Positions 1-64,000 of a DNA stretch of 64,000 bases are shown piece by piece; within the stretch, counting starts at the first letter, position 1; each line of letters begins with the position of its first letter. Origin of the DNA: an uncultured Kiritimatiellota bacterium (lineage in GTDB: Bacteria > Verrucomicrobiota > Kiritimatiellia > RFP12 > DVOR01). Both the position numbers and the translations under genes were made by a program. The stretch is from NCBI GenBank assembly GCA_944389945.1, contig CALXOF010000007.1, forward strand, positions 1 to 64,000. Reading direction: 5' to 3'. Below the pieces are notes generated by a model. The model had not been told where the DNA came from. It worked only from the letters and a program-made list of their open reading frames with translations, and made no database searches.

Positions 1-101
1 GGCCCCCCGGGGGGCCCCCAGAGGGCCGTCTCTTTCCACCCTTAGAAAACGTACGACCTAATTCTACACTTTCCCCAAGCCTTTTTATAACATCTTTGCG
101 T

Positions 102-130
102 TTGCCGATTGGCGCGGCAAGTGCTATACT
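102..130 (+). promoter_or_regulatory. sigma-70-type promoter of the aldolase gene
   Basis: TTGCCG (102-107) and TATACT (125-130) are separated by 17 bp, which is near consensus. They lie 37 bp upstream of the aldolase start at 168. Bases 1-16 are a perfect GC palindrome, possibly part of an upstream terminator. I see no other feature in 1-101. Confidence 0.75.
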
Positions 131-167
131 AAAGGCCATCAATCAACCTGAACCAGGAGTCAGAACG

Positions 168-1124
168 ATGATCGTTACGACGAAGGAACTCTTCAAGCAC
201 GCTTATGGCAAGTACGCCGTCGGTGCTTACAACATCAACAACATGGAGCAGTGCATGGGACTGTTCCGCGGGTGCATTGAGAGCAAGGCCCCGTTCATCA
301 TCCAGATTTCCAAGGGTGCGCGCAGCTACACCGACAAGCTGATGCTTGAGAACGTTATCCGCGCCGCCGACAAGATCTTCCCCGAGGCCGTCTTCGCGGT
401 GCACCTGGACCACGGCGATGAGGCTTCCTGCATCGACTGCATCAACTCCGGCTTCTACAGCTCCGTGATGATCGATGCCTCCTCCAAGCCCTTCGACGAG
501 AACGTCGCCATCACCAAGAAGATCGTGGACATGGCCCACGCCAAGGGTCTCGTCGTCGAGGCCGAGCTCGGCAAGCTGGGCGGCGTCGAGGAGCACGTGG
601 CGGTCGACGAAAAGGACGCCTGCCTCACCAACCCCGATGACGTCAAGCGCTTCGTCGAGGCCACCGGTTGCGACTCCCTCGCCTGCGCCATCGGCACCTC
701 CCACGGCGCCTTCAAGTTCACCGGCACCCAGGGCCTCCGTTTCGACGTCCTCGCCGACATCCAGAAGAAGGTCCCCGGCTTCCCGCTGGTCATGCACGGC
801 TCTTCCTCCGTCCCGCAGGACGAGGTCGCCCGCATCAACGCCGCCGGCGGCAAGCTCGACGGCGCCAAGGGCGTCGATGACAACCAGTTCCGCCGCGCCG
901 CCGAGCTGGGCGTCACCAAGATTAACATTGACACCGATGGCCGCCTGGTGTGGTGCCGCGTCCACCGCGAGTACTTCCGCGACCACCCCGAGAACTTCGA
1001 CCTCCGCCCGATCGGCAAGATCTTCATGGAGGAGTACGCCAAGTTCATCGCCGCCAAGAACGTCAAGCTCGGCTCCGCTGGCCAGCTGGACGACGTGCGC
1101 GCGTTCTGCAAGGCGAATGCCTAA
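168..1124 (+). CDS. fba: class II fructose-bisphosphate aldolase
   Basis: Cytoplasmic zinc-dependent aldolase that interconverts fructose-1,6-bisphosphate with DHAP and glyceraldehyde-3-phosphate. The protein has 318 residues. HLDHG near residue 79-83 carries the catalytic Asp and a zinc-binding His. Further conserved His residues lie in GTSHGAFKF and VMHGSS, followed by the NIDTD phosphate-binding region. The ATG at 168 is preceded by AGGAG (155-159) at good spacing; an upstream in-frame start at 96 lies in front of the promoter and is rejected. A strong terminator follows at 1131-1168. The neighbour is PFOR, so the pair covers lower glycolysis and pyruvate oxidation. It could favour tagatose-bisphosphate, but the motifs fit FBA well. 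Confidence 0.93.
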   Translation: MIVTTKELFKHAYGKYAVGAYNINNMEQCMGLFRGCIESKAPFIIQISKGARSYTDKLMLENVIRAADKIFPEAVFAVHLDHGDEASCIDCINSGFYSSVMIDASSKPFDENVAITKKIVDMAHAKGLVVEAELGKLGGVEEHVAVDEKDACLTNPDDVKRFVEATGCDSLACAIGTSHGAFKFTGTQGLRFDVLADIQKKVPGFPLVMHGSSSVPQDEVARINAAGGKLDGAKGVDDNQFRRAAELGVTKINIDTDGRLVWCRVHREYFRDHPENFDLRPIGKIFMEEYAKFIAAKNVKLGSAGQLDDVRAFCKANA

Positions 1125-1130
1125 GACCCT

Positions 1131-1168
1131 CGGGGGCGCCTGGAGAGACAGGCGCCCCCGAACCGTTT
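1131..1168 (+). terminator. hairpin terminator after fba
   Basis: Perfect 11-bp stem CGGGGGCGCCT/AGGCGCCCCCG with an 8-nt loop, followed by a short T-rich stretch (GTTTTC). It lies between fba and the PFOR gene and may only partly terminate, because no clear promoter separates it from the next start. Confidence 0.7.
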
Positions 1169-1190
1169 TCACACCAAGGAGAGAATCCCA

Positions 1191-4754
<3,564 letters not shown>

Positions 4755-4777
4755 GACGTCCCGGCGCGACAAGCCCA

Positions 4778-4807
4778 AAAAGCCCCGGCCCCGCCGGGGC
4801 TTTTTTA
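4778..4807 (+). terminator. rho-independent terminator after nifJ
   Basis: Stem AGCCCCGGC/GCCGGGGCT (4781-4789 and 4793-4801) with a 3-nt loop, preceded by AAAA and followed by TTTTTT. Textbook intrinsic terminator, 26 nt after the nifJ stop. Confidence 0.92.
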
Positions 4808-4994
4808 TACCCTGCGGCATCGCAGCAATCCTGTCCGGGGAAATCCTGCAGGTCTTTTCCCCGCGAAGACGCGAGTGCGCGCGAAGTCAGATGGGCTAAC
4901 GCCGATCACGCTGCGGGCTAAACGCCCGCTGATCGCTCCCTCCCGCCCATCGGCTTCGCGCCTTGCCGTCTCCACCCGTCGCCCCACAGGGGCG

Positions 4995-5028
4995 CTCCTG
5001 AATCTCCTGAATCTCCTGAATCTCCTGA
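4995..5028. repeat. tandem repeat, 9-bp unit x about 4
   Basis: Four consecutive CTCCTGAAT-like units (the last diverges after CTCCTGA). A loosely similar short tandem occurs at 12613-12650 (GACGACTAGGAC units), also inside an intergenic mosaic. Confidence 0.8.
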
Positions 5029-5111
5029 CGAGCGACGCTGTAGGACCACTGGACGGTGACCAACGCCGCTCACGCACAGCGGCTTCACCGTCGCGCGCTT
5101 GCCGCGCGCTC

Positions 5112-5160
5112 TCTGTTCTCCGTTTTCCGTTCTCTGTTCTCCGGGGCGCGTCAGCGCCCC
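5112..5160 (+). repeat. module A: C/T-rich tract plus GC hairpin
   Basis: CCGTTTTCCGTTCTCTGTTC (from 5120) leads into hairpin GGGGCGC-GTCA-GCGCCCC (5143-5160). The same architecture with different but still complementary stems occurs at 12964-13001, 15366-15407, 29856-29905 (inverted), 30090-30132 and 33981-34010 (inverted). A decayed copy lies in the trpB-trpA linker (51821-51843). Confidence 0.75.
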
Positions 5161-5510
5161 TTCCCCCAAAGCATGGCGTGCGAAGCCCGCCATGCCCCCC
5201 AGGTCCCCGGGCCGGACGTGCGCCTTGCGCGCACGCACGGCCCGCCCTCTGCGCCGTGCTATCCCCTTTGTGCCCCTTTGTGGTCCTTCGTGTTCTTTGT
5301 GATAAAATCCGGCAGACCTTCTCTGTGAGCCTCTGTGTAACCCTCTGTGTGCCTCTGTGCTCTAAAATCCAGCGTGCGGTAGCACGCCCTTAATCTGCTC
5401 AAAATCTGTGAGATACCGAAGGTCTTCCTAGCGAAGCGACGGAACATCTGCGGTTCCCCTGCGTCGTGCTAGCCTTGTCATACGCTGTGATTTCCCGAGA
5501 AACGACAGAG

Positions 5511-5601
5511 ACGCAAGGGATGGGCACGGTAGTGAGGCCCCCAGGGCCGAACGGTGAAGTGCCCAGGCCCTTGCGTTCCTTTTGTGTCTTCGTGGAGAAA
5601 C
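5511..5601 (+). repeat. module E copy 1: ~90-nt structured repeat
   Basis: Outer arms ACGCAAGGGATGGGCA (5511-5526) and TGCCCAGGCCCTTGCGT (5560-5576) enclose an inner hairpin GGCCC-CCA-GGGCC (5536-5548) and the conserved strand CGAACGGTGAAG. The tail reads CTTCGTGG. Other copies: 8413-8500, 12482-12590 (inverted), 15650-15739. The copies vary in compensating ways (see findings). Confidence 0.8.
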
Positions 5602-5647
5602 GAAGCGCCCCCCGAATATGCTAGAATACGCCACAAAGGAGTTCATG

Positions 5648-6646
5648 ATGGCTTTGCAGATTCCGCAGATTGTAGACTTGGCGAGCGCCTTTTATGGCTC
5701 AGCGGTCCTCTTCGCCGCCCTAGAGTTGGATGCCTTCACGGCCATCCAAGAGACGGCGGATCCGAGCATCGAAGCATTGTCAGCGAAACTGGGTGTGGAC
5801 ACCCGCGGACTGCGCCTGCTCCTGGACGGTGCCGTTGCGGTCGGCCTCTTGGAAAAGCACGAGGGCCGCTACGCCCTGACACCCGCCACGGCCGCAACCC
5901 TGGTGCGCGGTGCCCCGCACGATCTGACCAAGGCCATCGCCTACAACTGGGACGTCTATCCCGCATGGGGCCGCTTGACGCAATTGGTCCGCACGGGGCG
6001 TCCCGTCGAGGCACCCGCCCTGCACCTAGGGTCGGACGCCGAGCGCACACGGCGTTTCGCGTTGGCCATGCACGGTCGGGCCTTGGGCATCGGCCGCGCC
6101 ATCGTCCCCCAACTGCACCTTCCAAAAGGCGCGCGCGTCCTTGACCTGGCCGGTGGCCCCGGAACCTACGCCCTGCTCATGGCGCAACAAGCCCCCACCC
6201 TCACCTGCGACACGGTGGATCTTCCCGCCATCGCCGAGGTCGCCAAGGAAATCACCGCGCCCTACGCAGACCGAGTCCACTGCCACGCCGGCGACTACCA
6301 CCGCGACACCTGGGCCCCCGCCGCCTACGATGTCGTCACCCTCTTCGGTTGCCTCCACCAGGAATCCCCGGAAAGTATCGTCGACATCCTGCGCCGCGCC
6401 ACGGACGCCCTCCGCCCCGGCGGCACGCTCTACGTCCTCGACCTCATGACGGGCCCCGACCACACCACGCCCCCCTTCTCCGCCCTCTTCGCCCTCAACA
6501 TGGCCCTCACCACCGAGAACGGCTGGGTCTTCTCCGACGAGGAACTGCGCGACTGGATGACCCAGGCCGGCCTCACCGACTTCTCCTGCGCCCCGGTCCC
6601 ACCGCCTATGCCGCATTGCCTAGCCCGCGCCGAGAAGCCCATTTGA
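5648..6646 (+). CDS. SAM-dependent O-methyltransferase (dimerising winged-helix type)
   Basis: 332-residue protein resembling hydroxyneurosporene/plant-type O-methyltransferases. An N-terminal winged-helix dimerisation region (residues 1-85) precedes a Rossmann methyltransferase domain with the SAM loop VLDLAGGPGTYA (about 164-175) and the acidic strand TCDTVDLP. AAAGGAG (5635-5641) sets the start at the second of two tandem ATGs (5645/5648). Repeat module E ends about 45 bp upstream, so regulation may involve it. The substrate cannot be told from the sequence. No biosynthetic neighbours are present. Its stop codon overlaps the -35 of the next gene's promoter. Confidence 0.8.
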   Translation: MALQIPQIVDLASAFYGSAVLFAALELDAFTAIQETADPSIEALSAKLGVDTRGLRLLLDGAVAVGLLEKHEGRYALTPATAATLVRGAPHDLTKAIAYNWDVYPAWGRLTQLVRTGRPVEAPALHLGSDAERTRRFALAMHGRALGIGRAIVPQLHLPKGARVLDLAGGPGTYALLMAQQAPTLTCDTVDLPAIAEVAKEITAPYADRVHCHAGDYHRDTWAPAAYDVVTLFGCLHQESPESIVDILRRATDALRPGGTLYVLDLMTGPDHTTPPFSALFALNMALTTENGWVFSDEELRDWMTQAGLTDFSCAPVPPPMPHCLARAEKPI

Positions 6647-6672
6647 CGTAGCGGTCTGAAGTTCGGTATAAT
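6643..6672 (+). promoter_or_regulatory. strong sigma-70-type promoter
   Basis: TTGACG (6643-6648), 18-bp spacer, TATAAT (6667-6672). The -35 overlaps the stop codon of the methyltransferase gene. It drives the zinc-ribbon/PTS gene at 6722. Confidence 0.8.
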
Positions 6673-6721
6673 TGACGGCGTGACGGCAAGGACTAGTCCG
6701 AGCCCTATTTTTGGAGCATCC

Positions 6722-7555
6722 ATGAAAAGCATCGTGAATCAGCTTTGCCAGCTCCAGGACCTCATCCTGGTGCGCGATGAACATCGGGCCACGGGCGACG
6801 GCGCCCACCTTGCCCGACTCAATGAATCCATCGATTCCATGATTGAGGCCTTGCCCTCAAACGTCAAATCCTTCTTCCAGCGTCTCTACAACCGCGACCA
6901 CGTGATGATGGCGCCCGTGCACAATGGCTGTTGCGCCGTCTGCGGCATGCGCTTGCCCATCAGCCAAATCCAGGCCGTGCGCCAGTGCAAGACCCTACAG
7001 ATGTGCCCCGGCTGCGCGCGCATCCTCTTCGAGGAGCTCGATGCACCCCAGTGGGTCGGCGCCGCCCCCACGCGTGCAGAGCCCCGCAAGAGCGGCATCT
7101 CGCGTTTCTCTGCCGAGTCCCTCATGGTGCCGGACCTTGTCGCAGGCTCCGCGGCCGACGCCATCGAGGTCCTTGCCGGCAAGATGGAGTCCGGCGGCTT
7201 CATCTCCCACGCCGACAAGCTCATCACCTCGGCACTCGAGCGCGAATCCATCCTCAGCACCGCCATGGAGCACGGCCTGGCCTTCCCGCACGTCCGTGGC
7301 GTGGAGGGTGGATCGCTCACCATGTCCTGCGGCGTCAGCAAGGAACCCTTCAAGTGGGACGCCGCCGGTACCCCGGTCAACATCGTCTTCCTCATCACCA
7401 TCCCGGCCGCCGTCAGTGCCTTCTATATGCGCCTCATCGCCGGCCTCACCGAGGCCTTCCTCAAGGAGCCCAACCGCGAGGCCCTGCTCGCCGCCGAGAC
7501 CCCGAACGCCCTCTGGAAGGCCCTCACCAAGGCCACCCGCTACACCATCAAGTGA
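6722..7555 (+). CDS. zinc-ribbon protein fused to a PTS EIIA (fructose/Ntr-type) domain
   Basis: 277 residues. An N-terminal helical segment (1-60) and a four-cysteine zinc ribbon (C71-x2-C74 and C95-x2-C98) are joined to a PTS EIIA type-2 domain (about 135-275). His190 in LAFPHVRG is the likely phosphoryl-accepting residue. The C-terminal half resembles PtsN/FruA IIA. No EIIB or EIIC is present, so a regulatory (Ntr-like) role is more likely than sugar uptake. The start at 6722 has GGAG 6 nt upstream. The next gene starts 3 nt after the stop, indicating co-transcription. The fusion of a C4 zinc ribbon with EIIA is the odd feature. Confidence 0.75.
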   Translation: MKSIVNQLCQLQDLILVRDEHRATGDGAHLARLNESIDSMIEALPSNVKSFFQRLYNRDHVMMAPVHNGCCAVCGMRLPISQIQAVRQCKTLQMCPGCARILFEELDAPQWVGAAPTRAEPRKSGISRFSAESLMVPDLVAGSAADAIEVLAGKMESGGFISHADKLITSALERESILSTAMEHGLAFPHVRGVEGGSLTMSCGVSKEPFKWDAAGTPVNIVFLITIPAAVSAFYMRLIAGLTEAFLKEPNREALLAAETPNALWKALTKATRYTIK

Positions 7556-7558
7556 CCC

Positions 7559-8230
7559 ATGCCCACCCTGACCACCTCGCTCAACCGTGAGTACGCGGTC
7601 CGCTTCCTTGGCGTGGCCGCACTCTTGATAGCCTTCGCCGGCTGGTTCCTCTACGATGGCCTTATCGGCTATCCCAACGAAAACGCCCGCGTGGCCCCCA
7701 TCGCGGAACGCCTCGCCGCGGAGGAACGCACCGCCGCCGAGTGGATGAATGCCCAGCAGACCGGTGTCGCTCCCCTCGTCGAAGCCTTCCAGCAGGACGG
7801 TGTGAAGCCCCCCGCGAAGATTACCGACACCTTCAACTCGTGGATCTCTATCAACGACCCCGAGAAAGACAGCGTCGAGGCCGCGCAGAAGGTCCTCCTC
7901 ACCCCACCCCACAGTGAGGACAGCATCACCACCCAGTTCATCAGCGCCGCCATCTCCGCCCTCGCCGGCCTGGTGCTGATCTTCCTTGTCCTCCTGCGTT
8001 GGAAGACCCGCATCTCCTTGGACGGAGAGGCCCTCACCGTCACCACCTTCGGCCACACCGCCCGCCACGCCCTCGCCGACCTTAAATCCGTCGACGACTC
8101 CCAATGGGAAAAACGCGGTATCCTCCGCCTCTCCTTCGCCTCCTGTGTCGTCACCCTCGATGCCTGGCACCACGCCGGCGTCCGCCCCCTTGCCGAACGT
8201 CTCCTCCCCAAAAAGCCCGACCAAGCCTGA
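7559..8230 (+). CDS. unknown two-pass membrane protein
   Basis: 223 residues, no family recognised. A hydrophobic segment at about 16-34 (VRFLGVAALLIAFAGWFLY) and a second at about 126-146 (ISAALSALAGLVLIFLVLL-like) flank a 90-residue, probably periplasmic, hydrophilic loop. The C-terminal ~75 residues look like a small beta-rich cytoplasmic domain (WKTRISLDGEALTVTTFG), PH-like in appearance. It follows the zinc-ribbon/EIIA gene by 3 nt and probably shares its promoter. The function is unknown; the pairing hints at signalling coupled to phosphotransfer. Confidence 0.7.
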   Translation: MPTLTTSLNREYAVRFLGVAALLIAFAGWFLYDGLIGYPNENARVAPIAERLAAEERTAAEWMNAQQTGVAPLVEAFQQDGVKPPAKITDTFNSWISINDPEKDSVEAAQKVLLTPPHSEDSITTQFISAAISALAGLVLIFLVLLRWKTRISLDGEALTVTTFGHTARHALADLKSVDDSQWEKRGILRLSFASCVVTLDAWHHAGVRPLAERLLPKKPDQA

Positions 8231-8300
8231 CGAGCGATTTTCCACGAAGACACGAGGGGCGCGGATGCGCCCCTCGTCCCCTTTGTAATTTCTACTCATT

Positions 8301-8500
8301 CTGGCAGTCCTGGCGGCGGTAGCCGACCCCAAATCTGCCTAAATCTGCGACATCTGCGGTTCCTACACTGGCCGTCTTACCACCGCCTGTACGGCTCCAA
8401 GAAACGACAGAAACGCGAGGGATGGGCACGGTAATGAGGCGCAACGCGCCGAACGGTGAAGAGCCTAGGCCCTCGCGTTCCTTTGTGTTTTCGTGGAAAC
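8301..8500. repeat. module B and module E copies between converging genes
   Basis: 8301-8365 is a degraded module B (CTGGCAGTCCTG, GGTAGCC, repeated ATCTGC words). 8413-8500 is module E copy 2: outer arms ACGCGAGGG (8413-8421) and CCCTCGCGT (8470-8478), inner hairpin GGCGC-AAC-GCGCC (8438-8450), conserved CGAACGGTGAAG. Relative to copy 1 the outer stem changed on both strands (A-T to G-C). It ends 8 bp before the PFK stop codon. Confidence 0.75.
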
Positions 8501-8508
8501 CGAAGCGC

Positions 8509-9708
8509 TCAGAGGCGATGACCACGGAGGGCGTTGAAGCGGGCGGTCACGGGCAGAGGGCCGACGAGCGGACGGGCATAGTCCAGGAAGAGCCCGGTCA
8601 CATTGTTGCCCTCGGCATTGATGTAGCTGTCCGGGAGCGAGCGCGTGTTGCGCGCCACGGCGGAGAGCGGCGCAATGGCATAGTCGACCTGATAGGTGAC
8701 ACCGGGCAGACGCGTGAGCGTGACCGTACCATTGGCATATTTGCCGCCGACGGCCGCGGTAACGGCGTACGATCCGGCCAGACGCGCCTCATTGGCATCG
8801 GTCTCGGAGACACACCCCACAAAGCACCGCTGAATGAAGCCAAAGGTATCGGCGCGCACACGAGAGACGTTGAGACGCTGCCGGATGACGGCGGCAAGCT
8901 GCTCGCCGAGCGCACCGGAGGTGAGCTGACGGTTGCCGTGGGCGTCGACCTCGGTGGAGAAGGCCTCCGCGATGGGCCGGCCATCCTCGCCGCAGATACC
9001 CTCGGAGACCGCGACCACACACCGCCCATAACGCGTCATGCACTCGGAGACATCGGCGACGAAGCGATCGACGGTGAAGGGACGCTCCGGGAAATAGAGC
9101 AGGTGCGGACCGTCATCGGGGTCCTGACGGGCAAGCGCCGCGGCAGCGGTGAGGAAGCCCGCGTTGCGCCCCATGATGACGTCAATCTTCACGCCGCCAA
9201 GAGCCCGGTTGTCCAGGTCATCGCCGCGCACGGCGCAGGCGACAAAGCGCGCCGCAGAGCCATAGCCCGGGGTGTGGTCGTTGCAAAGCAGATCGTTGTC
9301 GATGGTCTTAGGAATGTGGAAGCACCGCAGGTCATAGCCCTGACGCTCGGCCTCCTCCGCGATGATGTTGGCGGTCTCGGCGGAGTCGTTGCCGCCAATA
9401 TAGAAGAAGTAACGCACGTTGCGCCGCGCGAGCACCTCAAAGATGGCCTTGCAGTCGTCCGGCGTCGGCTTGCGGCGCACGGAGCCCAGCGCGGAGCTGG
9501 GCGTCTGCGCCACGCGCAGGAGCACCTCCTCGGGTTCCGCGCGCAGGTCGATGAAGGCCTCGTCCAAAATCCCCTGAATGCCATGGAGGGCCCCATAGAT
9601 CTCGACAATCTTCGTGGAAGCCTTGGCGGCCAGCACAGCGCCGACCAAGCTCTGATTGATGACCATCGAAGGACCGCCGCTCTGGGCGATAAGCATGTTG
9701 CCGGTCAT
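8509..9708 (-). CDS. pfp: 6-phosphofructokinase, pyrophosphate-dependent type
   Basis: 399-residue PFK-family protein that phosphorylates fructose-6-phosphate. The phosphoryl-donor signature is IGGNDSAET, with Asp where ATP-PFKs have Gly (Gly104 of the E. coli enzyme). PKTIDNDL has Lys where ATP enzymes have Gly (position 124). Both changes are diagnostic of PPi use. The substrate region MGRNAGFLT is also present. The start at 9708 (MTGNMLIAQSGG) follows GGAGG at 9716-9720; in-frame sequence further upstream is read-through of the neighbouring gene. The PPi link makes glycolysis energy-saving, consistent with PFOR in the same window. Confidence 0.9.
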   Translation of the reverse strand: MTGNMLIAQSGGPSMVINQSLVGAVLAAKASTKIVEIYGALHGIQGILDEAFIDLRAEPEEVLLRVAQTPSSALGSVRRKPTPDDCKAIFEVLARRNVRYFFYIGGNDSAETANIIAEEAERQGYDLRCFHIPKTIDNDLLCNDHTPGYGSAARFVACAVRGDDLDNRALGGVKIDVIMGRNAGFLTAAAALARQDPDDGPHLLYFPERPFTVDRFVADVSECMTRYGRCVVAVSEGICGEDGRPIAEAFSTEVDAHGNRQLTSGALGEQLAAVIRQRLNVSRVRADTFGFIQRCFVGCVSETDANEARLAGSYAVTAAVGGKYANGTVTLTRLPGVTYQVDYAIAPLSAVARNTRSLPDSYINAEGNNVTGLFLDYARPLVGPLPVTARFNALRGHRL

Positions 9709-9720
9709 GGGAAAACCTCC

Positions 9721-9752
9721 AAAAGCAAAGGCCCGCCGGGACACGGCGGGCC
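9721..9752 (-). terminator. terminator between dapL and pfp
   Basis: Stem GGCCCGCCG/CGGCGGGCC (9730-9738 and 9744-9752) with a 5-nt loop. On the minus strand it is followed by TTTGCTTTT. It should end most dapL transcripts just before the pfp ribosome-binding site. Confidence 0.75.
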
Positions 9753-9764
9753 CGGTGGACACAG

Positions 9765-10994
9765 TTAGCGAATGGCCTTGGCGATGCGGGCCATGGCCTC
9801 CTCGACCTTGGCGCGGTCGTTGAAGGCGGAGATGCGGATGTAACCCTCGCCGCACTTGCCAAAGCCGGCGCCCGGCGTGGTGACGACCTGCGCCTCGTGC
9901 AAGAGACGGTCGAAGAAGGCCCAGGAGTCGCCCTTGACGTTGACCCAAACGTACGGCGAGTTGTCGCCGCCCACGCAGTCAAGCCCGAGGGCCTGGATGC
10001 CGGCGCGGATGAGCTTGGCGTTGCCGAGGTAGTAATCGACCTGCTGGGTCGTCTCGCAAACGCCGTCCTGCGAGTAGACCGCCTCGGCGGCGCGCTGCAC
10101 GGGATAGGAGACGCCGTTGAACTTCGTGGTGTGGCGGCGGTTCCACATCTGGTGGAGCGGCACGGCCGTGCCGTCCTTGGCGTAGGCCACCAGCCCCTGC
10201 GGGACGACCGTGAAGGCGCAACGCACACCGGTGAAGCCGGCCTTCTTGGAGAAGGAGCGGAACTCGATGGCGCAGTCACGCGCACCGGGAATCTCGTAGA
10301 TGGAGTGCGGGATCGCAGGGTCGCGGATAAAGGCCTCATAGGCCGCGTCAAAGAGGATGAGCGCCTTGTTGGCACGGGCGTAGTCGACCCAGGCCTGGAG
10401 CTGCTCGCGGGTGGCGACGGCGCCCGTGGGGTTGTTCGGGAAGCAGAGGTAAATCAGGTCGAGCGGCTCACCGGCGGGCGGCGCGGGGACGAACCCATTG
10501 GCGGCGGAACCCTCCAGATAGACGAGCCCCTGGTAGCGGCCATCGACGGCGGCGCCCGTGCGCCCGGCCATCACGTTGGTGTCCACATAGACGGGATAGA
10601 CTGGATCAGGGATACCGATGCGCATCCCCTCGTTGGCGAAGAGCTCCTGGATGTTCGCGCAGTCGCACTTGGAGCCGTCGCTGACGAAGATTTCCGAGGC
10701 CTGGATGTCGCACCCGCGGGCCTGATAGTCGTTCTTGGCGATGGCCTCGCGCAGGAAGTCATAGCCCTGCTCCGGGCCGTAGCCGCGGAAGGTCGCCTCG
10801 TGCCCGAGTTCATCGACGGCGCGGTGCATGGCCTCCAGGCAGGCCGGCGCGAGCGGGAGCGTCACATCGCCGATGCCCAGGCGGATGACGGCGGCCTGCG
10901 GGTTCGCCTCTTGATAGGCGCGCACGCGCTTGGCGATTTCAGAAAAGAGGTAAGAAGCCTGAAGCTTCCCGAAGTTCTCGTTGACAAGAATCAT
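9765..10994 (-). CDS. dapL: LL-diaminopimelate aminotransferase
   Basis: 409-residue class I/II PLP aminotransferase. It converts tetrahydrodipicolinate directly to LL-diaminopimelate for lysine and peptidoglycan synthesis. Family hallmarks: the N-terminal [67 protein letters not shown], and the PLP-lysine motif [10 protein letters not shown]. The ATG at 10994 has GGAAG (11001-11005); a TTG two codons earlier is less likely. It overlaps the end of the acyltransferase gene within a few bases, so the two are translationally coupled. DapL is typical of Chlamydiae/PVC bacteria, plants and some anaerobes. Confidence 0.95.
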
Positions 10995-10996
10995 GA

Positions 10997-11935
10997 TCAA
11001 CTTCCGTGTTTATGTCTGGTTTGCGTGTAAAGGGGGGTCAGAATCCAGCGGCGGTTGAACCAGAACCACTGCTCCGGTTGCTCGCGGATCTTCTCTTCAA
11101 AGAGGTCCCACACCTGCTGCGTGATACGCACGGCATCGGCGTCCGCATCGGCCTCCAAGTCCGGGAAGATGGGCTCGCCCAGGTGCAGACGGTGGTGATC
11201 CGCGTCCAACCGCTCCATAAAAAAAGGCACAATCGGCACGTTCGCCATGCGCGCGAACTTCGACACGCCCTTGCCCAACTGCACGTCCGGCTTGCCGAAG
11301 ACCGTCACCGGGACGGCGGGCTTGTTGTGGCGGACGTCCGGCAGGATGGCGAAGGCGCCCCCACCCTTCAGGTGGTGGACGATGCGCACAAAGGCCGACG
11401 TGTGCCGCCGGTCCAGCGCCTCAAAGTTCTCCAACCGGTTCCGCTGCATCCACGCTTCGACGTACGGGTTGTTCTGCGCCCGCGCCAACGCCATGAGCGG
11501 GATGCCGAAGCGTGAGCACGCCACACCGGCCAGGTCCCAGTTGCCCATGTGCGGCAGGGCGATGACCGCGCCGCCGTATTTGTCGATGATGGCCCGCAAC
11601 TTTGCCCGGGCCTTGTCCGTCCCTTCCAGGTGCGTTTGCAGATAGTCCAAGTCCATCCGCCCCGCATGGAAGAGCTCCACGAAGTTCATCATCAGGTTCC
11701 ACACGGACCGCCGCGCGATGAAGCGGATACGGCCGATGGGCGTCTCCTGCCCAAAGACCTCCCGCACGCGGCTGACCGTCTCTGACTTCAACGGCCAGAA
11801 GAGCCCGAAAACAACGTAAAGCACACCCCGTAACGCGCCCCCCACCCAACGGATGGGGAACGCGGTCACGAGCGCTTGGACACTGCGGAGGGTGGCATAT
11901 TCCACCCAATTGCGGAAAGGCGTTCGGGACTTCAT
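10997..11935 (-). CDS. lipid A biosynthesis (LpxL/HtrB-like) acyltransferase
   Basis: About 312 residues, the usual length of the family. It transfers acyl chains to lipid A precursors at the inner membrane. The acyltransferase catalytic motif H-x4-D appears as HMGNWD, followed by [10 protein letters not shown] and a C-terminal [11 protein letters not shown] signature typical of LpxL. An N-terminal hydrophobic stretch ([13 protein letters not shown]) would anchor it. The start could be ATG 11935 or GTG 11944, which overlaps the upstream stop. It sits between the zinc-ribbon coiled-coil gene and dapL in one minus-strand operon. It supports an outer membrane containing LPS. Confidence 0.85.
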
Positions 11936-11940
11936 GCGCC

Positions 11941-12417
11941 TCACTTAACGCCGACCGTCGAGGCGATCATCTCCATCACGTCCTTACGTGTGGCGGTCGC
12001 CAGATCCGCGGCTTCCTGCAACGTCTCGATACGGGCGCGCACCGCCAGCAACGTCTTGCGGTACTCCGCCAACTGTTCCGTCAGCTCCGCGACCTTCTCG
12101 CCGGCGGTCTGCGCCGCGGCCTCGGCCTTCACGAGCATCCGGCGCGTCTGCAACAGCTGCTGCAACATCTCACCGGGGTCGGAGTCCAGATCGTCCAAGT
12201 GCATGCTGTCCGGAATCGGCACCTGAATGATGGCACCGCAGACCGAGCACGGCACCTGCAGGCCCGCCGCCCGGTAATCCACCGCTAGCTGATGCCCGCA
12301 CTCCGGGCAATCAAAGACAATGTCGGTGGGCATGATCTCGGCATCGTCCTCTTCCGGCACATCCACGCCGGAAGCGGTGGGCTCGATGTTCGGGTTCTCG
12401 TCGTCGTTGAGTTCCAT
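11941..12417 (-). CDS. zinc-ribbon plus coiled-coil protein, unknown function
   Basis: 158 residues. An acidic N-terminus (1-32) is followed by a four-cysteine zinc ribbon (DCPECGHQL and VPCSVCG, about 35-60), a short acidic linker and a long helix (about 80-150) with coiled-coil character (KVAELTEQLAEYRKTLLAV). No catalytic domain is visible. The start at 12417 is set by AAGGAGG (12422-12428). It is first in an operon with an LpxL-like acyltransferase and dapL. Similar MJ0042-like zinc-ribbon proteins are common in PVC bacteria and other groups; the role here is unknown. Confidence 0.75.
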   Translation of the reverse strand: MELNDDENPNIEPTASGVDVPEEDDAEIMPTDIVFDCPECGHQLAVDYRAAGLQVPCSVCGAIIQVPIPDSMHLDDLDSDPGEMLQQLLQTRRMLVKAEAAAQTAGEKVAELTEQLAEYRKTLLAVRARIETLQEAADLATATRKDVMEMIASTVGVK

Positions 12418-12440
12418 GAGACCTCCTTGGCTATGCTTAC

Positions 12441-12449
12441 AGTCTACCA
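12441..12449 (-). promoter_or_regulatory. extended -10 promoter TGGTAGACT
   Basis: Minus-strand TGG-TAGACT, 24 bp upstream of the ATG at 12417. No convincing -35. It would drive the zinc-ribbon/acyltransferase/dapL operon. Confidence 0.5.
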
Positions 12450-12481
12450 AAGCCCACCCCCTTCACGCAAGCCCCGTTGGA

Positions 12482-12590
12482 AGTTTTCCACGAAAACACA
12501 AAAGGAACGCAAGGGCCTGGGCACTTCAGCGTTCGGTCCTATGGGCCTCTCTACCATGCCCATCCCTTGCGTTTCTCTCGTTTTCATGAA
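12482..12590 (-). repeat. module E copy 3 (inverted)
   Basis: Arms ACGCAAGGG (12507-12515) and CCCTTGCGT (12564-12572), inner hairpin GGTCC-TAT-GGGCC with one G-U pair (12535-12547). On the minus strand it carries CGAACGCTGAAGTGCCCAGG and ends in TTCGTGGAAAAC. Confidence 0.78.
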
Positions 12591-12810
12591 AAGTTCCCTC
12601 TGCCAACGCTCTAAGACGACTAGGACCTATAGGACGACTAGGACAGGACGCTGCCCTCCAAACCAAAGCGTGGCGTGCGAAGCCCGCCATGCCCTTACAG
12701 GCCCCTGGGCCGGACGTGCGCCTTACGCGCACGCACGGTTCGCCCCAGCGTCGTGCTCTCTGTAAGCCTCTGTGTATTCCTCTGTGGCACTCTGTGATCT
12801 AAAAACATTC

Positions 12811-12870
12811 TGGCAGTCCTGCCGGCGGTAGCCGGCCCCTAATCTGCTCCAATCTGCGTAATCGGCGGTT
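12811..12870 (+). repeat. module B copy
   Basis: TGGCAGTCCT, hairpin GCCGGC-GGTA-GCCGGC (12821-12836), then repeated AATCTGC words and CGGTTTCC. Parallel copies: 42121-42190, 29925-29990 (inverted), degraded 8301-8365, and 5372-5455 with a changed but still complementary stem GCGTGC-GGTA-GCACGC. Confidence 0.75.
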
Positions 12871-13001
12871 TCCCTATTCTGGCAGTCTTAGTGGAAGTTT
12901 GGAAGTTTAGAGGCTTGGAGGCTTGGTTTTCACAGCGGTCTCGTCCGTCGTGCGCTTGCCGCGCGTTCCGTTCTCTGTTCTCCGGGGCGGCGAAGCCGCC
13001 C

Positions 13002-15080
13002 TTAATGCACTGCCAGCAGGTCACGGTACTTCGGGAGCGGCCAGCGCGCGTCATCCACGCGCGTCTCCAGACCATCGACCACCGTGCGCAGGTCCGCCAT
13101 CGCGGATTGGATAGCCCGCGAGTCCGTCCCCGCAAGCGTGGTCTCCAGCGTGGCGCAACGCTCATGGAGCGCCTCCAGACCGGCCCCGAGCGCCTCAGCC
13201 GTCTCGCGCATGCACCGCGAACCCGCGGTCAGGCCCACGCGCTCCATCGTGCTCAGCGCCTGCGCCAGGCCCGCGACCTCATGCGCCACCACGGGCACAA
13301 TCATCCCGCGCGCGATTTCCAGCGCCACCTTGCCTTCCAGGCGCACCTTCCGCTCGAAGTCCGCCACAAAGACGTCATGCCGCGAGTGCATCTCCGTCGG
13401 CATCAACACGCCCTGCGACTCAAAGAGCGCCAAGTTCTGCTCCGCGATCTGCGGCTCCAGCGCCTCCGGCACCGTCCGCAGGTTCGGCAACCCGCGCCGC
13501 GCGGCCTCGCGCACCCACTCCTCGGAATAGCCGTCGCCGTTGAAGATCACCCGCTTGTGGTCCTTCAGAACCGCCCGCAGGACTTTCCCCAGCCCCTCAT
13601 GGAAACGCCGCTTCGGCACCTTCCCGATGGCCTCCGCCAACACCTCCATGCTCTCGGCCACGATGGTGTTCAGCACCATGCACACGCCCGAGCAGTTCTG
13701 GCTCGCGCCCGGCGCACGGAACTCAAACTTGTTCCCCGTGAAGGCGAAGGGCGACGTCCGGTTCCGGTCCGTCGCGTCCCGCGGCAAGGGCGGCAACGTG
13801 TCCACCCCGATGCGCAGCTTCCGCGCCTTCCCGTCACCCGCCGTCGAGACCGTCCCCTCCTCGATGCGCTGCAACACCTTCGCCAGGTCATCCCCCACGA
13901 AGATGGAGATGATCGCCGGCGGCGCCTCCAACGCGCCCAAACGGCTCTCGTTGCCGAGCGTCGCCGTTGTCGCCCGCAAGATGTCCGCATGCAGGTCGAT
14001 CGCCCGGATCACACTCGCCAGAACCGCCAAGAAGATGGCGTTCTCCTGCGGGTTTCCGCCCGGCTCCAACAGGTTCTTCCCATTGTAAGCCACCGACCAA
14101 TTGTTGTGCTTGCCCGAACCGTTCACCCCCGCGTACGGCTTCTCATGCAGCAGGCAGACGAACCCATGGCGCTCCGCCACATTCCGCAGCGTCTCCATGA
14201 TCAGCATGTTGTGGTCCACCGCCAGGTTCAGCTCCTCAAACATCGGCGCCATCTCAAACTGCGCCGGCGCCGTCTCATTGTGACGCGTCTTCGCCGGGAT
14301 GCCCAGCCGCCACAACTCCCGCTCCACGTCCTCCATGAAGGCCAGCACCCGCGGCTTGATTGACCCGAAATAATGGTCCTCCAACTGCTGCGTACGCGCC
14401 GGCGACGCCCCAAAGAGCGTCCTGCCGCACTGCACCAGATCCGGCCGCCGCAACCACAGCGCACGGTCCACCAGGAAATACTCCTGCTCCGCCCCCAGCG
14501 TCACCGTCACATGCCCATCCGGTTCCCCGAAGCACGCCATCAGCTTCCGCACCGCCCGGTCCAACGCCTGCATCGACCGCAACAGCGGCGTCTTCTTGTC
14601 CAGCACCTCACCCGTGTACGAACAAAAGACCGTCGGGATGCATAGCGTCGCCCCATTGCTATGACGCTTGATAAAAATCGGGCTCGTCACGTCCCACGCC
14701 GTGTAACCCCGCGCCTCAAAGGTCCGCCGCAGACCGCCCGAGGGGAAACTCGAAGCGTCCGGCTCACCCATGATCAGATTCTTGCCCGAGAAACGCGCCA
14801 GCGTCTCCGCCATTCCCGCCGGCTCAAAGAAAGCATCATGCTTCTCCGCCGTGCTCCCCGTCAACGGCTGGAACCAGTGCGTGAAATGCGTCGCCCCACG
14901 ATCCATGCCCCACTGCTTCAGCGCGTGCGCCACCTCATTCGCGATTGACGGGTCCAACGGCGTATGGTCGCGCATCGTATGCAGCAACGCCTCCGCCGTG
15001 TCCTTCGCCAAATATTCCCGCATCGCCCGCTCGTTGAACACATCCGAGCCATACGCGATATCCGTCCGCTCAATCGCCAT
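13002..15080 (-). CDS. glnN: glutamine synthetase type III
   Basis: 692 residues, the usual size of GSIII (about 700), much longer than GSI. It makes glutamine from glutamate, ammonia and ATP. Visible motifs: LGAEQEYFLVD (Glu metal ligands), RHNETAPAQFEMAP, NGSGKHNNWS (ammonia/glutamate loop), GNPQENAIFLAVL and RTSPFAFTGNKFEFRAPGAS with the catalytic Arg. The start at 15080 (MAIERTD) has GGAG six bases upstream; an ATG four codons earlier overlaps that site. An extended -10 promoter lies at 15122-15130. It stands alone, with repeat mosaics on both sides. Confidence 0.93.
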   Translation of the reverse strand: MAIERTDIAYGSDVFNERAMREYLAKDTAEALLHTMRDHTPLDPSIANEVAHALKQWGMDRGATHFTHWFQPLTGSTAEKHDAFFEPAGMAETLARFSGKNLIMGEPDASSFPSGGLRRTFEARGYTAWDVTSPIFIKRHSNGATLCIPTVFCSYTGEVLDKKTPLLRSMQALDRAVRKLMACFGEPDGHVTVTLGAEQEYFLVDRALWLRRPDLVQCGRTLFGASPARTQQLEDHYFGSIKPRVLAFMEDVERELWRLGIPAKTRHNETAPAQFEMAPMFEELNLAVDHNMLIMETLRNVAERHGFVCLLHEKPYAGVNGSGKHNNWSVAYNGKNLLEPGGNPQENAIFLAVLASVIRAIDLHADILRATTATLGNESRLGALEAPPAIISIFVGDDLAKVLQRIEEGTVSTAGDGKARKLRIGVDTLPPLPRDATDRNRTSPFAFTGNKFEFRAPGASQNCSGVCMVLNTIVAESMEVLAEAIGKVPKRRFHEGLGKVLRAVLKDHKRVIFNGDGYSEEWVREAARRGLPNLRTVPEALEPQIAEQNLALFESQGVLMPTEMHSRHDVFVADFERKVRLEGKVALEIARGMIVPVVAHEVAGLAQALSTMERVGLTAGSRCMRETAEALGAGLEALHERCATLETTLAGTDSRAIQSAMADLRTVVDGLETRVDDARWPLPKYRDLLAVH

Positions 15081-15121
15081 GTCACGCTCCATAAAGGTAG
15101 GTCATAGGTTGTTAAAAGCTT

Positions 15122-15130
15122 ATTATACCA
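15122..15130 (-). promoter_or_regulatory. extended -10 promoter TGGTATAAT of glnN
   Basis: Minus-strand TGTGGTATAAT, a perfect -10 with TG extension, 42 bp upstream of the glnN ATG. No clear -35. Confidence 0.65.
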
Positions 15131-15649
15131 CAAATCTCCCCCACCCCGCCCAAGGGGCGCGCTCGCGCGCCCCGGAGCGTGTAGCGGCGAAGCCGCAAAC
15201 CTTCCACGGCCACGGGAAAATAGACCCGCAAAGACGCAACTGTGGGCGCGAACCGCCTCGGGCTCCATCGAACGCTCTGCGGCTTCGCCGCTGACCGCGC
15301 CCGCCGCCTTCCGTTTCGCGCCTTATCGTTTTCCAAAGAACTAATCCGTCGCCCCGCAGGGGCGTTCCGTTCTCTGTTCTCCGTTCTCCGGGGCGCAGTA
15401 GCGCCCCTTCGGCCCAGACCCTTACGTTCCTTTGCATCTTCGTGGAAAACCACTCCGGTGCAATCACCTAAAACAAATCCTATATTCAGTTGTCAAAGAT
15501 CATCGGCGGTACGAATGCTTGGCACTCACACCACGCACCCTTGCCAAAGACCTGTCATTTGCCTTCCCTAAATCAATAACAATCCCCTTGTCCAACGCAA
15601 GATACACCATTCTCCAGACCTGTCATTTGGTCCCGGTGAACCACTAGGA

Positions 15650-15739
15650 ACGCAAGGGTTGGAGATTGGGTAAGAGGCGCAACACGCCGAACGGCGAAGT
15701 GCCTAGGCCCTTGCGTTCCCTCGTATCTTCGTGGAAAAC
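15650..15739 (+). repeat. module E copy 4
   Basis: Arms ACGCAAGGG (15650-15658) and CCCTTGCGT (15708-15716), inner GGCG-CAACA-CGCC, conserved CGAACGGCGAAGTGCC and the TTCGTGGAAAAC tail. It ends close to the 3' end of the restriction operon. Confidence 0.78.
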
Positions 15740-15757
15740 AGAGTAGCACCGCCGCCC

Positions 15758-18700
15758 TCAGTCTTGATTGACGCAGTCCTGCAGTTCCTCATAGTTGGCC
15801 ACTAGGTGATAACGCACAGAATCGTCCGGGGCCAAGGCTCGCACCCACGCTTCCGCGCACGTTTTGCGCAACTTCGCCTTATCAGGCAGTTCCCACCCAT
15901 CCGAAGAGCCCTTGGTCTCTGCGAGAATGCAAACGTGGCGCACGCTTCCCTTCTTGAAGGCCACCGCCCAGTCCGGATTGTAGGTTTCCCCATTCGGAAG
16001 TGGGATTGTATATTCCGACGGCAACTTAACAAAGGCCTCCACCTCCTCGGCGCCGTCCGTGTCCTTGGCGAACCGCTGCTCGACCTTCGAGTCGGAGTCC
16101 AGCCACGGGTAGAGGTGATGGCGCAGGCGCGCCTCCTCGTCGCAACGCTCCGAAGGCAGGGACGGCGCCTCCTCCATGAAGAAGTCGTCCCCATACCGCT
16201 CGTCCGTCGGATGATAGGCGATGGCCTCCAGCGCCTGCCGGAGCTTCTCGGTGTTGATGATGCGGGCGACCTCCGCGATGAAGACCTCCGGGTTCACCGC
16301 GTAGAGGGCACGCACCGCCGGCTCCAAGCGCCGCAGGATGGCCACGAGGGTGCGGCGCGTCAAGCCCGTCCGCTTCGGGTCGGCCAGCTCGCCCACCAGG
16401 TCATACGCCACCTTGCCGCCGCCGAGCGCGACGTCTTCCGAGCGCGACCGTTTCTCCCCGAAGGCCTCCCCACCCCGCACAGCCGTGGAGGTGAGGGCGT
16501 CCTTCTGGCTCACCCGCTCGATGACGACCTTGGGCTGAGGGACCTTGGGCCCTGTCTCCGTGCTGTTGAGCGCCGCGACGCAGGACTCGATGAGGCGCGG
16601 CGTGTCGATGCTGACCCTGCACACCGTCTTCTGCCGCAACTTCTGCCACAGCTCCTGGAACCCGGGCTTGCGCAGGTTCTCCTGGTTGACCTCCAGCCGC
16701 TTGCGGGCGCGGGCGTTCTCGACCTTGATCTCGCGCCCGGCGGCCAACGTGTCCAGGATGGCCAACACCGCCTCGCGCACATCCTCCAGCTCGCGTGGGA
16801 AGCCCTCCGCCAACGTCCCTGCCGCGCGGTCTTTGCGGAAGGCCTCGTTCAACGCCTCCTCGTTGTCTAGGTAGTCGTTGTTGAAGAGCCAGTTGTGGAC
16901 CTTCCTGGACTGCGTGCCGTCGATGGTCTGCGTAAGCCCGTTGGGCGTCTTCAGCGCGCGCCCCTTCAGGAAGTCCGGCTTGATGGCCCACGAGCGGCTC
17001 TTGATGGCCTCGGCGAACTCCTTCTGCAAAGCGGCGATGAAATCCTGGCAGGCATCCCGCGCCACCACGGTCAGGCGGTTGACGTCGTGCGTGTCGCCGG
17101 TCGCCCAGCGCGACCCGTCCTGCGTCACGCACAGGCGCAGGCCACGCCCCACTTTCTGCCGCAGTCGATCCCGGATTTTCTTTTCCTGCTCCGTCTCCGC
17201 CTTCGCAAGGGGTCGGAAGAAACAGATGACAAAGACGTTCGGGTTGTCCCACCCCTCTTGGAGCGCCGAGTGCGAGAAGATGAAGCGCACACGCGCACGG
17301 GCCGTGTCCTTCAGCGACAGCAGGCTCTCCTTGTCCCGCAGGATGAGGTCGTAGTCCTCCCCGCCGGACTTCTCGACCTCCCTCTCCGAGCGGTCGACGG
17401 CGCGTTTGCTCTTCTTGTCCTGGCTGAAGTAGCCTGCGTGCGTCTCCTCCGCCCGGATGCCGCGCAGGTAGGCCTTGTGCGCCGCCGGCCACGCCAGGTC
17501 TTGGAGGACGCGGTCCACCTCTTCCCGATAGACCCGCTCGAAAAGTTGCGCCAGCTGCCCTCGGTCGTCCGCCTGCCCATAGACGCGATAGTCCGCCACA
17601 TGCTCGATGAAGAAGAGCGAGAGCGTCTTGATGCCCTTGGCCAGGTTGGCGGCCTCCTTCAGCAGGTGCACCCTGACGGTCTCGCGCACCTGGATTTCCC
17701 GAAGCACGTCGGCCTCCACGGCGCCCACCGCCTCGCCGGCCCGGAACGTCAGGCCGTTGGCGAAACGCACCCATCCGCCCTCGTCGTCCTTGGCCACCTC
17801 TTGCACCACGTAACCCTGCGCGTATTCCGGCAACTTGCTTGAGAGATCGTGGAGGTTCTCTTCCCGCCCCACCAGCCGTGTCACGCGGCGGATGTCTCCG
17901 CCCGCCGTGCGCTGCTCGAACTCCAGCCGCGCCTTGGGCACGCCCGTCGCCTGCGGCTCCACCCCCGCCAGATAGAGATAGCCGGCCTGCCCCGAGAGGT
18001 TGCGCACGCGCAGCCCCGTCACCTCGATCTTCTTCACCAGCTTCCGGTTGTACGCGTCCAACGCGTCCAGCCGGTAGACCAGATCGTGCCGCGTCTTGTG
18101 CGTGGCCGAATAGCGCGACACGAAGAGCGGCTCAAACTCCTTCAGCGCCTCCGTCGTCGCCTTGCCCTCCATCTTCTGCGGCTCGTCGAGGATGAGGATG
18201 GGGTGGCACGCCGCGAGCAACTCCAGGGGCGAGTTGGATTCTGCCTCGTCCTGCCGCAGGCGGATGCGCCGGTTGGCCTCGCCCCGCGCGTTGAAGGCCT
18301 GGATGTTGATGACCAGGATGTTCAGCCCCGGCGAGTTCGCGAAGTCGGAGAGGCGCCCCGGCTGCTTGGAGTCGTAGACCGCCACCCGCGCCCGCACGCC
18401 GTACTTTCCGAAGAAGTGCCCCGCCGTCGCCTCGAGCGACGCCTTCACGCCCTCGCGGATGGCCACCGTCGGCACCACGACGACGAACTTCCCCCACCCA
18501 TACCGCTTGTGCAACTCAAAGGCCGTCTGCGTGTAGACATAGGTCTTCCCCGTCCCCGTCTCCATCTCCACGTCCAGGTTCACGGGCCACTTTTCCCCCG
18601 CGCCCCGCCACAGCTTCGCGGACTGCGGCAGCCCCAGCCGCGCCTGGCGCGCCCGCAGGTTCGCCCGCAGCGCCTCCTCGCCCAACGCCAACGGCGCGTT

Positions 18701-18838
18701 CGCGAAGACGGGCATCCCCCAATCGTCGCGCCGCACCGCCTCCTGCCGCGGCTGCCCCTCGAAGACGGCGCACACCGCCGTCGTCGCGTCCCACTGGTAG
18801 GGCAGACGGTCGAACTTCAGTTCCAGTCGGTTGGCCAT
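15758..18838 (-). CDS. res: type III restriction endonuclease Res subunit
   Basis: 1026-residue helicase-nuclease. It translocates or cleaves when two unmodified sites are met, in complex with Mod. Walker A METGTGKTYVYT (about 92-103), a DEAD-like box II written ILILDEPQK (about 211), a C-terminal helicase half with SHSALQEGWDNPNVF and QKVGRGLRL (about 565), and a C-terminal PD-(D/E)xK nuclease (PDWAVAF...ILAETKGS, about 955-975) are all intact. The start at 18838 has GAGGAGG; the mod stop is 11 nt upstream. It is the last gene of a five-gene minus-strand defence operon. Confidence 0.93.
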   Translation of the reverse strand: MANRLELKFDRLPYQWDATTAVCAVFEGQPRQEAVRRDDWGMPVFANAPLALGEEALRANLRARQARLGLPQSAKLWRGAGEKWPVNLDVEMETGTGKTYVYTQTAFELHKRYGWGKFVVVVPTVAIREGVKASLEATAGHFFGKYGVRARVAVYDSKQPGRLSDFANSPGLNILVINIQAFNARGEANRRIRLRQDEAESNSPLELLAACHPILILDEPQKMEGKATTEALKEFEPLFVSRYSATHKTRHDLVYRLDALDAYNRKLVKKIEVTGLRVRNLSGQAGYLYLAGVEPQATGVPKARLEFEQRTAGGDIRRVTRLVGREENLHDLSSKLPEYAQGYVVQEVAKDDEGGWVRFANGLTFRAGEAVGAVEADVLREIQVRETVRVHLLKEAANLAKGIKTLSLFFIEHVADYRVYGQADDRGQLAQLFERVYREEVDRVLQDLAWPAAHKAYLRGIRAEETHAGYFSQDKKSKRAVDRSEREVEKSGGEDYDLILRDKESLLSLKDTARARVRFIFSHSALQEGWDNPNVFVICFFRPLAKAETEQEKKIRDRLRQKVGRGLRLCVTQDGSRWATGDTHDVNRLTVVARDACQDFIAALQKEFAEAIKSRSWAIKPDFLKGRALKTPNGLTQTIDGTQSRKVHNWLFNNDYLDNEEALNEAFRKDRAAGTLAEGFPRELEDVREAVLAILDTLAAGREIKVENARARKRLEVNQENLRKPGFQELWQKLRQKTVCRVSIDTPRLIESCVAALNSTETGPKVPQPKVVIERVSQKDALTSTAVRGGEAFGEKRSRSEDVALGGGKVAYDLVGELADPKRTGLTRRTLVAILRRLEPAVRALYAVNPEVFIAEVARIINTEKLRQALEAIAYHPTDERYGDDFFMEEAPSLPSERCDEEARLRHHLYPWLDSDSKVEQRFAKDTDGAEEVEAFVKLPSEYTIPLPNGETYNPDWAVAFKKGSVRHVCILAETKGSSDGWELPDKAKLRKTCAEAWVRALAPDDSVRYHLVANYEELQDCVNQD

Positions 18839-18849
18839 CGCGTTCCTCC

Positions 18850-20844
18850 TCACAGCACCCAGAGCGTCGCCTTGCACCCGGCCTGGCGGAGCCCCGCCTC
18901 CACGTTCAGCTTCACGCTGTCGTCCGCGAACCCGGCCTCACGGAAGGCCACGTAGCTCGGCGAGACGGCCTGCCCCACGATCCACCGCGTCACGGCCTCG
19001 GCCTTCGCCGCCGTCAGCTGCCCCTCCCCGGCCAGGCACGCCACCACGAAGCCGTCGGCCACCGACCACACGGTCAGCCCGGCCATCACCTCCCGCTCGA
19101 TCCGCTCGACCAAGAGCGGCTCCGTCACCCGCAAAAGCGCCTGAAAGAGAAGATCCTCCTCCGTCCGCCCTTCCTTGATGGTCTCTTCCTGCAGGGCGGC
19201 CTCCCAATTCGTGAGTGCGTCATCGGGCGTCTGCGCGACCTCTGCCTCGTTCTTCTCGTCCACCCGCAACACGCGGAAACCCACATCCAACTTCCCGCGC
19301 AGTTCCGGGTACTCCTCAAGAATCTTCTCCCCGGCCCGTCGGATACGTTCCTCACCGATGTCACAGATGTTCTGGAACCCAGCATCCATCGCCGCGCTCC
19401 CTAGTTCCGCCGCCTCTGGTAACTGTACCATAATGAACTTCCGCGTTCCGCCATCCTCCGCATTCAATGCCATCACCACGTGCGCCGTCGTCGCACTACC
19501 AGAGAAGAAGTCCAGAACCAGGTCACTTTCTTGTTTCTCGCCTGTACTTTCTCTTGGCAACAAATTCCCCATCGCCATCAAACGTTTGATAAGCGATGTT
19601 GATTTAGGAAACGAAAAGGGAGAACGACCAAAAAGTTTCTTCAACTCCTCGGTTCCATTCCCGATATCATCAATCCACGTTGTATATTTTTGCGTTTTTT
19701 GTTCCCCCTCCAAAGGTTCGAAAATCTTTTCGTACGGGATCCATTCTCCAAGTTCATTCTTCGTGAATTCAACACGGCCATCCTCGATGGCCGCGAAAAG
19801 GTTGCTGGCGCTCCAGCGCCAGCAACCTTCGGTCTTACGAACGAAGGTTGCTGGTTGTATACCGCCTTTGCCGACACGCTCGTAAATCATTGGATAAACA
19901 TCCGTTCCATCTGGTGCTTTAATAGGATAGAAGAGATTAGGGCGATCTGTTCTAAGACTATTAGACCCCCACTTCCGTAATAGTTGCGTCTTATAGCGAC
20001 GCTTCTTTACCTCATCATATTTCGGGTAAACATCTCCTTCGCGTATCCGTTCACCTGCTTGAAACTCATATGACCTCGAATAACATAGAATGTATTCATG
20101 AAGAGCAGCAAAATGCGTACTATCCTCGCGCCCACTTCGAGCTTTCCAGTTGATTTGAGCGACAAAGTTTCCTGCGCCGAAGACTTCGTCGCAAAGGCGC
20201 TTGAGGTTGGCCTGCTCGTTGTCGTCGATGGAGATGAAGATGACGCCGTCGTCGGTGAGGAGGTCGCGGGCGAGGAGGAGGCGGGGGTACATCATGGTGA
20301 GCCAATCGGAGTGGTAACGGCCATTGGTCTCATCATTCTTTTGGAAGGGGTCCTTGTCCTCGGTCTGGCGGCCCTCGTCGTCGATCAGGCCGGCCTTGGC
20401 CATCTCCTCGCGGACGGAGCGGACGTACTTGTCGTGGTAGATGAAGTCGTGGCCGGTGTTGTAGGGCGGGTCGATGTAGATGAGCTTGACCTTGCCGGAA
20501 TAGGCGGTGCGCAAGAGCTTGAGGGCTTCGAGGTTGTCGCCCTCAATGTAAAGATTCTGCGTCGTGTCGAAGTCCTTGGAGCGTTCGCGGACGGGGCGGA
20601 GGGTGGAGGCCGTGGATGCGTTGGCGGCATAGCGCGCGGCGCGCTTGCCGGGCCACTCCAGACGGTAGCGCTCGTTGGGGCCCTCGACGACCTTCTCGGG
20701 GGAGAGGGCGCGGCGGAGCAGGTCGAAGTCCACGGTCAGGCCGTCCTGCCCCTCGGTCACGCACTCGGGGAAGAGGGCGCGCAGTTTCGCCATCTGCTCC
20801 TGCGCCAAATCAGCCGTCGTCTCGGGAAGGTTCTCAAAGCCCAT
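18850..20844 (-). CDS. mod: type III R-M adenine-specific methyltransferase Mod
   Basis: About 664 residues. It methylates adenine in the recognition site and gives Res its specificity. Motif order is that of the beta class: catalytic DPPYNTG (about 124-130) first, SAM-binding DFFSGSATTA (about 443-452) later, with the target-recognition region between (about 230-400). The start is ATG 20844 or 20853; AAAGG spacing favours 20844. Base composition in the target-recognition part (19550-20120) is clearly more AT-rich than the surroundings, consistent with exchange of specificity. A perfect 15-bp inverted repeat lies inside the gene (19798-19829). Confidence 0.93.
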   Translation of the reverse strand: MGFENLPETTADLAQEQMAKLRALFPECVTEGQDGLTVDFDLLRRALSPEKVVEGPNERYRLEWPGKRAARYAANASTASTLRPVRERSKDFDTTQNLYIEGDNLEALKLLRTAYSGKVKLIYIDPPYNTGHDFIYHDKYVRSVREEMAKAGLIDDEGRQTEDKDPFQKNDETNGRYHSDWLTMMYPRLLLARDLLTDDGVIFISIDDNEQANLKRLCDEVFGAGNFVAQINWKARSGREDSTHFAALHEYILCYSRSYEFQAGERIREGDVYPKYDEVKKRRYKTQLLRKWGSNSLRTDRPNLFYPIKAPDGTDVYPMIYERVGKGGIQPATFVRKTEGCWRWSASNLFAAIEDGRVEFTKNELGEWIPYEKIFEPLEGEQKTQKYTTWIDDIGNGTEELKKLFGRSPFSFPKSTSLIKRLMAMGNLLPRESTGEKQESDLVLDFFSGSATTAHVVMALNAEDGGTRKFIMVQLPEAAELGSAAMDAGFQNICDIGEERIRRAGEKILEEYPELRGKLDVGFRVLRVDEKNEAEVAQTPDDALTNWEAALQEETIKEGRTEEDLLFQALLRVTEPLLVERIEREVMAGLTVWSVADGFVVACLAGEGQLTAAKAEAVTRWIVGQAVSPSYVAFREAGFADDSVKLNVEAGLRQAGCKATLWVL
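19798..19829. repeat. perfect 15-bp inverted repeat inside mod
   Basis: AAGGTTGCTGGCGCT (19798-19812), a 2-nt gap, then its exact complement (19815-19829). A third partial copy, GAAGGTTGCTGG, follows at 19843. It lies in the specificity region and encodes the EGCWRWSAS segment. Confidence 0.85.
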
Positions 20845-20857
20845 GGTATCCATCCTT

Positions 20858-21541
20858 TCACGCTTCCAACTTGCTCTTCAGGGTCTGCCTCTCGTCCGCC
20901 AGTTCCTTCAGCCGCCGGTAGATTTCCATCCGCTCGGCGTCCGTCCGTGCCCGGTCGCGCTGTTTGTTCAGGTTGGCGATCTCTTGGTCGATCTCCTCGA
21001 TCCGTTCCTCGATTTTGAGGTAATCGAAGGCCGCGTTGGCCCAGGCCGACGCCGTCGTGGCCTCCTGCGCCGCGTTCGACCAAAAGGCCGGGAGGGAAGA
21101 GATGATGCCGTAGTGCGAGGTGATGGCGCCAACGGCCACATCGCCCCCCGGCACAATCATCGCCGGGCGGATGTCGATGCAGTAGTCCATCAGGTGCACG
21201 AAGGCGACCGCCACGGGGTTCAACGTCAAGGCCTTGCCCAGCCACTCCGCCACGCGCCGGATCTGCGCCGTGTCCTTCAGCGAGTCCGCCCACGCCACCT
21301 CCACCACGTCCACCCCGCGCACCTTCCCCTCGGGGGCGAAGTGTTCGTCCACCGTCGCATCCAATCGCGTCAGACAGGTCACGCCCTTGATGGCAAACCA
21401 ATCTTTCTCGGGGAGCGCCGCCCCACCCCGCCGTTCCACCGCCTCGGCCAACGCCTTCTTCGTCAGCCGCACCTCCGCCGACTGAGGATCCACAATCCCC
21501 AGCCACGCGATCAATCCCGTCAGGTTCTCATCCTCGTCCAT
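20858..21541 (-). CDS. DUF4391-like protein of the R-M operon
   Basis: 227 residues. The pattern (N-terminal LIAWLGI, then KKALAEAV, a central beta-rich region and a C-terminal helical coiled coil EERIEEIDQEIANLNKQRDRARTDAERMEIYRRLKEL) resembles DUF4391 proteins. From general knowledge these are often encoded beside type III-like Mod and SNF2 helicases; the assignment is by eye. No nuclease or nucleotide motif is visible. GGAG lies 8 nt before the ATG. Gaps to its neighbours are 3 and about 13 nt, so it is within the operon. Probably an accessory or assembly factor of the system. Confidence 0.6.
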   Translation of the reverse strand: MDEDENLTGLIAWLGIVDPQSAEVRLTKKALAEAVERRGGAALPEKDWFAIKGVTCLTRLDATVDEHFAPEGKVRGVDVVEVAWADSLKDTAQIRRVAEWLGKALTLNPVAVAFVHLMDYCIDIRPAMIVPGGDVAVGAITSHYGIISSLPAFWSNAAQEATTASAWANAAFDYLKIEERIEEIDQEIANLNKQRDRARTDAERMEIYRRLKELADERQTLKSKLEA

Positions 21542-21544
21542 ATC

Positions 21545-22273
21545 TTACGCTCCAAACAAGGCACCCCAAATCCTACGAAACAGCCCTTTTCGAGTAGGAG
21601 GGAACAATTTCTCATAATGGACCTCTTCCCTATGACCCATGCGCACTCCAACAGAAAGTGCAGTATTCCCATACGACTTCTCTTCGGGAGTTGACCTCCT
21701 GTAAAGCGTCGTTGAGGCTGTAGCCATATGGTACTTCACTTCAACTCCCCCCGTCCCCCACAATGGACGCCCACCTCGTGACGCCCAACGAAGCAAATCG
21801 ATTGTGTCAGCACTCACCTCCTTACGGTTCTGAACGACAAACGCTTCAACTGTCTTATAATTCGCCGACGTTCTGAGCTCCCCCTGAATCCTATCAATGA
21901 CCTGCTGGAGGTTCCGCCTACGTCGATTGATGGCAAACGTATCACGCCTACATGCCTTGCAGGCTCGTACAAAATCTGCTTTATTCGCCCAAGACTCCTC
22001 TAATTCCCAAGAGCGGGCCTCTTTCAATAATTCACCTTGCAGCGTGACGGGGCCACTTTGCGGCAACGCCTCATACTCCTGCCTGAACTTGCTCTCCCAC
22101 GGCAAAACATTCTCATAAGGCAGATAGTCAACGCCCTCAATCTCGATGGGACGCCACCGCCCACTTTGCTGACATTTACGGATAAGGTCCATATACGACA
22201 CAGGATCCCATACGGACAACCCACGTGAGTTGTCTAATGAGTCGTACAAATCTCCGAACCAAGATGAGGTCAT
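21545..22273 (-). CDS. unknown protein of the R-M operon
   Basis: 242 residues, no family recognised. No signal peptide, membrane segment or catalytic motif is evident. A basic helical middle (CKACRRDTFAINRRRRNLQ, about 107-125) contains a Cys pair, and the C-terminus is short and basic (TRKGLFRRIWGALF). Base composition is more AT-rich than the flanking genes, suggesting recent acquisition. It lies 2 nt after the helicase gene and 3 nt before the DUF4391-like gene, so it is very likely co-expressed with the defence operon. A novel accessory subunit is the most economical guess. Confidence 0.6.
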   Translation of the reverse strand: MTSSWFGDLYDSLDNSRGLSVWDPVSYMDLIRKCQQSGRWRPIEIEGVDYLPYENVLPWESKFRQEYEALPQSGPVTLQGELLKEARSWELEESWANKADFVRACKACRRDTFAINRRRRNLQQVIDRIQGELRTSANYKTVEAFVVQNRKEVSADTIDLLRWASRGGRPLWGTGGVEVKYHMATASTTLYRRSTPEEKSYGNTALSVGVRMGHREEVHYEKLFPPTRKGLFRRIWGALFGA

Positions 22274-22275
22274 GT

Positions 22276-25200
22276 CTATTCTCCCACTTCAGTGATTGTT
22301 TCCTCCGGGAGGATGAGGGCGAAGGTGAGAAGGGTGAGGGCGGCGCGGTCGTCAGTGAGGCCGGTGTGGAAGTCAAAGGGTTCGTCGCCGAGGAGGAGTT
22401 TGGCACGGTTGGTCTCGCGAGTGACGCCAAGCTGGCGGAGGGCTCCTTCAAGGGCGGGGGTGAAGGCCTTGGGGTCGAGGTCTCCAAGACGGGTGGCGAG
22501 GACGGTGTCGGCCTTGGCCCGGTCGCGGCAGAGGGCGCGGAAGAGGGCGAGGGTCTCTTCGGGGGAGAGTGGTTGCAACGCGCCGAGAGGCTTACCATCC
22601 TTGTCCGCCGCAAGTAAGAAGCAGTCACGGAAAGGATTGACCTTGATTTCTTCCTCAGAGAGGCCGGCGCGACGCAACAGGAAGAGGACGCCGCCGCGCG
22701 TGGGCACGGGAAGCCCGCTCTTGGCGAAGGTCTCGGTGAGGGCGGCGGGGGTGACGGCGCAAAGGCCGAGGGGCGCCTCGGCGCACCGCTTTTCCCGAGC
22801 CTTGTCGGCCCGAAGCCACGCATCGAGTTCGGCAAGGTAATCGTCGAATTCGCCTTGGTTGCCGGTGAAGAAGGCATCCATGTCGAAATGACTGTGCTGA
22901 ATGGCTTGGAGTTGGCGCTCGCGGTAATCCAAATCTTGTTTGACCTCGTTGCCGAGGGCGGCGCCGTCAGGCGCGACAATGGCACCAAAGGCGATTTTGG
23001 TGCGCACCATGCGCTCCAGACCAATATATTGGTTGAGGTCCTTGCACGGCCAAAAGAGGACATTACGAATAAACTTATTGCGAGAGCCGATACGGTCGAT
23101 ACGACCGATGCGCTGCGCGAGCCTCAAGGGATTCCAATGGATATCGTAGTGGACGACCAAATCGCAGTCTTGGAGGTTCTGCCCCTCGGAGAGGCAATCG
23201 GTGGCAACGACCCAGTCGATCTCGGGCTCCTTTTCGCGGCGCGGTTCACCGGTCTCCGGATCTTTGGGGCACTGGGCATAAGGGGCGAAACGGCGGAGGA
23301 TTCTGCCCATCTCTTCCGCCTTGGCTCGCCCGCCATGCCAGACGATGCCCTTGGAGCCGGAGACGCAGGCAATGTGCCGTTCGGGATGGCGTTCTGCGAG
23401 GGCTTTGGCAACGTATTCAACGGTATCGGCGAAGGCGGAGAAGATAAGCGTTTTCTCGTTGCCGGGATTGAGCGGATGATCCACCTTTTCCTGCAACACG
23501 TGCTCCAGTTCCGCCAACTTGGCGTCACGTGCGGGCCCAACAGACTCGACATCATCCAGAATGCCTTTAAGGACACCTAGGTCTTGCTTCAGGTAACGTT
23601 TGAGGGCGGCGACATCGAAGTATTGCTTGGCTGGAAGGACAACCTCTCGCGACAATCCCTCGGCCAGAGCCTCATCATCCTCATCAAGGGTATCCGGATC
23701 AATGCCGAGCGCGGCGGCCTTGGCCTGGCGTTTGGCCTCGACCTCGCCGAGCAAGGCCTTGGCGGTGACCCATGGCAGGCGAACCGTTCCCTTGGCAAGC
23801 GCCTCAATCTGGGCCTGCGTGCGGGCCAGAACGGCGTCACGGACCGTCCGGCGGAAGGAGTCTACGGAGCTCTCCAGACGCTTGAGCGCGTTGATACGCA
23901 TCAAGGCGGTGAGAGACTTCTGGCGGTTCTTGTCGAGGAGTTGCTTACCCTCCTCCTCCTCGTGCCACCGGATGCCGGCGCGCAGGCAGTGGGTCGGGTT
24001 GTAGGCCACCAAGGTGAGGTCGTTGAGACGGTCGCTAAGGGTGGTGACGTCGACCCGCGCGGATTGGGTGTCGATTTCAGGATAACAGGAGAGGGACTTA
24101 CACTTCGGGAAGACGCCGATTTCGGTCTCCGCGTCATCGTAGAACTTCGAAATACCGCTCCGACTGCGGGCAATGGTGTAACGCTCAAGCAGACGGAAGT
24201 AAGTCGACGGCAGGACATTGGCCAACGTGGCGGCAGAAAGCGCCTCGGGGTCATCCGCATGTTCCCTGCTCCATCGCGTGGCGATATGTTGGGCGGCTTG
24301 GACAACGGCGACGACCTCGCGCAGGAAGGGGCCGCTCGGCGGTTCATCCCCGCGATAGACCAGCCCCAACTGGTGGGTAAGGTCGGCCAAGCGGTTGCTG
24401 ACGGGCGTGGCCGAAAGCATGAGGAGCTTGGTCTTCGGATGTGCCTTCAGATAATCGAGAAGAAACTGATAGCGCTTGCCGCCGCGGTTGCGGAAGTTGT
24501 GGCTCTCGTCGATGACGATGAGACCGAAGTCTTTCCTAAAGAACTCCTCGCGCGGCACCCGCATCCCGCGGCCGGGGTCGACCTGGTCAAGCGAGAGGTC
24601 AGTGTGATTGAGCAAGGCGTAGAAGAAGTCTGAACGCCCATTCAGCGTTGGAAGTGGGTTATAGTCGTCATCCTGCAAAAAGCGTGCCCAATTCGTACGG
24701 AGCTTCTTGGGGCAGAACACCAAAACGCGTTGGCTCATGCGCTCATAGGCCTTGATGACGGCAAGCGCGGTATAGGTCTTGCCAAGGCCAACGCTGTCGG
24801 CGAGGATACAACCACCATCTTTTTTGAGCTTGCGAAGGGCTGCGATGGCACCATGGCGCTGGAAGGCATAGAGAGCCTTCCAGATAGGGGTCTCTTCAAG
24901 ACTCCGGTCATTGTCGATAGCTCCGCGCCATTCATCGAGACGGTCGTGAAAGAGGTGCCAGAGGGAAAGGAAGTAAATGAAGCGCGGGGCGTTGGGCGCA
25001 TAGAGCGTAGCCAAAGTTTTGCGTAGCTCGCCCTTGACATCCTGGCCTTGCTCCCAAAGACGCTCGTAGACTGCGGCAAGAGCGGCGCCGGAAGACGCAT
25101 CGGGCGCGAAAAGTCCGGCCTGGGGCATCGCGTACGCGGGAGCGAGACACTCGCGCGTGAGCTCGGCATTGCCCACCAAGAGCACGCCATCGACGGCGGC

Positions 25201-25419
25201 CATCCATGGCAGTGCAGTGTCACACGCAACGGTACGGACCTCAATGGCGTCAGAAGCCAGCCAACGATGCAAGCGCCGAGCGTCCACACCCTGCGTCAGC
25301 TGATTGTCGAGGATAAGTTCGGCGGGGGTGGTGGCAAGCAGTCGGTAGCGCGGGGCCTCAGCGGCGTCGCGCAACACCGGCCCCACCGGCAAAAGAATAC
25401 GCAAACGGGCGGGACGCAT
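22276..25419 (-). CDS. SNF2-like helicase, first gene of the R-M operon; 5' end out of frame
   Basis: Readable frame of 1047 residues from an internal ATG at 25419. Helicase motifs are complete: Walker A ADSVGLGKTYTAL (about 206), box II VIDESHNFR (about 303), LMLSATPVSN, and the C-terminal TDCLSEGQNL and QRIGRIDRIG (about 770). A SNF2/DEAD-family translocase on DNA is expected. Coding sequence in the same frame continues upstream of 25419 for 48 codons (APPRTFAAWLTSA...LVPRLTLGGLAIL) back to a run of ten G. The true start is probably ATG 25606, which is out of frame with ten G and in frame with nine. No ribosome-binding site precedes 25419, so the gene is probably OFF in this sequence. See the repeat at 25565. 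Confidence 0.85.
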   Translation of the reverse strand: MRPARLRILLPVGPVLRDAAEAPRYRLLATTPAELILDNQLTQGVDARRLHRWLASDAIEVRTVACDTALPWMAAVDGVLLVGNAELTRECLAPAYAMPQAGLFAPDASSGAALAAVYERLWEQGQDVKGELRKTLATLYAPNAPRFIYFLSLWHLFHDRLDEWRGAIDNDRSLEETPIWKALYAFQRHGAIAALRKLKKDGGCILADSVGLGKTYTALAVIKAYERMSQRVLVFCPKKLRTNWARFLQDDDYNPLPTLNGRSDFFYALLNHTDLSLDQVDPGRGMRVPREEFFRKDFGLIVIDESHNFRNRGGKRYQFLLDYLKAHPKTKLLMLSATPVSNRLADLTHQLGLVYRGDEPPSGPFLREVVAVVQAAQHIATRWSREHADDPEALSAATLANVLPSTYFRLLERYTIARSRSGISKFYDDAETEIGVFPKCKSLSCYPEIDTQSARVDVTTLSDRLNDLTLVAYNPTHCLRAGIRWHEEEEGKQLLDKNRQKSLTALMRINALKRLESSVDSFRRTVRDAVLARTQAQIEALAKGTVRLPWVTAKALLGEVEAKRQAKAAALGIDPDTLDEDDEALAEGLSREVVLPAKQYFDVAALKRYLKQDLGVLKGILDDVESVGPARDAKLAELEHVLQEKVDHPLNPGNEKTLIFSAFADTVEYVAKALAERHPERHIACVSGSKGIVWHGGRAKAEEMGRILRRFAPYAQCPKDPETGEPRREKEPEIDWVVATDCLSEGQNLQDCDLVVHYDIHWNPLRLAQRIGRIDRIGSRNKFIRNVLFWPCKDLNQYIGLERMVRTKIAFGAIVAPDGAALGNEVKQDLDYRERQLQAIQHSHFDMDAFFTGNQGEFDDYLAELDAWLRADKAREKRCAEAPLGLCAVTPAALTETFAKSGLPVPTRGGVLFLLRRAGLSEEEIKVNPFRDCFLLAADKDGKPLGALQPLSPEETLALFRALCRDRAKADTVLATRLGDLDPKAFTPALEGALRQLGVTRETNRAKLLLGDEPFDFHTGLTDDRAALTLLTFALILPEETITEVGE

Positions 25420-25561
25420 GAACCGATCGCGCAGAATCGCCAGGCCGCCGAGGGTGAGGCGGGGGACAAGAAAAGAGGCGTCTGGAAGGAGATTCTCGGC
25501 TGTGGCGGAGGTCAGCCAAGCGGCGAAGGTGCGCGGGGGTGCGCCATCAATCCAAGGATGT

Positions 25562-25606
25562 TTACCCCCCCCCCGTAATCAGATTCTGCAAATGACCATC
25601 ACTCAT
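25562..25606 (-). other. true 5' end of the helicase gene, currently a 14-codon dead-end frame
   Basis: ATG at 25606 reads MSDGHLQNLITGGG and then stops at TAA 25562-25564, directly after the G run. Deleting one G gives ...ITGGGKHPWIDGAPP and joins the helicase frame, a protein of 1109 residues. An AAAGGA-like site lies further upstream than is usual. Confidence 0.7.
25565..25574 (-). repeat. poly-G tract (G10), candidate phase-variation switch
   Basis: Ten consecutive G on the minus strand, 11 codons into the helicase gene. Slippage by one base toggles the frame. It lies inside translated sequence, the usual location of type III R-M phase-variable tracts in mod genes of pathogens, but here it is in the helicase. 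Confidence 0.8.
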
Positions 25607-25690
25607 GGAACGTCGCTGCTTCCTTTGTGTGCACCTGTGCCGACCATCGGGGCGGCGTATCTCACCCGCGCCCAGACTCACAATACTATT

Positions 25691-25720
25691 AGTATACCCT
25701 TTCCAAGGCCCTTCCGTCAA
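25691..25720 (-). promoter_or_regulatory. sigma-70-type promoter of the R-M operon
   Basis: Minus-strand TTGACG (25715-25720), 18-bp spacer, TATACT (25691-25696). Predicted transcription start is near 25684, giving an untranslated leader of about 78 nt before ATG 25606. This placement supports 25606 as the real start of the helicase gene. Confidence 0.75.
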
Positions 25721-25819
25721 ATTTTCTGAAAATCACGGCAACGAAAGAATGCCCCGGCGGGAGAGTTTTCGGAGGGGATTGAGGGGGCTTTTGGGAGGGG
25801 GCGTAAAGGGGCTTTTTGA

Positions 25820-25903
25820 GACCCTATAGTGGTCCGAGGTCAACCACTATAGGGGTCGGGGGCGAGACCCTATAGTGGTCCGACCTGAGACCCTATAGTG
25901 GTC
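25820..25903. repeat. CTATAG repeat cluster 1 (four units)
   Basis: Units of about 15 bp, GACCCTATAGTGGTC or its complement, at 25820-25834, 25843-25857 (inverted), 25866-25880 and 25889-25903. The flanking GGGCTTTTTGAGACC also matches the flank of cluster 2 in inverted orientation. Sister clusters: 41791-41874, 50896-50979. Confidence 0.85.
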
Positions 25904-25951
25904 CGCGAAGGGCCCTTAAGGTGGGTGTTGAGGAGAGGGGGTGAGGGCAAC

Positions 25952-25986
25952 AAAAAAAGGCGCCGCCTGGGGAGAGGCGGCGCCTT
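25952..25986 (-). terminator. rho-independent terminator of the beta-galactosidase gene
   Basis: Minus-strand stem AAGGCGCCGCCT/AGGCGGCGCCTT (12 bp, 6-nt loop) followed by a run of T (forward A run 25952-25958). It lies 40 bp after the lacZ stop. Confidence 0.9.
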
Positions 25987-26026
25987 GCGTTTGAGTGGGG
26001 CGCGTTGGGGACGCGCGGGGGAAGAC

Positions 26027-29000
26027 TCAGCGAATCTTGAGGGTGAGTTCGCTGAGGGTGGCCCAGATGTGGCCCTTGATGGCGGGGGCCTTGGCGGTGA
26101 GGCGGAGGTAACGGGCCTCGGTGGGGGCGAAGTCGATGTCGCGCCACTTGCGGTTGTTAGCCTTCCAGCCGGTGTCGCCGTCGAAGACGGTCGTCCAGGT
26201 CTTGCCATCCTTGCTGAGCTCGATGGAGCACTTGCCGATGAGGCCGTTGAGCTCGTCGGTGCGCGGCAGGAGGCGGACGCCGGCAACGGTCTGGACTTCG
26301 CCGAAGTCAAGCTCGAAGCTGTGCGGGTAATCGGGGTGGACGTTGCGCCAGTCGGTGTGCCAGTAGGTCTTGGGGTTGCCGTCGAAGATGTTGGCGACGT
26401 TGCCCTCGCCGGGCTCTTCGGAGGAGACGTTCACGACTTTCCAGGCGGTGCGGACGGCCTCCTTGTCGAAGGTCCGGAAAAGGGGCGGGGTGGGAATCTG
26501 GCCGTCGTCCGGGATGACGGTGACGGCGACGGTGCCGCTCTCCAGCGCGAAGGGCTTGTCGTAGACGAAGGGCGCCTGGCCATTCACGGAGACCTGCACC
26601 TTGGCGTCGGGGCGGTCGGGGGTGACGGTGACCTGGTTCTTGCCGTCACGCGTCACGAGGGCAAGGCCTGCGGTGGGACGGAAGGGCTGGGGCTTGAAGG
26701 GCTTGGAGCCGAAGCGCAGGGCGAAGCCGAAGGAGAAGGGCTTGTTGTAGACCAGGTGTTCGGCCCAGGGGCGGGGACCGCAGGAGCCGTTGCCGAGACC
26801 GGTCTGGGCGTAGTCCAGGTGGAGCCAGGTCTTGTCCGGGGTGGGCAGGAGGGAGGGCAGCGTAGCGTCGAAGAGCGTCACGGCGTCCCACTGGTTCACG
26901 GAGAAGGCGAAGGGACGGTTCCACACGGGCGAGAAGAAGCAGAGGGAGTCCTCGCCGTCTTCCAGGAAGATCCAATGGGCGTCCTCGCGGTTGCCGTATT
27001 CCTGGGTCTCGGGATAGGGCATGAAGAAGTCCTTGACGGAGCAGGTGAAGTGGTCACGCCAGGTGTGGAACTTGCGGTCGACGTAGTTCTCGAAGGGCCC
27101 GAGGGCGTCGTAGTGGACGGTGTCGAGGTCCTTATTGACGGCGAGCTCAAAGCCCAGACGCGGGATGATTTCCTCAGGAGACTGCGGATAGAAGATGCCT
27201 TCGCAGGTGACGGTGTTCATGAGGACCGTCCAGACGAGGGTGTACTTGTAGGGGACGTTGCCGCCGTCGGTCTCCATCTCGGCGATGATCTGAACGGCCT
27301 CTTGGTCGCCCTCGAGCTTACGCCACTTCATGGAGAGGCAACGGTTGCCCTGCTCCTTGAGGGAGCGCCAGGTGGCGGAGTCCTTGATGTAGCGGTCGTT
27401 GTTGATACGGGCGCGGTACATCGTGAAGCGGGGCGGGGCGGCGAGGAGGTCGCGGCCGTTGTAGTGAACCTGGGCGAGGACGCCGTCGCGGAAGAGGAGG
27501 TAGGTGCCCTCGACGCCAACGCCGGAGACGCGCAGGGCGCCATCCTCGGTCTGCGTGACGGCGGCCGCGACCTTGGGCAGGGTCTTGGGGTTCTTGAACT
27601 TGAGAGGCTCGCGGGTGCCGCCGGGGATGGCGAACCAAGCGACGCAGTCGGTCACGATGGCCTTGGGGTCGACGCCCTTGTCGCCGATGAAGACGGGGTA
27701 GTCGAGGTCGCCGTCACGCACGGACTTGACGGCCAAGGTGGTGGTTTCGCCGGGCTTGAGGGCGGGGAGGTCGGCCAGGCGCGTGCCGTTCTTGTCGTAG
27801 AGCGCGTAGCCCTCGGCGGTCTTGTGGAAGAACTTGCTGCGGACGGAGAGGGACTGCTTGGACTCATCCCAGGTGAATCCGAAGGGCTGCTGGGCGCGCT
27901 TGACGGCCCAGAACTGGCCTTTGGGCTTGTGCTCGGCGGTGATGACGCCGTTGTCGCAGAAGTCGCCGAAGTTGGGACGGTCGCCGAAGAGGCCGCCGAA
28001 GGCGAGAGACTTGCCGGTGAAGGGCTCGAGCTTGAAGAGGCCGGTCTTGGGGTCCTTGGTGGCGCGGAGGCCCTGGTCGATGTAGTCCCAGACGAAGCCG
28101 CCGATCATGCGGGGATATTCCTCGTAGATCTTGATGTACTCATCGAACATGCCGCAGGCGTTGCCCATGGAGTGAGCGTATTCCACGTGGACGTAAGGGC
28201 GGTGGGTGTGGCGCTTAGCGATGTTGCGGAGCTGGTCGTGCGGACGGTACATGGAGGAATCCATGTCGTTGTGCGGGGAGTTCTCGGGGAAGTCGCAGTA
28301 GTGCACGAGGCGGGAGGGGTCGTTCTGCTTGAGCCAGTCGCCCTGGTCCTCGAGATTCTTGCCGCCGCCGGTCTCATTGCCGAGGGACCACATGATGATA
28401 GAGGCGTGGTTCTTGTCGCGCTGGAACATGTTATGCACGCGGAAGGCGTAGGCGGCGTGCCAGTTCGGCTTGTTGTTCAAGCACTGCGGATGGCCGCGGA
28501 GCTGATGGGCCTCGATGTTGGCCTCGTCCATCACGTAGAGGCCAATCTCGTCGCAAATCTCGTACCAACGCGGGTCGTTGGGATAGTGGGCGGTGCGCAC
28601 GGCGTTGAAGTTGCCCTTCTTCATCCAGAGGGCATCCTTTTGCATCTTCTCCTCGGTCATGTAACGGCCGCGGTCGGGGTCCATCTCGTGACGGTTGACG
28701 CCCCAAAGCTTGGTGCTGACGCCATTGACGAGGAGCTCGCCCTGCTTGCCCACCTCGATGCGGCGGAAGCCAAGCTTGAGGGCGCGTGCGTCACCATTGG
28801 GGAGGGAGAGGGTGGTGGCGTAAAGGTTCGGGGTCTCGGCAGTCCAGCGGGCCACGTCCTTGACGGTACCGGCGGGCAAGGCCAGCTTAACCTCCTCGCC
28901 GGCCTTGAGGGCGGGGACGGGGAGCTTGGCGGAATAGATGTCGCCGATGGTCACGGAGACCTCGGTGGGAACGGAGGGGGTGTCACCCGCGTTGCGCACC

Positions 29001-29758
29001 CAGACATCGCCGGCGACGGTGCCGGTCACGTAATCGTCGGCCAGGCCGGGACGCACCCAGACGTCGCGAATCTGCAGGGCGGGGGTGGAGAAGAGGGTCA
29101 CGTCGCGGAAGATGCCGGCCAGACGCCAGAAGTCTTGGTCTTCCAGGTAAGAACCATCGCTCCAACGGTAGACCTCGACAGAGAGGGTGTTCTCGCCGGG
29201 CTTGAGGGCCTTGGTGATATCGTACTCGCCGGCGGTGAAGGAGTCTTCGCTGTAGCCGATATAGGTGTCGTTGACCCAGACGTAGTAGGCGGACTCGACG
29301 CCATCGAAGCGCAGATAGACCTTACCCTTGTTGAAACCCGCGGGCAGGGTGAAGGAGGTGCGGTAGCTACCCACGGAGGGACGCTCCTTGAAAGAGGTCC
29401 AATCTTTGGGCGGCGTGGAGGTCACGCGCGGCGGGTCAATCTTGAAGGGATAGATCTCGTTGGAATAGACCGGCGTGCCGTAGCCGCCCATCTGCCAACT
29501 CATCGGCACCGTGATGAGGTCCCACTTCGAGACATCGTAGGAGGTCTTCCAGAAGTCCTGCGGACGCTCGGCGGGGGTGTAAGAGAAGTGGAAGCGCCAC
29601 TTGCCGTTAAGCGAGAGGACGCTGTTCGGCGCCGTGGGCATCAAAGCCGCGCGCGCAGGCTCGCGGTTCACCTGGAAGATGGCTTCATTCTCCCATTCCG
29701 GTGCCGCGAACAGGACGCCCGCGCACAACGCAGGCAACAAGGCAAACAGTTTCCTCAT
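26027..29758 (-). CDS. exported glycoside hydrolase family 2 beta-galactosidase with C-terminal discoidin domain
   Basis: 1243 residues. The signal peptide (MRKLFALLPALCAGVLFAA) directs it out of the cytoplasm. The LacZ architecture is clear: sugar-binding domain (NGKWRFHFS, VPMSWQMGGYG), Ig-like domain, then the TIM barrel with acid/base Glu in SLGNETGGG (about 461) and nucleophile Glu in VHVEYAHSMGN (about 526). The large Bgal small-chain domain follows, and the last ~150 residues form an F5/8 type C (discoidin) carbohydrate-binding domain (VSSEEPGEGNVANIFDGNPKTYW-like). AGGAG sets the start at 29758. Probable role: removal of beta-galactose from host or dietary glycans. Confidence 0.93.
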   Translation of the reverse strand: MRKLFALLPALCAGVLFAAPEWENEAIFQVNREPARAALMPTAPNSVLSLNGKWRFHFSYTPAERPQDFWKTSYDVSKWDLITVPMSWQMGGYGTPVYSNEIYPFKIDPPRVTSTPPKDWTSFKERPSVGSYRTSFTLPAGFNKGKVYLRFDGVESAYYVWVNDTYIGYSEDSFTAGEYDITKALKPGENTLSVEVYRWSDGSYLEDQDFWRLAGIFRDVTLFSTPALQIRDVWVRPGLADDYVTGTVAGDVWVRNAGDTPSVPTEVSVTIGDIYSAKLPVPALKAGEEVKLALPAGTVKDVARWTAETPNLYATTLSLPNGDARALKLGFRRIEVGKQGELLVNGVSTKLWGVNRHEMDPDRGRYMTEEKMQKDALWMKKGNFNAVRTAHYPNDPRWYEICDEIGLYVMDEANIEAHQLRGHPQCLNNKPNWHAAYAFRVHNMFQRDKNHASIIMWSLGNETGGGKNLEDQGDWLKQNDPSRLVHYCDFPENSPHNDMDSSMYRPHDQLRNIAKRHTHRPYVHVEYAHSMGNACGMFDEYIKIYEEYPRMIGGFVWDYIDQGLRATKDPKTGLFKLEPFTGKSLAFGGLFGDRPNFGDFCDNGVITAEHKPKGQFWAVKRAQQPFGFTWDESKQSLSVRSKFFHKTAEGYALYDKNGTRLADLPALKPGETTTLAVKSVRDGDLDYPVFIGDKGVDPKAIVTDCVAWFAIPGGTREPLKFKNPKTLPKVAAAVTQTEDGALRVSGVGVEGTYLLFRDGVLAQVHYNGRDLLAAPPRFTMYRARINNDRYIKDSATWRSLKEQGNRCLSMKWRKLEGDQEAVQIIAEMETDGGNVPYKYTLVWTVLMNTVTCEGIFYPQSPEEIIPRLGFELAVNKDLDTVHYDALGPFENYVDRKFHTWRDHFTCSVKDFFMPYPETQEYGNREDAHWIFLEDGEDSLCFFSPVWNRPFAFSVNQWDAVTLFDATLPSLLPTPDKTWLHLDYAQTGLGNGSCGPRPWAEHLVYNKPFSFGFALRFGSKPFKPQPFRPTAGLALVTRDGKNQVTVTPDRPDAKVQVSVNGQAPFVYDKPFALESGTVAVTVIPDDGQIPTPPLFRTFDKEAVRTAWKVVNVSSEEPGEGNVANIFDGNPKTYWHTDWRNVHPDYPHSFELDFGEVQTVAGVRLLPRTDELNGLIGKCSIELSKDGKTWTTVFDGDTGWKANNRKWRDIDFAPTEARYLRLTAKAPAIKGHIWATLSELTLKIR

Positions 29759-30222
29759 GATGTCGCTCCTTTTCATATGTCGTTACTTTAGCATATTCCC
29801 CCAGACTCTGCCACTCTGCTTCCCCTACCCCTTTCCCTGCGTCCATAAGAACGCAGGGGCGGCGCCGTCGGCGCCGCCCCGGAGAACGGAGAACAGAGAA
29901 CGGAAGGACTGCCAGTATGAGGGAACCGCAGATTCCGCAGATTCTGAGCAGATTAAGGGCCGGCTACCGCCGGCAGGACTGCCAGAATGAGAATGGAAAC
30001 ACAAATCTCGCAGATTGTTGCAGATTTTGGCGTGCTGGCGCACGCATTTTAATTGGATAGTGACTTGTCCGTCGCGCGCGTACCGCGCGTTCCGTTCTCC
30101 GTTCCCTGTTCTCCGGGGCGCGCAAGCGCCCCTTGTGTCTTCGTGGGAAACCAGACACTACGCCAATCAGTCCCGGGGGCGTGATTTGGTATAATGGGGC
30201 GAACCTTTTGGAGGAACTGATT
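29759..30222. other. 0.46-kb intergenic repeat mosaic between divergent genes
   Basis: No gene seen. It holds an inverted module A with a long stem GGGGCGGCGCC-GTC-GGCGCCGCCCC (29856-29880), an inverted module B (29925-29990), hairpin GCGTGC-TGGC-GCACGC (about 30032-30047), a second module A with GGGGCGC-GCAA-GCGCCCC (30115-30132), the module-E tail TGTCTTCGTGGGAAAC and the promoter of the next operon. Confidence 0.65.
30187..30195 (+). promoter_or_regulatory. extended -10 promoter TGGTATAAT
   Basis: Perfect -10 TATAAT with TG extension, 28 bp before the DJ-1/PfpI start; no clear -35. It likely drives the DJ-1/rpoN/dehydrogenase/recO operon. Confidence 0.65.
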
Positions 30223-30777
30223 ATGGCTTTGGTCATGATGTTGGCGAATGGCTTCGAGGAAATCGAGGCGCTGGGTACGCTGGATTTGTTGCGGCGGGCG
30301 GGCGTGGAGGTCACGACCTGCACGCTGAACACCACGCCGTTGACGCTGGGCGCGCACGGCATCGCGGTGGAGGCGGAACTCTGCTTGACGGAGCTGGACA
30401 GCACGCAGTTCGACGGCGTGATTCTGCCGGGCGGAATGGGCGGTTCGCAAGCCTTGGCCGCGACGCAGGGTGTTCTGGAGCTCATCAAGGAGTATGACGC
30501 CGCGGGCAAGTTGGTCTGCGCCATCTGCGCGGCGCCGGCACTGGTCCTGACGGCGGCGGGTATTCTGCCCGGACGCCCGGCGACGTGCTACCCCGCTCCG
30601 GACTTCACGGCGGCGTTGGGCGCTGAGTACCGCCGCGAGAAGGCGGTCGTCTCGGGGAACCTCATCACAGCGGAGGGGCCCGGGCGGTTCAAGGACTTCG
30701 CGCGCGCCATCATCGTCAAGGTGAAGGGCGAAGAGGCCGCCCGGCAGACCTTCGCCGACGCCTTGCTGGAGGATTGA
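30223..30777 (+). CDS. DJ-1/PfpI family protein (YajL/ThiJ-like)
   Basis: 184 residues. DJ-1-like fold with the nucleophile elbow Cys in AICAAPAL (residue 102) and the conserved Glu of GFEEIEA (about 15); PGGMGGS is the adjacent loop. The family includes glyoxalase III, protein deglycases and chaperones, usually protecting from reactive carbonyls or oxidative stress; the exact activity is open. The start at 30223 follows GGAGG with 8-nt spacing. It is first in an operon; its stop overlaps the putative start of rpoN. Confidence 0.85.
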   Translation: MALVMMLANGFEEIEALGTLDLLRRAGVEVTTCTLNTTPLTLGAHGIAVEAELCLTELDSTQFDGVILPGGMGGSQALAATQGVLELIKEYDAAGKLVCAICAAPALVLTAAGILPGRPATCYPAPDFTAALGAEYRREKAVVSGNLITAEGPGRFKDFARAIIVKVKGEEAARQTFADALLED

Positions 30778-32270
30778 CCTTCCCCGTGCCCGGGCTCGTT
30801 CAAAGCCTAGGAGCGGCGCAACAACAGCGCCAAACGCAGGAGACAACGCTCTCGCTGCAGGCGCGGCAACGTCTGCGTCTCTTGCCGTTGCCCCTGCCGG
30901 AGTTGCGCGCGGAGTTGCGCCGCGAAGCCGAGCAGAACCCCTTTCTGGAATACGCGGACCCGCTCCACAGTGCGGTGTCGCTCGATGGTCTGGCAGAGCG
31001 CGAGGCGGAGTCCGCGGACGAGTCCGAGAACCTGGATTACTTCAACGCCTCGCTCGAAGGGTTTGGCGACCAAGCCGACCCCGAGGTCCAAGCCGAGGCC
31101 GCGCGCCGTCACGATTGGTTGATTGAGACGCAAACCGAACCGGAGACGCTTTACCGTCATCTGGAGCGGCAGGTGCTCCGGCAAATGGAAGCGGGGCCGC
31201 GCCGGGACTTGGTGTTGCTGGTGTGCGACGCGCTCGACGCGGACGGTTATCTGCGCGAGGACACGCACACCCTGCTCGGCGACTGGTGGCAAGCCAATGA
31301 GGGCCGTCCGCCGGAGGCCTTCTCCGAGGCCGACGTGGAGGCGGCCATCAAGACCGTGCAGGGGCTTGACCCCGTGGGCGTAGGGGCGCGTTCATTGGCC
31401 GAATGCCTGGCGTTGCAGACCCGGGCCGACCCACGACACCTCCCCGACCGCGCGCTCTACCTACGCCTCTGCGACCGACTGGGCAGTCTGCTCACGACCT
31501 CCCGCGAGCGGTTGGCACGCGACCTGCGCTGCACGCCGGAGGAATTGACGGAGGCCCTGGCCTATCTGCGCACCCGCAATCCCTTTCCCGGACGCGCCTT
31601 CGCACCCAACGAGCCGCTCGAGAGCCCAGAGATTGTGGCTCTGCGGGAGCCCGACGGCCATTGGCGGGCGGTCTGCGACGAACGGCTCTTTCCCCTCTTC
31701 CGCGTGGACGAGGCCGCCATCGAGGCCGCCCGGGCGGCGGTGCGGACACGCGATGAGCGTGCCTGCGTCAGTACCCTGGCCGAACAGGCTCGCCTCGCAG
31801 CGGACGCCTATCACGAGCGCAACGATACCCTCCGCTTGGTGGCCCAGACGGTCTTCGACCGGCAGACGGCCTTTCTGGACAGCGGCGGCGACCCGGCCAC
31901 GCTCCGCCCCCTCTTGCAGAAGGAGGTCGCAGAGGCAATCGGTTACGACAAAAGCATCATCTCGCGGGTGGTGCGCGACAAGGCCGTGCGTGTGGCGACC
32001 TCGCGCAAGTTGCTCCCGCTGGCAGCCTTCTTCACCCACGCCGTGGCAAGCGAGGGCGCGGAGGCCGTCTCCGACCAACAGGCCAAGGGTGCGCTGAAGG
32101 CACTCGTTGCGGCCGAAGACCCCACCCACCCCCTTTCCGACCAAGCCCTCGCCGAGGCGCTCGCCAAGCAGGGCATCCCCATGGCGCGCCGCACCGTGGC
32201 GAAATATCGTGAACAACTGGGCATCGCCTCGACGCGCGAGCGGCGGCGGACGCCCCCACAAGGAGTGTGA
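30774..32270 (+). CDS. rpoN: RNA polymerase sigma-54 factor
   Basis: About 498 residues. A Q-rich N-terminal region I (LGAAQQQRQTQETTLSLQ) and ELRREAEQNPFLEYADP match the activator-interacting and core-binding start. The C-terminal helix-turn-helix is followed by the diagnostic RpoN box ARRTVAKYREQLGI. The start is uncertain: TTG 30774 overlaps the stop of the previous gene, while GTG 30786 is a little far from GGAGG. No sigma-54 activator lies in this window. Its presence implies -24/-12 promoters elsewhere. It is followed 2 nt later by a dehydrogenase gene. Confidence 0.92.
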   Translation: MTFPVPGLVQSLGAAQQQRQTQETTLSLQARQRLRLLPLPLPELRAELRREAEQNPFLEYADPLHSAVSLDGLAEREAESADESENLDYFNASLEGFGDQADPEVQAEAARRHDWLIETQTEPETLYRHLERQVLRQMEAGPRRDLVLLVCDALDADGYLREDTHTLLGDWWQANEGRPPEAFSEADVEAAIKTVQGLDPVGVGARSLAECLALQTRADPRHLPDRALYLRLCDRLGSLLTTSRERLARDLRCTPEELTEALAYLRTRNPFPGRAFAPNEPLESPEIVALREPDGHWRAVCDERLFPLFRVDEAAIEAARAAVRTRDERACVSTLAEQARLAADAYHERNDTLRLVAQTVFDRQTAFLDSGGDPATLRPLLQKEVAEAIGYDKSIISRVVRDKAVRVATSRKLLPLAAFFTHAVASEGAEAVSDQQAKGALKALVAAEDPTHPLSDQALAEALAKQGIPMARRTVAKYREQLGIASTRERRRTPPQGV

Positions 32271-32272
32271 AC

Positions 32273-33169
32273 ATGAAACCCATGCTGTTGATTTGGTTGA
32301 CCTACCGTGGCGTCTCCGACTTCATTGCCACGCGCGAGCAAGTCGCCCGTTGGGCGGAGCAAGTGCCGGAACTGGACGTCGTCTTCGCCGAGACGCAGGA
32401 GGAGTTCATCCGCAATCTCTCCAAGGCCACCTACGCGATGACTTTCACCTTCTCCGAGGCCTGGCTGCCGTTGACCTACCGCATGAAGTGGATGGCCACA
32501 CCCGCCGCCGGCCGCGAACTCCTCGGCGCGCGCATCCCCGACCGCATCCGCCTGACGCATGGGACCTTTCATGGCGAGCTAATGGCCGAGACCGCGGTGG
32601 GCATGCTCCTGGCCGTGCGGCGCGGTCTCCTGCCCGGGACTGGTCTCTGCGGCGCAGACGACGCCTGGCCCATCCATACGCCCGGGCGGCGCGCCATCGC
32701 CGGCAGCCGCGCAGTCGTGCTGGGTTACGGCCACATCGGCAAGGCCATCGGCGCGAAGCTCTCCGCCCTCGGCGTCCACGTCGACGGCGTGACCCACGCA
32801 AACCTCGCCGACCTCGACACGCTCCTCGCGCAGGCCGACGCCCTCTTCCTGGCCCTCCCCGCCAACCCCGACACCGACAACATCATCGACGCCCGCCGGC
32901 TGGCCCTCCTGCCGCGCCACGCCGTCCTCTGCAACCTGGGCCGCGGCAACGCGGTGGACGAGGCGGCCCTCTGCGCCGCGCTCGAGGCCGGTGCCCTTCA
33001 CGCCGCCTTCCTCGATGTCTTCAAGGAAGAGCCCTACCCCGAGAACGGCCCCCTGCGCCGCGCGCCGCGTTGCTTCCTCCTGCCGCACGCCTCCGCCTTC
33101 GCCCCGGACTACCTCGACCGCGCCTTCGCCGAATGGCTGACGACTTACCGCCGTGACTTCGCCCAGTGA
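32273..33169 (+). CDS. D-isomer-specific 2-hydroxyacid dehydrogenase family protein
   Basis: 298 residues. The Rossmann NAD-binding loop VLGYGHIGKAIG (about 148-159) and the catalytic set Arg (NLGRGNAVDE), Glu (FKEEPYPENG) and His (LLPHASAF) identify the family. The substrate-binding N-terminus (TFTFSEAWLPLTYRMKWMATPAAG) resembles GhrA/PhnD-like members that act on glyoxylate or hydroxypyruvate; the substrate is not determined. AAGGAG lies 7 nt before ATG 32273. It is between rpoN and recO, overlapping recO by 17 nt. Confidence 0.82.
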   Translation: MKPMLLIWLTYRGVSDFIATREQVARWAEQVPELDVVFAETQEEFIRNLSKATYAMTFTFSEAWLPLTYRMKWMATPAAGRELLGARIPDRIRLTHGTFHGELMAETAVGMLLAVRRGLLPGTGLCGADDAWPIHTPGRRAIAGSRAVVLGYGHIGKAIGAKLSALGVHVDGVTHANLADLDTLLAQADALFLALPANPDTDNIIDARRLALLPRHAVLCNLGRGNAVDEAALCAALEAGALHAAFLDVFKEEPYPENGPLRRAPRCFLLPHASAFAPDYLDRAFAEWLTTYRRDFAQ

Positions 33170-33980
33170 GAACGCCCCCCAGGCCTCGCCCCTGCTGAAG
33201 AGCCTCGCCATCTGCCTCAACGTCCGCCCCTTCTCCAAGACGTCGCAGATGGTCACCTGGCTCACCCTCGACCACGGGCGCGTCACTACCCCCGTCAAGG
33301 GCGCCCAGCGTCCCAAGAGCGCCTTCATCGGCCGCTATGACGTGGGTTACACCTGCGAATTGGTCTTCTACGCCCGCGAACGTAACGGCGTCCACCACAT
33401 CCGCGAGTGTACGCCCATCCTGCTACGCGAGGGGCTCCGCGCCTCTTGGCGTGCCGCCGAAGCCGCCGCCTACGCCTGCGACCTCACGCTGCGCACGGCC
33501 CAGCCCGGCATGGCCAACCCGGGCCTCTTCCGTATTCTCGGCAACCTGCTCGACACGCTCCCCGCCTGTGCCCCGCACGAGGCCACGCTCGCCCTGCTCT
33601 GGTTTGAATCGAACCTCCTCCGGTCTGTCGGCCTCGGCCCCGACTTCTCCCCCTGCCCACGGTGTGCCCCCACCCCCCGCGGCCTCTTCTCCGTGGAGGA
33701 GGGTCGCTTTGTCTGCGAGCACCGTCCTTCCCGGTTACGCACGCCCCCCACCCTCACGTTGCACGACGACATCCCGGCCCTCTATCACCGTTTCTTGGCC
33801 CATCCTCTCACGGAGACTCTGGCCGAAGCCCGCGCCGCCGACCGCCGCGACGACCTGGGCCGACCCGAGCCCTTCCCCGGCGTCTTCGGCCTGCGCCGTT
33901 TCCTTGGCGTCTTCCTCGCCGCGCACCTCGACCTGCCCCCCGGCCCCCGCCGGACGACCCTGGACCTCCTCATTGGCTAA
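33153..33980 (+). CDS. recO: DNA repair protein RecO
   Basis: 275 residues. An N-terminal OB fold (LNVRPFSKTSQMVTWLTLDHGRV, VKGAQRPKS) is followed by a helical part and a zinc site (CPRCAP...FVCEH). It helps load RecA on SSB-coated single strands with RecR/RecF. It starts at GTG 33153 inside the end of the dehydrogenase gene, suggesting translational coupling. The stop is directly followed by hairpin GGGCGGC-GGA-GCCGCCC (33981-33997), which may end the operon. Confidence 0.88.
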   Translation: MTSPSENAPQASPLLKSLAICLNVRPFSKTSQMVTWLTLDHGRVTTPVKGAQRPKSAFIGRYDVGYTCELVFYARERNGVHHIRECTPILLREGLRASWRAAEAAAYACDLTLRTAQPGMANPGLFRILGNLLDTLPACAPHEATLALLWFESNLLRSVGLGPDFSPCPRCAPTPRGLFSVEEGRFVCEHRPSRLRTPPTLTLHDDIPALYHRFLAHPLTETLAEARAADRRDDLGRPEPFPGVFGLRRFLGVFLAAHLDLPPGPRRTTLDLLIG

Positions 33981-34398
33981 GGGCGGCGGAGCCGCCCTGG
34001 AGAACGGAGCGTGCAGGCCCGGAGGGCCAAACCTTCCACGGCCACGGAGAACAGAGCGTGCAGCGGCGAAGCCGCAAACCTTCCACGGCTACAGAACGCG
34101 CGACAAGCGCGCGACGGGTGAAGTTCCGAGAAAATCGACAAACCTCCTTTTTCCGCGAAGACGCCAATACGCGCGAAGCCAGATGGCTAACGCCGGTCGC
34201 TTTGCGGGCTAGATGCCCGCTGATCGCACCCTCCCACCCATCGTCTTCGCGCTTAGACCGTCCTTTAAGCGTCTTTAGCACAGGAAAGTGGGGCACGGAA
34301 GGGCGCACGGACGTGCGCCCGGCGTTAGTACCTCACCTTTCCTGCAAGACTTGCGTCTTTGCGGTTTATTTCTTTTTCAAGCATTACGGGCTAAGACC
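33981..34398. other. 0.42-kb intergenic repeat mosaic
   Basis: No gene seen. It starts with hairpin GGGCGGC-GGA-GCCGCCC and a GGAGAACGG tract (inverted module A). AAACCTTCCACGGC appears twice (34028, 34078), then CGCGAAGACGCC and CGGGCTAGATGCCCGCTGATCGC shared with 4858-4970, and a stretch (34280-34370) that is the inverted counterpart of 41991-42060 (GCGCAAATCTTGCAGGAAAG-like). Confidence 0.65.
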
Positions 34399-35322
34399 TC
34401 AGCGCTCTTCCTTGACGAAGTAGGCCGGGCGGCGTTTGGCTTCGGTGTAGGTCTTGGCCAGATAGGCCCCAAAGACCCCGATGAAGAAGAGTTGCACCCC
34501 GCCCAAAAAGGTAATGACGCAGACCAACGACGGCCATCCGCCCACCGGGTCCCCAATCATCAATGCCCGCACAAAGACAAAGAGGAGGGCCACAAAGGAG
34601 AGCCCACAGAAGAGCACTCCCAGGAGCGAGGCCAACATCAGCGGCGCCACCGAAAAGGCCATGATGCCATCCAGACTATACCGAAAGAGACGCCAGAACG
34701 ACCACTTGGTCTCCCCGACCTTCCGCCATTCGTTCGGGAAGGCAATCCACTTCGTGTCAAACCCCACCCACTGGTAAATGCCCTTTGTAAAACGGTTGGA
34801 CTCCGGCATCGCCAAGATGGCCTCCACCACTTGGCGCGTCATCATCCGATAGTCCCGCGCGCCATCCACCAGATCCACTTCCGAGAAATGCCGCATCAAC
34901 CAATAGAAGCGTCGCGCAAACCACGACCGCACCGGCGGCTCTCCCTCACGCGTCGAGCGCCGCGTGGCCACGCAGTCATATCCCTCTTCTTCGATTCCGC
35001 GCAACATCTCCGGCAACAACCGCGGCGGGTCCTGCAAATCCACGTCCATCGTCACCACAATGGCTCCACGCGCCTTCCGTAACCCCGCCAACAACGCGGA
35101 CTCTTTCCCAAAGCATCGCGAGAACGAGACATAATGAATCCGCCCATCCGTCTCCGCCAAACGGCGCAACACCTCTAGCGTCCCATCCGTCGAGCCATCG
35201 TTCACAAAAACGAACTCCACCCCCGCAATTCCCGTCTCATCGACCGCACGGACAAACGTCTCCACACACGCCTCCTCATTGAGGCAGGGCACCACAATCG
35301 ACAGTTTCGGTTCAGTCGTCAT
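34399..35322 (-). CDS. family 2 glycosyltransferase with two C-terminal membrane helices (polyprenyl-phosphate type)
   Basis: 307 residues. GT-A catalytic domain with LSIVVPCLNEE, FVNDGSTDGT and the metal motif DVDLQDPP; later RMMTRQVV and the membrane helices at about 225-252 and 262-290. This layout is that of DPM1/GtrB/ArnC-like enzymes that load a sugar onto undecaprenyl phosphate at the inner membrane. The sugar is unknown. An extended -10 promoter lies 30 bp upstream. It is monocistronic and divergent from ddl. Confidence 0.88.
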   Translation of the reverse strand: MTTEPKLSIVVPCLNEEACVETFVRAVDETGIAGVEFVFVNDGSTDGTLEVLRRLAETDGRIHYVSFSRCFGKESALLAGLRKARGAIVVTMDVDLQDPPRLLPEMLRGIEEEGYDCVATRRSTREGEPPVRSWFARRFYWLMRHFSEVDLVDGARDYRMMTRQVVEAILAMPESNRFTKGIYQWVGFDTKWIAFPNEWRKVGETKWSFWRLFRYSLDGIMAFSVAPLMLASLLGVLFCGLSFVALLFVFVRALMIGDPVGGWPSLVCVITFLGGVQLFFIGVFGAYLAKTYTEAKRRPAYFVKEER

Positions 35323-35352
35323 CCCTCGTCACCTTTCTCTATTTACACTTTC

Positions 35353-35361
35353 AGTATACCA
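35353..35361 (-). promoter_or_regulatory. extended -10 promoter TGGTATACT
   Basis: Minus-strand TTTGGTATACT, 31 bp upstream of the glycosyltransferase start; no clear -35. Confidence 0.6.
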
Positions 35362-35430
35362 AACCCTCCGCCTCTGGGGACCATCAATTATGTCTGGGAA
35401 AATTGAGTGGGGGAAGGAAGGAGGGGAATG

Positions 35431-35439
35431 TGGTAGAAT
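35431..35439 (+). promoter_or_regulatory. extended -10 promoter TGGTAGAAT of the ddl-ftsQAZ operon
   Basis: TGTGGTAGAAT, 25 bp before the ddl ATG; no clear -35. Confidence 0.55.
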
Positions 35440-35464
35440 ATCTAGGTTTTACGAGGATTTCCAG

Positions 35465-36361
35465 ATGAAGAAGCGGATAGCAGTGGTGATGGGCGGCACG
35501 AGCCATGAGGCAGAGGTGTCGCTACGGTCGGGCGCGGCAGTGGCCGAGGCCTTGCGCACGGCCGGGTATGAGGTCGTGGAGGCTCGGCTGACGAAGGATT
35601 CCCTCGAAGAGATGCCGCACGACGTGGACGCGGTCTTCATCGCGTTGCACGGAGGCTACGGCGAAGGCGGCGGCATTCAGACCGATTTGGACGCGGTGGG
35701 CCTGCCTTACACGGGCCCCGGAGCGACGGCGAGTCGCCTGTGCATGGACAAGCCGGCGGCAAAGGCCGCCTTCCGAAAGGCCGGCGTGCCGACACCGGAG
35801 GGCGCGGTGGTAACGGCCGCGGCGGCGGACTTTCCCCCGCCCTTCCCCCTGCCGGTGGTGGTGAAACCGCCGCGCGACGGTTCCAGCGTGGGCCTTTCCA
35901 AGGTGACGGATGCGGCGCAGTGGCCCGAAGCCGTACGTCTGGCCGCGGCGCAGGATGCGCAAGGCGAGGCACTGGTGGAGCGTTTTGTGGCGGGCCGCGA
36001 ATGGGCCGTTGGGGTGATTGGCGACGAAGCGTTGCCGGTGTTGGAAATCGTGGCGCCGAACGGGTGGTACGACTACCACGCGAAGTATGCGCCCGGGGTC
36101 TCGAAACACCTCTATCCGCCGGAAGACGAGACGACGCGCGAGGCACAGCGTTTGGCCGTTTTGGCGGCGAAAGCGACGGGATGCCGCGGGGCGGTGCGCG
36201 TGGATTTCCGCCTGTCGCCCGAAGGTAAGCTCTACGTGCTGGAGGTGAACACCTCGCCGGGATGCACGGAGACGAGCCTGTTGCCGGACGCCGCGGCGCG
36301 GGCGGGGATTCCCTTCCCCGCGCTCTGTGCACGGTTGGTGGAGGCGGCCCAGCATGGCTAA
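35465..36361 (+). CDS. ddl: D-alanine--D-alanine ligase
   Basis: 298-residue ATP-grasp ligase making the D-Ala-D-Ala dipeptide of peptidoglycan. Visible: VVMGGTSHEAEVSLRSG, ALHGGYGEGGGIQ, GLPYTGPGATAS, VVKPPRDGSSVG, EWAVGVIG and the metal/ATP motif EVNTSPGCTETSLLP. GAGG (35453-35456) sets ATG 35465. It is the first gene of a cell-wall/division operon and overlaps ftsQ by 8 nt, the classic dcw order ddl-ftsQ-ftsA-ftsZ. Confidence 0.94.
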   Translation: MKKRIAVVMGGTSHEAEVSLRSGAAVAEALRTAGYEVVEARLTKDSLEEMPHDVDAVFIALHGGYGEGGGIQTDLDAVGLPYTGPGATASRLCMDKPAAKAAFRKAGVPTPEGAVVTAAAADFPPPFPLPVVVKPPRDGSSVGLSKVTDAAQWPEAVRLAAAQDAQGEALVERFVAGREWAVGVIGDEALPVLEIVAPNGWYDYHAKYAPGVSKHLYPPEDETTREAQRLAVLAAKATGCRGAVRVDFRLSPEGKLYVLEVNTSPGCTETSLLPDAAARAGIPFPALCARLVEAAQHG

Positions 36362-37280
36362 GCGCACGAAAAAGACACCTCGAAAAAAGGAGTCCGTTTG
36401 GGCGCAGGCGTGGGCCTTCTGCGTGGCGGCGTGGACCTTCTGTGCGAAGACACTCCCGAGAGTGTTGCCCTTCTTGCCGATTATTGTCGTCCTAGCGGCG
36501 GCTCTTTACCTCTTCCACCTCACGAAGACCGAGTATCTCACAAAGACCGATAGCCAGAGCCCCGCAACGGAGTTCCTGGTGGCTCCCGGGGACATCGTCA
36601 TCACAGGGTGCGATTCGCCCGCGACGGAGCAGTTCGTGCGAGAGATTTACCTCGCCGGAATCTTCGGACTGACGAAACCGGTCAACGGTTACGAGCTGAT
36701 GCAGCAGCCCATCGTGGAGCAGTTGCGGCAGTCGCCCTACTTCAGCGATGCGAAGATGACCTATTACCCCAAGCAAGGCAAAGTGGAGCTACACGTGCAA
36801 GAACGCAAGCCCATCGCCAGCTTGCCCGGTGGACTTTACGTCAACATTAGTGGCGTGTGCTTTCGTCCGGTGGTGAGGGCCTCTACGCCTCTCCCCATCA
36901 TCTCCGGCTGGGACGGCATCGGCAATTATGACCCCGGGTCCCGATTGCCGGCGGGGTACCGTTGCATGCTACGGCTCATCGACGCGACGAAGGTCGGCGG
37001 CACCGTGCCCTTCCCCGCAATCGCGGCGGTCTCCCTCCGCCCCGGTGCCTATGATGTCGAAGACGGCGTGGAGGTGCGTCTGGAGGATGGCCGCGAAGTC
37101 ATCCTCGCCTGGAAGGGCATGGGCATGGATACAGACGCGACCCCCGAAGAGGCCCGCCGGGCCGAACGCGAGGCCATGCTGGCACGCCTGAACAAAGTCG
37201 CCAAGACGCTCGCCATGCCGGACCTCGTCGGCAAACGCCACATTAACGCGCTGACAGATTACATCACCGTCTCGGAGTGA
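36354..37280 (+). CDS. ftsQ: FtsQ-like cell division protein
   Basis: 308 residues. A basic cytoplasmic N-terminus is followed by one membrane helix (about 46-62, LPFLPIIVVLAAALYLF) and a periplasmic POTRA-like domain (about 80-165; GDIVITG...YFSDAKMTYYPKQGKVELHVQERKPIA) and a beta domain. The sequence is divergent; the call rests on topology, the POTRA pattern and its position between ddl and ftsA. GGAGG lies 9 nt before ATG 36354. It recruits later division proteins at mid-cell. Confidence 0.82.
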   Translation: MAKRTKKTPRKKESVWAQAWAFCVAAWTFCAKTLPRVLPFLPIIVVLAAALYLFHLTKTEYLTKTDSQSPATEFLVAPGDIVITGCDSPATEQFVREIYLAGIFGLTKPVNGYELMQQPIVEQLRQSPYFSDAKMTYYPKQGKVELHVQERKPIASLPGGLYVNISGVCFRPVVRASTPLPIISGWDGIGNYDPGSRLPAGYRCMLRLIDATKVGGTVPFPAIAAVSLRPGAYDVEDGVEVRLEDGREVILAWKGMGMDTDATPEEARRAEREAMLARLNKVAKTLAMPDLVGKRHINALTDYITVSE

Positions 37281-37297
37281 AGGGAAGCGACCACATC

Positions 37298-38491
37298 ATG
37301 AGCATGCTTTTGGGCGCATTGGACATTGGAACGCAGACCACCAGTCTCCTGGCGGGAGAGTACGATGGAGAGGGCTTGACCGTCATCGGGCGCACCTCGA
37401 CCGAAACACACGGCGTGCGCAAAGGCTTCATCCGCGACATCGACGCCGTTACCGCCGGCATCCGCAAGGTGCGCGACGACATGGACCGTCGGTTCGGCAT
37501 CGATCTGGCCGAGGTCACGGCCGCCATCTCCTGCTTCGGACTCACGGCAGCCGTGCGCTCCGGGCAGACCCTCCTGATGCCCGGCCACGCCATCGACCAA
37601 GACAACGTCGATGCCGCCGAGGACAACGCGCAGTCCGTCGAGTCTGACGACTCCACCAACAAAATCCTCCAGCGCTTCCGGCAGAAATATGAGGTCAACG
37701 GCCAGCCCGTGGGCACGCCCTTGGGCATGACGGGCTCCGAGCTGGTGGCGAACGTCCTCGAAATCTCCGTCCCGCGCACGGCGCTTGACGCGCTAACCTC
37801 CGCCGTCCATCACGCCGGTCTGCGGCTGGTGGAGCCCGCCTTCTCCGGGTTCGCGGCCTCCGAGGCGGTGCTGGACGCCAAGGCGCGCAATGACGGCGCC
37901 CTGGTGCTGGACTTCGGCGATGGCACCATCGACTACATCGCCATCTGCAACAACGTCGTGGCGGCGGCCGGAAATCTGGCCGTGGGCGGCTCGCACCTCA
38001 CCAACGATCTCGCGCTGGCCTTCCAAATCTCCCAGGCCCAGGCCGAGGAGGTCAAGCTTGCCCGCGGTGCCGCGCAAATCCAGTCCGACCTCGCCAATGA
38101 CCGTTACGCCCTGCGCACCACCTTCGCCACAACCGAACGGTCCCTTTCGATTCACGCCATCCAAACCATCATCACCGAGCGTATCGACGAGACCTTCCAC
38201 ATCCTGGCCGAACAGTTGCGCGACGTGCTCCCCCACATCCGCGGGGCTATCTACCTCACCGGCGGCACGGCGGCCCTGCCCCTCATCACCGAGCAAGCCA
38301 GCGACATCTTTGGCCTGCCCTGCGTCCTCGGCATCTCCTGCAATAACGTCAAGCTGCCGCCGGACATGATGGACGAACCCTACCGCCACGCCACCGCCGT
38401 TGGCCTGCTCAACTGGCGATACCGCACCCTCTCCCAGGAAGACCGCGCACCCTCCCTCTTCTCCCGCATCCGCGCCTTCCTCAAAGGTTGA
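37298..38491 (+). CDS. ftsA: cell division protein FtsA
   Basis: About 397 residues, actin-like fold. The phosphate-1 motif LGALDIGTQTTSLL and phosphate-2 motif LVLDFGDGTIDYIAI are clear, as are VRKGFIRDID (SHS2/1C entry) and YLTGGTAALPL (adenosine motif). The C-terminal FSRIRAFLKG could form the short amphipathic membrane-targeting helix. The start is uncertain among GTG 37277, ATG 37298 and ATG 37304. It lies 5 nt before the ftsZ-like gene and tethers FtsZ to the membrane. Confidence 0.9.
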   Translation: MSMLLGALDIGTQTTSLLAGEYDGEGLTVIGRTSTETHGVRKGFIRDIDAVTAGIRKVRDDMDRRFGIDLAEVTAAISCFGLTAAVRSGQTLLMPGHAIDQDNVDAAEDNAQSVESDDSTNKILQRFRQKYEVNGQPVGTPLGMTGSELVANVLEISVPRTALDALTSAVHHAGLRLVEPAFSGFAASEAVLDAKARNDGALVLDFGDGTIDYIAICNNVVAAAGNLAVGGSHLTNDLALAFQISQAQAEEVKLARGAAQIQSDLANDRYALRTTFATTERSLSIHAIQTIITERIDETFHILAEQLRDVLPHIRGAIYLTGGTAALPLITEQASDIFGLPCVLGISCNNVKLPPDMMDEPYRHATAVGLLNWRYRTLSQEDRAPSLFSRIRAFLKG

Positions 38492-38496
38492 GACCC

Positions 38497-39648
38497 ATGG
38501 AAACCGAAGACCTCCTGCTCATCTCCCTTGGCGGCGCGGCCGCGTCCATCGTCCGCCGCATGGCCGAGCGCGCCACCACGCCCTTGCGCGCCCTCATCCT
38601 CGACACGGACGACGCCACACTCCAATCCATCACCCCCGCCGTCGGTGTCTCCACCTCCGTCTTTGGCGCCAAGCGCCTCTCCGGGCGCGGCACCGGTGGT
38701 TCGCACTCCTTGGGCGCGGGCGCCTTCCGCGATGACGCCACGCAAATCCTCGCACAGGTCGGTACACCCCGCTTGGCCATCCTCCTCACCTGCTGCGGGG
38801 GTGGCACCGCCGGCGCCGCGACAACCCTCCTCGAGGCCCTCCGCACCAAAGGCATCGCCACCCTCGTCTTCGCTGTTGCGCCCTTCTCCTTCGAGGGCGA
38901 CGACCGCAAGCGCGCCGCGAATGTCCTCCTGCCCATCATGGAGACCCGTGCCGACGCCCTCACGCGCATCTCGCTAGATGCCTTAGTCGGCGAAGAGGCC
39001 GCCACGCTTCCTGCCGCCGAAGCCTTCGCCCATGCCGCCGACCGCCTGGCCGCCGGTCTGGGTCTGCTCTGGACCTTGGTCGCCCACCCCGGCTTCATCG
39101 CCTTCGATGCGGAACACTTCCGCGCCTTTCTCACCCACGATGTCGAGGGAGGTCTGCCGTTCTGCTTCGCCGATGTTACCGTCTCCGGCGAGAACCGCGC
39201 CAAGACCGCCTTGAACGCCCTCCGCGAAGACCCGCGTTTCCGCGTCAACGGCGTCGACCGCCTAGCCAACGCCGCCCAACTCATCGTCGGTATCTTGGCC
39301 GGTCCGGACCTCCGCCTCTGCGAAATCGGCACCGTGATGGAAGGCTTGCGCGCCCACTGCCAGTCCCTCAAAGAGACCCTTCTGGGCACCGCCGACGAAG
39401 AGGCCCGCGAGGGTTCGCTCTCCGTCGTTCTCTTCGCCTTTGGCCACCCCCTCACCAACGTCTCCGCCGCCAAGGACGGCGAGGCCCCGCGCCCCCTCCC
39501 CAAGCGGCAGCGAGGCGCCAAGGCCGCCGGCACCAAGGTCCTCGGCACCGCCAAAAACCGCTTCACCGACGTCGCCCCCACCATCTACGGTGGGCAGAAC
39601 CTGGACGAACCCACCTATCAGCGCCGCGGCATCCGCCTCACCCGCTGA
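38497..39648 (+). CDS. ftsZ: highly divergent FtsZ-like protein
   Basis: 383 residues, in the ftsZ position after ftsA. Alignment by eye: T1 SLGGAAAS (about 10-17), T2 LDTDDATL, T4 CGGGTAGAA (101-108) where FtsZ has GGGTGTG, then APFSFEGDDRKRAA matching the conserved PFSFEG helix. The T7 synergy loop NxDxxD reads AFDAEH (202-207): the Asn and the second Asp are lost. The C-terminus DEPTYQRRGIRL resembles the FtsZ tail peptide. It may bind GTP weakly and hydrolyse it slowly or not at all. AAAGG sets ATG 38497. A second tubulin-like protein elsewhere cannot be excluded. Confidence 0.8.
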   Translation: METEDLLLISLGGAAASIVRRMAERATTPLRALILDTDDATLQSITPAVGVSTSVFGAKRLSGRGTGGSHSLGAGAFRDDATQILAQVGTPRLAILLTCCGGGTAGAATTLLEALRTKGIATLVFAVAPFSFEGDDRKRAANVLLPIMETRADALTRISLDALVGEEAATLPAAEAFAHAADRLAAGLGLLWTLVAHPGFIAFDAEHFRAFLTHDVEGGLPFCFADVTVSGENRAKTALNALREDPRFRVNGVDRLANAAQLIVGILAGPDLRLCEIGTVMEGLRAHCQSLKETLLGTADEEAREGSLSVVLFAFGHPLTNVSAAKDGEAPRPLPKRQRGAKAAGTKVLGTAKNRFTDVAPTIYGGQNLDEPTYQRRGIRLTR

Positions 39649-39667
39649 CCCAACCCCGGAGTCCTCC

Positions 39668-40111
39668 ATGCGCTTCCTGGTCCAACGCGTAATCGGCGCC
39701 TCCGTCGACATCGACGGCGCCCGCTTCTCCGGCTTCGAAGGCCCCGGCCTCCTCGTCCTCTGCGGCATCGCCCCCGACGACACCCCCGCCAAGGCCGACA
39801 AACTCTGCGCCAAACTCCTCAAGCTCCGCATCTTCGAGGACGACCGCGGCGCCATGAACCGCTCCGTCCTCGACGTCGGCGGGAGCGTCCTCTTCATCTC
39901 CCAGTTCACCCTCTACGCCGACACCGCCTCCGGCAACCGCCCAGGCTTCTCCACCGCCGCCCGCCCCGAGGTCGCCGAGCCGCTCTACGAACGTTGCCTA
40001 GCCGTCCTTCGCGCCACCCTCGGCGACCGCCTCGGCCACGGCCGCTTCGGCGCCGAGATGGAGGTCCGCCTCCTTAACCACGGACCCGCCACCTTCCTCC
40101 TGGAGGCCTAA
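39668..40111 (+). CDS. dtd: D-aminoacyl-tRNA deacylase
   Basis: 147 residues, the normal length. It hydrolyses D-aminoacyl-tRNA (and Gly-tRNAAla). Both family signatures are present: SQFTLYAD (catalytic loop) and the C-terminal NHGPATFLLEA, a variant of the usual NxGPVT motif. It lies 19 nt after ftsZ and 1 nt before recJ in one operon. Confidence 0.93.
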   Translation: MRFLVQRVIGASVDIDGARFSGFEGPGLLVLCGIAPDDTPAKADKLCAKLLKLRIFEDDRGAMNRSVLDVGGSVLFISQFTLYADTASGNRPGFSTAARPEVAEPLYERCLAVLRATLGDRLGHGRFGAEMEVRLLNHGPATFLLEA

Positions 40112-40112
40112 C

Positions 40113-41777
40113 ATGGCCTGGATTCCCGCCCCAAGCGCCGATTCCGCCCTCGCCGCGACCCTTGCCGCCGAGGCCGGACTCTCCCCCCTCGTCGCCGAAA
40201 TCCTCGCCCGCCGCTTGGGCAACGATGACCCCATCTTTTGGCTACGCCCCGAAACCGCGCCCCTCTGCGACCCCTTCGCCTTCGATGGCATGGAGGCCGC
40301 CGTCGAGCGTCTCCTCTGCGCCGTCGTCAACCGCGAGCCTATCACCGTCTTCGGCGATTATGACGTGGACGGCATCACCGCCACCGCCACGCTGGTCCAT
40401 GCCCTTTCCAGAGTCGGCGCACGCGTCAAACCCTTCTTCCCAGACCGTGAAACCGAAGGCTACGGCCTCACCCCAGACTCCGTTGCCCGGTGCCTCACCT
40501 ACTCGCCCTTCCCCGCCCTCATCGTCACCGTTGACTGCGGCATCACCGCCCGCGACGAAATCGACGGCCTTCGCGCCCAAGGCATCGACGTCATCGTCAC
40601 CGACCACCACACGCCGCCCCCGGAGTTGCCCCCGACCAACGCCATTGTCAACCCCCGTCTCTCCGCACCACCCGGCGCCGAAAGCCTCTGCGGATGCGCC
40701 GTCGCCCTCATGCTCGTGCGCGCCCTGGCCCAACGTGGTCTGAAGATAGACCCTGATGCCTTCCTGGACCTCGCCGCCGTCGCCACCATCGCCGACGTCA
40801 TGCCCCTGACCGGACAAAACCGCGTCCTCGTGGCCAAAGGTCTCCATGCCCTCTCCGCGCCCGGCGCCAATCGTGGCCTCCGCGCCCTTGCCAAGCAACA
40901 ACGCCTCTCTTTCCCCTACTCCGCGGAAGGCGTCGCCTTCTCCCTGGTCCCCTGCATCAACGCCGCCGGGCGCCTGGGCGAGCTCAAGACCGCCTACGCC
41001 GCCATCGGCTTGGAAAACGACCACTGCGCCACACAGCTCGTTGAGATCAACAAGCGCCGCCGCGCCATCGAACACGAACTCCTCGATGCCATCCTTGCCG
41101 GCGCCCCCACACCCTCCGGCAACCTTCTGGTCGTCGGCGGCGAAAACTTCCACGCCGGCGTGGTCGGCATTGTCGCCGCGCGCCTCATGGAGCGGTTCGG
41201 TTGCCCCGTCGCCCTCGTCTGCCGCACGCCCGACGGCGGCGGCCATGGCTCCATGCGTGCCTGCGAACCCTGGAACGCCGTCGAGGCCCTCACCTCCGTC
41301 GCCGACCTCCTCGACCACTTCGGCGGACACGCCCAGGCCGCCGGCTTCTCCCTCCGCCCCGGCACCTACAATGCCTTCGCCGAGCGCCTTCCAAAAGCCT
41401 TTATCGGAGAGCCACTCACGGCTGACCGTCTCTACGATGCTGACCTCTCCCACCTTCCCGTTACCCTCGACCTCTGCCGCGAACTCACCCGCCTGGAGCC
41501 CTACGGCAACGGCAACCCCAAGCCCATCTTCCAGAAAGACTTCACCCTGGCTGTCGCCCGCCCCGTCGGTGCCGACAAGAGCCACCTGCAACTCTCCCTC
41601 ACCCCCATCGAAGGCGGCCCCGCGCTCAAAGCCATCTGGTTCGGCGCCGCCGACCGCGCCAAAGACTGGCGCCGCGGCCTCCCCCTCCGCGCCTGGTTCA
41701 CCCTCGCCATCGACACCTACCGCGAGCCCGTCCCCTCCCTCGCCCTTCTCGACGCAACCCCCATCGCCGACCTCTAA
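40113..41777 (+). CDS. recJ: single-stranded-DNA exonuclease RecJ
   Basis: 554 residues. DHH-family 5'-3' exonuclease with motif I FGDYDVDGITA, TVDCGI, motif III VTDHHTPP, INAAGRLGE and DHHA1-type GGHAQAAGFS, then the C-terminal OB domain. It acts in recombination and mismatch repair together with RecO, which is also in this window. The stop is directly followed by the second CTATAG repeat cluster. Confidence 0.93.
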   Translation: MAWIPAPSADSALAATLAAEAGLSPLVAEILARRLGNDDPIFWLRPETAPLCDPFAFDGMEAAVERLLCAVVNREPITVFGDYDVDGITATATLVHALSRVGARVKPFFPDRETEGYGLTPDSVARCLTYSPFPALIVTVDCGITARDEIDGLRAQGIDVIVTDHHTPPPELPPTNAIVNPRLSAPPGAESLCGCAVALMLVRALAQRGLKIDPDAFLDLAAVATIADVMPLTGQNRVLVAKGLHALSAPGANRGLRALAKQQRLSFPYSAEGVAFSLVPCINAAGRLGELKTAYAAIGLENDHCATQLVEINKRRRAIEHELLDAILAGAPTPSGNLLVVGGENFHAGVVGIVAARLMERFGCPVALVCRTPDGGGHGSMRACEPWNAVEALTSVADLLDHFGGHAQAAGFSLRPGTYNAFAERLPKAFIGEPLTADRLYDADLSHLPVTLDLCRELTRLEPYGNGNPKPIFQKDFTLAVARPVGADKSHLQLSLTPIEGGPALKAIWFGAADRAKDWRRGLPLRAWFTLAIDTYREPVPSLALLDATPIADL

Positions 41778-41790
41778 AGGGGTTGTTCTG

Positions 41791-41874
41791 GACCACTATA
41801 AGGGTTGACCTCCGACCACTATAGGGTCTCACCCTCGACCACTATAGTGGTTGACCTCGGACCACTATAGGGTC
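41791..41874. repeat. CTATAG repeat cluster 2 (four units)
   Basis: Units at 41791-41806 (diverged, CTATAAGGG), 41814-41828, 41837-41852 (perfect palindrome core ACCACTATAGTGGT) and 41860-41874. It starts 14 bp after the recJ stop. The right flank GGGTCTCAAAAAGGCCC mirrors the left flank of cluster 1. Confidence 0.85.
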
Positions 41875-41970
41875 TCAAAAAGGCCCTTTAAACGTTCCTC
41901 CAAAGGCCCTTTTTGGGCCTCCAGAAGGTACTATATAATAAGGTAGGGGCGAAGCGCGTTCATACACCAA

Positions 41971-42264
41971 TAGTGTCCGGGAAAAGAGATGGACCGCAAA
42001 GGCGCAAATCTTGCAGGAAAGATGAGGCGCTAACGCCGGGCGCACACGCACGGCCCGCCCCCTACGCCGCCTTTTCTTCGTGTCCCTTGTGGCTCCTTGT
42101 GCCCTTTGTGATAAAAAACACACTGGCAGTCCTGCCGGCGGTAGCCGGCCAAAAATCTGCCCTAATCTGCGAAATCTGTGGTTTCCTAACACTGGCAGCC
42201 CTTCTCTGTGTTCCTCTGTTTTCCTCTGTGCCCCCCTGTGTCTACAAAACTTCCCCGGACACTA
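41971..42264. mobile_element. 294-bp element with TAGTGTCCGGG inverted ends (MITE-like or relic)
   Basis: The left end TAGTGTCCGGGAAAA (41971-41985) and right end TTCCCCGGACACTA (42251-42264) are inverted copies over 11 bp. The same right end, TTCCCCGGACACTA, follows the IS4 transposase remnant (59897-59910). No open reading frame is inside; a module B copy is (42121-42190). No target duplication was seen. It may be a non-autonomous derivative of that IS. Confidence 0.5.
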
Positions 42265-42335
42265 CTGCCGGGGCGGCGCAAGCCGCCCCTTGAGGAATGT
42301 GTTATTATATAGGTAGTGAAACGAAAGGAACGGGT

Positions 42336-42800
42336 ATGATCATCGATACGCTTGAGAATGCCGAGAAGTTGAATCTGGGGCCGCGCTTCGCCAAGGCCTT
42401 TGCGTGGCTGAAGGATCCCGCGAATGCGGCGTTGCCGGCGGGCCACCATGTCATCGAGACGGCGCCGGACGGGACGGAAACGCTCTTCGCGAACGTGCAG
42501 GAATATGACACACGCGACCCCTCGACGTGCCGTCTGGAGTTCCACCGCCGCTATGCGGACATCCAGTTCCTCTTCGAAGGGAACGAGGCGATTGGCTGGC
42601 GGCCGCTGACGGACGACCTGGCGGTGACGCAGCCCTATTCCGAACAGGACGACATCGGCTTTGTGGCCGGCGAGGGGACGGCGATTCCCTTTGTGCCCAA
42701 CGGTTTCTTCGTGCTCTTCCCGCAGGACGCGCACGCGCCCGGTCAGCGGACGCCGGCGGCGACGCGGGTGAAGAAGGCCATCGTGAAGGTGTTGCTCTGA
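42336..42800 (+). CDS. YhcH/YjgK/YiaL family (DUF386) cupin-like protein
   Basis: 154 residues, the normal family length. The signature FHRRYADIQFLFEGNEAIGW and the C-terminal VLFPQDAHAPG (metal-binding His) match YhcH/EbgC-type proteins, implicated in sialic acid or other sugar catabolism (anomer or product handling). AAGGA sets ATG 42336. It is followed 4 nt later by nadK. No sialate genes are near, so the sugar is unknown. Confidence 0.85.
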   Translation: MIIDTLENAEKLNLGPRFAKAFAWLKDPANAALPAGHHVIETAPDGTETLFANVQEYDTRDPSTCRLEFHRRYADIQFLFEGNEAIGWRPLTDDLAVTQPYSEQDDIGFVAGEGTAIPFVPNGFFVLFPQDAHAPGQRTPAATRVKKAIVKVLL

Positions 42801-42804
42801 GGTG

Positions 42805-43692
42805 ATGGCGCCCATCAAGCGACTTGGCGTCATCGCCAACCTGACCCGTCCGCGGGCGCGGGAGGGCCTAGAGGCCTTTGCCCGCGCCGCCGCGGCGGCG
42901 GGCATCGCGGTGTGCGCCGAGCCTGAGACGGCGGCGGCCTTGCCCGGCGCGACGGCCCTGCCGTTGGCGGGCTTCCCCGGCGCCGGGGTGCAGGCGGTGG
43001 CTTCGCTGGGCGGCGATGGGTCGCTCCTGGCGGCGGCGCACGCGTTGGCCGAGGCCGGGGTCGACCTGCCGCTCATCGGACTGAACGTGGGGCGGCTGGG
43101 CTACCTGACGGCAGTCAACGAAGAGGGCTTCGCGCCGACCTTGGCCCATCTGGCGGCGGGGCGTTGCGAGGAAGAGGCCCGAACGGCGCTCTCGGCGAAG
43201 GTCCGTATCGGGGATGGTGCGCCTAAGGCCATCCCGAACGCGCTGAACGACGTGGTCATCTCGCGCGCAGAGGGTGGACACGCCTTCGCGTTGGAACTGG
43301 ATTTGGACGGTTATCCCGTGGCGCGCTGGCTGTGCGACGGCTTGATTTTGGCCACGCCGACGGGGTCGACGGCCTATTCGCTCTCGGTGGGCGGGCCGGT
43401 GATGGCGCCGGACGCGCGGGCGTTGGTCATCAGCGTCATCGCGCCGCACGCATTGAGTGCCCGCCCCTTGGTGGTGCCGGACTCGACGCAAATCACGGTG
43501 CGGGTGAGCGAAGAAGGCGGCGGCCCGGCAACGGTCTATGTGGACGGCCAATCGGCCTCTCCCTTGGCGCCCGGCGATTCGGTCTGCGCGCAAGCGGCGG
43601 CGCGGCCCATCCGGTTGCTGACGCCGTGGCACCGCAATCCTTACGCGCCGCTTTCGCGGAAACTCGGTTGGGGGGTGCCCTTCGTGCGCTAG
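42805..43692 (+). CDS. nadK: NAD kinase
   Basis: 295 residues. It phosphorylates NAD to NADP. GGDGSLLAAAH is the diacylglycerol-kinase-like catalytic motif, NVGRLGYLT the second, NALNDVVISR the NE/D-type motif and ATPTGSTAYSLS the conserved Gly-rich loop. The start could be GTG 42802 or ATG 42805. It is probably co-transcribed with the DUF386 gene; prfB follows with its own promoter. Confidence 0.93.
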   Translation: MAPIKRLGVIANLTRPRAREGLEAFARAAAAAGIAVCAEPETAAALPGATALPLAGFPGAGVQAVASLGGDGSLLAAAHALAEAGVDLPLIGLNVGRLGYLTAVNEEGFAPTLAHLAAGRCEEEARTALSAKVRIGDGAPKAIPNALNDVVISRAEGGHAFALELDLDGYPVARWLCDGLILATPTGSTAYSLSVGGPVMAPDARALVISVIAPHALSARPLVVPDSTQITVRVSEEGGGPATVYVDGQSASPLAPGDSVCAQAAARPIRLLTPWHRNPYAPLSRKLGWGVPFVR

Positions 43693-43717
43693 GACGCGCA
43701 CATGGAGGAAGGGGTTG

Positions 43718-43726
43718 TGGTATAAT
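43718..43726 (+). promoter_or_regulatory. extended -10 promoter TGGTATAAT of prfB
   Basis: TTGTGGTATAAT, 26 bp before the prfB ATG. Perfect -10 with TG extension; no clear -35. Confidence 0.65.
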
Positions 43727-43752
43727 GAAAGGACTTTAGGAGTTTCTGCACA

Positions 43753-44883
43753 ATGTTTGACCGGGATGGTATCGTGGCGCGCGTGGCCAAGCTGAAGGAA
43801 GGCTTGGAGGAAATGCGCGGCTATTTGAAGATTGAGGAACGCCAGGAGCGTCTGTCGAAGGCTGAGGCGCGCCAAGCGGAGCCGGGCTTTTGGGACAACC
43901 CCGAGGCCGCGCGCGGCGTGATTGCGGAGGCAAACGCGGAAAAGGCGGTGCTCAATCCGTTCAATGACTTGGCTTCGGCCATCGAAGAGGCCGAAATGGC
44001 CCTGGAGATGGCGGACGCGGAGGAACCCGGCGAAGAGCAGGACTTGATGGCCTCCGAGGCCACGGGAAGCCTGGAAAAGGCGGAGAAAATCGAGGACAAG
44101 CTGCGTTTGCAGTCCCTCCTCTGCGGGAAGTTGGACGCCTGCAACGCGATTCTGACGCTCCACTCCGGCGCGGGTGGCACGGAAGCGTGTGACTGGGCGC
44201 AGATGCTCTTCCGTATGTATCAGATGTACGCGGAGGACGCGGGGTTTGAGGTCGAGGTGCTCGACCTACAGCCGGGCGAAGAGGCGGGCATCAAGAGCGT
44301 GATGTTCGTGGTCAAGGGCCCGTACGCCTATGGTTATCTGAAGGCCGAGCGCGGCGTGCACCGTCTGGTGCGCATCTCGCCGTTCGACGCGGCCAAGCGC
44401 CGGCACACCTCGTTCGTCTCGCTGGACGTGGTGGCGGAGATCTCCGACGACGTGGACGTAGAGATCAAGGAAGAGGATTTGCGCGTGGACACCTACCGTT
44501 CCGGCGGCGCCGGCGGCCAGAAGGTGAACAAGACCGACTCCGCAGTCCGCTTGACGCATATCCCCACGGGCATCGTGGTGGCGTGCCAGGTGGAGCGCTC
44601 CCAGCACCAGAACAAGGCGCGCGCCATGCAGGTGTTGAAGGCGAAACTCTATGAGCTGGAGATGGACAAGAAGCGCAAGGAGATGGAGCGCTTCTACGGC
44701 GACAAGGGCGAGATTGCCTGGGGCAGCCAGATCCGTTCCTACGTCTTCCAGCCGTACACGATGGTGAAGGACCACCGCACGGGTTACGAAACGGCGAACG
44801 TCCAAGGCATGATGGATGGCCGCTACGTGCAGGGCTTTATCGAGGCTTACCTGAAGCAACGCGCCCAGCAAGCGCAAGAGTGA
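43753..44883 (+). CDS. prfB: peptide chain release factor 2
   Basis: 376 residues. It releases peptides at UGA/UAA. The catalytic GGQ lies in SGGAGGQKVNKTDSAVR and the tripeptide anticodon SPF in RISPFDAAKRRHTSF, so RF2 rather than RF1. The gene is a single uninterrupted frame from MFDRDGI; the autoregulatory +1 frameshift found near codon 26 in many bacteria is absent, and no in-frame TGA is seen. AGGAG precedes the ATG by 10 nt. The UDP-sugar pyrophosphorylase gene follows after 28 nt. Confidence 0.94.
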   Translation: MFDRDGIVARVAKLKEGLEEMRGYLKIEERQERLSKAEARQAEPGFWDNPEAARGVIAEANAEKAVLNPFNDLASAIEEAEMALEMADAEEPGEEQDLMASEATGSLEKAEKIEDKLRLQSLLCGKLDACNAILTLHSGAGGTEACDWAQMLFRMYQMYAEDAGFEVEVLDLQPGEEAGIKSVMFVVKGPYAYGYLKAERGVHRLVRISPFDAAKRRHTSFVSLDVVAEISDDVDVEIKEEDLRVDTYRSGGAGGQKVNKTDSAVRLTHIPTGIVVACQVERSQHQNKARAMQVLKAKLYELEMDKKRKEMERFYGDKGEIAWGSQIRSYVFQPYTMVKDHRTGYETANVQGMMDGRYVQGFIEAYLKQRAQQAQE

Positions 44884-44911
44884 TTTCCCGAATCAACCAA
44901 GGAGACTAACC

Positions 44912-46252
44912 ATGACGTTCGAAGAGGCCAAGGCAGTTTTGGAAAACAACGGGCAGGGCCGCGTGCTCCGCTTTTGGGACAAGCTTGACGCGACCGGGCA
45001 GGCCGCCCTGCTCGCGCAAATCGCGACGCTCGACTTCGCGGCCATCGGTCGCATGCAGGCCATGCTGAAGGACGCCGGCAAGCCGGCCGCCGCCGCAGGC
45101 GCTTTCGAGCCGGCCCCCGTGGAGACCCCCGAGGGCGACGAAAAGGCGGTCTATCACGCCAAGGGCGAGGAACTCCTCCGCGCCGGCAAGGTAGCGGCGT
45201 TGCTCGTCGCCGGCGGCCAGGGCTCCCGTCTAGGCTACGATGGTCCCAAGGGCGCCTACCCCATCGGGCCGATCAGCGACCGTCCGCTCTTCTGGTTCCA
45301 CGCGCGCAAGCTGTTGGGTCTGAAGCAGACCTACGGCGCGCCCGTGCCCTTCTACATCATGACCTCCGAGACCAACGACGCGGCCACCCGCGCCGTCTTC
45401 GAGGCCAACGACTACTTCGGGCTTGACCGCGCGGACGTCTTCTTCTTCGTGCAGGGGATGTGGCCGGCGCTCGACCCTGAGGGCAAGATTATCCTCGACA
45501 AGCCCGGGCACATCTTCATGAGCCCCGACGGCCACGGCGGCACCCTCGCCGCGCTCGACCGCTCCGGCGCCCTGGCCGATATGGCCAAGCGCGGCATCGA
45601 GCAGGTCTTCTTCTTCCAGGTCGACAACCCGATGGTCGACATCGCCGACCCCACCTTCGTGGGTCTGAACGCCACCAAGGGCGCCGACATGAGCCTGAAG
45701 GTCTGCAAGAAGCGCGATGCCCACGAGGGCATGGGCGTGGTTGTCATCCGCGACAACGGTTACGCGATGGTGGAATACTCCGAGCTCTCCGACGAGCAGA
45801 TGGAGCGCACCAACCCCGACGGCTCCCTGTGGCTGGCCTACGGCTCGCCCGCCATCCACATGTTCTCCCGCGCCTTCCTGCAGGCCGAGGCCGAACGCCC
45901 CATGCCGCTCCACCTCGCTCACAAGAAGATCGCGATGGTCAACGACGCCGGCGAGACGGTGAAGCCCGAGAAGCCCAACGGCTACAAGTTCGAGAAGTTC
46001 ATCTTCGACGTCATCCCCAACGCCAAGACCCTTCTCACGATGGCCTTCGACCGCACCCAGGAGTTCAGCCCCGTCAAGAACGCCGAGGGCAACGACTCCC
46101 CCTCCACCACCAAGCGTGACCTCCAGGCCAAGTGGCGCGGTTGGCTCGCCCAGGCCGGTGTGACCCTGCCCGAGGGCGCGCCCGTGGAGATTGACCCCGC
46201 CTACGCCCTGAACGCCGAGCAACTCAAGGCCAAGGGCATCCTCATCGGCTAA
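44912..46252 (+). CDS. eukaryotic-type UDP-N-acetylglucosamine/UDP-sugar pyrophosphorylase (UAP1/UGP family)
   Basis: 446 residues. It transfers UMP from UTP to a sugar-1-phosphate. VAGGQGSRLGYDGPKGAYPIG is the nucleotide-binding loop of the UAP1 family, with VQGMWPALDPEG, PDGHGGTLAAL, QVDNPMVD, VVEYSELS-like MVEYSEL and NGYKFEKFIFDV following in family order. The substrate (GlcNAc-1-P or Glc-1-P) is not certain; PEKPNGYKFEKF favours the UAP1 subgroup. It begins a surface-polysaccharide run with an O-antigen ligase, rmlA and rmlC. Confidence 0.88.
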   Translation: MTFEEAKAVLENNGQGRVLRFWDKLDATGQAALLAQIATLDFAAIGRMQAMLKDAGKPAAAAGAFEPAPVETPEGDEKAVYHAKGEELLRAGKVAALLVAGGQGSRLGYDGPKGAYPIGPISDRPLFWFHARKLLGLKQTYGAPVPFYIMTSETNDAATRAVFEANDYFGLDRADVFFFVQGMWPALDPEGKIILDKPGHIFMSPDGHGGTLAALDRSGALADMAKRGIEQVFFFQVDNPMVDIADPTFVGLNATKGADMSLKVCKKRDAHEGMGVVVIRDNGYAMVEYSELSDEQMERTNPDGSLWLAYGSPAIHMFSRAFLQAEAERPMPLHLAHKKIAMVNDAGETVKPEKPNGYKFEKFIFDVIPNAKTLLTMAFDRTQEFSPVKNAEGNDSPSTTKRDLQAKWRGWLAQAGVTLPEGAPVEIDPAYALNAEQLKAKGILIG

Positions 46253-46295
46253 CGCCAACAATCGGCAGGATGGGTGACCCACCCGGGAAGGACGC

Positions 46296-48140
46296 ATGGA
46301 ACGTTACTTGACGTGTGCGCTGGTCGCAATCCTGTTGACCCTGTACGCATGGCTGGGGGGCGGCATTGTCGCCCCCTGGCTTGCGCCTTGGACACCCTGG
46401 ATCACGCTTCTCATCGGTGAGGTCGCCCTCCTGCTCCCCGAGCAGAAGCGCAGCGAGACGCTCTTCGATGCCCGCCGACGCGTCTGGCGCGGCATCGTGC
46501 GCGACCCGCTCACATGGTGTTCCGTGGCGCTCATCGCCTTCTTGACCCTCCAGTGGCTCAATGCCTGCGTCACCGTGGAGTGGAATCCGGAGGCGAAGGC
46601 GTGGCAGTTGCCCAGCCCCGTCTCGACGACGTTGGTCACCGAGGAGGCCTTGCAGGAGACCTGCGCGCAAGTCGCGCCCTACCTGACGCCCGACACGCTG
46701 GCCGCCATGGAAGGCCTTCCGCCGGATGAGGCCATGGACGTTCTGCTCAAGGGCCTCACGCCACCAGAACAGCCAGAGACCATCCTCACAATCCCCATCC
46801 TTAGCACGCAACCCTGGTCGGGACTCCCTTGGAGCCTCATCGCAGCAGAGTCGCGCAACGCGTTGGATTGGTTCCCGCCCATCTTAATCGCACTCATCGC
46901 CGTACGCCACGCCTTGCTCAAACGCACCAAGCGCGCCCTGATGGGATATGCCTGCGTGATGTCCGCCGTGCTGGCTCTCGCCGGTATCGTGCAATATGCC
47001 CTCGACGGACAATTCCTCTATTGGGGCATGAATGCGACCTCGGGTGTCGACAGTCAAGGCGGACTCGACTATTTCTTCGCCACCTTCGGTTATCCCAACC
47101 ATGCCGCCAGTTGGTTCTCCGCCGTGATGCTCTTGAGTATCGGAATGGCGCTTTGGGCGAACGAGCACCGCGACGCCGCCCGCCTCCATCCCATCGTCTA
47201 CATCATCTGTGCCGCACTGTGCTGCGTGTCGGCCATCCTCACCGGCTCGCGGGCAGGCATGCTTTTCTCGCTCTTCATCGTCGCCTTCGCCACGCTTTAT
47301 ATCCCCTTCCGTTGCCTGGGTTCCTGGCCGATGCGTGTCCGCCTCTCTGCCCTTGGCACGCTCCTCCTTGTGGCCGCCGTCGTCCTAGGCACCGCCGTTT
47401 TCCGTATCTACGTCATCGACGCCAATCGTACCCGCACGGAGGCGGTAGAGACGGCCCAGGCCGACCTCTCCCAGGCCAAGGCCGACGGTGACCAAGCGGC
47501 CCTCGAAGCCGCGAAATCCGCAAAGTCCGCCGCCGAGGCCCTCCCCCATTACGGCGAGTTCCAAGCCCTCGACGTTGTCTTCGAGGAGATTTACGACACC
47601 GATTGGAAGGCCTTCTTCGAAAACCCCATGCTCGCCCGCTCCGGCTATCAAGGCATCCTCGCCGGCCGCCAGCATGACGACTATCCTTGGTTCGGCTCCG
47701 GGGCGTGGAGTTTCCGGTGGCTCAACACCTCCTACATCAATCCGGAAGCGCCCGAGGAAAAGGGTTGGTTCGGTGCCAGTGGCGGTGTCGGCCAGGCCAA
47801 CGTCCACAACGACACCCTCCAGTTCCTCGCCGAGCACGGCTGGATTGGCTTCGGTCTGATGCTGGGATGCCTCGCCTCGCTCGCACTTCCCTTCCTGTGG
47901 GTGCTAATCACCAGCCCGCGGCACGCCTTCACGGACGTGCTGGCCGACCGTTGTTGGCTTAACCGCCTCGATGCTTACTGCGTCTTCGCGCTCGTCGCCA
48001 TCCTCATGATGACGTTGCACAGTTTCATCGATATCGTCTTCCGGAGTCCCGCCTGCATGTTGCTCTACGGACTCCTCTTCGTCTGTGCCCCCGGCTTCAT
48101 CCTCAGCCGGACCTCCAACCAGGAGTTGACCCATGCGTAA
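46296..48140 (+). CDS. O-antigen ligase / Wzy-like polytopic membrane protein
   Basis: 614 residues with about 10-12 membrane helices. The core Wzy_C-type region has [20 protein letters not shown] (about 308-327), then a large periplasmic loop and the conserved [21 protein letters not shown] (about 502-522). These proteins attach O-antigen to lipid A core or polymerise repeat units. The periplasmic loop contains an Ala/Lys-rich helix ([22 protein letters not shown]) that looks coiled-coil. It overlaps rmlA by 8 nt. Confidence 0.85.
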
Positions 48141-49023
48141 AGGCATCATCCTTGCCGGCGGCGCCGGTACCCGCCTCTACCCCGCCACCACCGTCGTCTG
48201 CAAGCAGCTTCTGCCTGTCTACGACAAGCCGATGATTTACTACCCCCTCTCCACCCTCATGCTCGCGGGCATCCGGGAAATCCTCATCATCTCCACCCCC
48301 GAGGCCACCCCCCTCTTCCGCGCCCTACTCGGCGACGGCTCCCACCTGGGCCTCCGCCTCGAATACAAGGTTCAAGAGGTCCCCAACGGCCTTGCCCAAG
48401 CCTTCGTCCTCGGCCGCGACTTCATCGGCGACGACCCCGTCTGCCTCATCCTCGGCGACAATCTCTTCCACGGCCAATCCTTCGGCAAAATGCTCCGCGC
48501 CGCCGACCGCGCCGCCGGTGCCACTGTCTTCGGCTACTACGTCCGCGACCCCGAACGCTTTGGCGTCGTCTCCTTCGATGACAAGGGCAAGGCCGTCACC
48601 ATCGAGGAAAAGCCCGCCCAACCCAAGAGCAACTACGCCGTCACCGGCCTCTACTTCTACGACAACGACGTCGTCCGCATCGCCGCCGACCTCAAGCCCT
48701 CCGCCCGCGGCGAATACGAAATCACCGACGTCAACCGCGTCTACCTCGAGCAGGGCCGCCTCAACGTCAAGCTCCTCGGCCGCGGCTTCGCCTGGCTCGA
48801 CACCGGCACCCACGACTCCCTCCTCGAAGCCGCCAACTACGTCCGCACCGTCCAGTCCTGCCAAGGCCTCCGCGTCGCCTGCGTCGAGGAAATCGCTTGG
48901 CGCATGGGCTTTATCGACGCCACCCAGCTTCGCGCCGCCGCCGACGCCCTCGGCAAATCCACCTACGGCGCCTACCTCCACGAGCTCCTTGCCCGCGAAA
49001 CCTCCCCCGAACCCGAGGCCTAA
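48133..49023 (+). CDS. rmlA: glucose-1-phosphate thymidylyltransferase
   Basis: 296 residues, the usual size. It makes dTDP-glucose from dTTP and glucose-1-phosphate, the first step to dTDP-L-rhamnose. [36 protein letters not shown]-type N-terminus, [10 protein letters not shown] (metal Asp), [20 protein letters not shown], and [17 protein letters not shown] are all family hallmarks. rmlC follows 1 nt later; rmlB and rmlD are not in the window. Confidence 0.95.
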
Positions 49024-49024
49024 C

Positions 49025-49576
49025 ATGGAAGTCCTCCCCACCGCCATCCCCGACGTCAAAATCATCGTCCCCGACGTCTTCGCCGACGCCCGTGGCTACT
49101 TCTGCGAAACCTACAACGCCGCCCGCTACAAAGCCGCCGGCATCCTCGCCGACTTCGTCCAGGACAACGAGAGCCGCTCCGCCCGCGGCGTCGTCCGCGG
49201 CCTCCACTGGCAGGCCGGCTCCCACGCCCAGGCCAAACTCGTCCGTGTCCTCCGCGGCGCCGTCTGGGATGTCGCCGTGGACATCCGCAAGGGTTCCCCC
49301 ACCTTCGGCAAGCACGTCGCGGTCCTCCTCTCCGCCGACAACCGCCGCCAGTTCTTCGTCCCCCGCGGTTTCGCCCACGGCTTCGTTGTCCTCGAGGACG
49401 ACACCCTCTTCGCCTACAAGTGCGACAACCTCTACTGCAAGGAATCCGAGCGCGGCCTCTGCTTCAACGACCCCGCACTCGGTATCGACTGGCCCGACAC
49501 CGGCGTCCCGCCCATCCTCTCCCCGAAGGACACCACCCATCCCCTCCTCTCCCAAATCGAACCTTGGGAACCCTGA
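49025..49576 (+). CDS. rmlC: dTDP-4-dehydrorhamnose 3,5-epimerase
   Basis: 183 residues, cupin-fold epimerase of the rhamnose pathway. RGYFCETYN, VQDNESRSARGVVRGLHWQ (with the catalytic His), VLRGAVWDVAVDIRKGSPTFGKHV, VPRGFAHGFVVLEDDTLFAYKCDNLY and DPALGIDWP are in the expected order. Its TGA overlaps the ATG of the next gene by one base. Confidence 0.95.
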   Translation: MEVLPTAIPDVKIIVPDVFADARGYFCETYNAARYKAAGILADFVQDNESRSARGVVRGLHWQAGSHAQAKLVRVLRGAVWDVAVDIRKGSPTFGKHVAVLLSADNRRQFFVPRGFAHGFVVLEDDTLFAYKCDNLYCKESERGLCFNDPALGIDWPDTGVPPILSPKDTTHPLLSQIEPWEP

Positions 49577-50298
49577 TGCGCCGTCTGCTTCCCCTCCTCG
49601 CCCTCCTCGCGTTGCCCCTCGCCGCGCCTGCCGTGGAGCGCACCCTCCGCACTGCCGATTGGCTCCTGCCCCTCATCCAAGCCACCGCGCCCTTCGCAGG
49701 TCACGACCAAGACACTGTCGCCCTCTTCTTCTTTCGTTGGGCCGACCATTGCCATGAAGCCGGCGATGACGACCTCGCCGACGACCTTGTCAACACTGCC
49801 GTCCTCTGTTATGGGAACAATCGTTCCGCCATCCCGGAGCGTTACCTCGAAGCCCTCCACGCTCACCCCGACAACCTCGCACTCCGCAACGCCGCCGCCT
49901 GGACGCTCCTGCTCTCCTCCAAAGAACACAACCAGGCCGCCCTCGCCCTCATGGCCCCCATCTCGCTCGCCGAGCACACTCCCGCCACGCTCGACACCCT
50001 CGCCATCGCCCAACTCCGCTGCGGCCAAAAGGTCGAGGCCCTCCAAACCTACCTCCGCGTCCTCGACGGCCTCACCGAAGACGACCCCGCCCTCTGCGCC
50101 TACTACGACCACTTCGGCGACATCCTCTACGCCAACGGCCAATGCCGCGAAGCGCTCACCGCCTGGCTCCGTTCCGCCCTCCTTTTCAAAGCATACTGCG
50201 ACGCCGGCAACGACCCCACCCCACTCCTCATCGAATACGACCCCGCCGGCCCCCACGCCAAAGCCCGCGCCCTCCGCGTCATCCGCCCGGACCTCTGA
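49576..50298 (+). CDS. secreted helical-repeat (TPR-like) protein, unknown function
   Basis: 240 residues. The signal peptide (MRRLLPLLALLALPLAAPA) is followed by paired helices resembling degenerate tetratricopeptide repeats (RYLEALHAHPDNLALRNAAA, EALQTYLRVLDGLTEDD, YDHFGDILYANGQCREALTAW). No lipobox Cys is apparent. It is coupled to rmlC by a TGATG overlap, so it probably serves in surface polysaccharide assembly as a periplasmic scaffold. Longer upstream in-frame starts are read-through of rmlC. Confidence 0.72.
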   Translation: MRRLLPLLALLALPLAAPAVERTLRTADWLLPLIQATAPFAGHDQDTVALFFFRWADHCHEAGDDDLADDLVNTAVLCYGNNRSAIPERYLEALHAHPDNLALRNAAAWTLLLSSKEHNQAALALMAPISLAEHTPATLDTLAIAQLRCGQKVEALQTYLRVLDGLTEDDPALCAYYDHFGDILYANGQCREALTAWLRSALLFKAYCDAGNDPTPLLIEYDPAGPHAKARALRVIRPDL

Positions 50299-50326
50299 CC
50301 GCAGAACCAACACATTTCGGGCAAAG

Positions 50327-50356
50327 TTGCGGAGAGAAGATGAGGTGTGCTACAAT
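50327..50356 (+). promoter_or_regulatory. promoter of ssrA
   Basis: TTGCGG (50327-50332), 18-bp spacer, TACAAT (50351-50356). The tmRNA 5' end is 18 nt downstream. Confidence 0.7.
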
Positions 50357-50373
50357 AATGCCACCTTTTTCAA

Positions 50374-50728
50374 GGGGGTGACCAGGTTTCGACAGGGTAT
50401 GTCCGAACTTCGGTTGCGTGCCGGGGATGATCGTTGGCCCCGTAAAACATCGATCAAAACCTAACTGCGAACGATAACTTCGCCTACGCGGCCTAACTTT
50501 AACGGCCCGTCGCTGAAACGCCGATGCCTGCTGAGCGTGGAAGCGTCGACTAGCAGGTCCTGCCGTGAACCGAACCTTCGGGGACGCGAGCTTGTACCAT
50601 CATGAGGGTATGCGTCGGATGTGGCCCGTCGGTCGGCTTGTCCGTCGCGAGACAAAAGGCCGGATACGCACGTAGACATCGCTGTGACGCTATTCTGGAC
50701 GGGGGTTCGATTCCCCCCACCTCCACCA
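50374..50728 (+). ncRNA. ssrA: transfer-messenger RNA (tmRNA)
   Basis: About 355 nt, one-piece tmRNA that rescues stalled ribosomes. The acceptor stem is formed by GGGGGTG (50374-50380) and CACCTCC (50718-50724), followed by ACCA encoded in the DNA. GACCAGGTTTCGACAGGG is the conserved D-arm region, and GGGGGTTCGATTCCCCC is the T arm. The resume codon is GCG at 50468; the encoded tag is ANDNFAYAA followed by TAA (50468-50497). The tag is a short variant of the ANDENYALAA type. It has its own promoter and a strong terminator. Confidence 0.96.
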
Positions 50729-50750
50729 ATTTCTTGAAACAGACAACAAA

Positions 50751-50780
50751 AAAGGGACGGCCGAAGCCGTCCCTTTCTTG
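50751..50780 (+). terminator. terminator of ssrA
   Basis: Stem AAAGGGACGGC/GCCGTCCCTTT (50751-50761 and 50766-50776), CGAA loop, followed by TTTCTTG within and after the stem. Confidence 0.88.
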
Positions 50781-50895
50781 TTGTTGTCCCCCTGTTATAT
50801 CCCAGGAAGACAGGGACCCCGGAGCAGTCAACCTTTTAACCTCCCTAGGCAGACCTTACAAGGGCTCACGGTCAACCCTACAAGGGGCCTGAACC

Positions 50896-50979
50896 GACCA
50901 CTATAGGGGTCAGAGGTCAACCACTATAGTGGTCCGAGGTGAGACCCTATAGTGGTCCAAGGTCGACCACTATAGGGTC
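50896..50979. repeat. CTATAG repeat cluster 3 (four units)
   Basis: Units at 50896-50911, 50920-50934, 50943-50957 (inverted) and 50965-50979. Diverged relatives flank them: CTTACAAGGG and CCCTACAAGGGG (50855-50886) and CCCTGTAAAGGG (50989-51000). It fills the space between the ssrA terminator and the 3' end of the trp operon. Besides these repeats, 50781-51036 shows no gene. Confidence 0.85.
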
Positions 50980-51036
50980 CGGGATGCACCCTGTAAAGGG
51001 ACGCGTCCAGAGACGTGGGCTGTCCCCGACATCCCC

Positions 51037-53096
<2,060 letters not shown>

Positions 53097-53100
<4 letters not shown>

Positions 53101-53639
53101 TGTTTTGCCTTTCGAATGAAATCGTATACTTTGTTCGGGTCTTTGCGGCCGGGGGCGGCCTCGGTGCCGCCCGCAACGTCCACGCACCAGGGGCGGACGG
53201 CCACGACTGCGGCGGCGACGTTGTCGGGGGTCAGCCCGCCGGCGAGAACTAACCGCCGCCGACGCGCCAACCGCGCGGCCCGTCCCCAATCGCCGACGAC
53301 GCCCTGTCCGGGCGCGGTGTCGAAGACAATCGCCTCGGCGGCGGGGCCGGGCGTGGCGCGCCAGACCGGGATGCCCGCGGGCCGGAAGGGACAGCCATAG
53401 AGTTGGACGACATCGAATCTGCCGATGCGGACGGCGTGAGCGACCTCCGCCGGTGTGGCGTCCATGAAAACGCCGACGCGCAGGAGCCGCACGGGTACGC
53501 GGGCCAACTCGGCCAGACGGTCGAGCCCCACGTAGCGCTTGGAGTGCGGCCAGAGGACAAACCCGGCGAAGTCGGCCCCCGCCGCGTCCACAAGCGCGAG
53601 GTCTTCTGGGGTCGTCACGCCGCAAATCTTCACCTTCAT
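53097..53639 (-). CDS. trpF: phosphoribosylanthranilate isomerase
   Basis: 180 residues, slightly short for the family (about 200). It performs the Amadori rearrangement of PRA to Cd[15 protein letters not shown] carries the catalytic Cys, [24 protein letters not shown] and AGGLTPDNV follow, with the general-acid Asp in FDTA and [15 protein letters not shown] at the end. It overlaps trpC and trpBA by ATGA junctions on both sides, so the three are translationally coupled. Confidence 0.92.
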
Positions 53640-54397
53640 TTCAGGAGCCTCGGGAGCAGGTCGGGGTCGCGCATAAGGGCCTCACCGACCAAACAGCGAC
53701 GGGCTCCGACGGTCTCGAGGTCGGCCTTGGAGGTGATAGCGCTTTCGGCGACGGCGATGCGGTCGGCGGGGATACGCGCCAAGAGCCCATGAACGGCGGA
53801 GAGGTCGGTGCGGAAGGTGCGCAGGTCGCGGGCGTTCACGCCAATAACGCGTAACCCCAAGGCGACCAAGCGATCGACCTCCTCGGCATCATGCGCCTCA
53901 CCCAGCACGTCAAGCCCGAGGGCGTGGGCCTGCGCGGCCAGGTCGGCCAAGTGGGCGTTGGGTAACATGGCGGCGATGAGCAGAACGGCGTCCGCCCCTG
54001 CGGCGCGGGCCTCGAAGAGCTGGTAGGCGTCGAAGATGAAGTCCTTGCGCAGGAGCGGAAGCACAGTGACGGCGCGGGCGGCGCGGAGGTCGGCGAGGGA
54101 ACCTTGGAAGAAGCGCTCCTCCGTGAGGACAGAACAGGCGACGGCGCCGAGGGCCTCGTAGCGGCGGACGTTCCGGGCGGGATCGTAGTCCGGGGCGATG
54201 AGGCCCTTGGAGGGCGAGGCCTTCTTGGACTCGGCGATGACGCGGATGCCGGGGGCATCGAGCGCGTCGGCGAAACCACGGGTGGGCGGCAGATCGGCGC
54301 ACAAGCGCGCAAGCTCGGATTGGGGCAGGGCCGCCTTGGCGACGGTGAGAGATTCGCGCTTGGCGGCAACAATCTTTTCCAGGATGTCAGGCAACAT
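53636..54397 (-). CDS. trpC: indole-3-glycerol-phosphate synthase
   Basis: 253 residues. It closes the indole ring from Cd[33 protein letters not shown] (catalytic Lys), [44 protein letters not shown] and [12 protein letters not shown] are in family order. The start at 54397 gives an 11-nt overlap with trpD; the stop overlaps the trpF start. Confidence 0.94.
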
Positions 54398-55412
54398 GGC
54401 TGGCCTCCACAAGGGCGGTGAGTTTGGCGAGGGCCGCGCCGGAATCGATGGCGCGCTCGGCCATAGGCAGGGCCTCCTCGATGGACGACGCGAGGCCGGA
54501 GACGAAGATGGCGGCGGCGGCGTTGAGGGCGACGATGGCACGGGCACCATCCCGTTTGCGTCCCTCGAAGATGGCCCGCATGAGCGCGGCGTTTTCCTCG
54601 GGCGTGCCGCCGCGGATGTCGGCGGCGGGGAAGCGTTGGCCGAAGAGGATCTCGGGGAAGAGTTCGCGGGTGTGGAGCCCGCCCTCCGGGTCGAGCGCCG
54701 TGACGCGGCTGGGCGCGGTGACGGTGAGTTCGTCAAGCCCGTCGTGACCGTGGACGATGAGGGCGCGCTTGACGCCCAGGTCGTGAAGTGCCCCGGCCAA
54801 GAGTTCGGTGAGGGCCGCGTCGTAGACGCCGATAACGGTCGCGGCGGGACGGGTGGGATTCACCAACGGCCCGAGCAGGTTAAAGAGGGTACGCACGCCG
54901 AGCGCCTTGCGGACCGGTCCGACCTTCGCGAAGGCGGGGTGGAGCCGCGGCGCGAAGAGGAAGCCGAACCCAATCTCCGCGATGGCGCGCTCCATAGCCT
55001 CGGGCGGGCAATCCAGGTTGAACCCACTGGCCGCCAACACGTCCGCGGCGCCAGATTTGCCGCTGACGGCGCGGTTGCCGTGCTTGGCCATCGTCACGCC
55101 CGCGCCGGCGGCGACCAAAGAGGCCGCGGTGGAGACGTTGAAGCTCGCGCCGCCGTCGCCGCCCGTGCCCACCATGTCCGTCACGGGGCGCAGACCCACA
55201 TCGATGGGAACGGCATGACGAAGGAGGAAACGCGCGGCGCCGACGAGTTCGCTGCGGGCCTCGCCCTTCATGCGCAGGGCCACAAAGAGCGCCCCCAAAC
55301 GGATGGGTTCGGCCTCGCCGCGCACGACCTCGTCAAGGACGGCGCCCATCTGGCTCTCGGAGAGGTCGCGACGCGCAAGGGCGTCCGCCAAGGCACGGTC
55401 AAGTTCACGCAT
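54387..55412 (-). CDS. trpD: anthranilate phosphoribosyltransferase
   Basis: 341 residues. It joins anthranilate with PRPP. VGTGGDGGASFNVSTAAS is the PRPP loop, KHGNRAVSGKSGAADVL the anthranilate tunnel, FAPRLHPAFAKVGPVRKALGVRTLFNLLGPLVNP the hinge region and VHGHDGLDELT the C-terminal motif. It is a stand-alone domain, not fused to TrpG. It overlaps trpG by 8 nt and trpC by 11 nt. Confidence 0.94.
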   Translation of the reverse strand: MRELDRALADALARRDLSESQMGAVLDEVVRGEAEPIRLGALFVALRMKGEARSELVGAARFLLRHAVPIDVGLRPVTDMVGTGGDGGASFNVSTAASLVAAGAGVTMAKHGNRAVSGKSGAADVLAASGFNLDCPPEAMERAIAEIGFGFLFAPRLHPAFAKVGPVRKALGVRTLFNLLGPLVNPTRPAATVIGVYDAALTELLAGALHDLGVKRALIVHGHDGLDELTVTAPSRVTALDPEGGLHTRELFPEILFGQRFPAADIRGGTPEENAALMRAIFEGRKRDGARAIVALNAAAAIFVSGLASSIEEALPMAERAIDSGAALAKLTALVEASHVA

Positions 55413-55983
55413 GGCGGCACCCCGTGATGAAGTTGGAGAGCTGGCGTTTGCCGGCCTCGGTGAGGATGGACTCGGGGTGATATTGAATGCCTTCGATGGG
55501 GAGCGTTGTGTGGCGGATACCCATGATTTCGCCGTCCTCCGCTCGGGCGGTGACGGTGAGGCACGCGGGCAGGGAAACCGCGTCGAGGGCGAGGGAGTGG
55601 TAGCGTACGGCGCGGAAGGGATTGGGCACGCCGGCGAAGACGCCGCGGCCGTCATGCGTGACCTCGGAGACCTTGCCATGCATGACGCGTTGGGCATGGA
55701 CGACTCGCGCGCCGAAGACCTGGCCGATGGCTTGATGGCCCAGGCAGACGCCGAGCATCGGCACGCCGGCCTCGGCCCCCGCGCGCACCAGGTCGCAAAG
55801 GCACCCGGCATGGTCGGGCGAGGATGGCCCGGGCGAGAGCAGAATGCCGTCGGGCCGGAAGGCAAGCACCTCTTCGGGCGTGACCTCACGGTTGCGGCGG
55901 ACGGTGACCTCGGCGCCCAGCGCGTACAGCAGGTGCACGAGGTTGTAGGTGAAGGAGTCGTAGTTGTCGAGGACGAAGATCAT
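55405..55983 (-). CDS. trpG: anthranilate synthase glutamine amidotransferase subunit
   Basis: 192 residues, class I amidotransferase supplying ammonia to TrpE. NYDSFTYNLVH, LLSPGPSSPDHAG, the nucleophile Cys in GVCLGHQAIGQ, and the His-Glu pair in GIQYHPESILT are intact. It may also serve p-aminobenzoate synthesis (PabA), as in many bacteria with a single copy, but it lies in the trp operon. Confidence 0.94.
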   Translation of the reverse strand: MIFVLDNYDSFTYNLVHLLYALGAEVTVRRNREVTPEEVLAFRPDGILLSPGPSSPDHAGCLCDLVRAGAEAGVPMLGVCLGHQAIGQVFGARVVHAQRVMHGKVSEVTHDGRGVFAGVPNPFRAVRYHSLALDAVSLPACLTVTARAEDGEIMGIRHTTLPIEGIQYHPESILTEAGKRQLSNFITGCRHA

Positions 55984-55993
55984 GGCGGTCCTT

Positions 55994-57478
55994 TCAGCGG
56001 AGATCGAAGCCTTTGGCGGCCAGGCGGATGGCCTGGAAGACGGCGGAGGCCTTGTTGATGGTCTCCTCGTATTCCTTTTCGGGAACGGAGTCGTGGACGA
56101 TGCCGGCGCCGGCCTGGACGGTGAGGCGGCGCCCCTTGAGCTGGAGCGTGCGGATGGTGATGGCCAAATCCATGTCGCCGGTGTTGGAGAAGTAGCCCAC
56201 CGCGCCGCCGTAGACGCCGCGGGGCCCGTCCTCCAGTTCGTTGATCAGCTCCATCGCGCGGATTTTCGGCGCGCCGCTGAGGGTGCCGGCGGGGAAGGCC
56301 GTACGGAGCAGGTCGAAGGCATCGTAGCCCTCGGCAAGCAACGCATGGACGTCGCTCACCAGGTGCATCACGTGGGAGTAACGTTCGATGTGCATGAAGT
56401 CCTCCACGTGGACGCTGCCGGGCACGGCTGTGCGGCCCAAGTCGTTGCGGCCCAGGTCCACAAGCATGAGGTGTTCGGCGCGTTCCTTCGGGTCGGAGAG
56501 GAGTTCATCGGCGTTGGCGCGGTCCTGGGTCGGCGTGGCGCCGCGGCGGCGCGTACCGGCGATGGGGCGGACGGTGCTGCGGCCCTTTTCCAGACGCACC
56601 AGCGTCTCGGGCGAGGAACCGATGAGCACGAGGTCCCCATGGCGGAAGAAGAAGGTATAGGGCGAGGGGTTCACCGCGCGGAGGGCGCGATAGAGCTGAA
56701 GCGGCTCGGTGTCGCACTCGGCCTCGAAGCGTTGGGAGAGCACCACCTGGATGCACTCGCCGTCGCGGATGGCGCGCTTGGCGGCCTCTACGCGCTCACA
56801 GAAGACGTCGCGCTCCAGGTTGCTGTGCAGACGCGGCGGTTCGGCTTGGGGCGTCGTCTCGGGCAGGAGGGGACGAGGACGGAAGAATGGCGCCTTGAGC
56901 GTGGCCAGACGGCGCAACCCATCCTCATAAGCCGCGCGGGGCGACGCATACTGCGCGGGGGCGACCGTCGCCACGGCCAGGATGGTGTGGCGCAGGTTGT
57001 CGAAGACAAGGAGGTCGTCCACCAGCAGGAAGAGGGCCTCGGGCGTGTCGGCGCGGCCCTTGGGCGGCGGCAGGGACTCGAAGCGCCCCGCCATCTCGTA
57101 GCCCACATAACCCACCGCGCCGCCCAAGAGGGTCGGCAACCCCTCGGTCTCAATCGGGGCCCGTCCCAGCAAGGGACGCAGGGCCTCCATCGGATTGCCG
57201 TCGCAGGGGAGCGGTTGCCCGTCCAGGAAGGGCTTGCCGTCCTCCACCGTGAAGACCCCGCGCGGCGCGCACCCCAAGAAAGAGTAACGGCTGAAACGGC
57301 CGCCCTGCCCGCAGCTTTCCAACAGGAAGCAATCGGGGTGCGCCGCCGCCACCCGCACCAACGCGCTCACCGGCGTCTCCACGTCGGCCAGCGTCTCATC
57401 CGTCAGCGGGATGGGGCGCCCCTGCCCGCACAGCGCCTCGAAGCGCCCATAATCCATGATTTCTTGCATCGTGTCCAT
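55994..57478 (-). CDS. trpE: anthranilate synthase component I
   Basis: 494 residues. It converts chorismate to anthranilate with TrpG. The feedback site motif LLESCGQGGRFSRYSFLG near residue 51 (the LLES tryptophan-binding element) suggests inhibition by tryptophan. Catalytic signatures PIAGTRRRGATPTQD, DLGRNDLGRTAVPGSV, FPAGTLSGAPKIRAMELI and GAGIVHDSVPEKEYEET follow. The start could be ATG 57478 or 57469; earlier in-frame sequence lies within the attenuator. First structural gene of the trp operon. Confidence 0.94.
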   Translation of the reverse strand: MDTMQEIMDYGRFEALCGQGRPIPLTDETLADVETPVSALVRVAAAHPDCFLLESCGQGGRFSRYSFLGCAPRGVFTVEDGKPFLDGQPLPCDGNPMEALRPLLGRAPIETEGLPTLLGGAVGYVGYEMAGRFESLPPPKGRADTPEALFLLVDDLLVFDNLRHTILAVATVAPAQYASPRAAYEDGLRRLATLKAPFFRPRPLLPETTPQAEPPRLHSNLERDVFCERVEAAKRAIRDGECIQVVLSQRFEAECDTEPLQLYRALRAVNPSPYTFFFRHGDLVLIGSSPETLVRLEKGRSTVRPIAGTRRRGATPTQDRANADELLSDPKERAEHLMLVDLGRNDLGRTAVPGSVHVEDFMHIERYSHVMHLVSDVHALLAEGYDAFDLLRTAFPAGTLSGAPKIRAMELINELEDGPRGVYGGAVGYFSNTGDMDLAITIRTLQLKGRRLTVQAGAGIVHDSVPEKEYEETINKASAVFQAIRLAAKGFDLR

Positions 57479-57484
57479 CCAACG

Positions 57485-57525
57485 AAAAGCCGCGCCCCAG
57501 GAAGTTTGCCTTCCGGAGACGCGGC
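57485..57525 (-). terminator. second terminator-like hairpin in the trp leader
   Basis: On the minus strand GCCGCG pairs with CGCGGC (57520-57525 and 57489-57494) around an inner CCGGAAG/CTTCC-type stem, followed by TTTT (57485-57488), 7 nt before the trpE ATG. It could be an additional attenuator stem or could sequester the trpE ribosome-binding site. Confidence 0.5.
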
Positions 57526-57532
57526 GTATGCC

Positions 57533-57573
57533 CAAACAAAATCGGCGACCCAAGCCCAAGGCCCAAATCGCCG
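57533..57573 (-). promoter_or_regulatory. trp attenuator: mutually exclusive hairpins and terminator
   Basis: Region 3 CGGCGA (57568-57573) pairs with region 4 TCGCCG (57543-57548), with inner wobble pairs, and is followed by ATTTTGTTT: the terminator form. Region 3 can instead pair with region 2 TCGCCG (57618-57623), and region 2 with region 1 GGCGAG (57629-57634), which overlaps the second Trp codon of the leader peptide. This is the classic 1:2/2:3/3:4 logic. Confidence 0.65.
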
Positions 57574-57599
57574 AAACCTTTTCAGTCCTGTCTGCTTGC

Positions 57600-57674
57600 T
57601 TATGCGGCAAGGCGTTCCGGCGAGTCCCCTCGCCAGAGCCATCGAGCAACGTTGAAGCAAACGGTGTGTTTCAT
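57600..57674 (-). CDS. trpL: trp operon leader peptide
   Basis: 24-codon frame (MKHTVCFNVA RWLWRG... ending LAA, then TAA) with two closely spaced Trp codons (residues 12 and 14). Stalling there would cover hairpin region 1 and free region 2 to block the terminator. The predicted transcription start is at the ATG or within a base or two, so the leader may be read as a leaderless message; no Shine-Dalgarno is visible. A longer Trp-rich frame overlapping trpE was considered and rejected. Confidence 0.68.
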   Translation of the reverse strand: MKHTVCFNVARWLWRGDSPERLAA

Positions 57675-57682
57675 TGCCGCAT

Positions 57683-57711
57683 AAGATACATCATCCCCAC
57701 CCCACCGTCAA
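57683..57711 (-). promoter_or_regulatory. promoter of the trp operon
   Basis: Minus-strand TTGACG (57706-57711), 17-bp spacer, TATCTT (57683-57688). Predicted start near 57676, giving a leader of about 200 nt before trpE. Confidence 0.75.
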
Positions 57712-57782
57712 GAAAAATCTTGCATTTGTCGTGTAAGAAAGATGTAAAGCCACAAATACCCTTCCTCATAATAAGTAGGAAA

Positions 57783-57791
57783 TGCTATACT
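57783..57791 (+). promoter_or_regulatory. extended -10 promoter TGCTATACT
   Basis: TATACT (57786-57791) with TG extension ends only 6 bp before the glycosyltransferase ATG, so transcription would start at or next to the start codon. Confidence 0.55.
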
Positions 57792-57797
57792 ACAACC

Positions 57798-58811
57798 ATG
57801 CAAACACCTACCCCCCCCCATGTTGAAGACTTACACCTGGTCTACGCGACGGATAAGGGTTATCTCTTTATCTCCGCCGTCTCAGCGGTTAGCGCGGCCC
57901 GCTTAGCCAGCACTCCCGAGCGCCTCGTCATCCACCTGCTCGATTGCGGCCTAGACGATGCCGACTGGGAACGCTTCTGCACCCTCGTGCGCAAAGGCGA
58001 CTCCCGCGTCACCCTCCGGCGTCACGTGATTGACATGGCCCGCTTCGCGGGATTCAAATCATGGCATGGGAGTCTCGGCACCTACGCGCGCCTCTTCTTG
58101 CCGGAACTCCTTCCAGAGGCTCCGTGGTGTCTTTATGTAGATGGAGACACGCTTTTTACGGAGGATCCTTTTAAGGCATTGACCTTTTGCGCGGATAATC
58201 TCGCCATCGTGGGACCAGAAGACAGATGTTCTCCCCAGAGCCGTGCCTGGTTCACCGAGAAAGGATTCCAGAAGGATCTCACCCATTACTTCTGTGCCGG
58301 CTTCATTCTAATCAACCTCGACTGGTTCCGAGCACATGATGGTATCCACTGGTGTATGGACTTCCTGACAGCACACCCTGACACGCCTTTCCCCGATCAA
58401 GACGCGCTCAACCTCTTCTGCGAGGGGCACATTGGCCTTTTCTCCAAACCCTGGGGCGTGCTCAGCGAACGTCTCAACGAGGCCGATTTCCCCGCACTGA
58501 TTCATTATGTCGTAGATCTGCCCACGCGGATGCGTTTTCGTACACGCGATGGCTTCCGTGACGTAACGGCGGTGTGGGTGAAGTTTGTTCAAGTTGCGCT
58601 TGGGATGAACGTGACGGAATCCTGCCATATCCCGCGCTGGCAATGGCTCTTTGGACGCGCCTACAACCATCTCCTGCGCCTCATCATCGCCGTACTCGCG
58701 CACACGCCCTTCGGCAAACGCTGGCCCCGCATGGCTGAGTTTCAGGGGCTTTTCATACCTGGCACAGTCCGGCGCAGGCTTCTGTCGAAGAAGTTTTGGA
58801 AGAGGAGCTGA
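57798..58811 (+). CDS. family 8 glycosyltransferase
   Basis: 337 residues. GT8 retaining transferase of the LPS galactosyl/glucosyl type: LHLVYATDKGYLFISAVSAVSA N-terminus, the metal-binding DxD in CLYVDGDTLF, FCAGFILINLDWFR, DQDALNLFCEG and IHYV. The basic, helical C-terminus may bind membrane. Probable role: adding a hexose to LPS core or another surface glycan. No ribosome-binding site is visible and the promoter ends 6 bp before the ATG, so a leaderless mRNA is likely. A terminator follows. Confidence 0.88.
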   Translation: MQTPTPPHVEDLHLVYATDKGYLFISAVSAVSAARLASTPERLVIHLLDCGLDDADWERFCTLVRKGDSRVTLRRHVIDMARFAGFKSWHGSLGTYARLFLPELLPEAPWCLYVDGDTLFTEDPFKALTFCADNLAIVGPEDRCSPQSRAWFTEKGFQKDLTHYFCAGFILINLDWFRAHDGIHWCMDFLTAHPDTPFPDQDALNLFCEGHIGLFSKPWGVLSERLNEADFPALIHYVVDLPTRMRFRTRDGFRDVTAVWVKFVQVALGMNVTESCHIPRWQWLFGRAYNHLLRLIIAVLAHTPFGKRWPRMAEFQGLFIPGTVRRRLLSKKFWKRS

Positions 58812-58830
58812 ATTTTAAAGAGCCCTCCAA

Positions 58831-58865
58831 TACGAAGCCCCGGCCGTAAGGTCGGGGCTCTTTGT
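58831..58865 (+). terminator. terminator after the GT8 gene
   Basis: Stem AGCCCCGGCC/GGTCGGGGCT (58836-58845 and 58850-58859, one G-U pair), GTAA loop, followed by CTTTG. 20 nt after the stop. Confidence 0.75.
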
Positions 58866-59064
58866 CGGAGAGATGATCACTTGAGATTCTAGACATTGTC
58901 GAGGCGGGGCGTCTCCCGGAAGTAACCTCACGCGAAACCCAAAAGGACGCAATGCCGACCGGACAGGCCCTCACGGACGCTTTCAATGTCCCACAATTTA
59001 GCGTTCCTGTCAACCCCACACCACGTATCAGACGCAAAAAGGGCGGATGCGAGTCCGGAAGTAA
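58866..59064. other. decayed region left of the transposase remnant
   Basis: No gene seen. It contains a direct repeat CCGGAAGTAACCTC (58916-58929 and 59055-59068, 139 bp apart), which could mark an old insertion or a deletion junction. No TAGTGTCCGGG left end of the IS was found here. Confidence 0.5.
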
Positions 59065-59895
59065 CCTCGAGTAGCCAGGGCTCCTCCCCTGCGCCCCCTA
59101 GGGGGGCGCAGGGGGGAGGCCCACAGCCCCTCTCAGAGTGCGCGAAAACATCATACACTTTCCAATCCAACGCAGATCATTCTGACAAACGGGAAAATCG
59201 CCGATATTTCAATCGCGAAAACGCGTCTCACGCCACGCCCGGACAGCATCTTGGTTGCAGATCGGAGGTACGAGGACAAACACCTCTTCCGGATGAACGC
59301 CCTGCAGGGCATGCGCTTCGTCATCCGCGCCAAAAACAACACGTATTACTATCCTGTCGGCGACGTCCCCCGTGCGCTCAGCCAAGGCGCGATCTCGGAT
59401 GAATACGTCGTCACGCGCATTGAGGACCTTTCTAGGCGCGGCGTCCCGCGCCTACGCAAAATCGTCCTACCGCCGTTCGATGGGCACGAACGGCCCATCA
59501 CCATCATCACCAATCTGCTCGACCGGACAGCAGCCGAAATCGGAGAAATGTACCGCAAACGCTGGCGGATCGAAATCTTCTTCCGCTTCCTGAAAACCCG
59601 TCTCCACATCACCAAACTCTACGGCACCAGCGAGAACGCCATCCGCATCCAGATTGCCGTCTGCGGGCTTGTCGCCCTCGCCCTCGCCTACCTCTCCATG
59701 CTTGCGGAACAAGCCCTGGCCTCCATCGGCGGGCCGACCGTCTGCCTGAGGCGTCTCCGCTACTGCCTGCTTTCCGCCTACAACCTTGCGGAACTCCTTC
59801 TTCGGCCCCTTCACACCAAAAAACGTGCCTTATCCTCCTCCATTCCGCCACTCATCCCCCCCTTCCGACTTACCCTTCCACTCGTCTTCGCATAA
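59065..59895 (+). pseudogene. IS4-family transposase, N-terminally truncated
   Basis: Open from 59065 and recognisable from about 59143 (HTLSNPTQIILTNGKIADIS) to 59895. A DDE Asp in ILVADRRYED and the IS4 YREK signature Y-x2-R-x3-E-x6-K in MYRKRWRIEIFFRFLKTR are intact. The N-terminal third with the first Asp is missing, and a stop at 59062-59064 lies upstream, so it is not functional. The right inverted end TTCCCCGGACACTA follows at 59897-59910. A GC palindrome (59081-59118) sits where the N-terminal half should be. Confidence 0.85.
59081..59118. repeat. strong GC palindrome
   Basis: CCCCTGCGCCCCC (left arm) and GGGGGGCGCAGGGG (right arm) around TA. It forms a 13-14-bp stem inside the decayed 5' part of the transposase remnant. 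It could be a terminator or a secondary insertion scar. Confidence 0.75.
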
Positions 59896-59925
59896 TTTCC
59901 CCGGACACTATTGGCCCGCCCCCGG

Positions 59926-62382
59926 TCACATCCCGGAACGCGGGGCGATGACGGCGACGCCGGCGGAACGGTCGCCGCCGTCGCCCTCGCCCGTGATGCG
60001 CAGGGCATAGGCGGGCGTGCCGGGCGCACGGGCGGGCAGGCGGAGGGCGTAGACGTTTTTGTCGCGGCGGATGCCGGCATAGCCCGCGTGCGCGTCCTCC
60101 GCCACGGGGCGGCCGTTCTCCAGGAGTTCCACCTTGGCGATTTTCAGGGCGTTGGGGCCGCGCTTCCAGAGGATTTCGGCCTCATAGAGGCCGGCGGGGC
60201 CGATTTGGTCGGTCACGTCCACCGTCATCCGGCCGGCGGCGAGATCCCACGGCACCCCGGGGGCGAAACGGAAGGCGGCCGGCCACCGGGCATGGCAACC
60301 TTGCGCGAAGGCGAGCGCCTCGGCCACGGCTTCCACGAAATCGCCCTTTGGCGCGGGGCCGGGCACGCCGTTGGCCTCGAAATCCCGGTCAATGGCCGCG
60401 AGGCGCGCCTCCAGCCCCTCCCCGCCCGCGAAGAAGGCCTCCCAGCGTTTTCGGTAGTAGCCGCCCATCATGCCGGCGAGCTGACGGTGGGCGTAGTCGT
60501 TGAGGGCGCCGCGGCGGCCCGTCCACGTGGAGGCCATGCGCCGCCAGGCGCGGGCGGCGGCCTCCCCGCCTTGACGGCGGACGCGCGCCTCATGCCAATC
60601 GAGCCGCCAGCGGGGCTCGTGCGCCAGGACCTCATCCGTGCGGACGATGGCCTCGACGAAGGCCGCCCGGGCGGCGGGATCCTCCTTGGCGCGGGAGAGC
60701 AGGGGGCGGGCCAGGTCGGCGAGGGCCTGGCGCGCGGCGTCGGCCAAGTCGTAGCGGAAGGTCTCCCGCGCGAGAAGCGCGGGGGTTTCGCGGGCGGCGC
60801 GGAGCAGGGCCTGCGCGGCACGGAGGGTGAGGACGGGGTCGTAGTAGGGCTCGGCGGTGGACCACGTGGAGGTTTTGCGGGCCGTCCACGAGGGGCGGGC
60901 GCAGAAGACGCTCTCGAAGCCGCCCTCCTGGTCGCGCGTGTGTGTGTAGGCGGAATCGAGAAGGATGGAGAGCCCTTCGTGGACGGCGGGCGTGCAGAGA
61001 CCGTAACGGCGGGTGGCGTAGAGGGCCAGCCAGGCGCCGAGATCGGCGCGGTCCATCACCTTGCCGCGGGGCAGGAAGAGCCGTTCGGCGAGAAGTTCGT
61101 AGATAAGCGGGTTGGTCTCCAACCCCTCGGAGAGGAATCCCAGCCCGGCGAGCGTGCCGCCGCCGGGGGACTCGAGCGCCCGGCCGAGCGCGCCCACCAT
61201 CGGCGCGCCGCCGCAGAGGCCGTGTTTGCCGCCGAAGTTCACCAGCTCGCACCACACCCACGGGATATCGCCGAACGCGCGGCACCCGACATTCCCGGAA
61301 GACTGGTTTTTCACGAGCGCCTCGATGAGCGTGTGTCCGGGGTCAAGGCCGCGGAGCAGCGCCGCCCGCGGATTGGCGCCCCAGGCCTGGATGACCCACT
61401 TGGCGCCCGGCGACGCGGCCTGCTGGGCGGCCTGGACGGCCCGCGCGCAGGCCGTGACGTCCAGCCCGCCCGTGCGCCCGCCCTCGTGGAAGAGGTCGCC
61501 CGCGAAGGCCTCCGCGCGCGCCACGCCGTAAACCTTGAAGAGATTGCGGTACCAAACGGCCGCGACGTCGCGGAAGGCCCGGGTGGTCGGATCCAGCACC
61601 GTCGGCCGCACGAAACCATCCACCCATGTCCCCTGCGGCACGAAACGCGCGTCCGGGAAACGCGCCTTGTCCAGCCACTCCGGCGCGTCGTGCGGCATCA
61701 GCCCCACGAATCCGTGCAGGATCGGCTCCATCCCCAGCGCCAACGCCTCTTGGACGACGAAACGGCCGACCGCCGCGTCGCGATCGATCGCCGTCTGCGG
61801 CACGGGGCCGCCGAGTCCCTCGAGGTTGCCCATTTCCCACCACGCGGCGGCCGCCTCGTCGGGCAGGAAGGCGGTGATACGCGCCTCGGGGCAGCCCAGC
61901 TCGCGGAGCGTCAGCTGCCAGGCCTTCCGCACGCCCGCCTGAACCAGGAAGCGGCGCACGCCGAAGAGCGCCAGACGGTCCAGCTCCTCCCGCCACGCCG
62001 CCTCGTCCCAATAGGCCATGGTGTAGGAAAGCGTGCAATAATTGTAAGCGACGGATTCCGGGAAGGCCGGCTCGAAGGTCAGCGTCCGCGCCGGCGCCGG
62101 CCACGGGCCCTCCAGACGGTTCCCGCACCACGACCAGTGCGCGCCAGCCACCTCGCGCAGATAAAGCCCCAGCCCCGCCGCCGCCAGGCGCGTTCCCGGC
62201 GCGGCGATCGCCACCCCGTCCGCCCCCTCGCGCGCGATGCGGATGGCCCCCAGCCCCGGGTCCACCCGGAAGCGCACCCGCCCCTCAAGCCCCGGCGCCA
62301 CGCGCCCGGCCAATTCCTCCAACGGCCCCGCCGCGACCGTCGCCGCCGCCAGCCCCGCCAACATCAAAACCAATCCGCGCAT
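59926..62382 (-). CDS. exported alpha-N-acetylglucosaminidase (GH89)
   Basis: 818 residues. A signal peptide (MRGLVLMLAGLAAATVAAG) is followed by the GH89 N-terminal domain, then the barrel with VAYNYCTLSYTMAYWDEAAW, FHEGGRTGG and ELVNFGGKHGLCGG-type motifs and the NPLIYELLAERLF helix that recur in NAGLU-type enzymes. The last ~100 residues form a beta-rich accessory domain (MTVDVTDQIGPAGLYEAEILWKRG). Expected to release alpha-linked GlcNAc, for example from mucin. The start at 62382 has GGGAG 8 nt upstream; an in-frame extension runs upstream to 62739 without a stop (see other entry). Confidence 0.88.
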   Translation of the reverse strand: MRGLVLMLAGLAAATVAAGPLEELAGRVAPGLEGRVRFRVDPGLGAIRIAREGADGVAIAAPGTRLAAAGLGLYLREVAGAHWSWCGNRLEGPWPAPARTLTFEPAFPESVAYNYCTLSYTMAYWDEAAWREELDRLALFGVRRFLVQAGVRKAWQLTLRELGCPEARITAFLPDEAAAAWWEMGNLEGLGGPVPQTAIDRDAAVGRFVVQEALALGMEPILHGFVGLMPHDAPEWLDKARFPDARFVPQGTWVDGFVRPTVLDPTTRAFRDVAAVWYRNLFKVYGVARAEAFAGDLFHEGGRTGGLDVTACARAVQAAQQAASPGAKWVIQAWGANPRAALLRGLDPGHTLIEALVKNQSSGNVGCRAFGDIPWVWCELVNFGGKHGLCGGAPMVGALGRALESPGGGTLAGLGFLSEGLETNPLIYELLAERLFLPRGKVMDRADLGAWLALYATRRYGLCTPAVHEGLSILLDSAYTHTRDQEGGFESVFCARPSWTARKTSTWSTAEPYYDPVLTLRAAQALLRAARETPALLARETFRYDLADAARQALADLARPLLSRAKEDPAARAAFVEAIVRTDEVLAHEPRWRLDWHEARVRRQGGEAAARAWRRMASTWTGRRGALNDYAHRQLAGMMGGYYRKRWEAFFAGGEGLEARLAAIDRDFEANGVPGPAPKGDFVEAVAEALAFAQGCHARWPAAFRFAPGVPWDLAAGRMTVDVTDQIGPAGLYEAEILWKRGPNALKIAKVELLENGRPVAEDAHAGYAGIRRDKNVYALRLPARAPGTPAYALRITGEGDGGDRSAGVAVIAPRSGM

Positions 62383-62739
62383 CGTGTCGCTCCCTTGCCG
62401 AACCGCAATGCCCCCATTGTAGCGCAACCCCGCCCTCCCCGGCGGGTCCCCGCCACGGGCGGACACGGCACGGGACAGCCGGACGCACCCCGCACCCGCA
62501 CCAAGCCCCTCCCCCGCCCGTTGCGCCTCGTGCAGGCGCAGGCGGATGCCGGAGAGCTCGGCGCTCAGCCGGTAGGCCTGCGCCGCACCCTTGGCCATCA
62601 GCCGCCGCTGCGCCGACAGCGCGTCCAGCAGACGCGCCTCCTCGGCGGCCTGCTCCCGGCGCCACAGCCGCGCGCGCTCCAGCCGCGCCTCCAGCTCCCG
62701 CGCCCGCGCCAGCAGACGCGCCCACTCACCCTGCTCCAT
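62383..62739 (-). other. possible small coiled-coil frame, continuous with the GH89 frame
   Basis: From ATG 62739 (preceded by GGGAG at good spacing) about 80 residues of strongly helical, Ala/Arg/Glu-rich sequence (ARARELEARLERARLWRREQ) are read, then low-complexity sequence in frame into the GH89 signal peptide. A lost stop codon or indel after a real small gene would explain it. It may equally be GC-rich shadow coding. Not assignable. Confidence 0.35.
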
Positions 62740-63048
62740 TTCTTTCTCCCTTGCTCAGGCGCCCCTCGCGGGGCGCAACCATTTACCACTTACCATTTAC
62801 CACTTGCCATCACGCCTCCTCGGTCTTCGGCTCGCAGTAGAAGCGCTCGGTCTGCGTCACGCGCAGGCCGCAGGCGGCCAGCGCCTCGGCGTCGAGCGCC
62901 TGGGCGGCGGAGAGGCCTTCGGCTCGCGCCGCGGACGACCGTGCGAAAGCCCCGGCGAAAAACTTCTTGACCAGATGGGGGGGGTGGTATTCTATGCGTA
63001 GTCGTGGGGCATGTCGCCCCACCCTCACACGAAAAAGGAGTGTTACCG
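62740..63048. other. intergenic: hairpin, 14-bp tandem repeat, gene fragment, promoter of PEP-CTERM gene
   Basis: Hairpin GCGCCCC-TCGC-GGGGCGC (62759-62776) is followed by two exact copies of ACCATTTACCACTT (62778-62805). On the minus strand 62810-62980 reads as about 55 codons (VKKFFAGAFARSSAARAEG...FYCEPKTEEA) with no usable start; it may be a gene fragment. The promoter of the next gene is at 62967-62993. Confidence 0.5.
62967..62993 (+). promoter_or_regulatory. promoter with poly-G spacer upstream of the PEP-CTERM gene
   Basis: TTGACC (62967-62972) and TATTCT (62988-62993, with TGG extension) are separated by only 15 bp, and eight of these are a G run (62977-62984). Two more G would give the optimal 17-bp spacing. 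Confidence 0.6.
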
Positions 63049-63684
63049 ATGAAAATGAGACTGATCGCCGCCGCGTTGCTTTGCCTGGCCGGAAGCGCAC
63101 AGGCGGCCACGCTGAGCTGGAATGACGCCGACGTGACGGCGAACAAGGCCCAGACTTTCGACTGGGCGCAGGGTTCCTTCTCCGTCGCCCTCGCGTTCAA
63201 CCTGGCTTCCCTGGACGGCGCCGAGACGACGTTGCTGTCCGTCGACGCCGGGTCGAGCAAGAATCAGACCCTTACCATCAAGAAGGCGGCGAACTCGGGC
63301 GACGTGATTTTGGGTATGACCTGGGACGGCGGTACGTGGAGCAAGACGTCGAGCAACATAGCGGCGTTAACGGGAGTGCTGAAGACGGGGGAGAACCTGA
63401 TCTCGATTGTCTTTGATGCGACCCAAACGAATAACCTTTATATCGACTGGTACATCAACGGCACATTTGTTGACGGAAACTACCAAGGTGGTTCCAGGTT
63501 CACGAACAACGCTGAGTTTGCGAACGTGGAGCTGAATGGCGTGACGCCCGGGGTGAATGGCACGCTGTACACGGTGGCGGGGGTGGCGACGGCGGCGGAC
63601 ATCGGGTTGCTGCCGGAGCCGACGGCGCTGGCGGTGCTGGCGTTGGGCGTGGCGGGCGCGGCGCTCCGCCGCAGGATGGCGTGA
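63049..63684 (+). CDS. PEP-CTERM sorting-domain protein
   Basis: 211 residues. Signal peptide MKMRLIAAALLCLAGSAQA, a beta-rich middle resembling a LamG/concanavalin-like domain (FSVALAFNLASLDGAETTLLSVDAG, LYIDWYINGTFVDG), then the C-terminal PEP-CTERM anchor: LPEPTALAVLALGVAGAAL plus RRRMA. Such proteins are processed by exosortase and exported to the surface or matrix together with exopolysaccharide. AAGGAG lies 8 nt before ATG 63049. It is preceded by a promoter with a variable-length G run. Confidence 0.9.
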   Translation: MKMRLIAAALLCLAGSAQAATLSWNDADVTANKAQTFDWAQGSFSVALAFNLASLDGAETTLLSVDAGSSKNQTLTIKKAANSGDVILGMTWDGGTWSKTSSNIAALTGVLKTGENLISIVFDATQTNNLYIDWYINGTFVDGNYQGGSRFTNNAEFANVELNGVTPGVNGTLYTVAGVATAADIGLLPEPTALAVLALGVAGAALRRRMA

Positions 63685-63714
63685 GGCCGTGTGCCGGCTT
63701 TACCTCGGGAAGGT

Positions 63715-63753
63715 GCGCCCCGCAGTCCGCATGGACGGGCGGGGCGCGTTTTT
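63715..63753 (+). terminator. terminator after the PEP-CTERM gene
   Basis: Stem GCGCCCCGC/GCGGGGCGC (63715-63723 and 63739-63747) with an inner GTCC-GCAT-GGAC, followed by GTTTTTC. Confidence 0.85.
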
Positions 63754-63776
63754 CGTGCGCGGGGCGGAGCAGGGCA

Positions 63777-63785
63777 TGTTAGACT
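63777..63785 (+). promoter_or_regulatory. extended -10 promoter TGTTAGACT
   Basis: TG-T-TAGACT about 42 bp before the GH16 start; no clear -35. Confidence 0.4.
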
Positions 63786-63826
63786 GAAACGGTAATCGCG
63801 TGAAAGGAATCGTGAAAGGAATCGGT

Positions 63827-64000
63827 ATGCGACGTGTTTGGTTTGGCTGGCTGGCGTTGATGGCCGCGGCAGGGATGGCGCCGGCGGCGGAGGTGCTGGT
63901 GTGACACGACGAGTTCGAGGGGGAGGCGCTGGACGGCGCGCGCTGGACGGCGGAGCAGGGGTTGGTCCGGAACGACCGCGCGGCGCAGCTCTATCGCGCC
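63827..64000 (+). pseudogene. family 16 glycoside hydrolase, partial at window end, broken by TGA at codon 26
   Basis: The signal peptide MRRVWFGWLALMAAAGMAPAA leads into EVLV, then TGA (63902-63904), then HDEFEGEALDGARWTAEQG and VRNDRAAQLY in the same frame. GH16 enzymes start LVW-x-DEF-x-G...W-x2-E-x-G-x2-RN-x-E-x-Q-x-Y, so the TGA stands exactly where Trp (TGG) is expected. A single G-to-A change explains it. TGA is a normal stop in the neighbouring genes, so reassignment is unlikely. AAAGGA (in a TGAAAGGAATCG tandem pair) precedes the ATG. The gene runs off the window. Confidence 0.8.

Follow-up and report, generated by a model that had tools for sequence, protein, structure and literature searches.

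Restriction systems that are switched by repeats are known mainly from pathogens, and mainly through mod genes. In phase-variable type III mod genes, as described in three reports, a simple repeat shifts the reading frame on and off (PMC2667262, PMC8125046, PMC3498834). Phage resistance by the Pgl system of Streptomyces coelicolor switches at about 10^-2 to 10^-4, and the number of G in a tract of pglX is held responsible (PMC4365076). A promoter G tract of the PorA type alters expression in Neisseria meningitidis (PMC3639595). For Akkermansia muciniphila, a gut commensal, one report gives homopolymers over 8 bp in 17 genes, with phase variation proposed, long G runs in two capsule genes, and 21 PEP-CTERM proteins (PMC3048395). 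Multi-locus phase-variable genomes are apparently restricted to pathogens according to a review, which may be a database bias (PMC11868660), and a survey regards phase variation as possible in non-pathogens too (PMC3711429).

The locus described here lies in the window, i.e. the whole analysed stretch of 64,000 nucleotides from an uncultured Kiritimatiellota bacterium. It resembles the phasevarions in having a simple repeat in a type III restriction-modification locus that would shift the reading frame. The phasevarions have theirs in mod, whereas the repeat of the window is in a helicase gene preceding Mod; a sister system has it in mod. The proposed switch is of a known kind, in an unusual gene and an unexpected lineage.

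The operon and its G tract

The operon consists of five genes, the helicase gene being the first, and includes type III Mod and Res. By the family matches of these two it is a type III restriction-modification operon, with predicted activity. The features of the locus are:

25691..25720, minus strand: sigma-70-like promoter of the operon, TTGACG-18-TATACT, 10 of 12 consensus matches
25562..25606, minus strand: frame of 14 codons, ATG to TAA, of the G10 (OFF) allele, from sequence reading
25565..25574, minus strand: G10 tract, the proposed switch, from sequence and comparison with relatives
25420..25564, minus strand: coding extension in the helicase frame, from the tract to ATG 25419, with low dN/dS, from alignment and dN/dS
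22276..25419, minus strand: SNF2-type helicase (SNF2-rel_dom, Helicase_C), ORF from ATG 25419, frame open from 25578
21545..22273, minus strand: 242-aa protein, no family found, beginning 2 bases past the helicase stop
20858..21541, minus strand: 227-aa protein with a weak DUF4391 match (25.1 bits, cut-off 29.9)
18850..20853, minus strand: type III Mod (DNA methyltransferase), whole frame
15758..18877, minus strand: type III Res (restriction subunit), whole frame

Direct reading of the minus strand gave ten G at 25574-25565. Translation from the ATG at 25606-25604 yields M S D G H L Q N L I T G G G and ends at the TAA at 25564-25562, with the G run beginning eleven codons in. For the helicase, an open frame of 1,100 codons extends from 25578 to 22279, and the frame of ATG 25606 is one base off. 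By arithmetic, a tract length divisible by three extends the frame of ATG 25606 to 1,109 residues. The first-pass annotation had given this length for nine G, 14 codons with a stop directly after the ten G, and a good promoter upstream of the ATG; sequence and arithmetic agree with the first two statements, and the promoter-like site TTGACG-18-TATACT lies upstream of the ATG.

In the region 15600-26000, seven promoter-like sites were found on both strands, compared with a mean of 1.9 in shuffled sequences. Three of these are on the minus strand, and the best one, 25720-25691, precedes the helicase; one plus-strand site also scores 10. A weaker minus-strand site is located just within the helicase gene (25337-25310) and another inside res. 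The hexamers TTGACG and TATACT or TATGCT were found again by eye in five of six related leaders and are absent from that of genome G006. A terminator-like site at 25986-25957 separates the operon from the upstream gene.

The helicase exceeded the Pfam gathering scores for the SNF2-related domain (49.3 bits, cut-off 24.9) and for Helicase_C (53 bits, cut-off 23.5). With PADLOC, adjacent genes matched MTase_III (1e-191) and REase_III (2.5e-238), which identifies a type III Mod/Res pair; against the NCBIfam model for type III endonucleases, Res scored 313 bits, under the cut-off of 564. Among the best 25 of 44 families, HKD+Snf2 was the PADLOC model nearest to the helicase, and the score was far under the cut-off for a phospholipase-D-like anti-phage protein. 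A PLD-like domain had been suspected at the helicase N-terminus; no library match covers that part. The structure predictions were of low confidence, with a mean pLDDT of 45.0 for the whole helicase and 46.4 for its first 230 residues. DISARM was considered and rejected. Its DrmD resembles the present case in that a SNF2-like helicase shares an operon with a methyltransferase, and the DrmD models match the window helicase, but their scores of 126.6 bits (cut-off 610) and 92.3 bits (cut-off 950) are too low, and DrmA, DrmB and DrmC found no match among the other four genes of the operon. Cross-matches to the DrmA and BrxH models came from the helicase itself, again among the best 25 of 44 families. 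BREX and Pgl were likewise dismissed, as the four other operon genes gave no match to PglX or PglZ. The likeness to Pgl lies in G-tract switching, there of phage resistance; the gene differs from pglX, which encodes a methyltransferase, and operon and host are unrelated. The helicase presumably has a role in defence.

The tract in related loci

A protein search in 59 genomes (the own genome, 16 of the genus and 42 of the order) retrieved six close helicase loci besides the window with an identity of 58-93%, two in G005 and one each in G001, G004, G008 and G006; the other matches were distant. The seven close loci thus represent six genomes of the genus. In all seven the homologous place is occupied by a G tract, with lengths of 11 in both G005 copies, 8 in G001, 9 in G004, and 10 in G008, G006 and the window. 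The leader before the tract differs among the loci, most in G006, and the tract is kept. By composition such a run is not rare, with six G8 words observed in the window versus 10.15 expected; the significance of the tract therefore comes from its presence in the relatives, composition alone being uninformative. A chance run was ruled out by the conservation in 7/7 close loci. In 97,225 bases, comprising window positions 13000-26100 and the stretches of the six relatives, eight G/C runs of at least 8 were present, of which seven are the tract, one per locus. About 9.6 such runs per 100 kb are expected from neighbour frequencies, and they are otherwise rare around the close loci. The number of independent lineages is smaller than seven, because the window and both G005 copies have a near-identical leader: window positions 25575-25715 are 95-96% identical to the leaders of L051 and L052 before the two G005 helicases. 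These helicases are only 59% identical to each other, so that near-identical leaders before dissimilar genes point to a leader exchange between the copies.

Tract comparison in relatives, proposed by the first-pass annotation together with the caveat of a homopolymer error in assembly, bears directly on such an error. The relatives are metagenome assemblies, with four of six records marked MAG, and the G10 length may be off by one. An artefact would, however, need a wrong length in most of the seven loci, and 8-11 G stand at the same place in at least three record series (CALX, DVOR, CASE), which makes the tract itself very unlikely to be artificial. We therefore give an assembly or sequencing error as the explanation an extremely low probability. 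Of the caveat, the doubt about the existence of the tract is largely removed by the relatives, and the uncertainty of the exact length in each record persists.

The offset between the ATG frame and the helicase frame is 1 in the window, G008, G001 and G006, 2 in both G005 copies and 0 in G004, hence the classes 0, 1 and 2 occur in one, four and two alleles. The OFF readings from the ATG end after 14, 14, 14, 19, 19 and 28 codons. One of the seven alleles is in frame from the ATG, that of G004 (L054, G004:C1), and it is interrupted by a TAG once 648 codons have been read; none of the seven was found to give a complete product from an ATG. In G006 a GTG before the tract is in the helicase frame with no stop between, giving an open frame of 1,115 codons, and this allele, OFF if counted from the ATG, may be ON from the GTG. 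Five relatives have a full-length gene, and in four of these the helicase frame is unbroken over 1,093-1,106 codons; the gene of G008 is truncated at the contig end.

A repeat that sets the frame of a conserved gene and is kept in position while varying in length shows two properties of simple-repeat phase-variable genes. The G tract is very probably a slipped-strand phase-variation switch of the helicase, which is OFF in the window assembly; the position-conserved, length-variable tract of the relatives supports the first-pass proposal of a phase-variable poly-G switch in the first operon gene. Slipped-strand mispairing in replication would add or drop a G, and switching would presumably be reversible. 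Where the tract length corresponds to whole codons, ribosomes starting at ATG 25606 would continue into the helicase and yield the 1,109-residue product (ON), and at other lengths they would halt after 14-28 codons (OFF). The population would then be a mixture of cells with and without helicase, a form of bet-hedging, either against phage or against the costs that the system brings. It is plausible that the OFF state also lowers the expression of the downstream genes by polarity; neighbouring genes are 2, 3 and 4 bases apart, and Res overlaps Mod by 28 bases. Judged by MutS, missing mismatch repair was rejected as a cause: the own genome has MutS, and 14 of the 17 genomes of the genus do.

The conserved position in 7/7 loci would also be expected of a programmed recoding site, at which RNA polymerase or the ribosome slips on the G run and makes a fixed share of full-length product whatever the DNA length. 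The tract lengths of 8-11 span all three frame classes, and the promoter-spacer G tracts of the same genus, described below, do not fit such a site. In one survey, moreover, A or T runs are named as characteristic motifs of RNA polymerase slippage (PMC3711429). We consider recoding very improbable.

The codons behind the tract look constrained as protein. For the 45 codons following it, a short stretch, dN/dS was 0.12-0.48 in all but one of 21 pairs, the exception being window and G005:C49 with 0; for codons 52-600 it was 0.06-0.45, the extension being higher in some pairs and lower in others. This is in line with the first-pass view that 48 codons behind the tract read as normal protein. The low dN/dS of both gene and extension also speaks against a decaying pseudogene, i.e. 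a helicase on its way to loss with the frameshift as a first lesion. The lack of a whole product from an ATG in the seven alleles and the internal TAG of G004 would suit such a decay, but the helicase frame of about 1,100 codons is open in the window and four relatives, and the frame problem occurs at the same homopolymer across divergent lineages. Decay is thus very improbable.

A start behind the tract, at ATG 25419 or elsewhere, would turn the tract into a leader element without effect. The longest window ORF by the usual starts does begin at ATG 25419, and GTG or TTG codons are present in frame behind the tract in every one of the seven alleles. Against this, only the window and one G005 copy, two of the seven alleles, have the methionine of ATG 25419, and before residue 96 no start codon is common to all seven at one position. 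In a profile comparison with six distant helicases the alignment begins at residue 77 versus residue 80-81, i.e. 80 residues precede the aligned block in the distant helicases compared with 76 after the tract in the window helicase. From this offset the distant helicases have an N-terminus of similar length, the N-terminal part itself being too divergent to align. ATG 25419 was ruled out as the start by its allele distribution and the dN/dS of the extension, and we see next to no chance that any start behind the tract is the true one. The first-pass annotation had asked whether homologues begin at the position of 25419; they do not.

A possible helicase module and a sister system

Genome G006 lacks Mod and Res at this locus: the helicase, the tract and the two genes behind the helicase are there, and next to them come a tRNA synthetase and a Ham1-type gene. 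In this genome, which is 94% complete, no relative of Mod was found at E values up to 1e-40. Because G006 has the helicase and two genes without Mod and Res, the switched unit may be the helicase module and not the restriction enzyme. In L052 (G005:C49) the identity to the window is 93% for the helicase, 39% for the 242-aa gene, 87% for the DUF4391-like gene, 98% for Mod and 80% for Res, a mosaic that suggests an exchange of the 242-aa gene. The second G005 copy has Mod and Res proteins with 41% and 30% identity to those of the window. A scan of viral contigs gave no relative, and DUF4391 together with a helicase and a methyltransferase was not found in the open-licence papers searched.

The window mod contains no G/C run of at least 8, hence the repeat inside mod that characterizes a phasevarion is absent from the window operon. 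It is present in a sister family of the same genus (L057 from G015, L065 from G004), in which the helicase has no run of at least 8, and mod carries G10 (L057) or G8 (L065) at one shared place where the frame breaks. A further run of 10 (L057) or 7 (L065) G is situated in the gap from the stop of mod to the start of res, and could alter ribosome-binding spacing. The runs are:

L057, 7310-7319: G run in mod
L057, 6787-6796: G run between mod and res
L065, 13086-13093: G run in mod
L065, 13607-13613: G run between mod and res

Judged from these sequences, the proposed switch is tied neither to one gene nor to restriction. It would act on the operon-leading helicase, kept across divergent members of the genus, and on mod in the sister system. 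With slightly more doubt than belief, we propose a three-gene defence module of helicase, 242-aa protein and DUF4391-like protein that has a phase-variable helicase and works with or without a type III enzyme, as one of many G-tract contingency loci, of both frame and promoter-spacer type, in a probably gut-commensal uncultured lineage.

Among the distant helicases, six of 47 loci, several of them overlapping, have a G/C run of at least 8, two of these being L057 and L065. In L103 the run lies upstream, with stops in all frames ahead of the helicase, and in L108 and L111 it lies behind the helicase by the match coordinates. In L104 (G162) the run, G9 at 1185-1193, is within the open helicase frame but ahead of the first ATG, a possible case outside the genus.

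G tracts elsewhere in the genome and genus

The own genome contains 33 distinct G/C runs of at least 9. Promoter-like hexamers flank nine of these on both sides; of 3,000 anchors placed at random in the same loci, 81 are so flanked. The promoter-spacer pattern TTGAC-N0-8-G8-N1-9-TATNNT was searched in the 59 genomes and matched 66 times in the 17 genus genomes (13 positive) and, among the 42 order genomes outside the genus, 17 times (12 positive), with three places listed twice. The reversed pattern, an imperfect control of like make-up, had no match in all 59 genomes. A spacer of 15-17 was present in 33 of 43 measured matches from seven genus genomes. These promoter tracts, not the helicase tract, have the same design as the PorA promoter tract. 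A genus-wide set of phase-variable promoters is possible, with G tracts thinner across the order; the per-genome G10 counts of the genus and the other order genomes overlap without separation.

Ten proteins near tracts of the own genome comprised seven with a PEP-CTERM end, one glycosyltransferase and two without a family. Another ten included two GT8, one GT11, one polysaccharide pyruvyl transferase and one acyltransferase, the remainder being two zinc-ribbon proteins and phage capsid, LysM and EPSP-synthase proteins. With zinc-ribbon, capsid, LysM and EPSP-synthase genes among them, not all tracts of the genome are of the contingency type. By a crude rule, 30 promoter-tract loci were sorted into two with no gene, ten with a gene cut by the locus end and 18 others, four of which had a negative coding score. 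PEP-CTERM-like proteins were encoded by five of the 18 whole genes behind promoter tracts, a smaller share than the 7/10 in the own-genome set.

The lineage presumably lives in the gut, as record names such as faecavium indicate, and it is not known to be pathogenic. A genus in which promoters of surface proteins, genes for sugar transferases and defence genes all have G tracts would bear on the question of phase variation in non-pathogens. Phase variation together with the name Kiritimatiell was not found in the open-licence papers searched, and the accessible text on A. muciniphila mentions neither a restriction helicase nor promoter-spacer tracts (PMC3048395).

Two further tracts were noticed in the window. 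At 62967-62993 (plus strand) a promoter-like site TTGAC-G8-TATTCT stands directly before the gene 63004-63684 (plus strand), the product of which has a signal-like start and a PEP-CTERM-like end; this site is likely a second G-tract switch in the window. At 57811-57819 a C9 run, read on the coding strand, begins at the fifth codon after an in-frame ATG of a GT8 glycosyltransferase gene, which is in frame.

Follow-up and report, generated by a model that had tools for sequence, protein, structure and literature searches.

How an uncultured gut bacterium of the Kiritimatiellota adjusts transcription of its trp operon is the question raised by a strongly structured leader that occupies the 200 nt directly ahead of trpE. 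The leader lies in the window, by which we mean the whole stretch of 64,000 nucleotides analyzed here, and spans positions 57711 to 57481 of the minus strand, ahead of trpEGDCF-trpBA. We put the probability at roughly 0.92 that this region is a ribosome-mediated attenuator of the operon that responds to charged tRNA-Trp. The attenuator is in all likelihood real and functional, and its predicted mechanism is classical. Its most distinctive part is a second terminator, the conservation of which is a puzzle for the textbook model with one terminator and one antiterminator.

The host is represented by a 2.3-Mb draft genome that resembles "Candidatus Spyradenecus" (Lentisphaerota/Kiritimatiellae). 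The trpE gene of the window is 92 to 99% identical to those of genomes named "uncultured Kiritimatiellaeota bacterium" and "Candidatus Spyradenecus faecavium," and NCBI places Candidatus Spyradenecus in the Lentisphaerota, within the PVC group. The operon is laid out as follows.

55994..57478, minus strand: trpE, with its start codon at 57478 or at 57469, the latter being better conserved in relatives
51037..55983, minus strand: remainder of the operon, made up of the next five entries
55983-55405, minus strand: trpG
55418-54387, minus strand: trpD
54433-53636, minus strand: trpC
53639-53097, minus strand: trpF
51037-53103, minus strand: trpB-trpA in a single frame, beta before alpha, about 687 amino acids with a linker

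The frame that contains trpA is 690 to 940 codons long in most genus members and 263 and 340 codons long in G012 and G013, and not one of the ten genus members that encode trpE has a TGG codon in that gene. Beside the attenuator, on the plus strand, is a divergent ORF for a family 8 glycosyltransferase (57456-58811). Its listed ATG at 57456 would make the ORF antisense to the leader, and the gene thus probably starts near 57800. Another plus-strand ORF, at 59251-59895, encodes a DDE transposase domain (PF01609).

The leader itself contains the following elements.

57683..57711, minus strand: promoter, with -35 TTGACG (57711-57706), a 17-nt spacer and -10 TATCTT (57688-57683)
57600..57674, minus strand: trpL-like leader ORF of 24 codons plus stop, MKHTVCFNVARWLWRGDSPERLAA, with a predicted start 0 to 4 nt from the RNA 5' end
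57642..57644, minus strand: Arg11 codon CGA, directly ahead of Trp12 and invariant though CGA is rare
57633..57641, minus strand: regulatory codons TGG-CTC-TGG (Trp12, Leu13, Trp14)
57629..57637, minus strand: segment 1, UCUGGCGAG, which overlaps Trp14 and forms the 1:2 helix (100% of cells paired)
57614..57624, minus strand: segment 2, CUCGCCGGAAC, within the leader ORF, partner of segment 1 or 3
57568..57577, minus strand: segment 3, GUUUCGGCGA, partner of segment 2 (antiterminator) or 4 (terminator)
57542..57549, minus strand: segment 4, the GGUCGCCGA region, 3' arm of terminator 1
57534..57574, minus strand: terminator 1 (T1, 3:4), intrinsic, a hairpin (57574-57542) plus the U-tract UUUUGUUU
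57481..57525, minus strand: terminator 2 (T2), a hairpin (57525-57489) whose 5' arm carries UCCGG, followed by UUUUCGUU

A first-pass annotation of the sequence had called a near-consensus promoter, a 24-residue peptide with Trp at residues 12 and 14, and the alternating pairs GGCGAG/CTCGCC, TCGCCG/CGGCGA and CGGCGA/TCGCCG followed by ATTTTGTTT, and all of these are present on the minus strand where they were claimed. It had also noted a second hairpin with TTTT before trpE, which proved to be a tandem terminator conserved in a clade that spans two classes.

Translation of the leader is predicted to begin almost at the 5' end of the RNA. The leader ATG at 57674 is eight bases past the -10 hexamer, and in all ten genus members that encode trpE the -10 hexamer of the best promoter lies 7 to 10 nt ahead of the ATG, such that the predicted 5' UTR is 0 to 4 nt, without space for a Shine-Dalgarno sequence. 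The RNA 5' end is predicted at the leader ATG, or no more than about 4 nt away from it, in each of the ten species. A start downstream of 57674 finds little footing, as the sole other promoter-like site in 57300-57900 begins at 57477, at the start of trpE. A near-leaderless layout is also predicted for 11 of 19 leaders from other families, two of which (L062 and L084) were counted by reading an in-frame upstream ATG. The arrangement had been rightly called unusual, but it has precedents in Sinorhizobium meliloti trpL (PMC7298713) and in Streptomyces lividans trpL1 (PMC8079986).

The RNA elements are conserved among relatives. In each of the ten relatives that have trpE, a leader ORF with at least two Trp codons precedes a trp gene, and both the stems and the Trp codons are kept, a form of conservation that had been proposed as a check. 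A second such check was RNA folding, which gave -95.9 kcal/mol for the leader, compared to -71.6 ± 4.3 in dinucleotide shuffles (z of -5.7; 0/200 as stable). When every pair of columns in the 10-genome alignment was scanned without bias, the four longest conserved helices were 2:3 (columns 65-74/111-120), T2 (168-177/205-214), 1:2 (51-59/64-72) and 3:4, that is, T1 (115-123/141-149). For the set of 1:2, T1 and T2, 94.7% of cells pair and seven pairs have changed on both sides, with compensatory changes in both terminators; the covariation was matched by 0/500 shuffles and exceeds all slid controls, with the ten aligned genomes being kin, such that counts among them are not independent. The 2:3 helix alone shows little covariation. 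Its core never varies, and hence the antiterminator is backed by conservation and slid controls. When nascent RNA from segment 2 through segment 3 was folded ahead of the appearance of segment 4, the antiterminator formed in 10/10.

The positions of the codons relative to the segments suit a stalled ribosome. Counted along the leader of the window, the first bases of the two Trp codons are nt 34 and 40, segment 1 covers nt 38-46, segment 2 begins at nt 51, and the stop codon is at nt 73. Across the ten leaders, the Trp codons start at nt 34 and 40 or, in three of them, at nt 37 and 43; the core of segment 1 starts at nt 41 (44) and segment 2 at nt 51 (54), and the stop falls at nt 67-76. A ribosome's 3' edge is some 15 nt away from the codon in its P site, the toeprint distance. 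At that distance, a ribosome waiting at Trp12 would cover the RNA to about nt 46, and one at Trp14 to about nt 52. Thus, a ribosome stalled at a Trp codon would mask segment 1 and leave most of segment 2 free, whereas one on the stop codon would mask part of segment 2. In other families of the order, the Trp run is at codons 8-15 and segment 2 is usually within the ORF.

The sequence supports the parts, their conservation and covariation, and the possible order of the helices, from which the following course may be inferred. Transcription would start at the leader AUG or no more than about 4 nt away from it, and a ribosome would load onto the almost bare 5' end. When tryptophan is present, the ribosome would clear codons 12 and 14 and reach the stop behind segment 2, where it would either cover segment 2 or depart and allow 1:2 to re-form. 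Either way 3:4 would pair, and RNA polymerase would halt at T1. When tryptophan is absent, the ribosome would stall at Trp12 or Trp14 and mask segment 1, 2:3 would pair before segment 4 exists, T1 would not form, and polymerase would continue. The codon ahead of Trp12 is a rare one. CGA encodes Arg11 in 10/10 leaders and Arg15 in 9/10, yet of the 447 Arg codons that the ten trpE genes contain, it accounts for only 5. As Arg15 lies within segment 1 and Arg11 outside it, the CGA of Arg11 may have been retained as a slow codon next to Trp12.

The leader is found with the pathway and not without it. Ten of the 17 genomes of the genus encode trpE, and the leader is upstream in all ten. A pattern that joins the Trp codons to segments 1 and 2 matched each of these genomes perfectly at a single site. 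It matched nowhere in the other seven (G001, G002, G003, G009, G010, G014 and G016), which lack both trpE and trpA. Thus, the leader appears to have been gained or lost together with the pathway. Some of the seven genomes are about 90% complete, and the seven species are thus probably tryptophan auxotrophs.

The phylogeny of trpE crosses class boundaries. The closest trpE genes outside the genus belong to families f19 and f25 of another class, at 55 to 63% identity versus about 50% within the order of the genus. The trpE genes of the genus are nested in a 35-row clade (support 90/87), nearly all leaders of which are near-leaderless with both T1 and T2. T2 occurs in 32 leaders of that clade, 10/10 from the genus and 22 from the other class. 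Tandem terminators in f19 and f25 were found at L146-L149, L152, L158, L162, L164, L169-L191, L193 and L198; the ORFs that a fixed-spacing order check gave at L150, L160 and L161 were false and were left out of the counts. Where f19 and f25 carry a trpE outside the clade, the 5' UTR is longer and the terminator single. Among 14 leaders outside the clade, the -10 hexamer is 15-45 nt from the start codon or there is no near promoter, and all have T1 only. W-run leaders also precede trpE elsewhere in the order and phylum, each lineage having its own, and all 19 leaders from the genus's own order have one terminator. T2 is thus tied to the trpE clade, which makes it a heritable part of the trp operon, and the operon and its attenuator were probably transferred together between classes.

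What T2 does is less easily read from the leader. The T2 stem has a predicted stability of -17 to -39 kcal/mol, with a U-tract in nearly all ten genus members, its predicted strength mostly equals or exceeds that of T1, and the gap between T1 and T2 is usually 15-17 nt. Recurrence in 22 leaders of another class rules out that T2 is there by chance. An RNA partner able to disarm T2 was sought by the alignment helix scan, by folds with the antiterminator forced and by a shuffled-duplex test, and none was found. T2 remained folded with the antiterminator forced in 10/10, and its 5' arm paired more weakly than shuffled sequence did with segment 4 and the linker, the RNA left free under starvation (mean z of +0.78 ± 0.13). 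Thus, we take T2 to be insulated from the leader RNA, and a simple model with one switch predicts that it would still stop some polymerases. Two further readings were rejected. Segment 3 (UUUCGG) could pair with CCGGAA of T2 over 6 bp in 90% of rows, but segment 3 has a partner in either state, and leaders of the other class do not retain this pairing. Between T1 and T2, a frame that starts at the TTG within the U-tract of T1 is often open, but alignment gaps shift it, and the frame upstream of trpE is open in some species only; thus, it is not a second leader ORF. We also note that one leader of the other class (L170, in G186) has a possible third hairpin and U-tract past T2, at nt 183-211 from its ATG.

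The most likely role for T2 is that of a constitutive, incomplete backup, which would fold about 16 nt after T1 in both states, pass some polymerases, reduce leakage and place a ceiling on expression. Alternatively, the leader peptide might couple T1 to charged tRNA-Trp, and T2 might be disarmed separately and in trans, perhaps by a protein or small RNA that recognizes CCGG or by an antitermination factor. Retention of T2 in 32 leaders of two classes, the presence of CCGG in the 5' half of the hairpin in 28 of these, and the insulation and strength of T2 all speak for a second signal, and we consider it possible though doubtful. Outside the T2 hairpin, however, no conserved unpaired binding element was seen, and a leaky backup terminator fits the data with fewer parts. 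That such a two-input attenuator, with a trans-acting factor on the CCGG-bearing T2, was also inherited with the trp operon across two PVC classes strikes us as unlikely.

The peptide raises another alternative. In all ten leaders of the genus, the N-terminal part varies, and the peptide ends in RW[LF]WR[GE].SP[ED] and a few residues, a conservation that extends beyond the Trp codons and might reflect arrest by the nascent chain, as with TnaC. The bases behind SPE, however, are those of segment 2, their third positions are kept as well, and peptides of the related class often stop just past the Trp run (RWLWR*, NRWQWRW*). RNA pairing accounts for conservation of the peptide end, and arrest of the TnaC type is improbable.

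Even less probable is Rho-independent attenuation that dispenses with the ribosome and answers to a small molecule or a protein, as in a riboswitch, TRAP or T-box system. A strongly structured leader with a terminator would fit such control, but the short ORF is conserved with two Trp codons at fixed positions, and the RNA sequence differs in relatives while W-runs remain at codons 8-15. Moreover, an Rfam search of 2 kb of the region returned no match to any family, T-box and riboswitch included. Nor was Trp_leader (RF00513) matched at E values up to 10, and the window leader is thus not assigned to that sequence family. The missing match counts against the main reading, though leaders of this type are poorly conserved in sequence. 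Finally, hairpins are frequent in GC-rich DNA, but a chance combination of hairpins and an ORF has a negligible probability and is already contradicted by the folding z score, the 10/10 conservation, the covariation and the co-loss with trp genes.

Ribosome-mediated attenuation may be the sole control of trp transcription in the genus. TrpR (PF01371) was found in none of the 17 genus genomes and in 26 of 42 other genomes of the same order. Of 30 trpE regions inspected from other families in this order, 15 have a promoter with the palindrome GTTTCTRTATAYAGAAAC or one close to it (TCTATTRATAGA) (L015-L021, L023-L027, L029, L129 and L130). It occurs once or twice per genome, with a second site directly before trpB in two genomes (L139 and L140). 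All 15 genomes with the palindrome encode TrpR, compared to 5/15 without it (Fisher p of 2e-4), and the palindrome is very likely the TrpR operator of the order. It was absent from the three genus genomes searched. Relatives would thus appear to carry the operator alone, the attenuator alone, or both, and the genus, as far as can be read from the genomes, attenuation alone.

In 2010, a survey noted that leader-peptide systems had been known only in Proteobacteria and Actinobacteria, and added Firmicutes (PMC2965389). The first-pass annotation knew of no description in the present lineage, and the open-access literature that we searched likewise held no trp attenuators from Lentisphaerota, Kiritimatiellae or Verrucomicrobia, and no trp leader with tandem terminators. 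Thus, as far as that literature shows, the lineage is new, as are a predicted near-leaderless start in 10/10 species, with precedents in Sinorhizobium and Streptomyces, the tandem T2, a segment 2 in frame and an invariant rare CGA before the first Trp codon. Leader-peptide attenuation appears to be widespread in the Lentisphaerota/Kiritimatiellae, where it extends over the majority of lineages in one order and reaches two further families. The attenuators vary naturally in start type, terminator number and presence of TrpR, and comparison can therefore test when lineages use attenuation alone, TrpR alone, or both.

Among known systems, the enterobacterial trp attenuator typified by E. coli trpL shares the short ORF with two Trp codons, the 1:2/2:3/3:4 alternation and the terminator before trpE. 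In E. coli, the leader stop codon precedes segment 2. The E. coli logic originally proposed for the window therefore holds for the Trp codons and the pairings, but not for segment 2, which is coding, or for the stop, which is behind it. The leader also differs from trpL in being near-leaderless, in having Trp-Leu-Trp instead of Trp-Trp, in its second terminator and in the lack of a TrpR found in the genus. S. meliloti trpLE(G) is similar in that the ORF is leaderless, with the RNA 5' end at the ATG, and in that attenuation operates without transcriptional repression; its peptide, however, has 14 residues and consecutive Trp codons, the accessible part of the report describes no second terminator, and trpE(G) stands alone, unlike the full trp operon behind the window leader (PMC7298713). 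In Streptomyces, a leaderless peptide precedes trpE (trpL1) or trpS (trpL2), and trpL1 has hairpins and a U-tract (PMC8079986; candidates in PMC1262725), but the peptides are WWW or single-W, and the "two hairpin structures" form one termination site between trpL1 and trpE. Trp-codon-dependent control also operates on trpRBA of Chlamydia trachomatis, in the related superphylum, where a putative TrpL of 59 residues is unvalidated and control is reportedly exerted not by TrpL attenuation but by TrpR, and by YtgR in trans via a WWW motif (PMC7755916). Further counterparts are the leaders of f19 and f25, in the same phylum but another class, which are likewise undescribed in the open literature searched. 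Their peptides are shorter (RWLWR*, NRWQWRW*, WWRWW*), and the stop falls ahead of the loop to segment 2 or within it, but they share the near-leaderless ORF, the tandem of T1 and T2, the CCGG motif of T2, and the same trpE clade.
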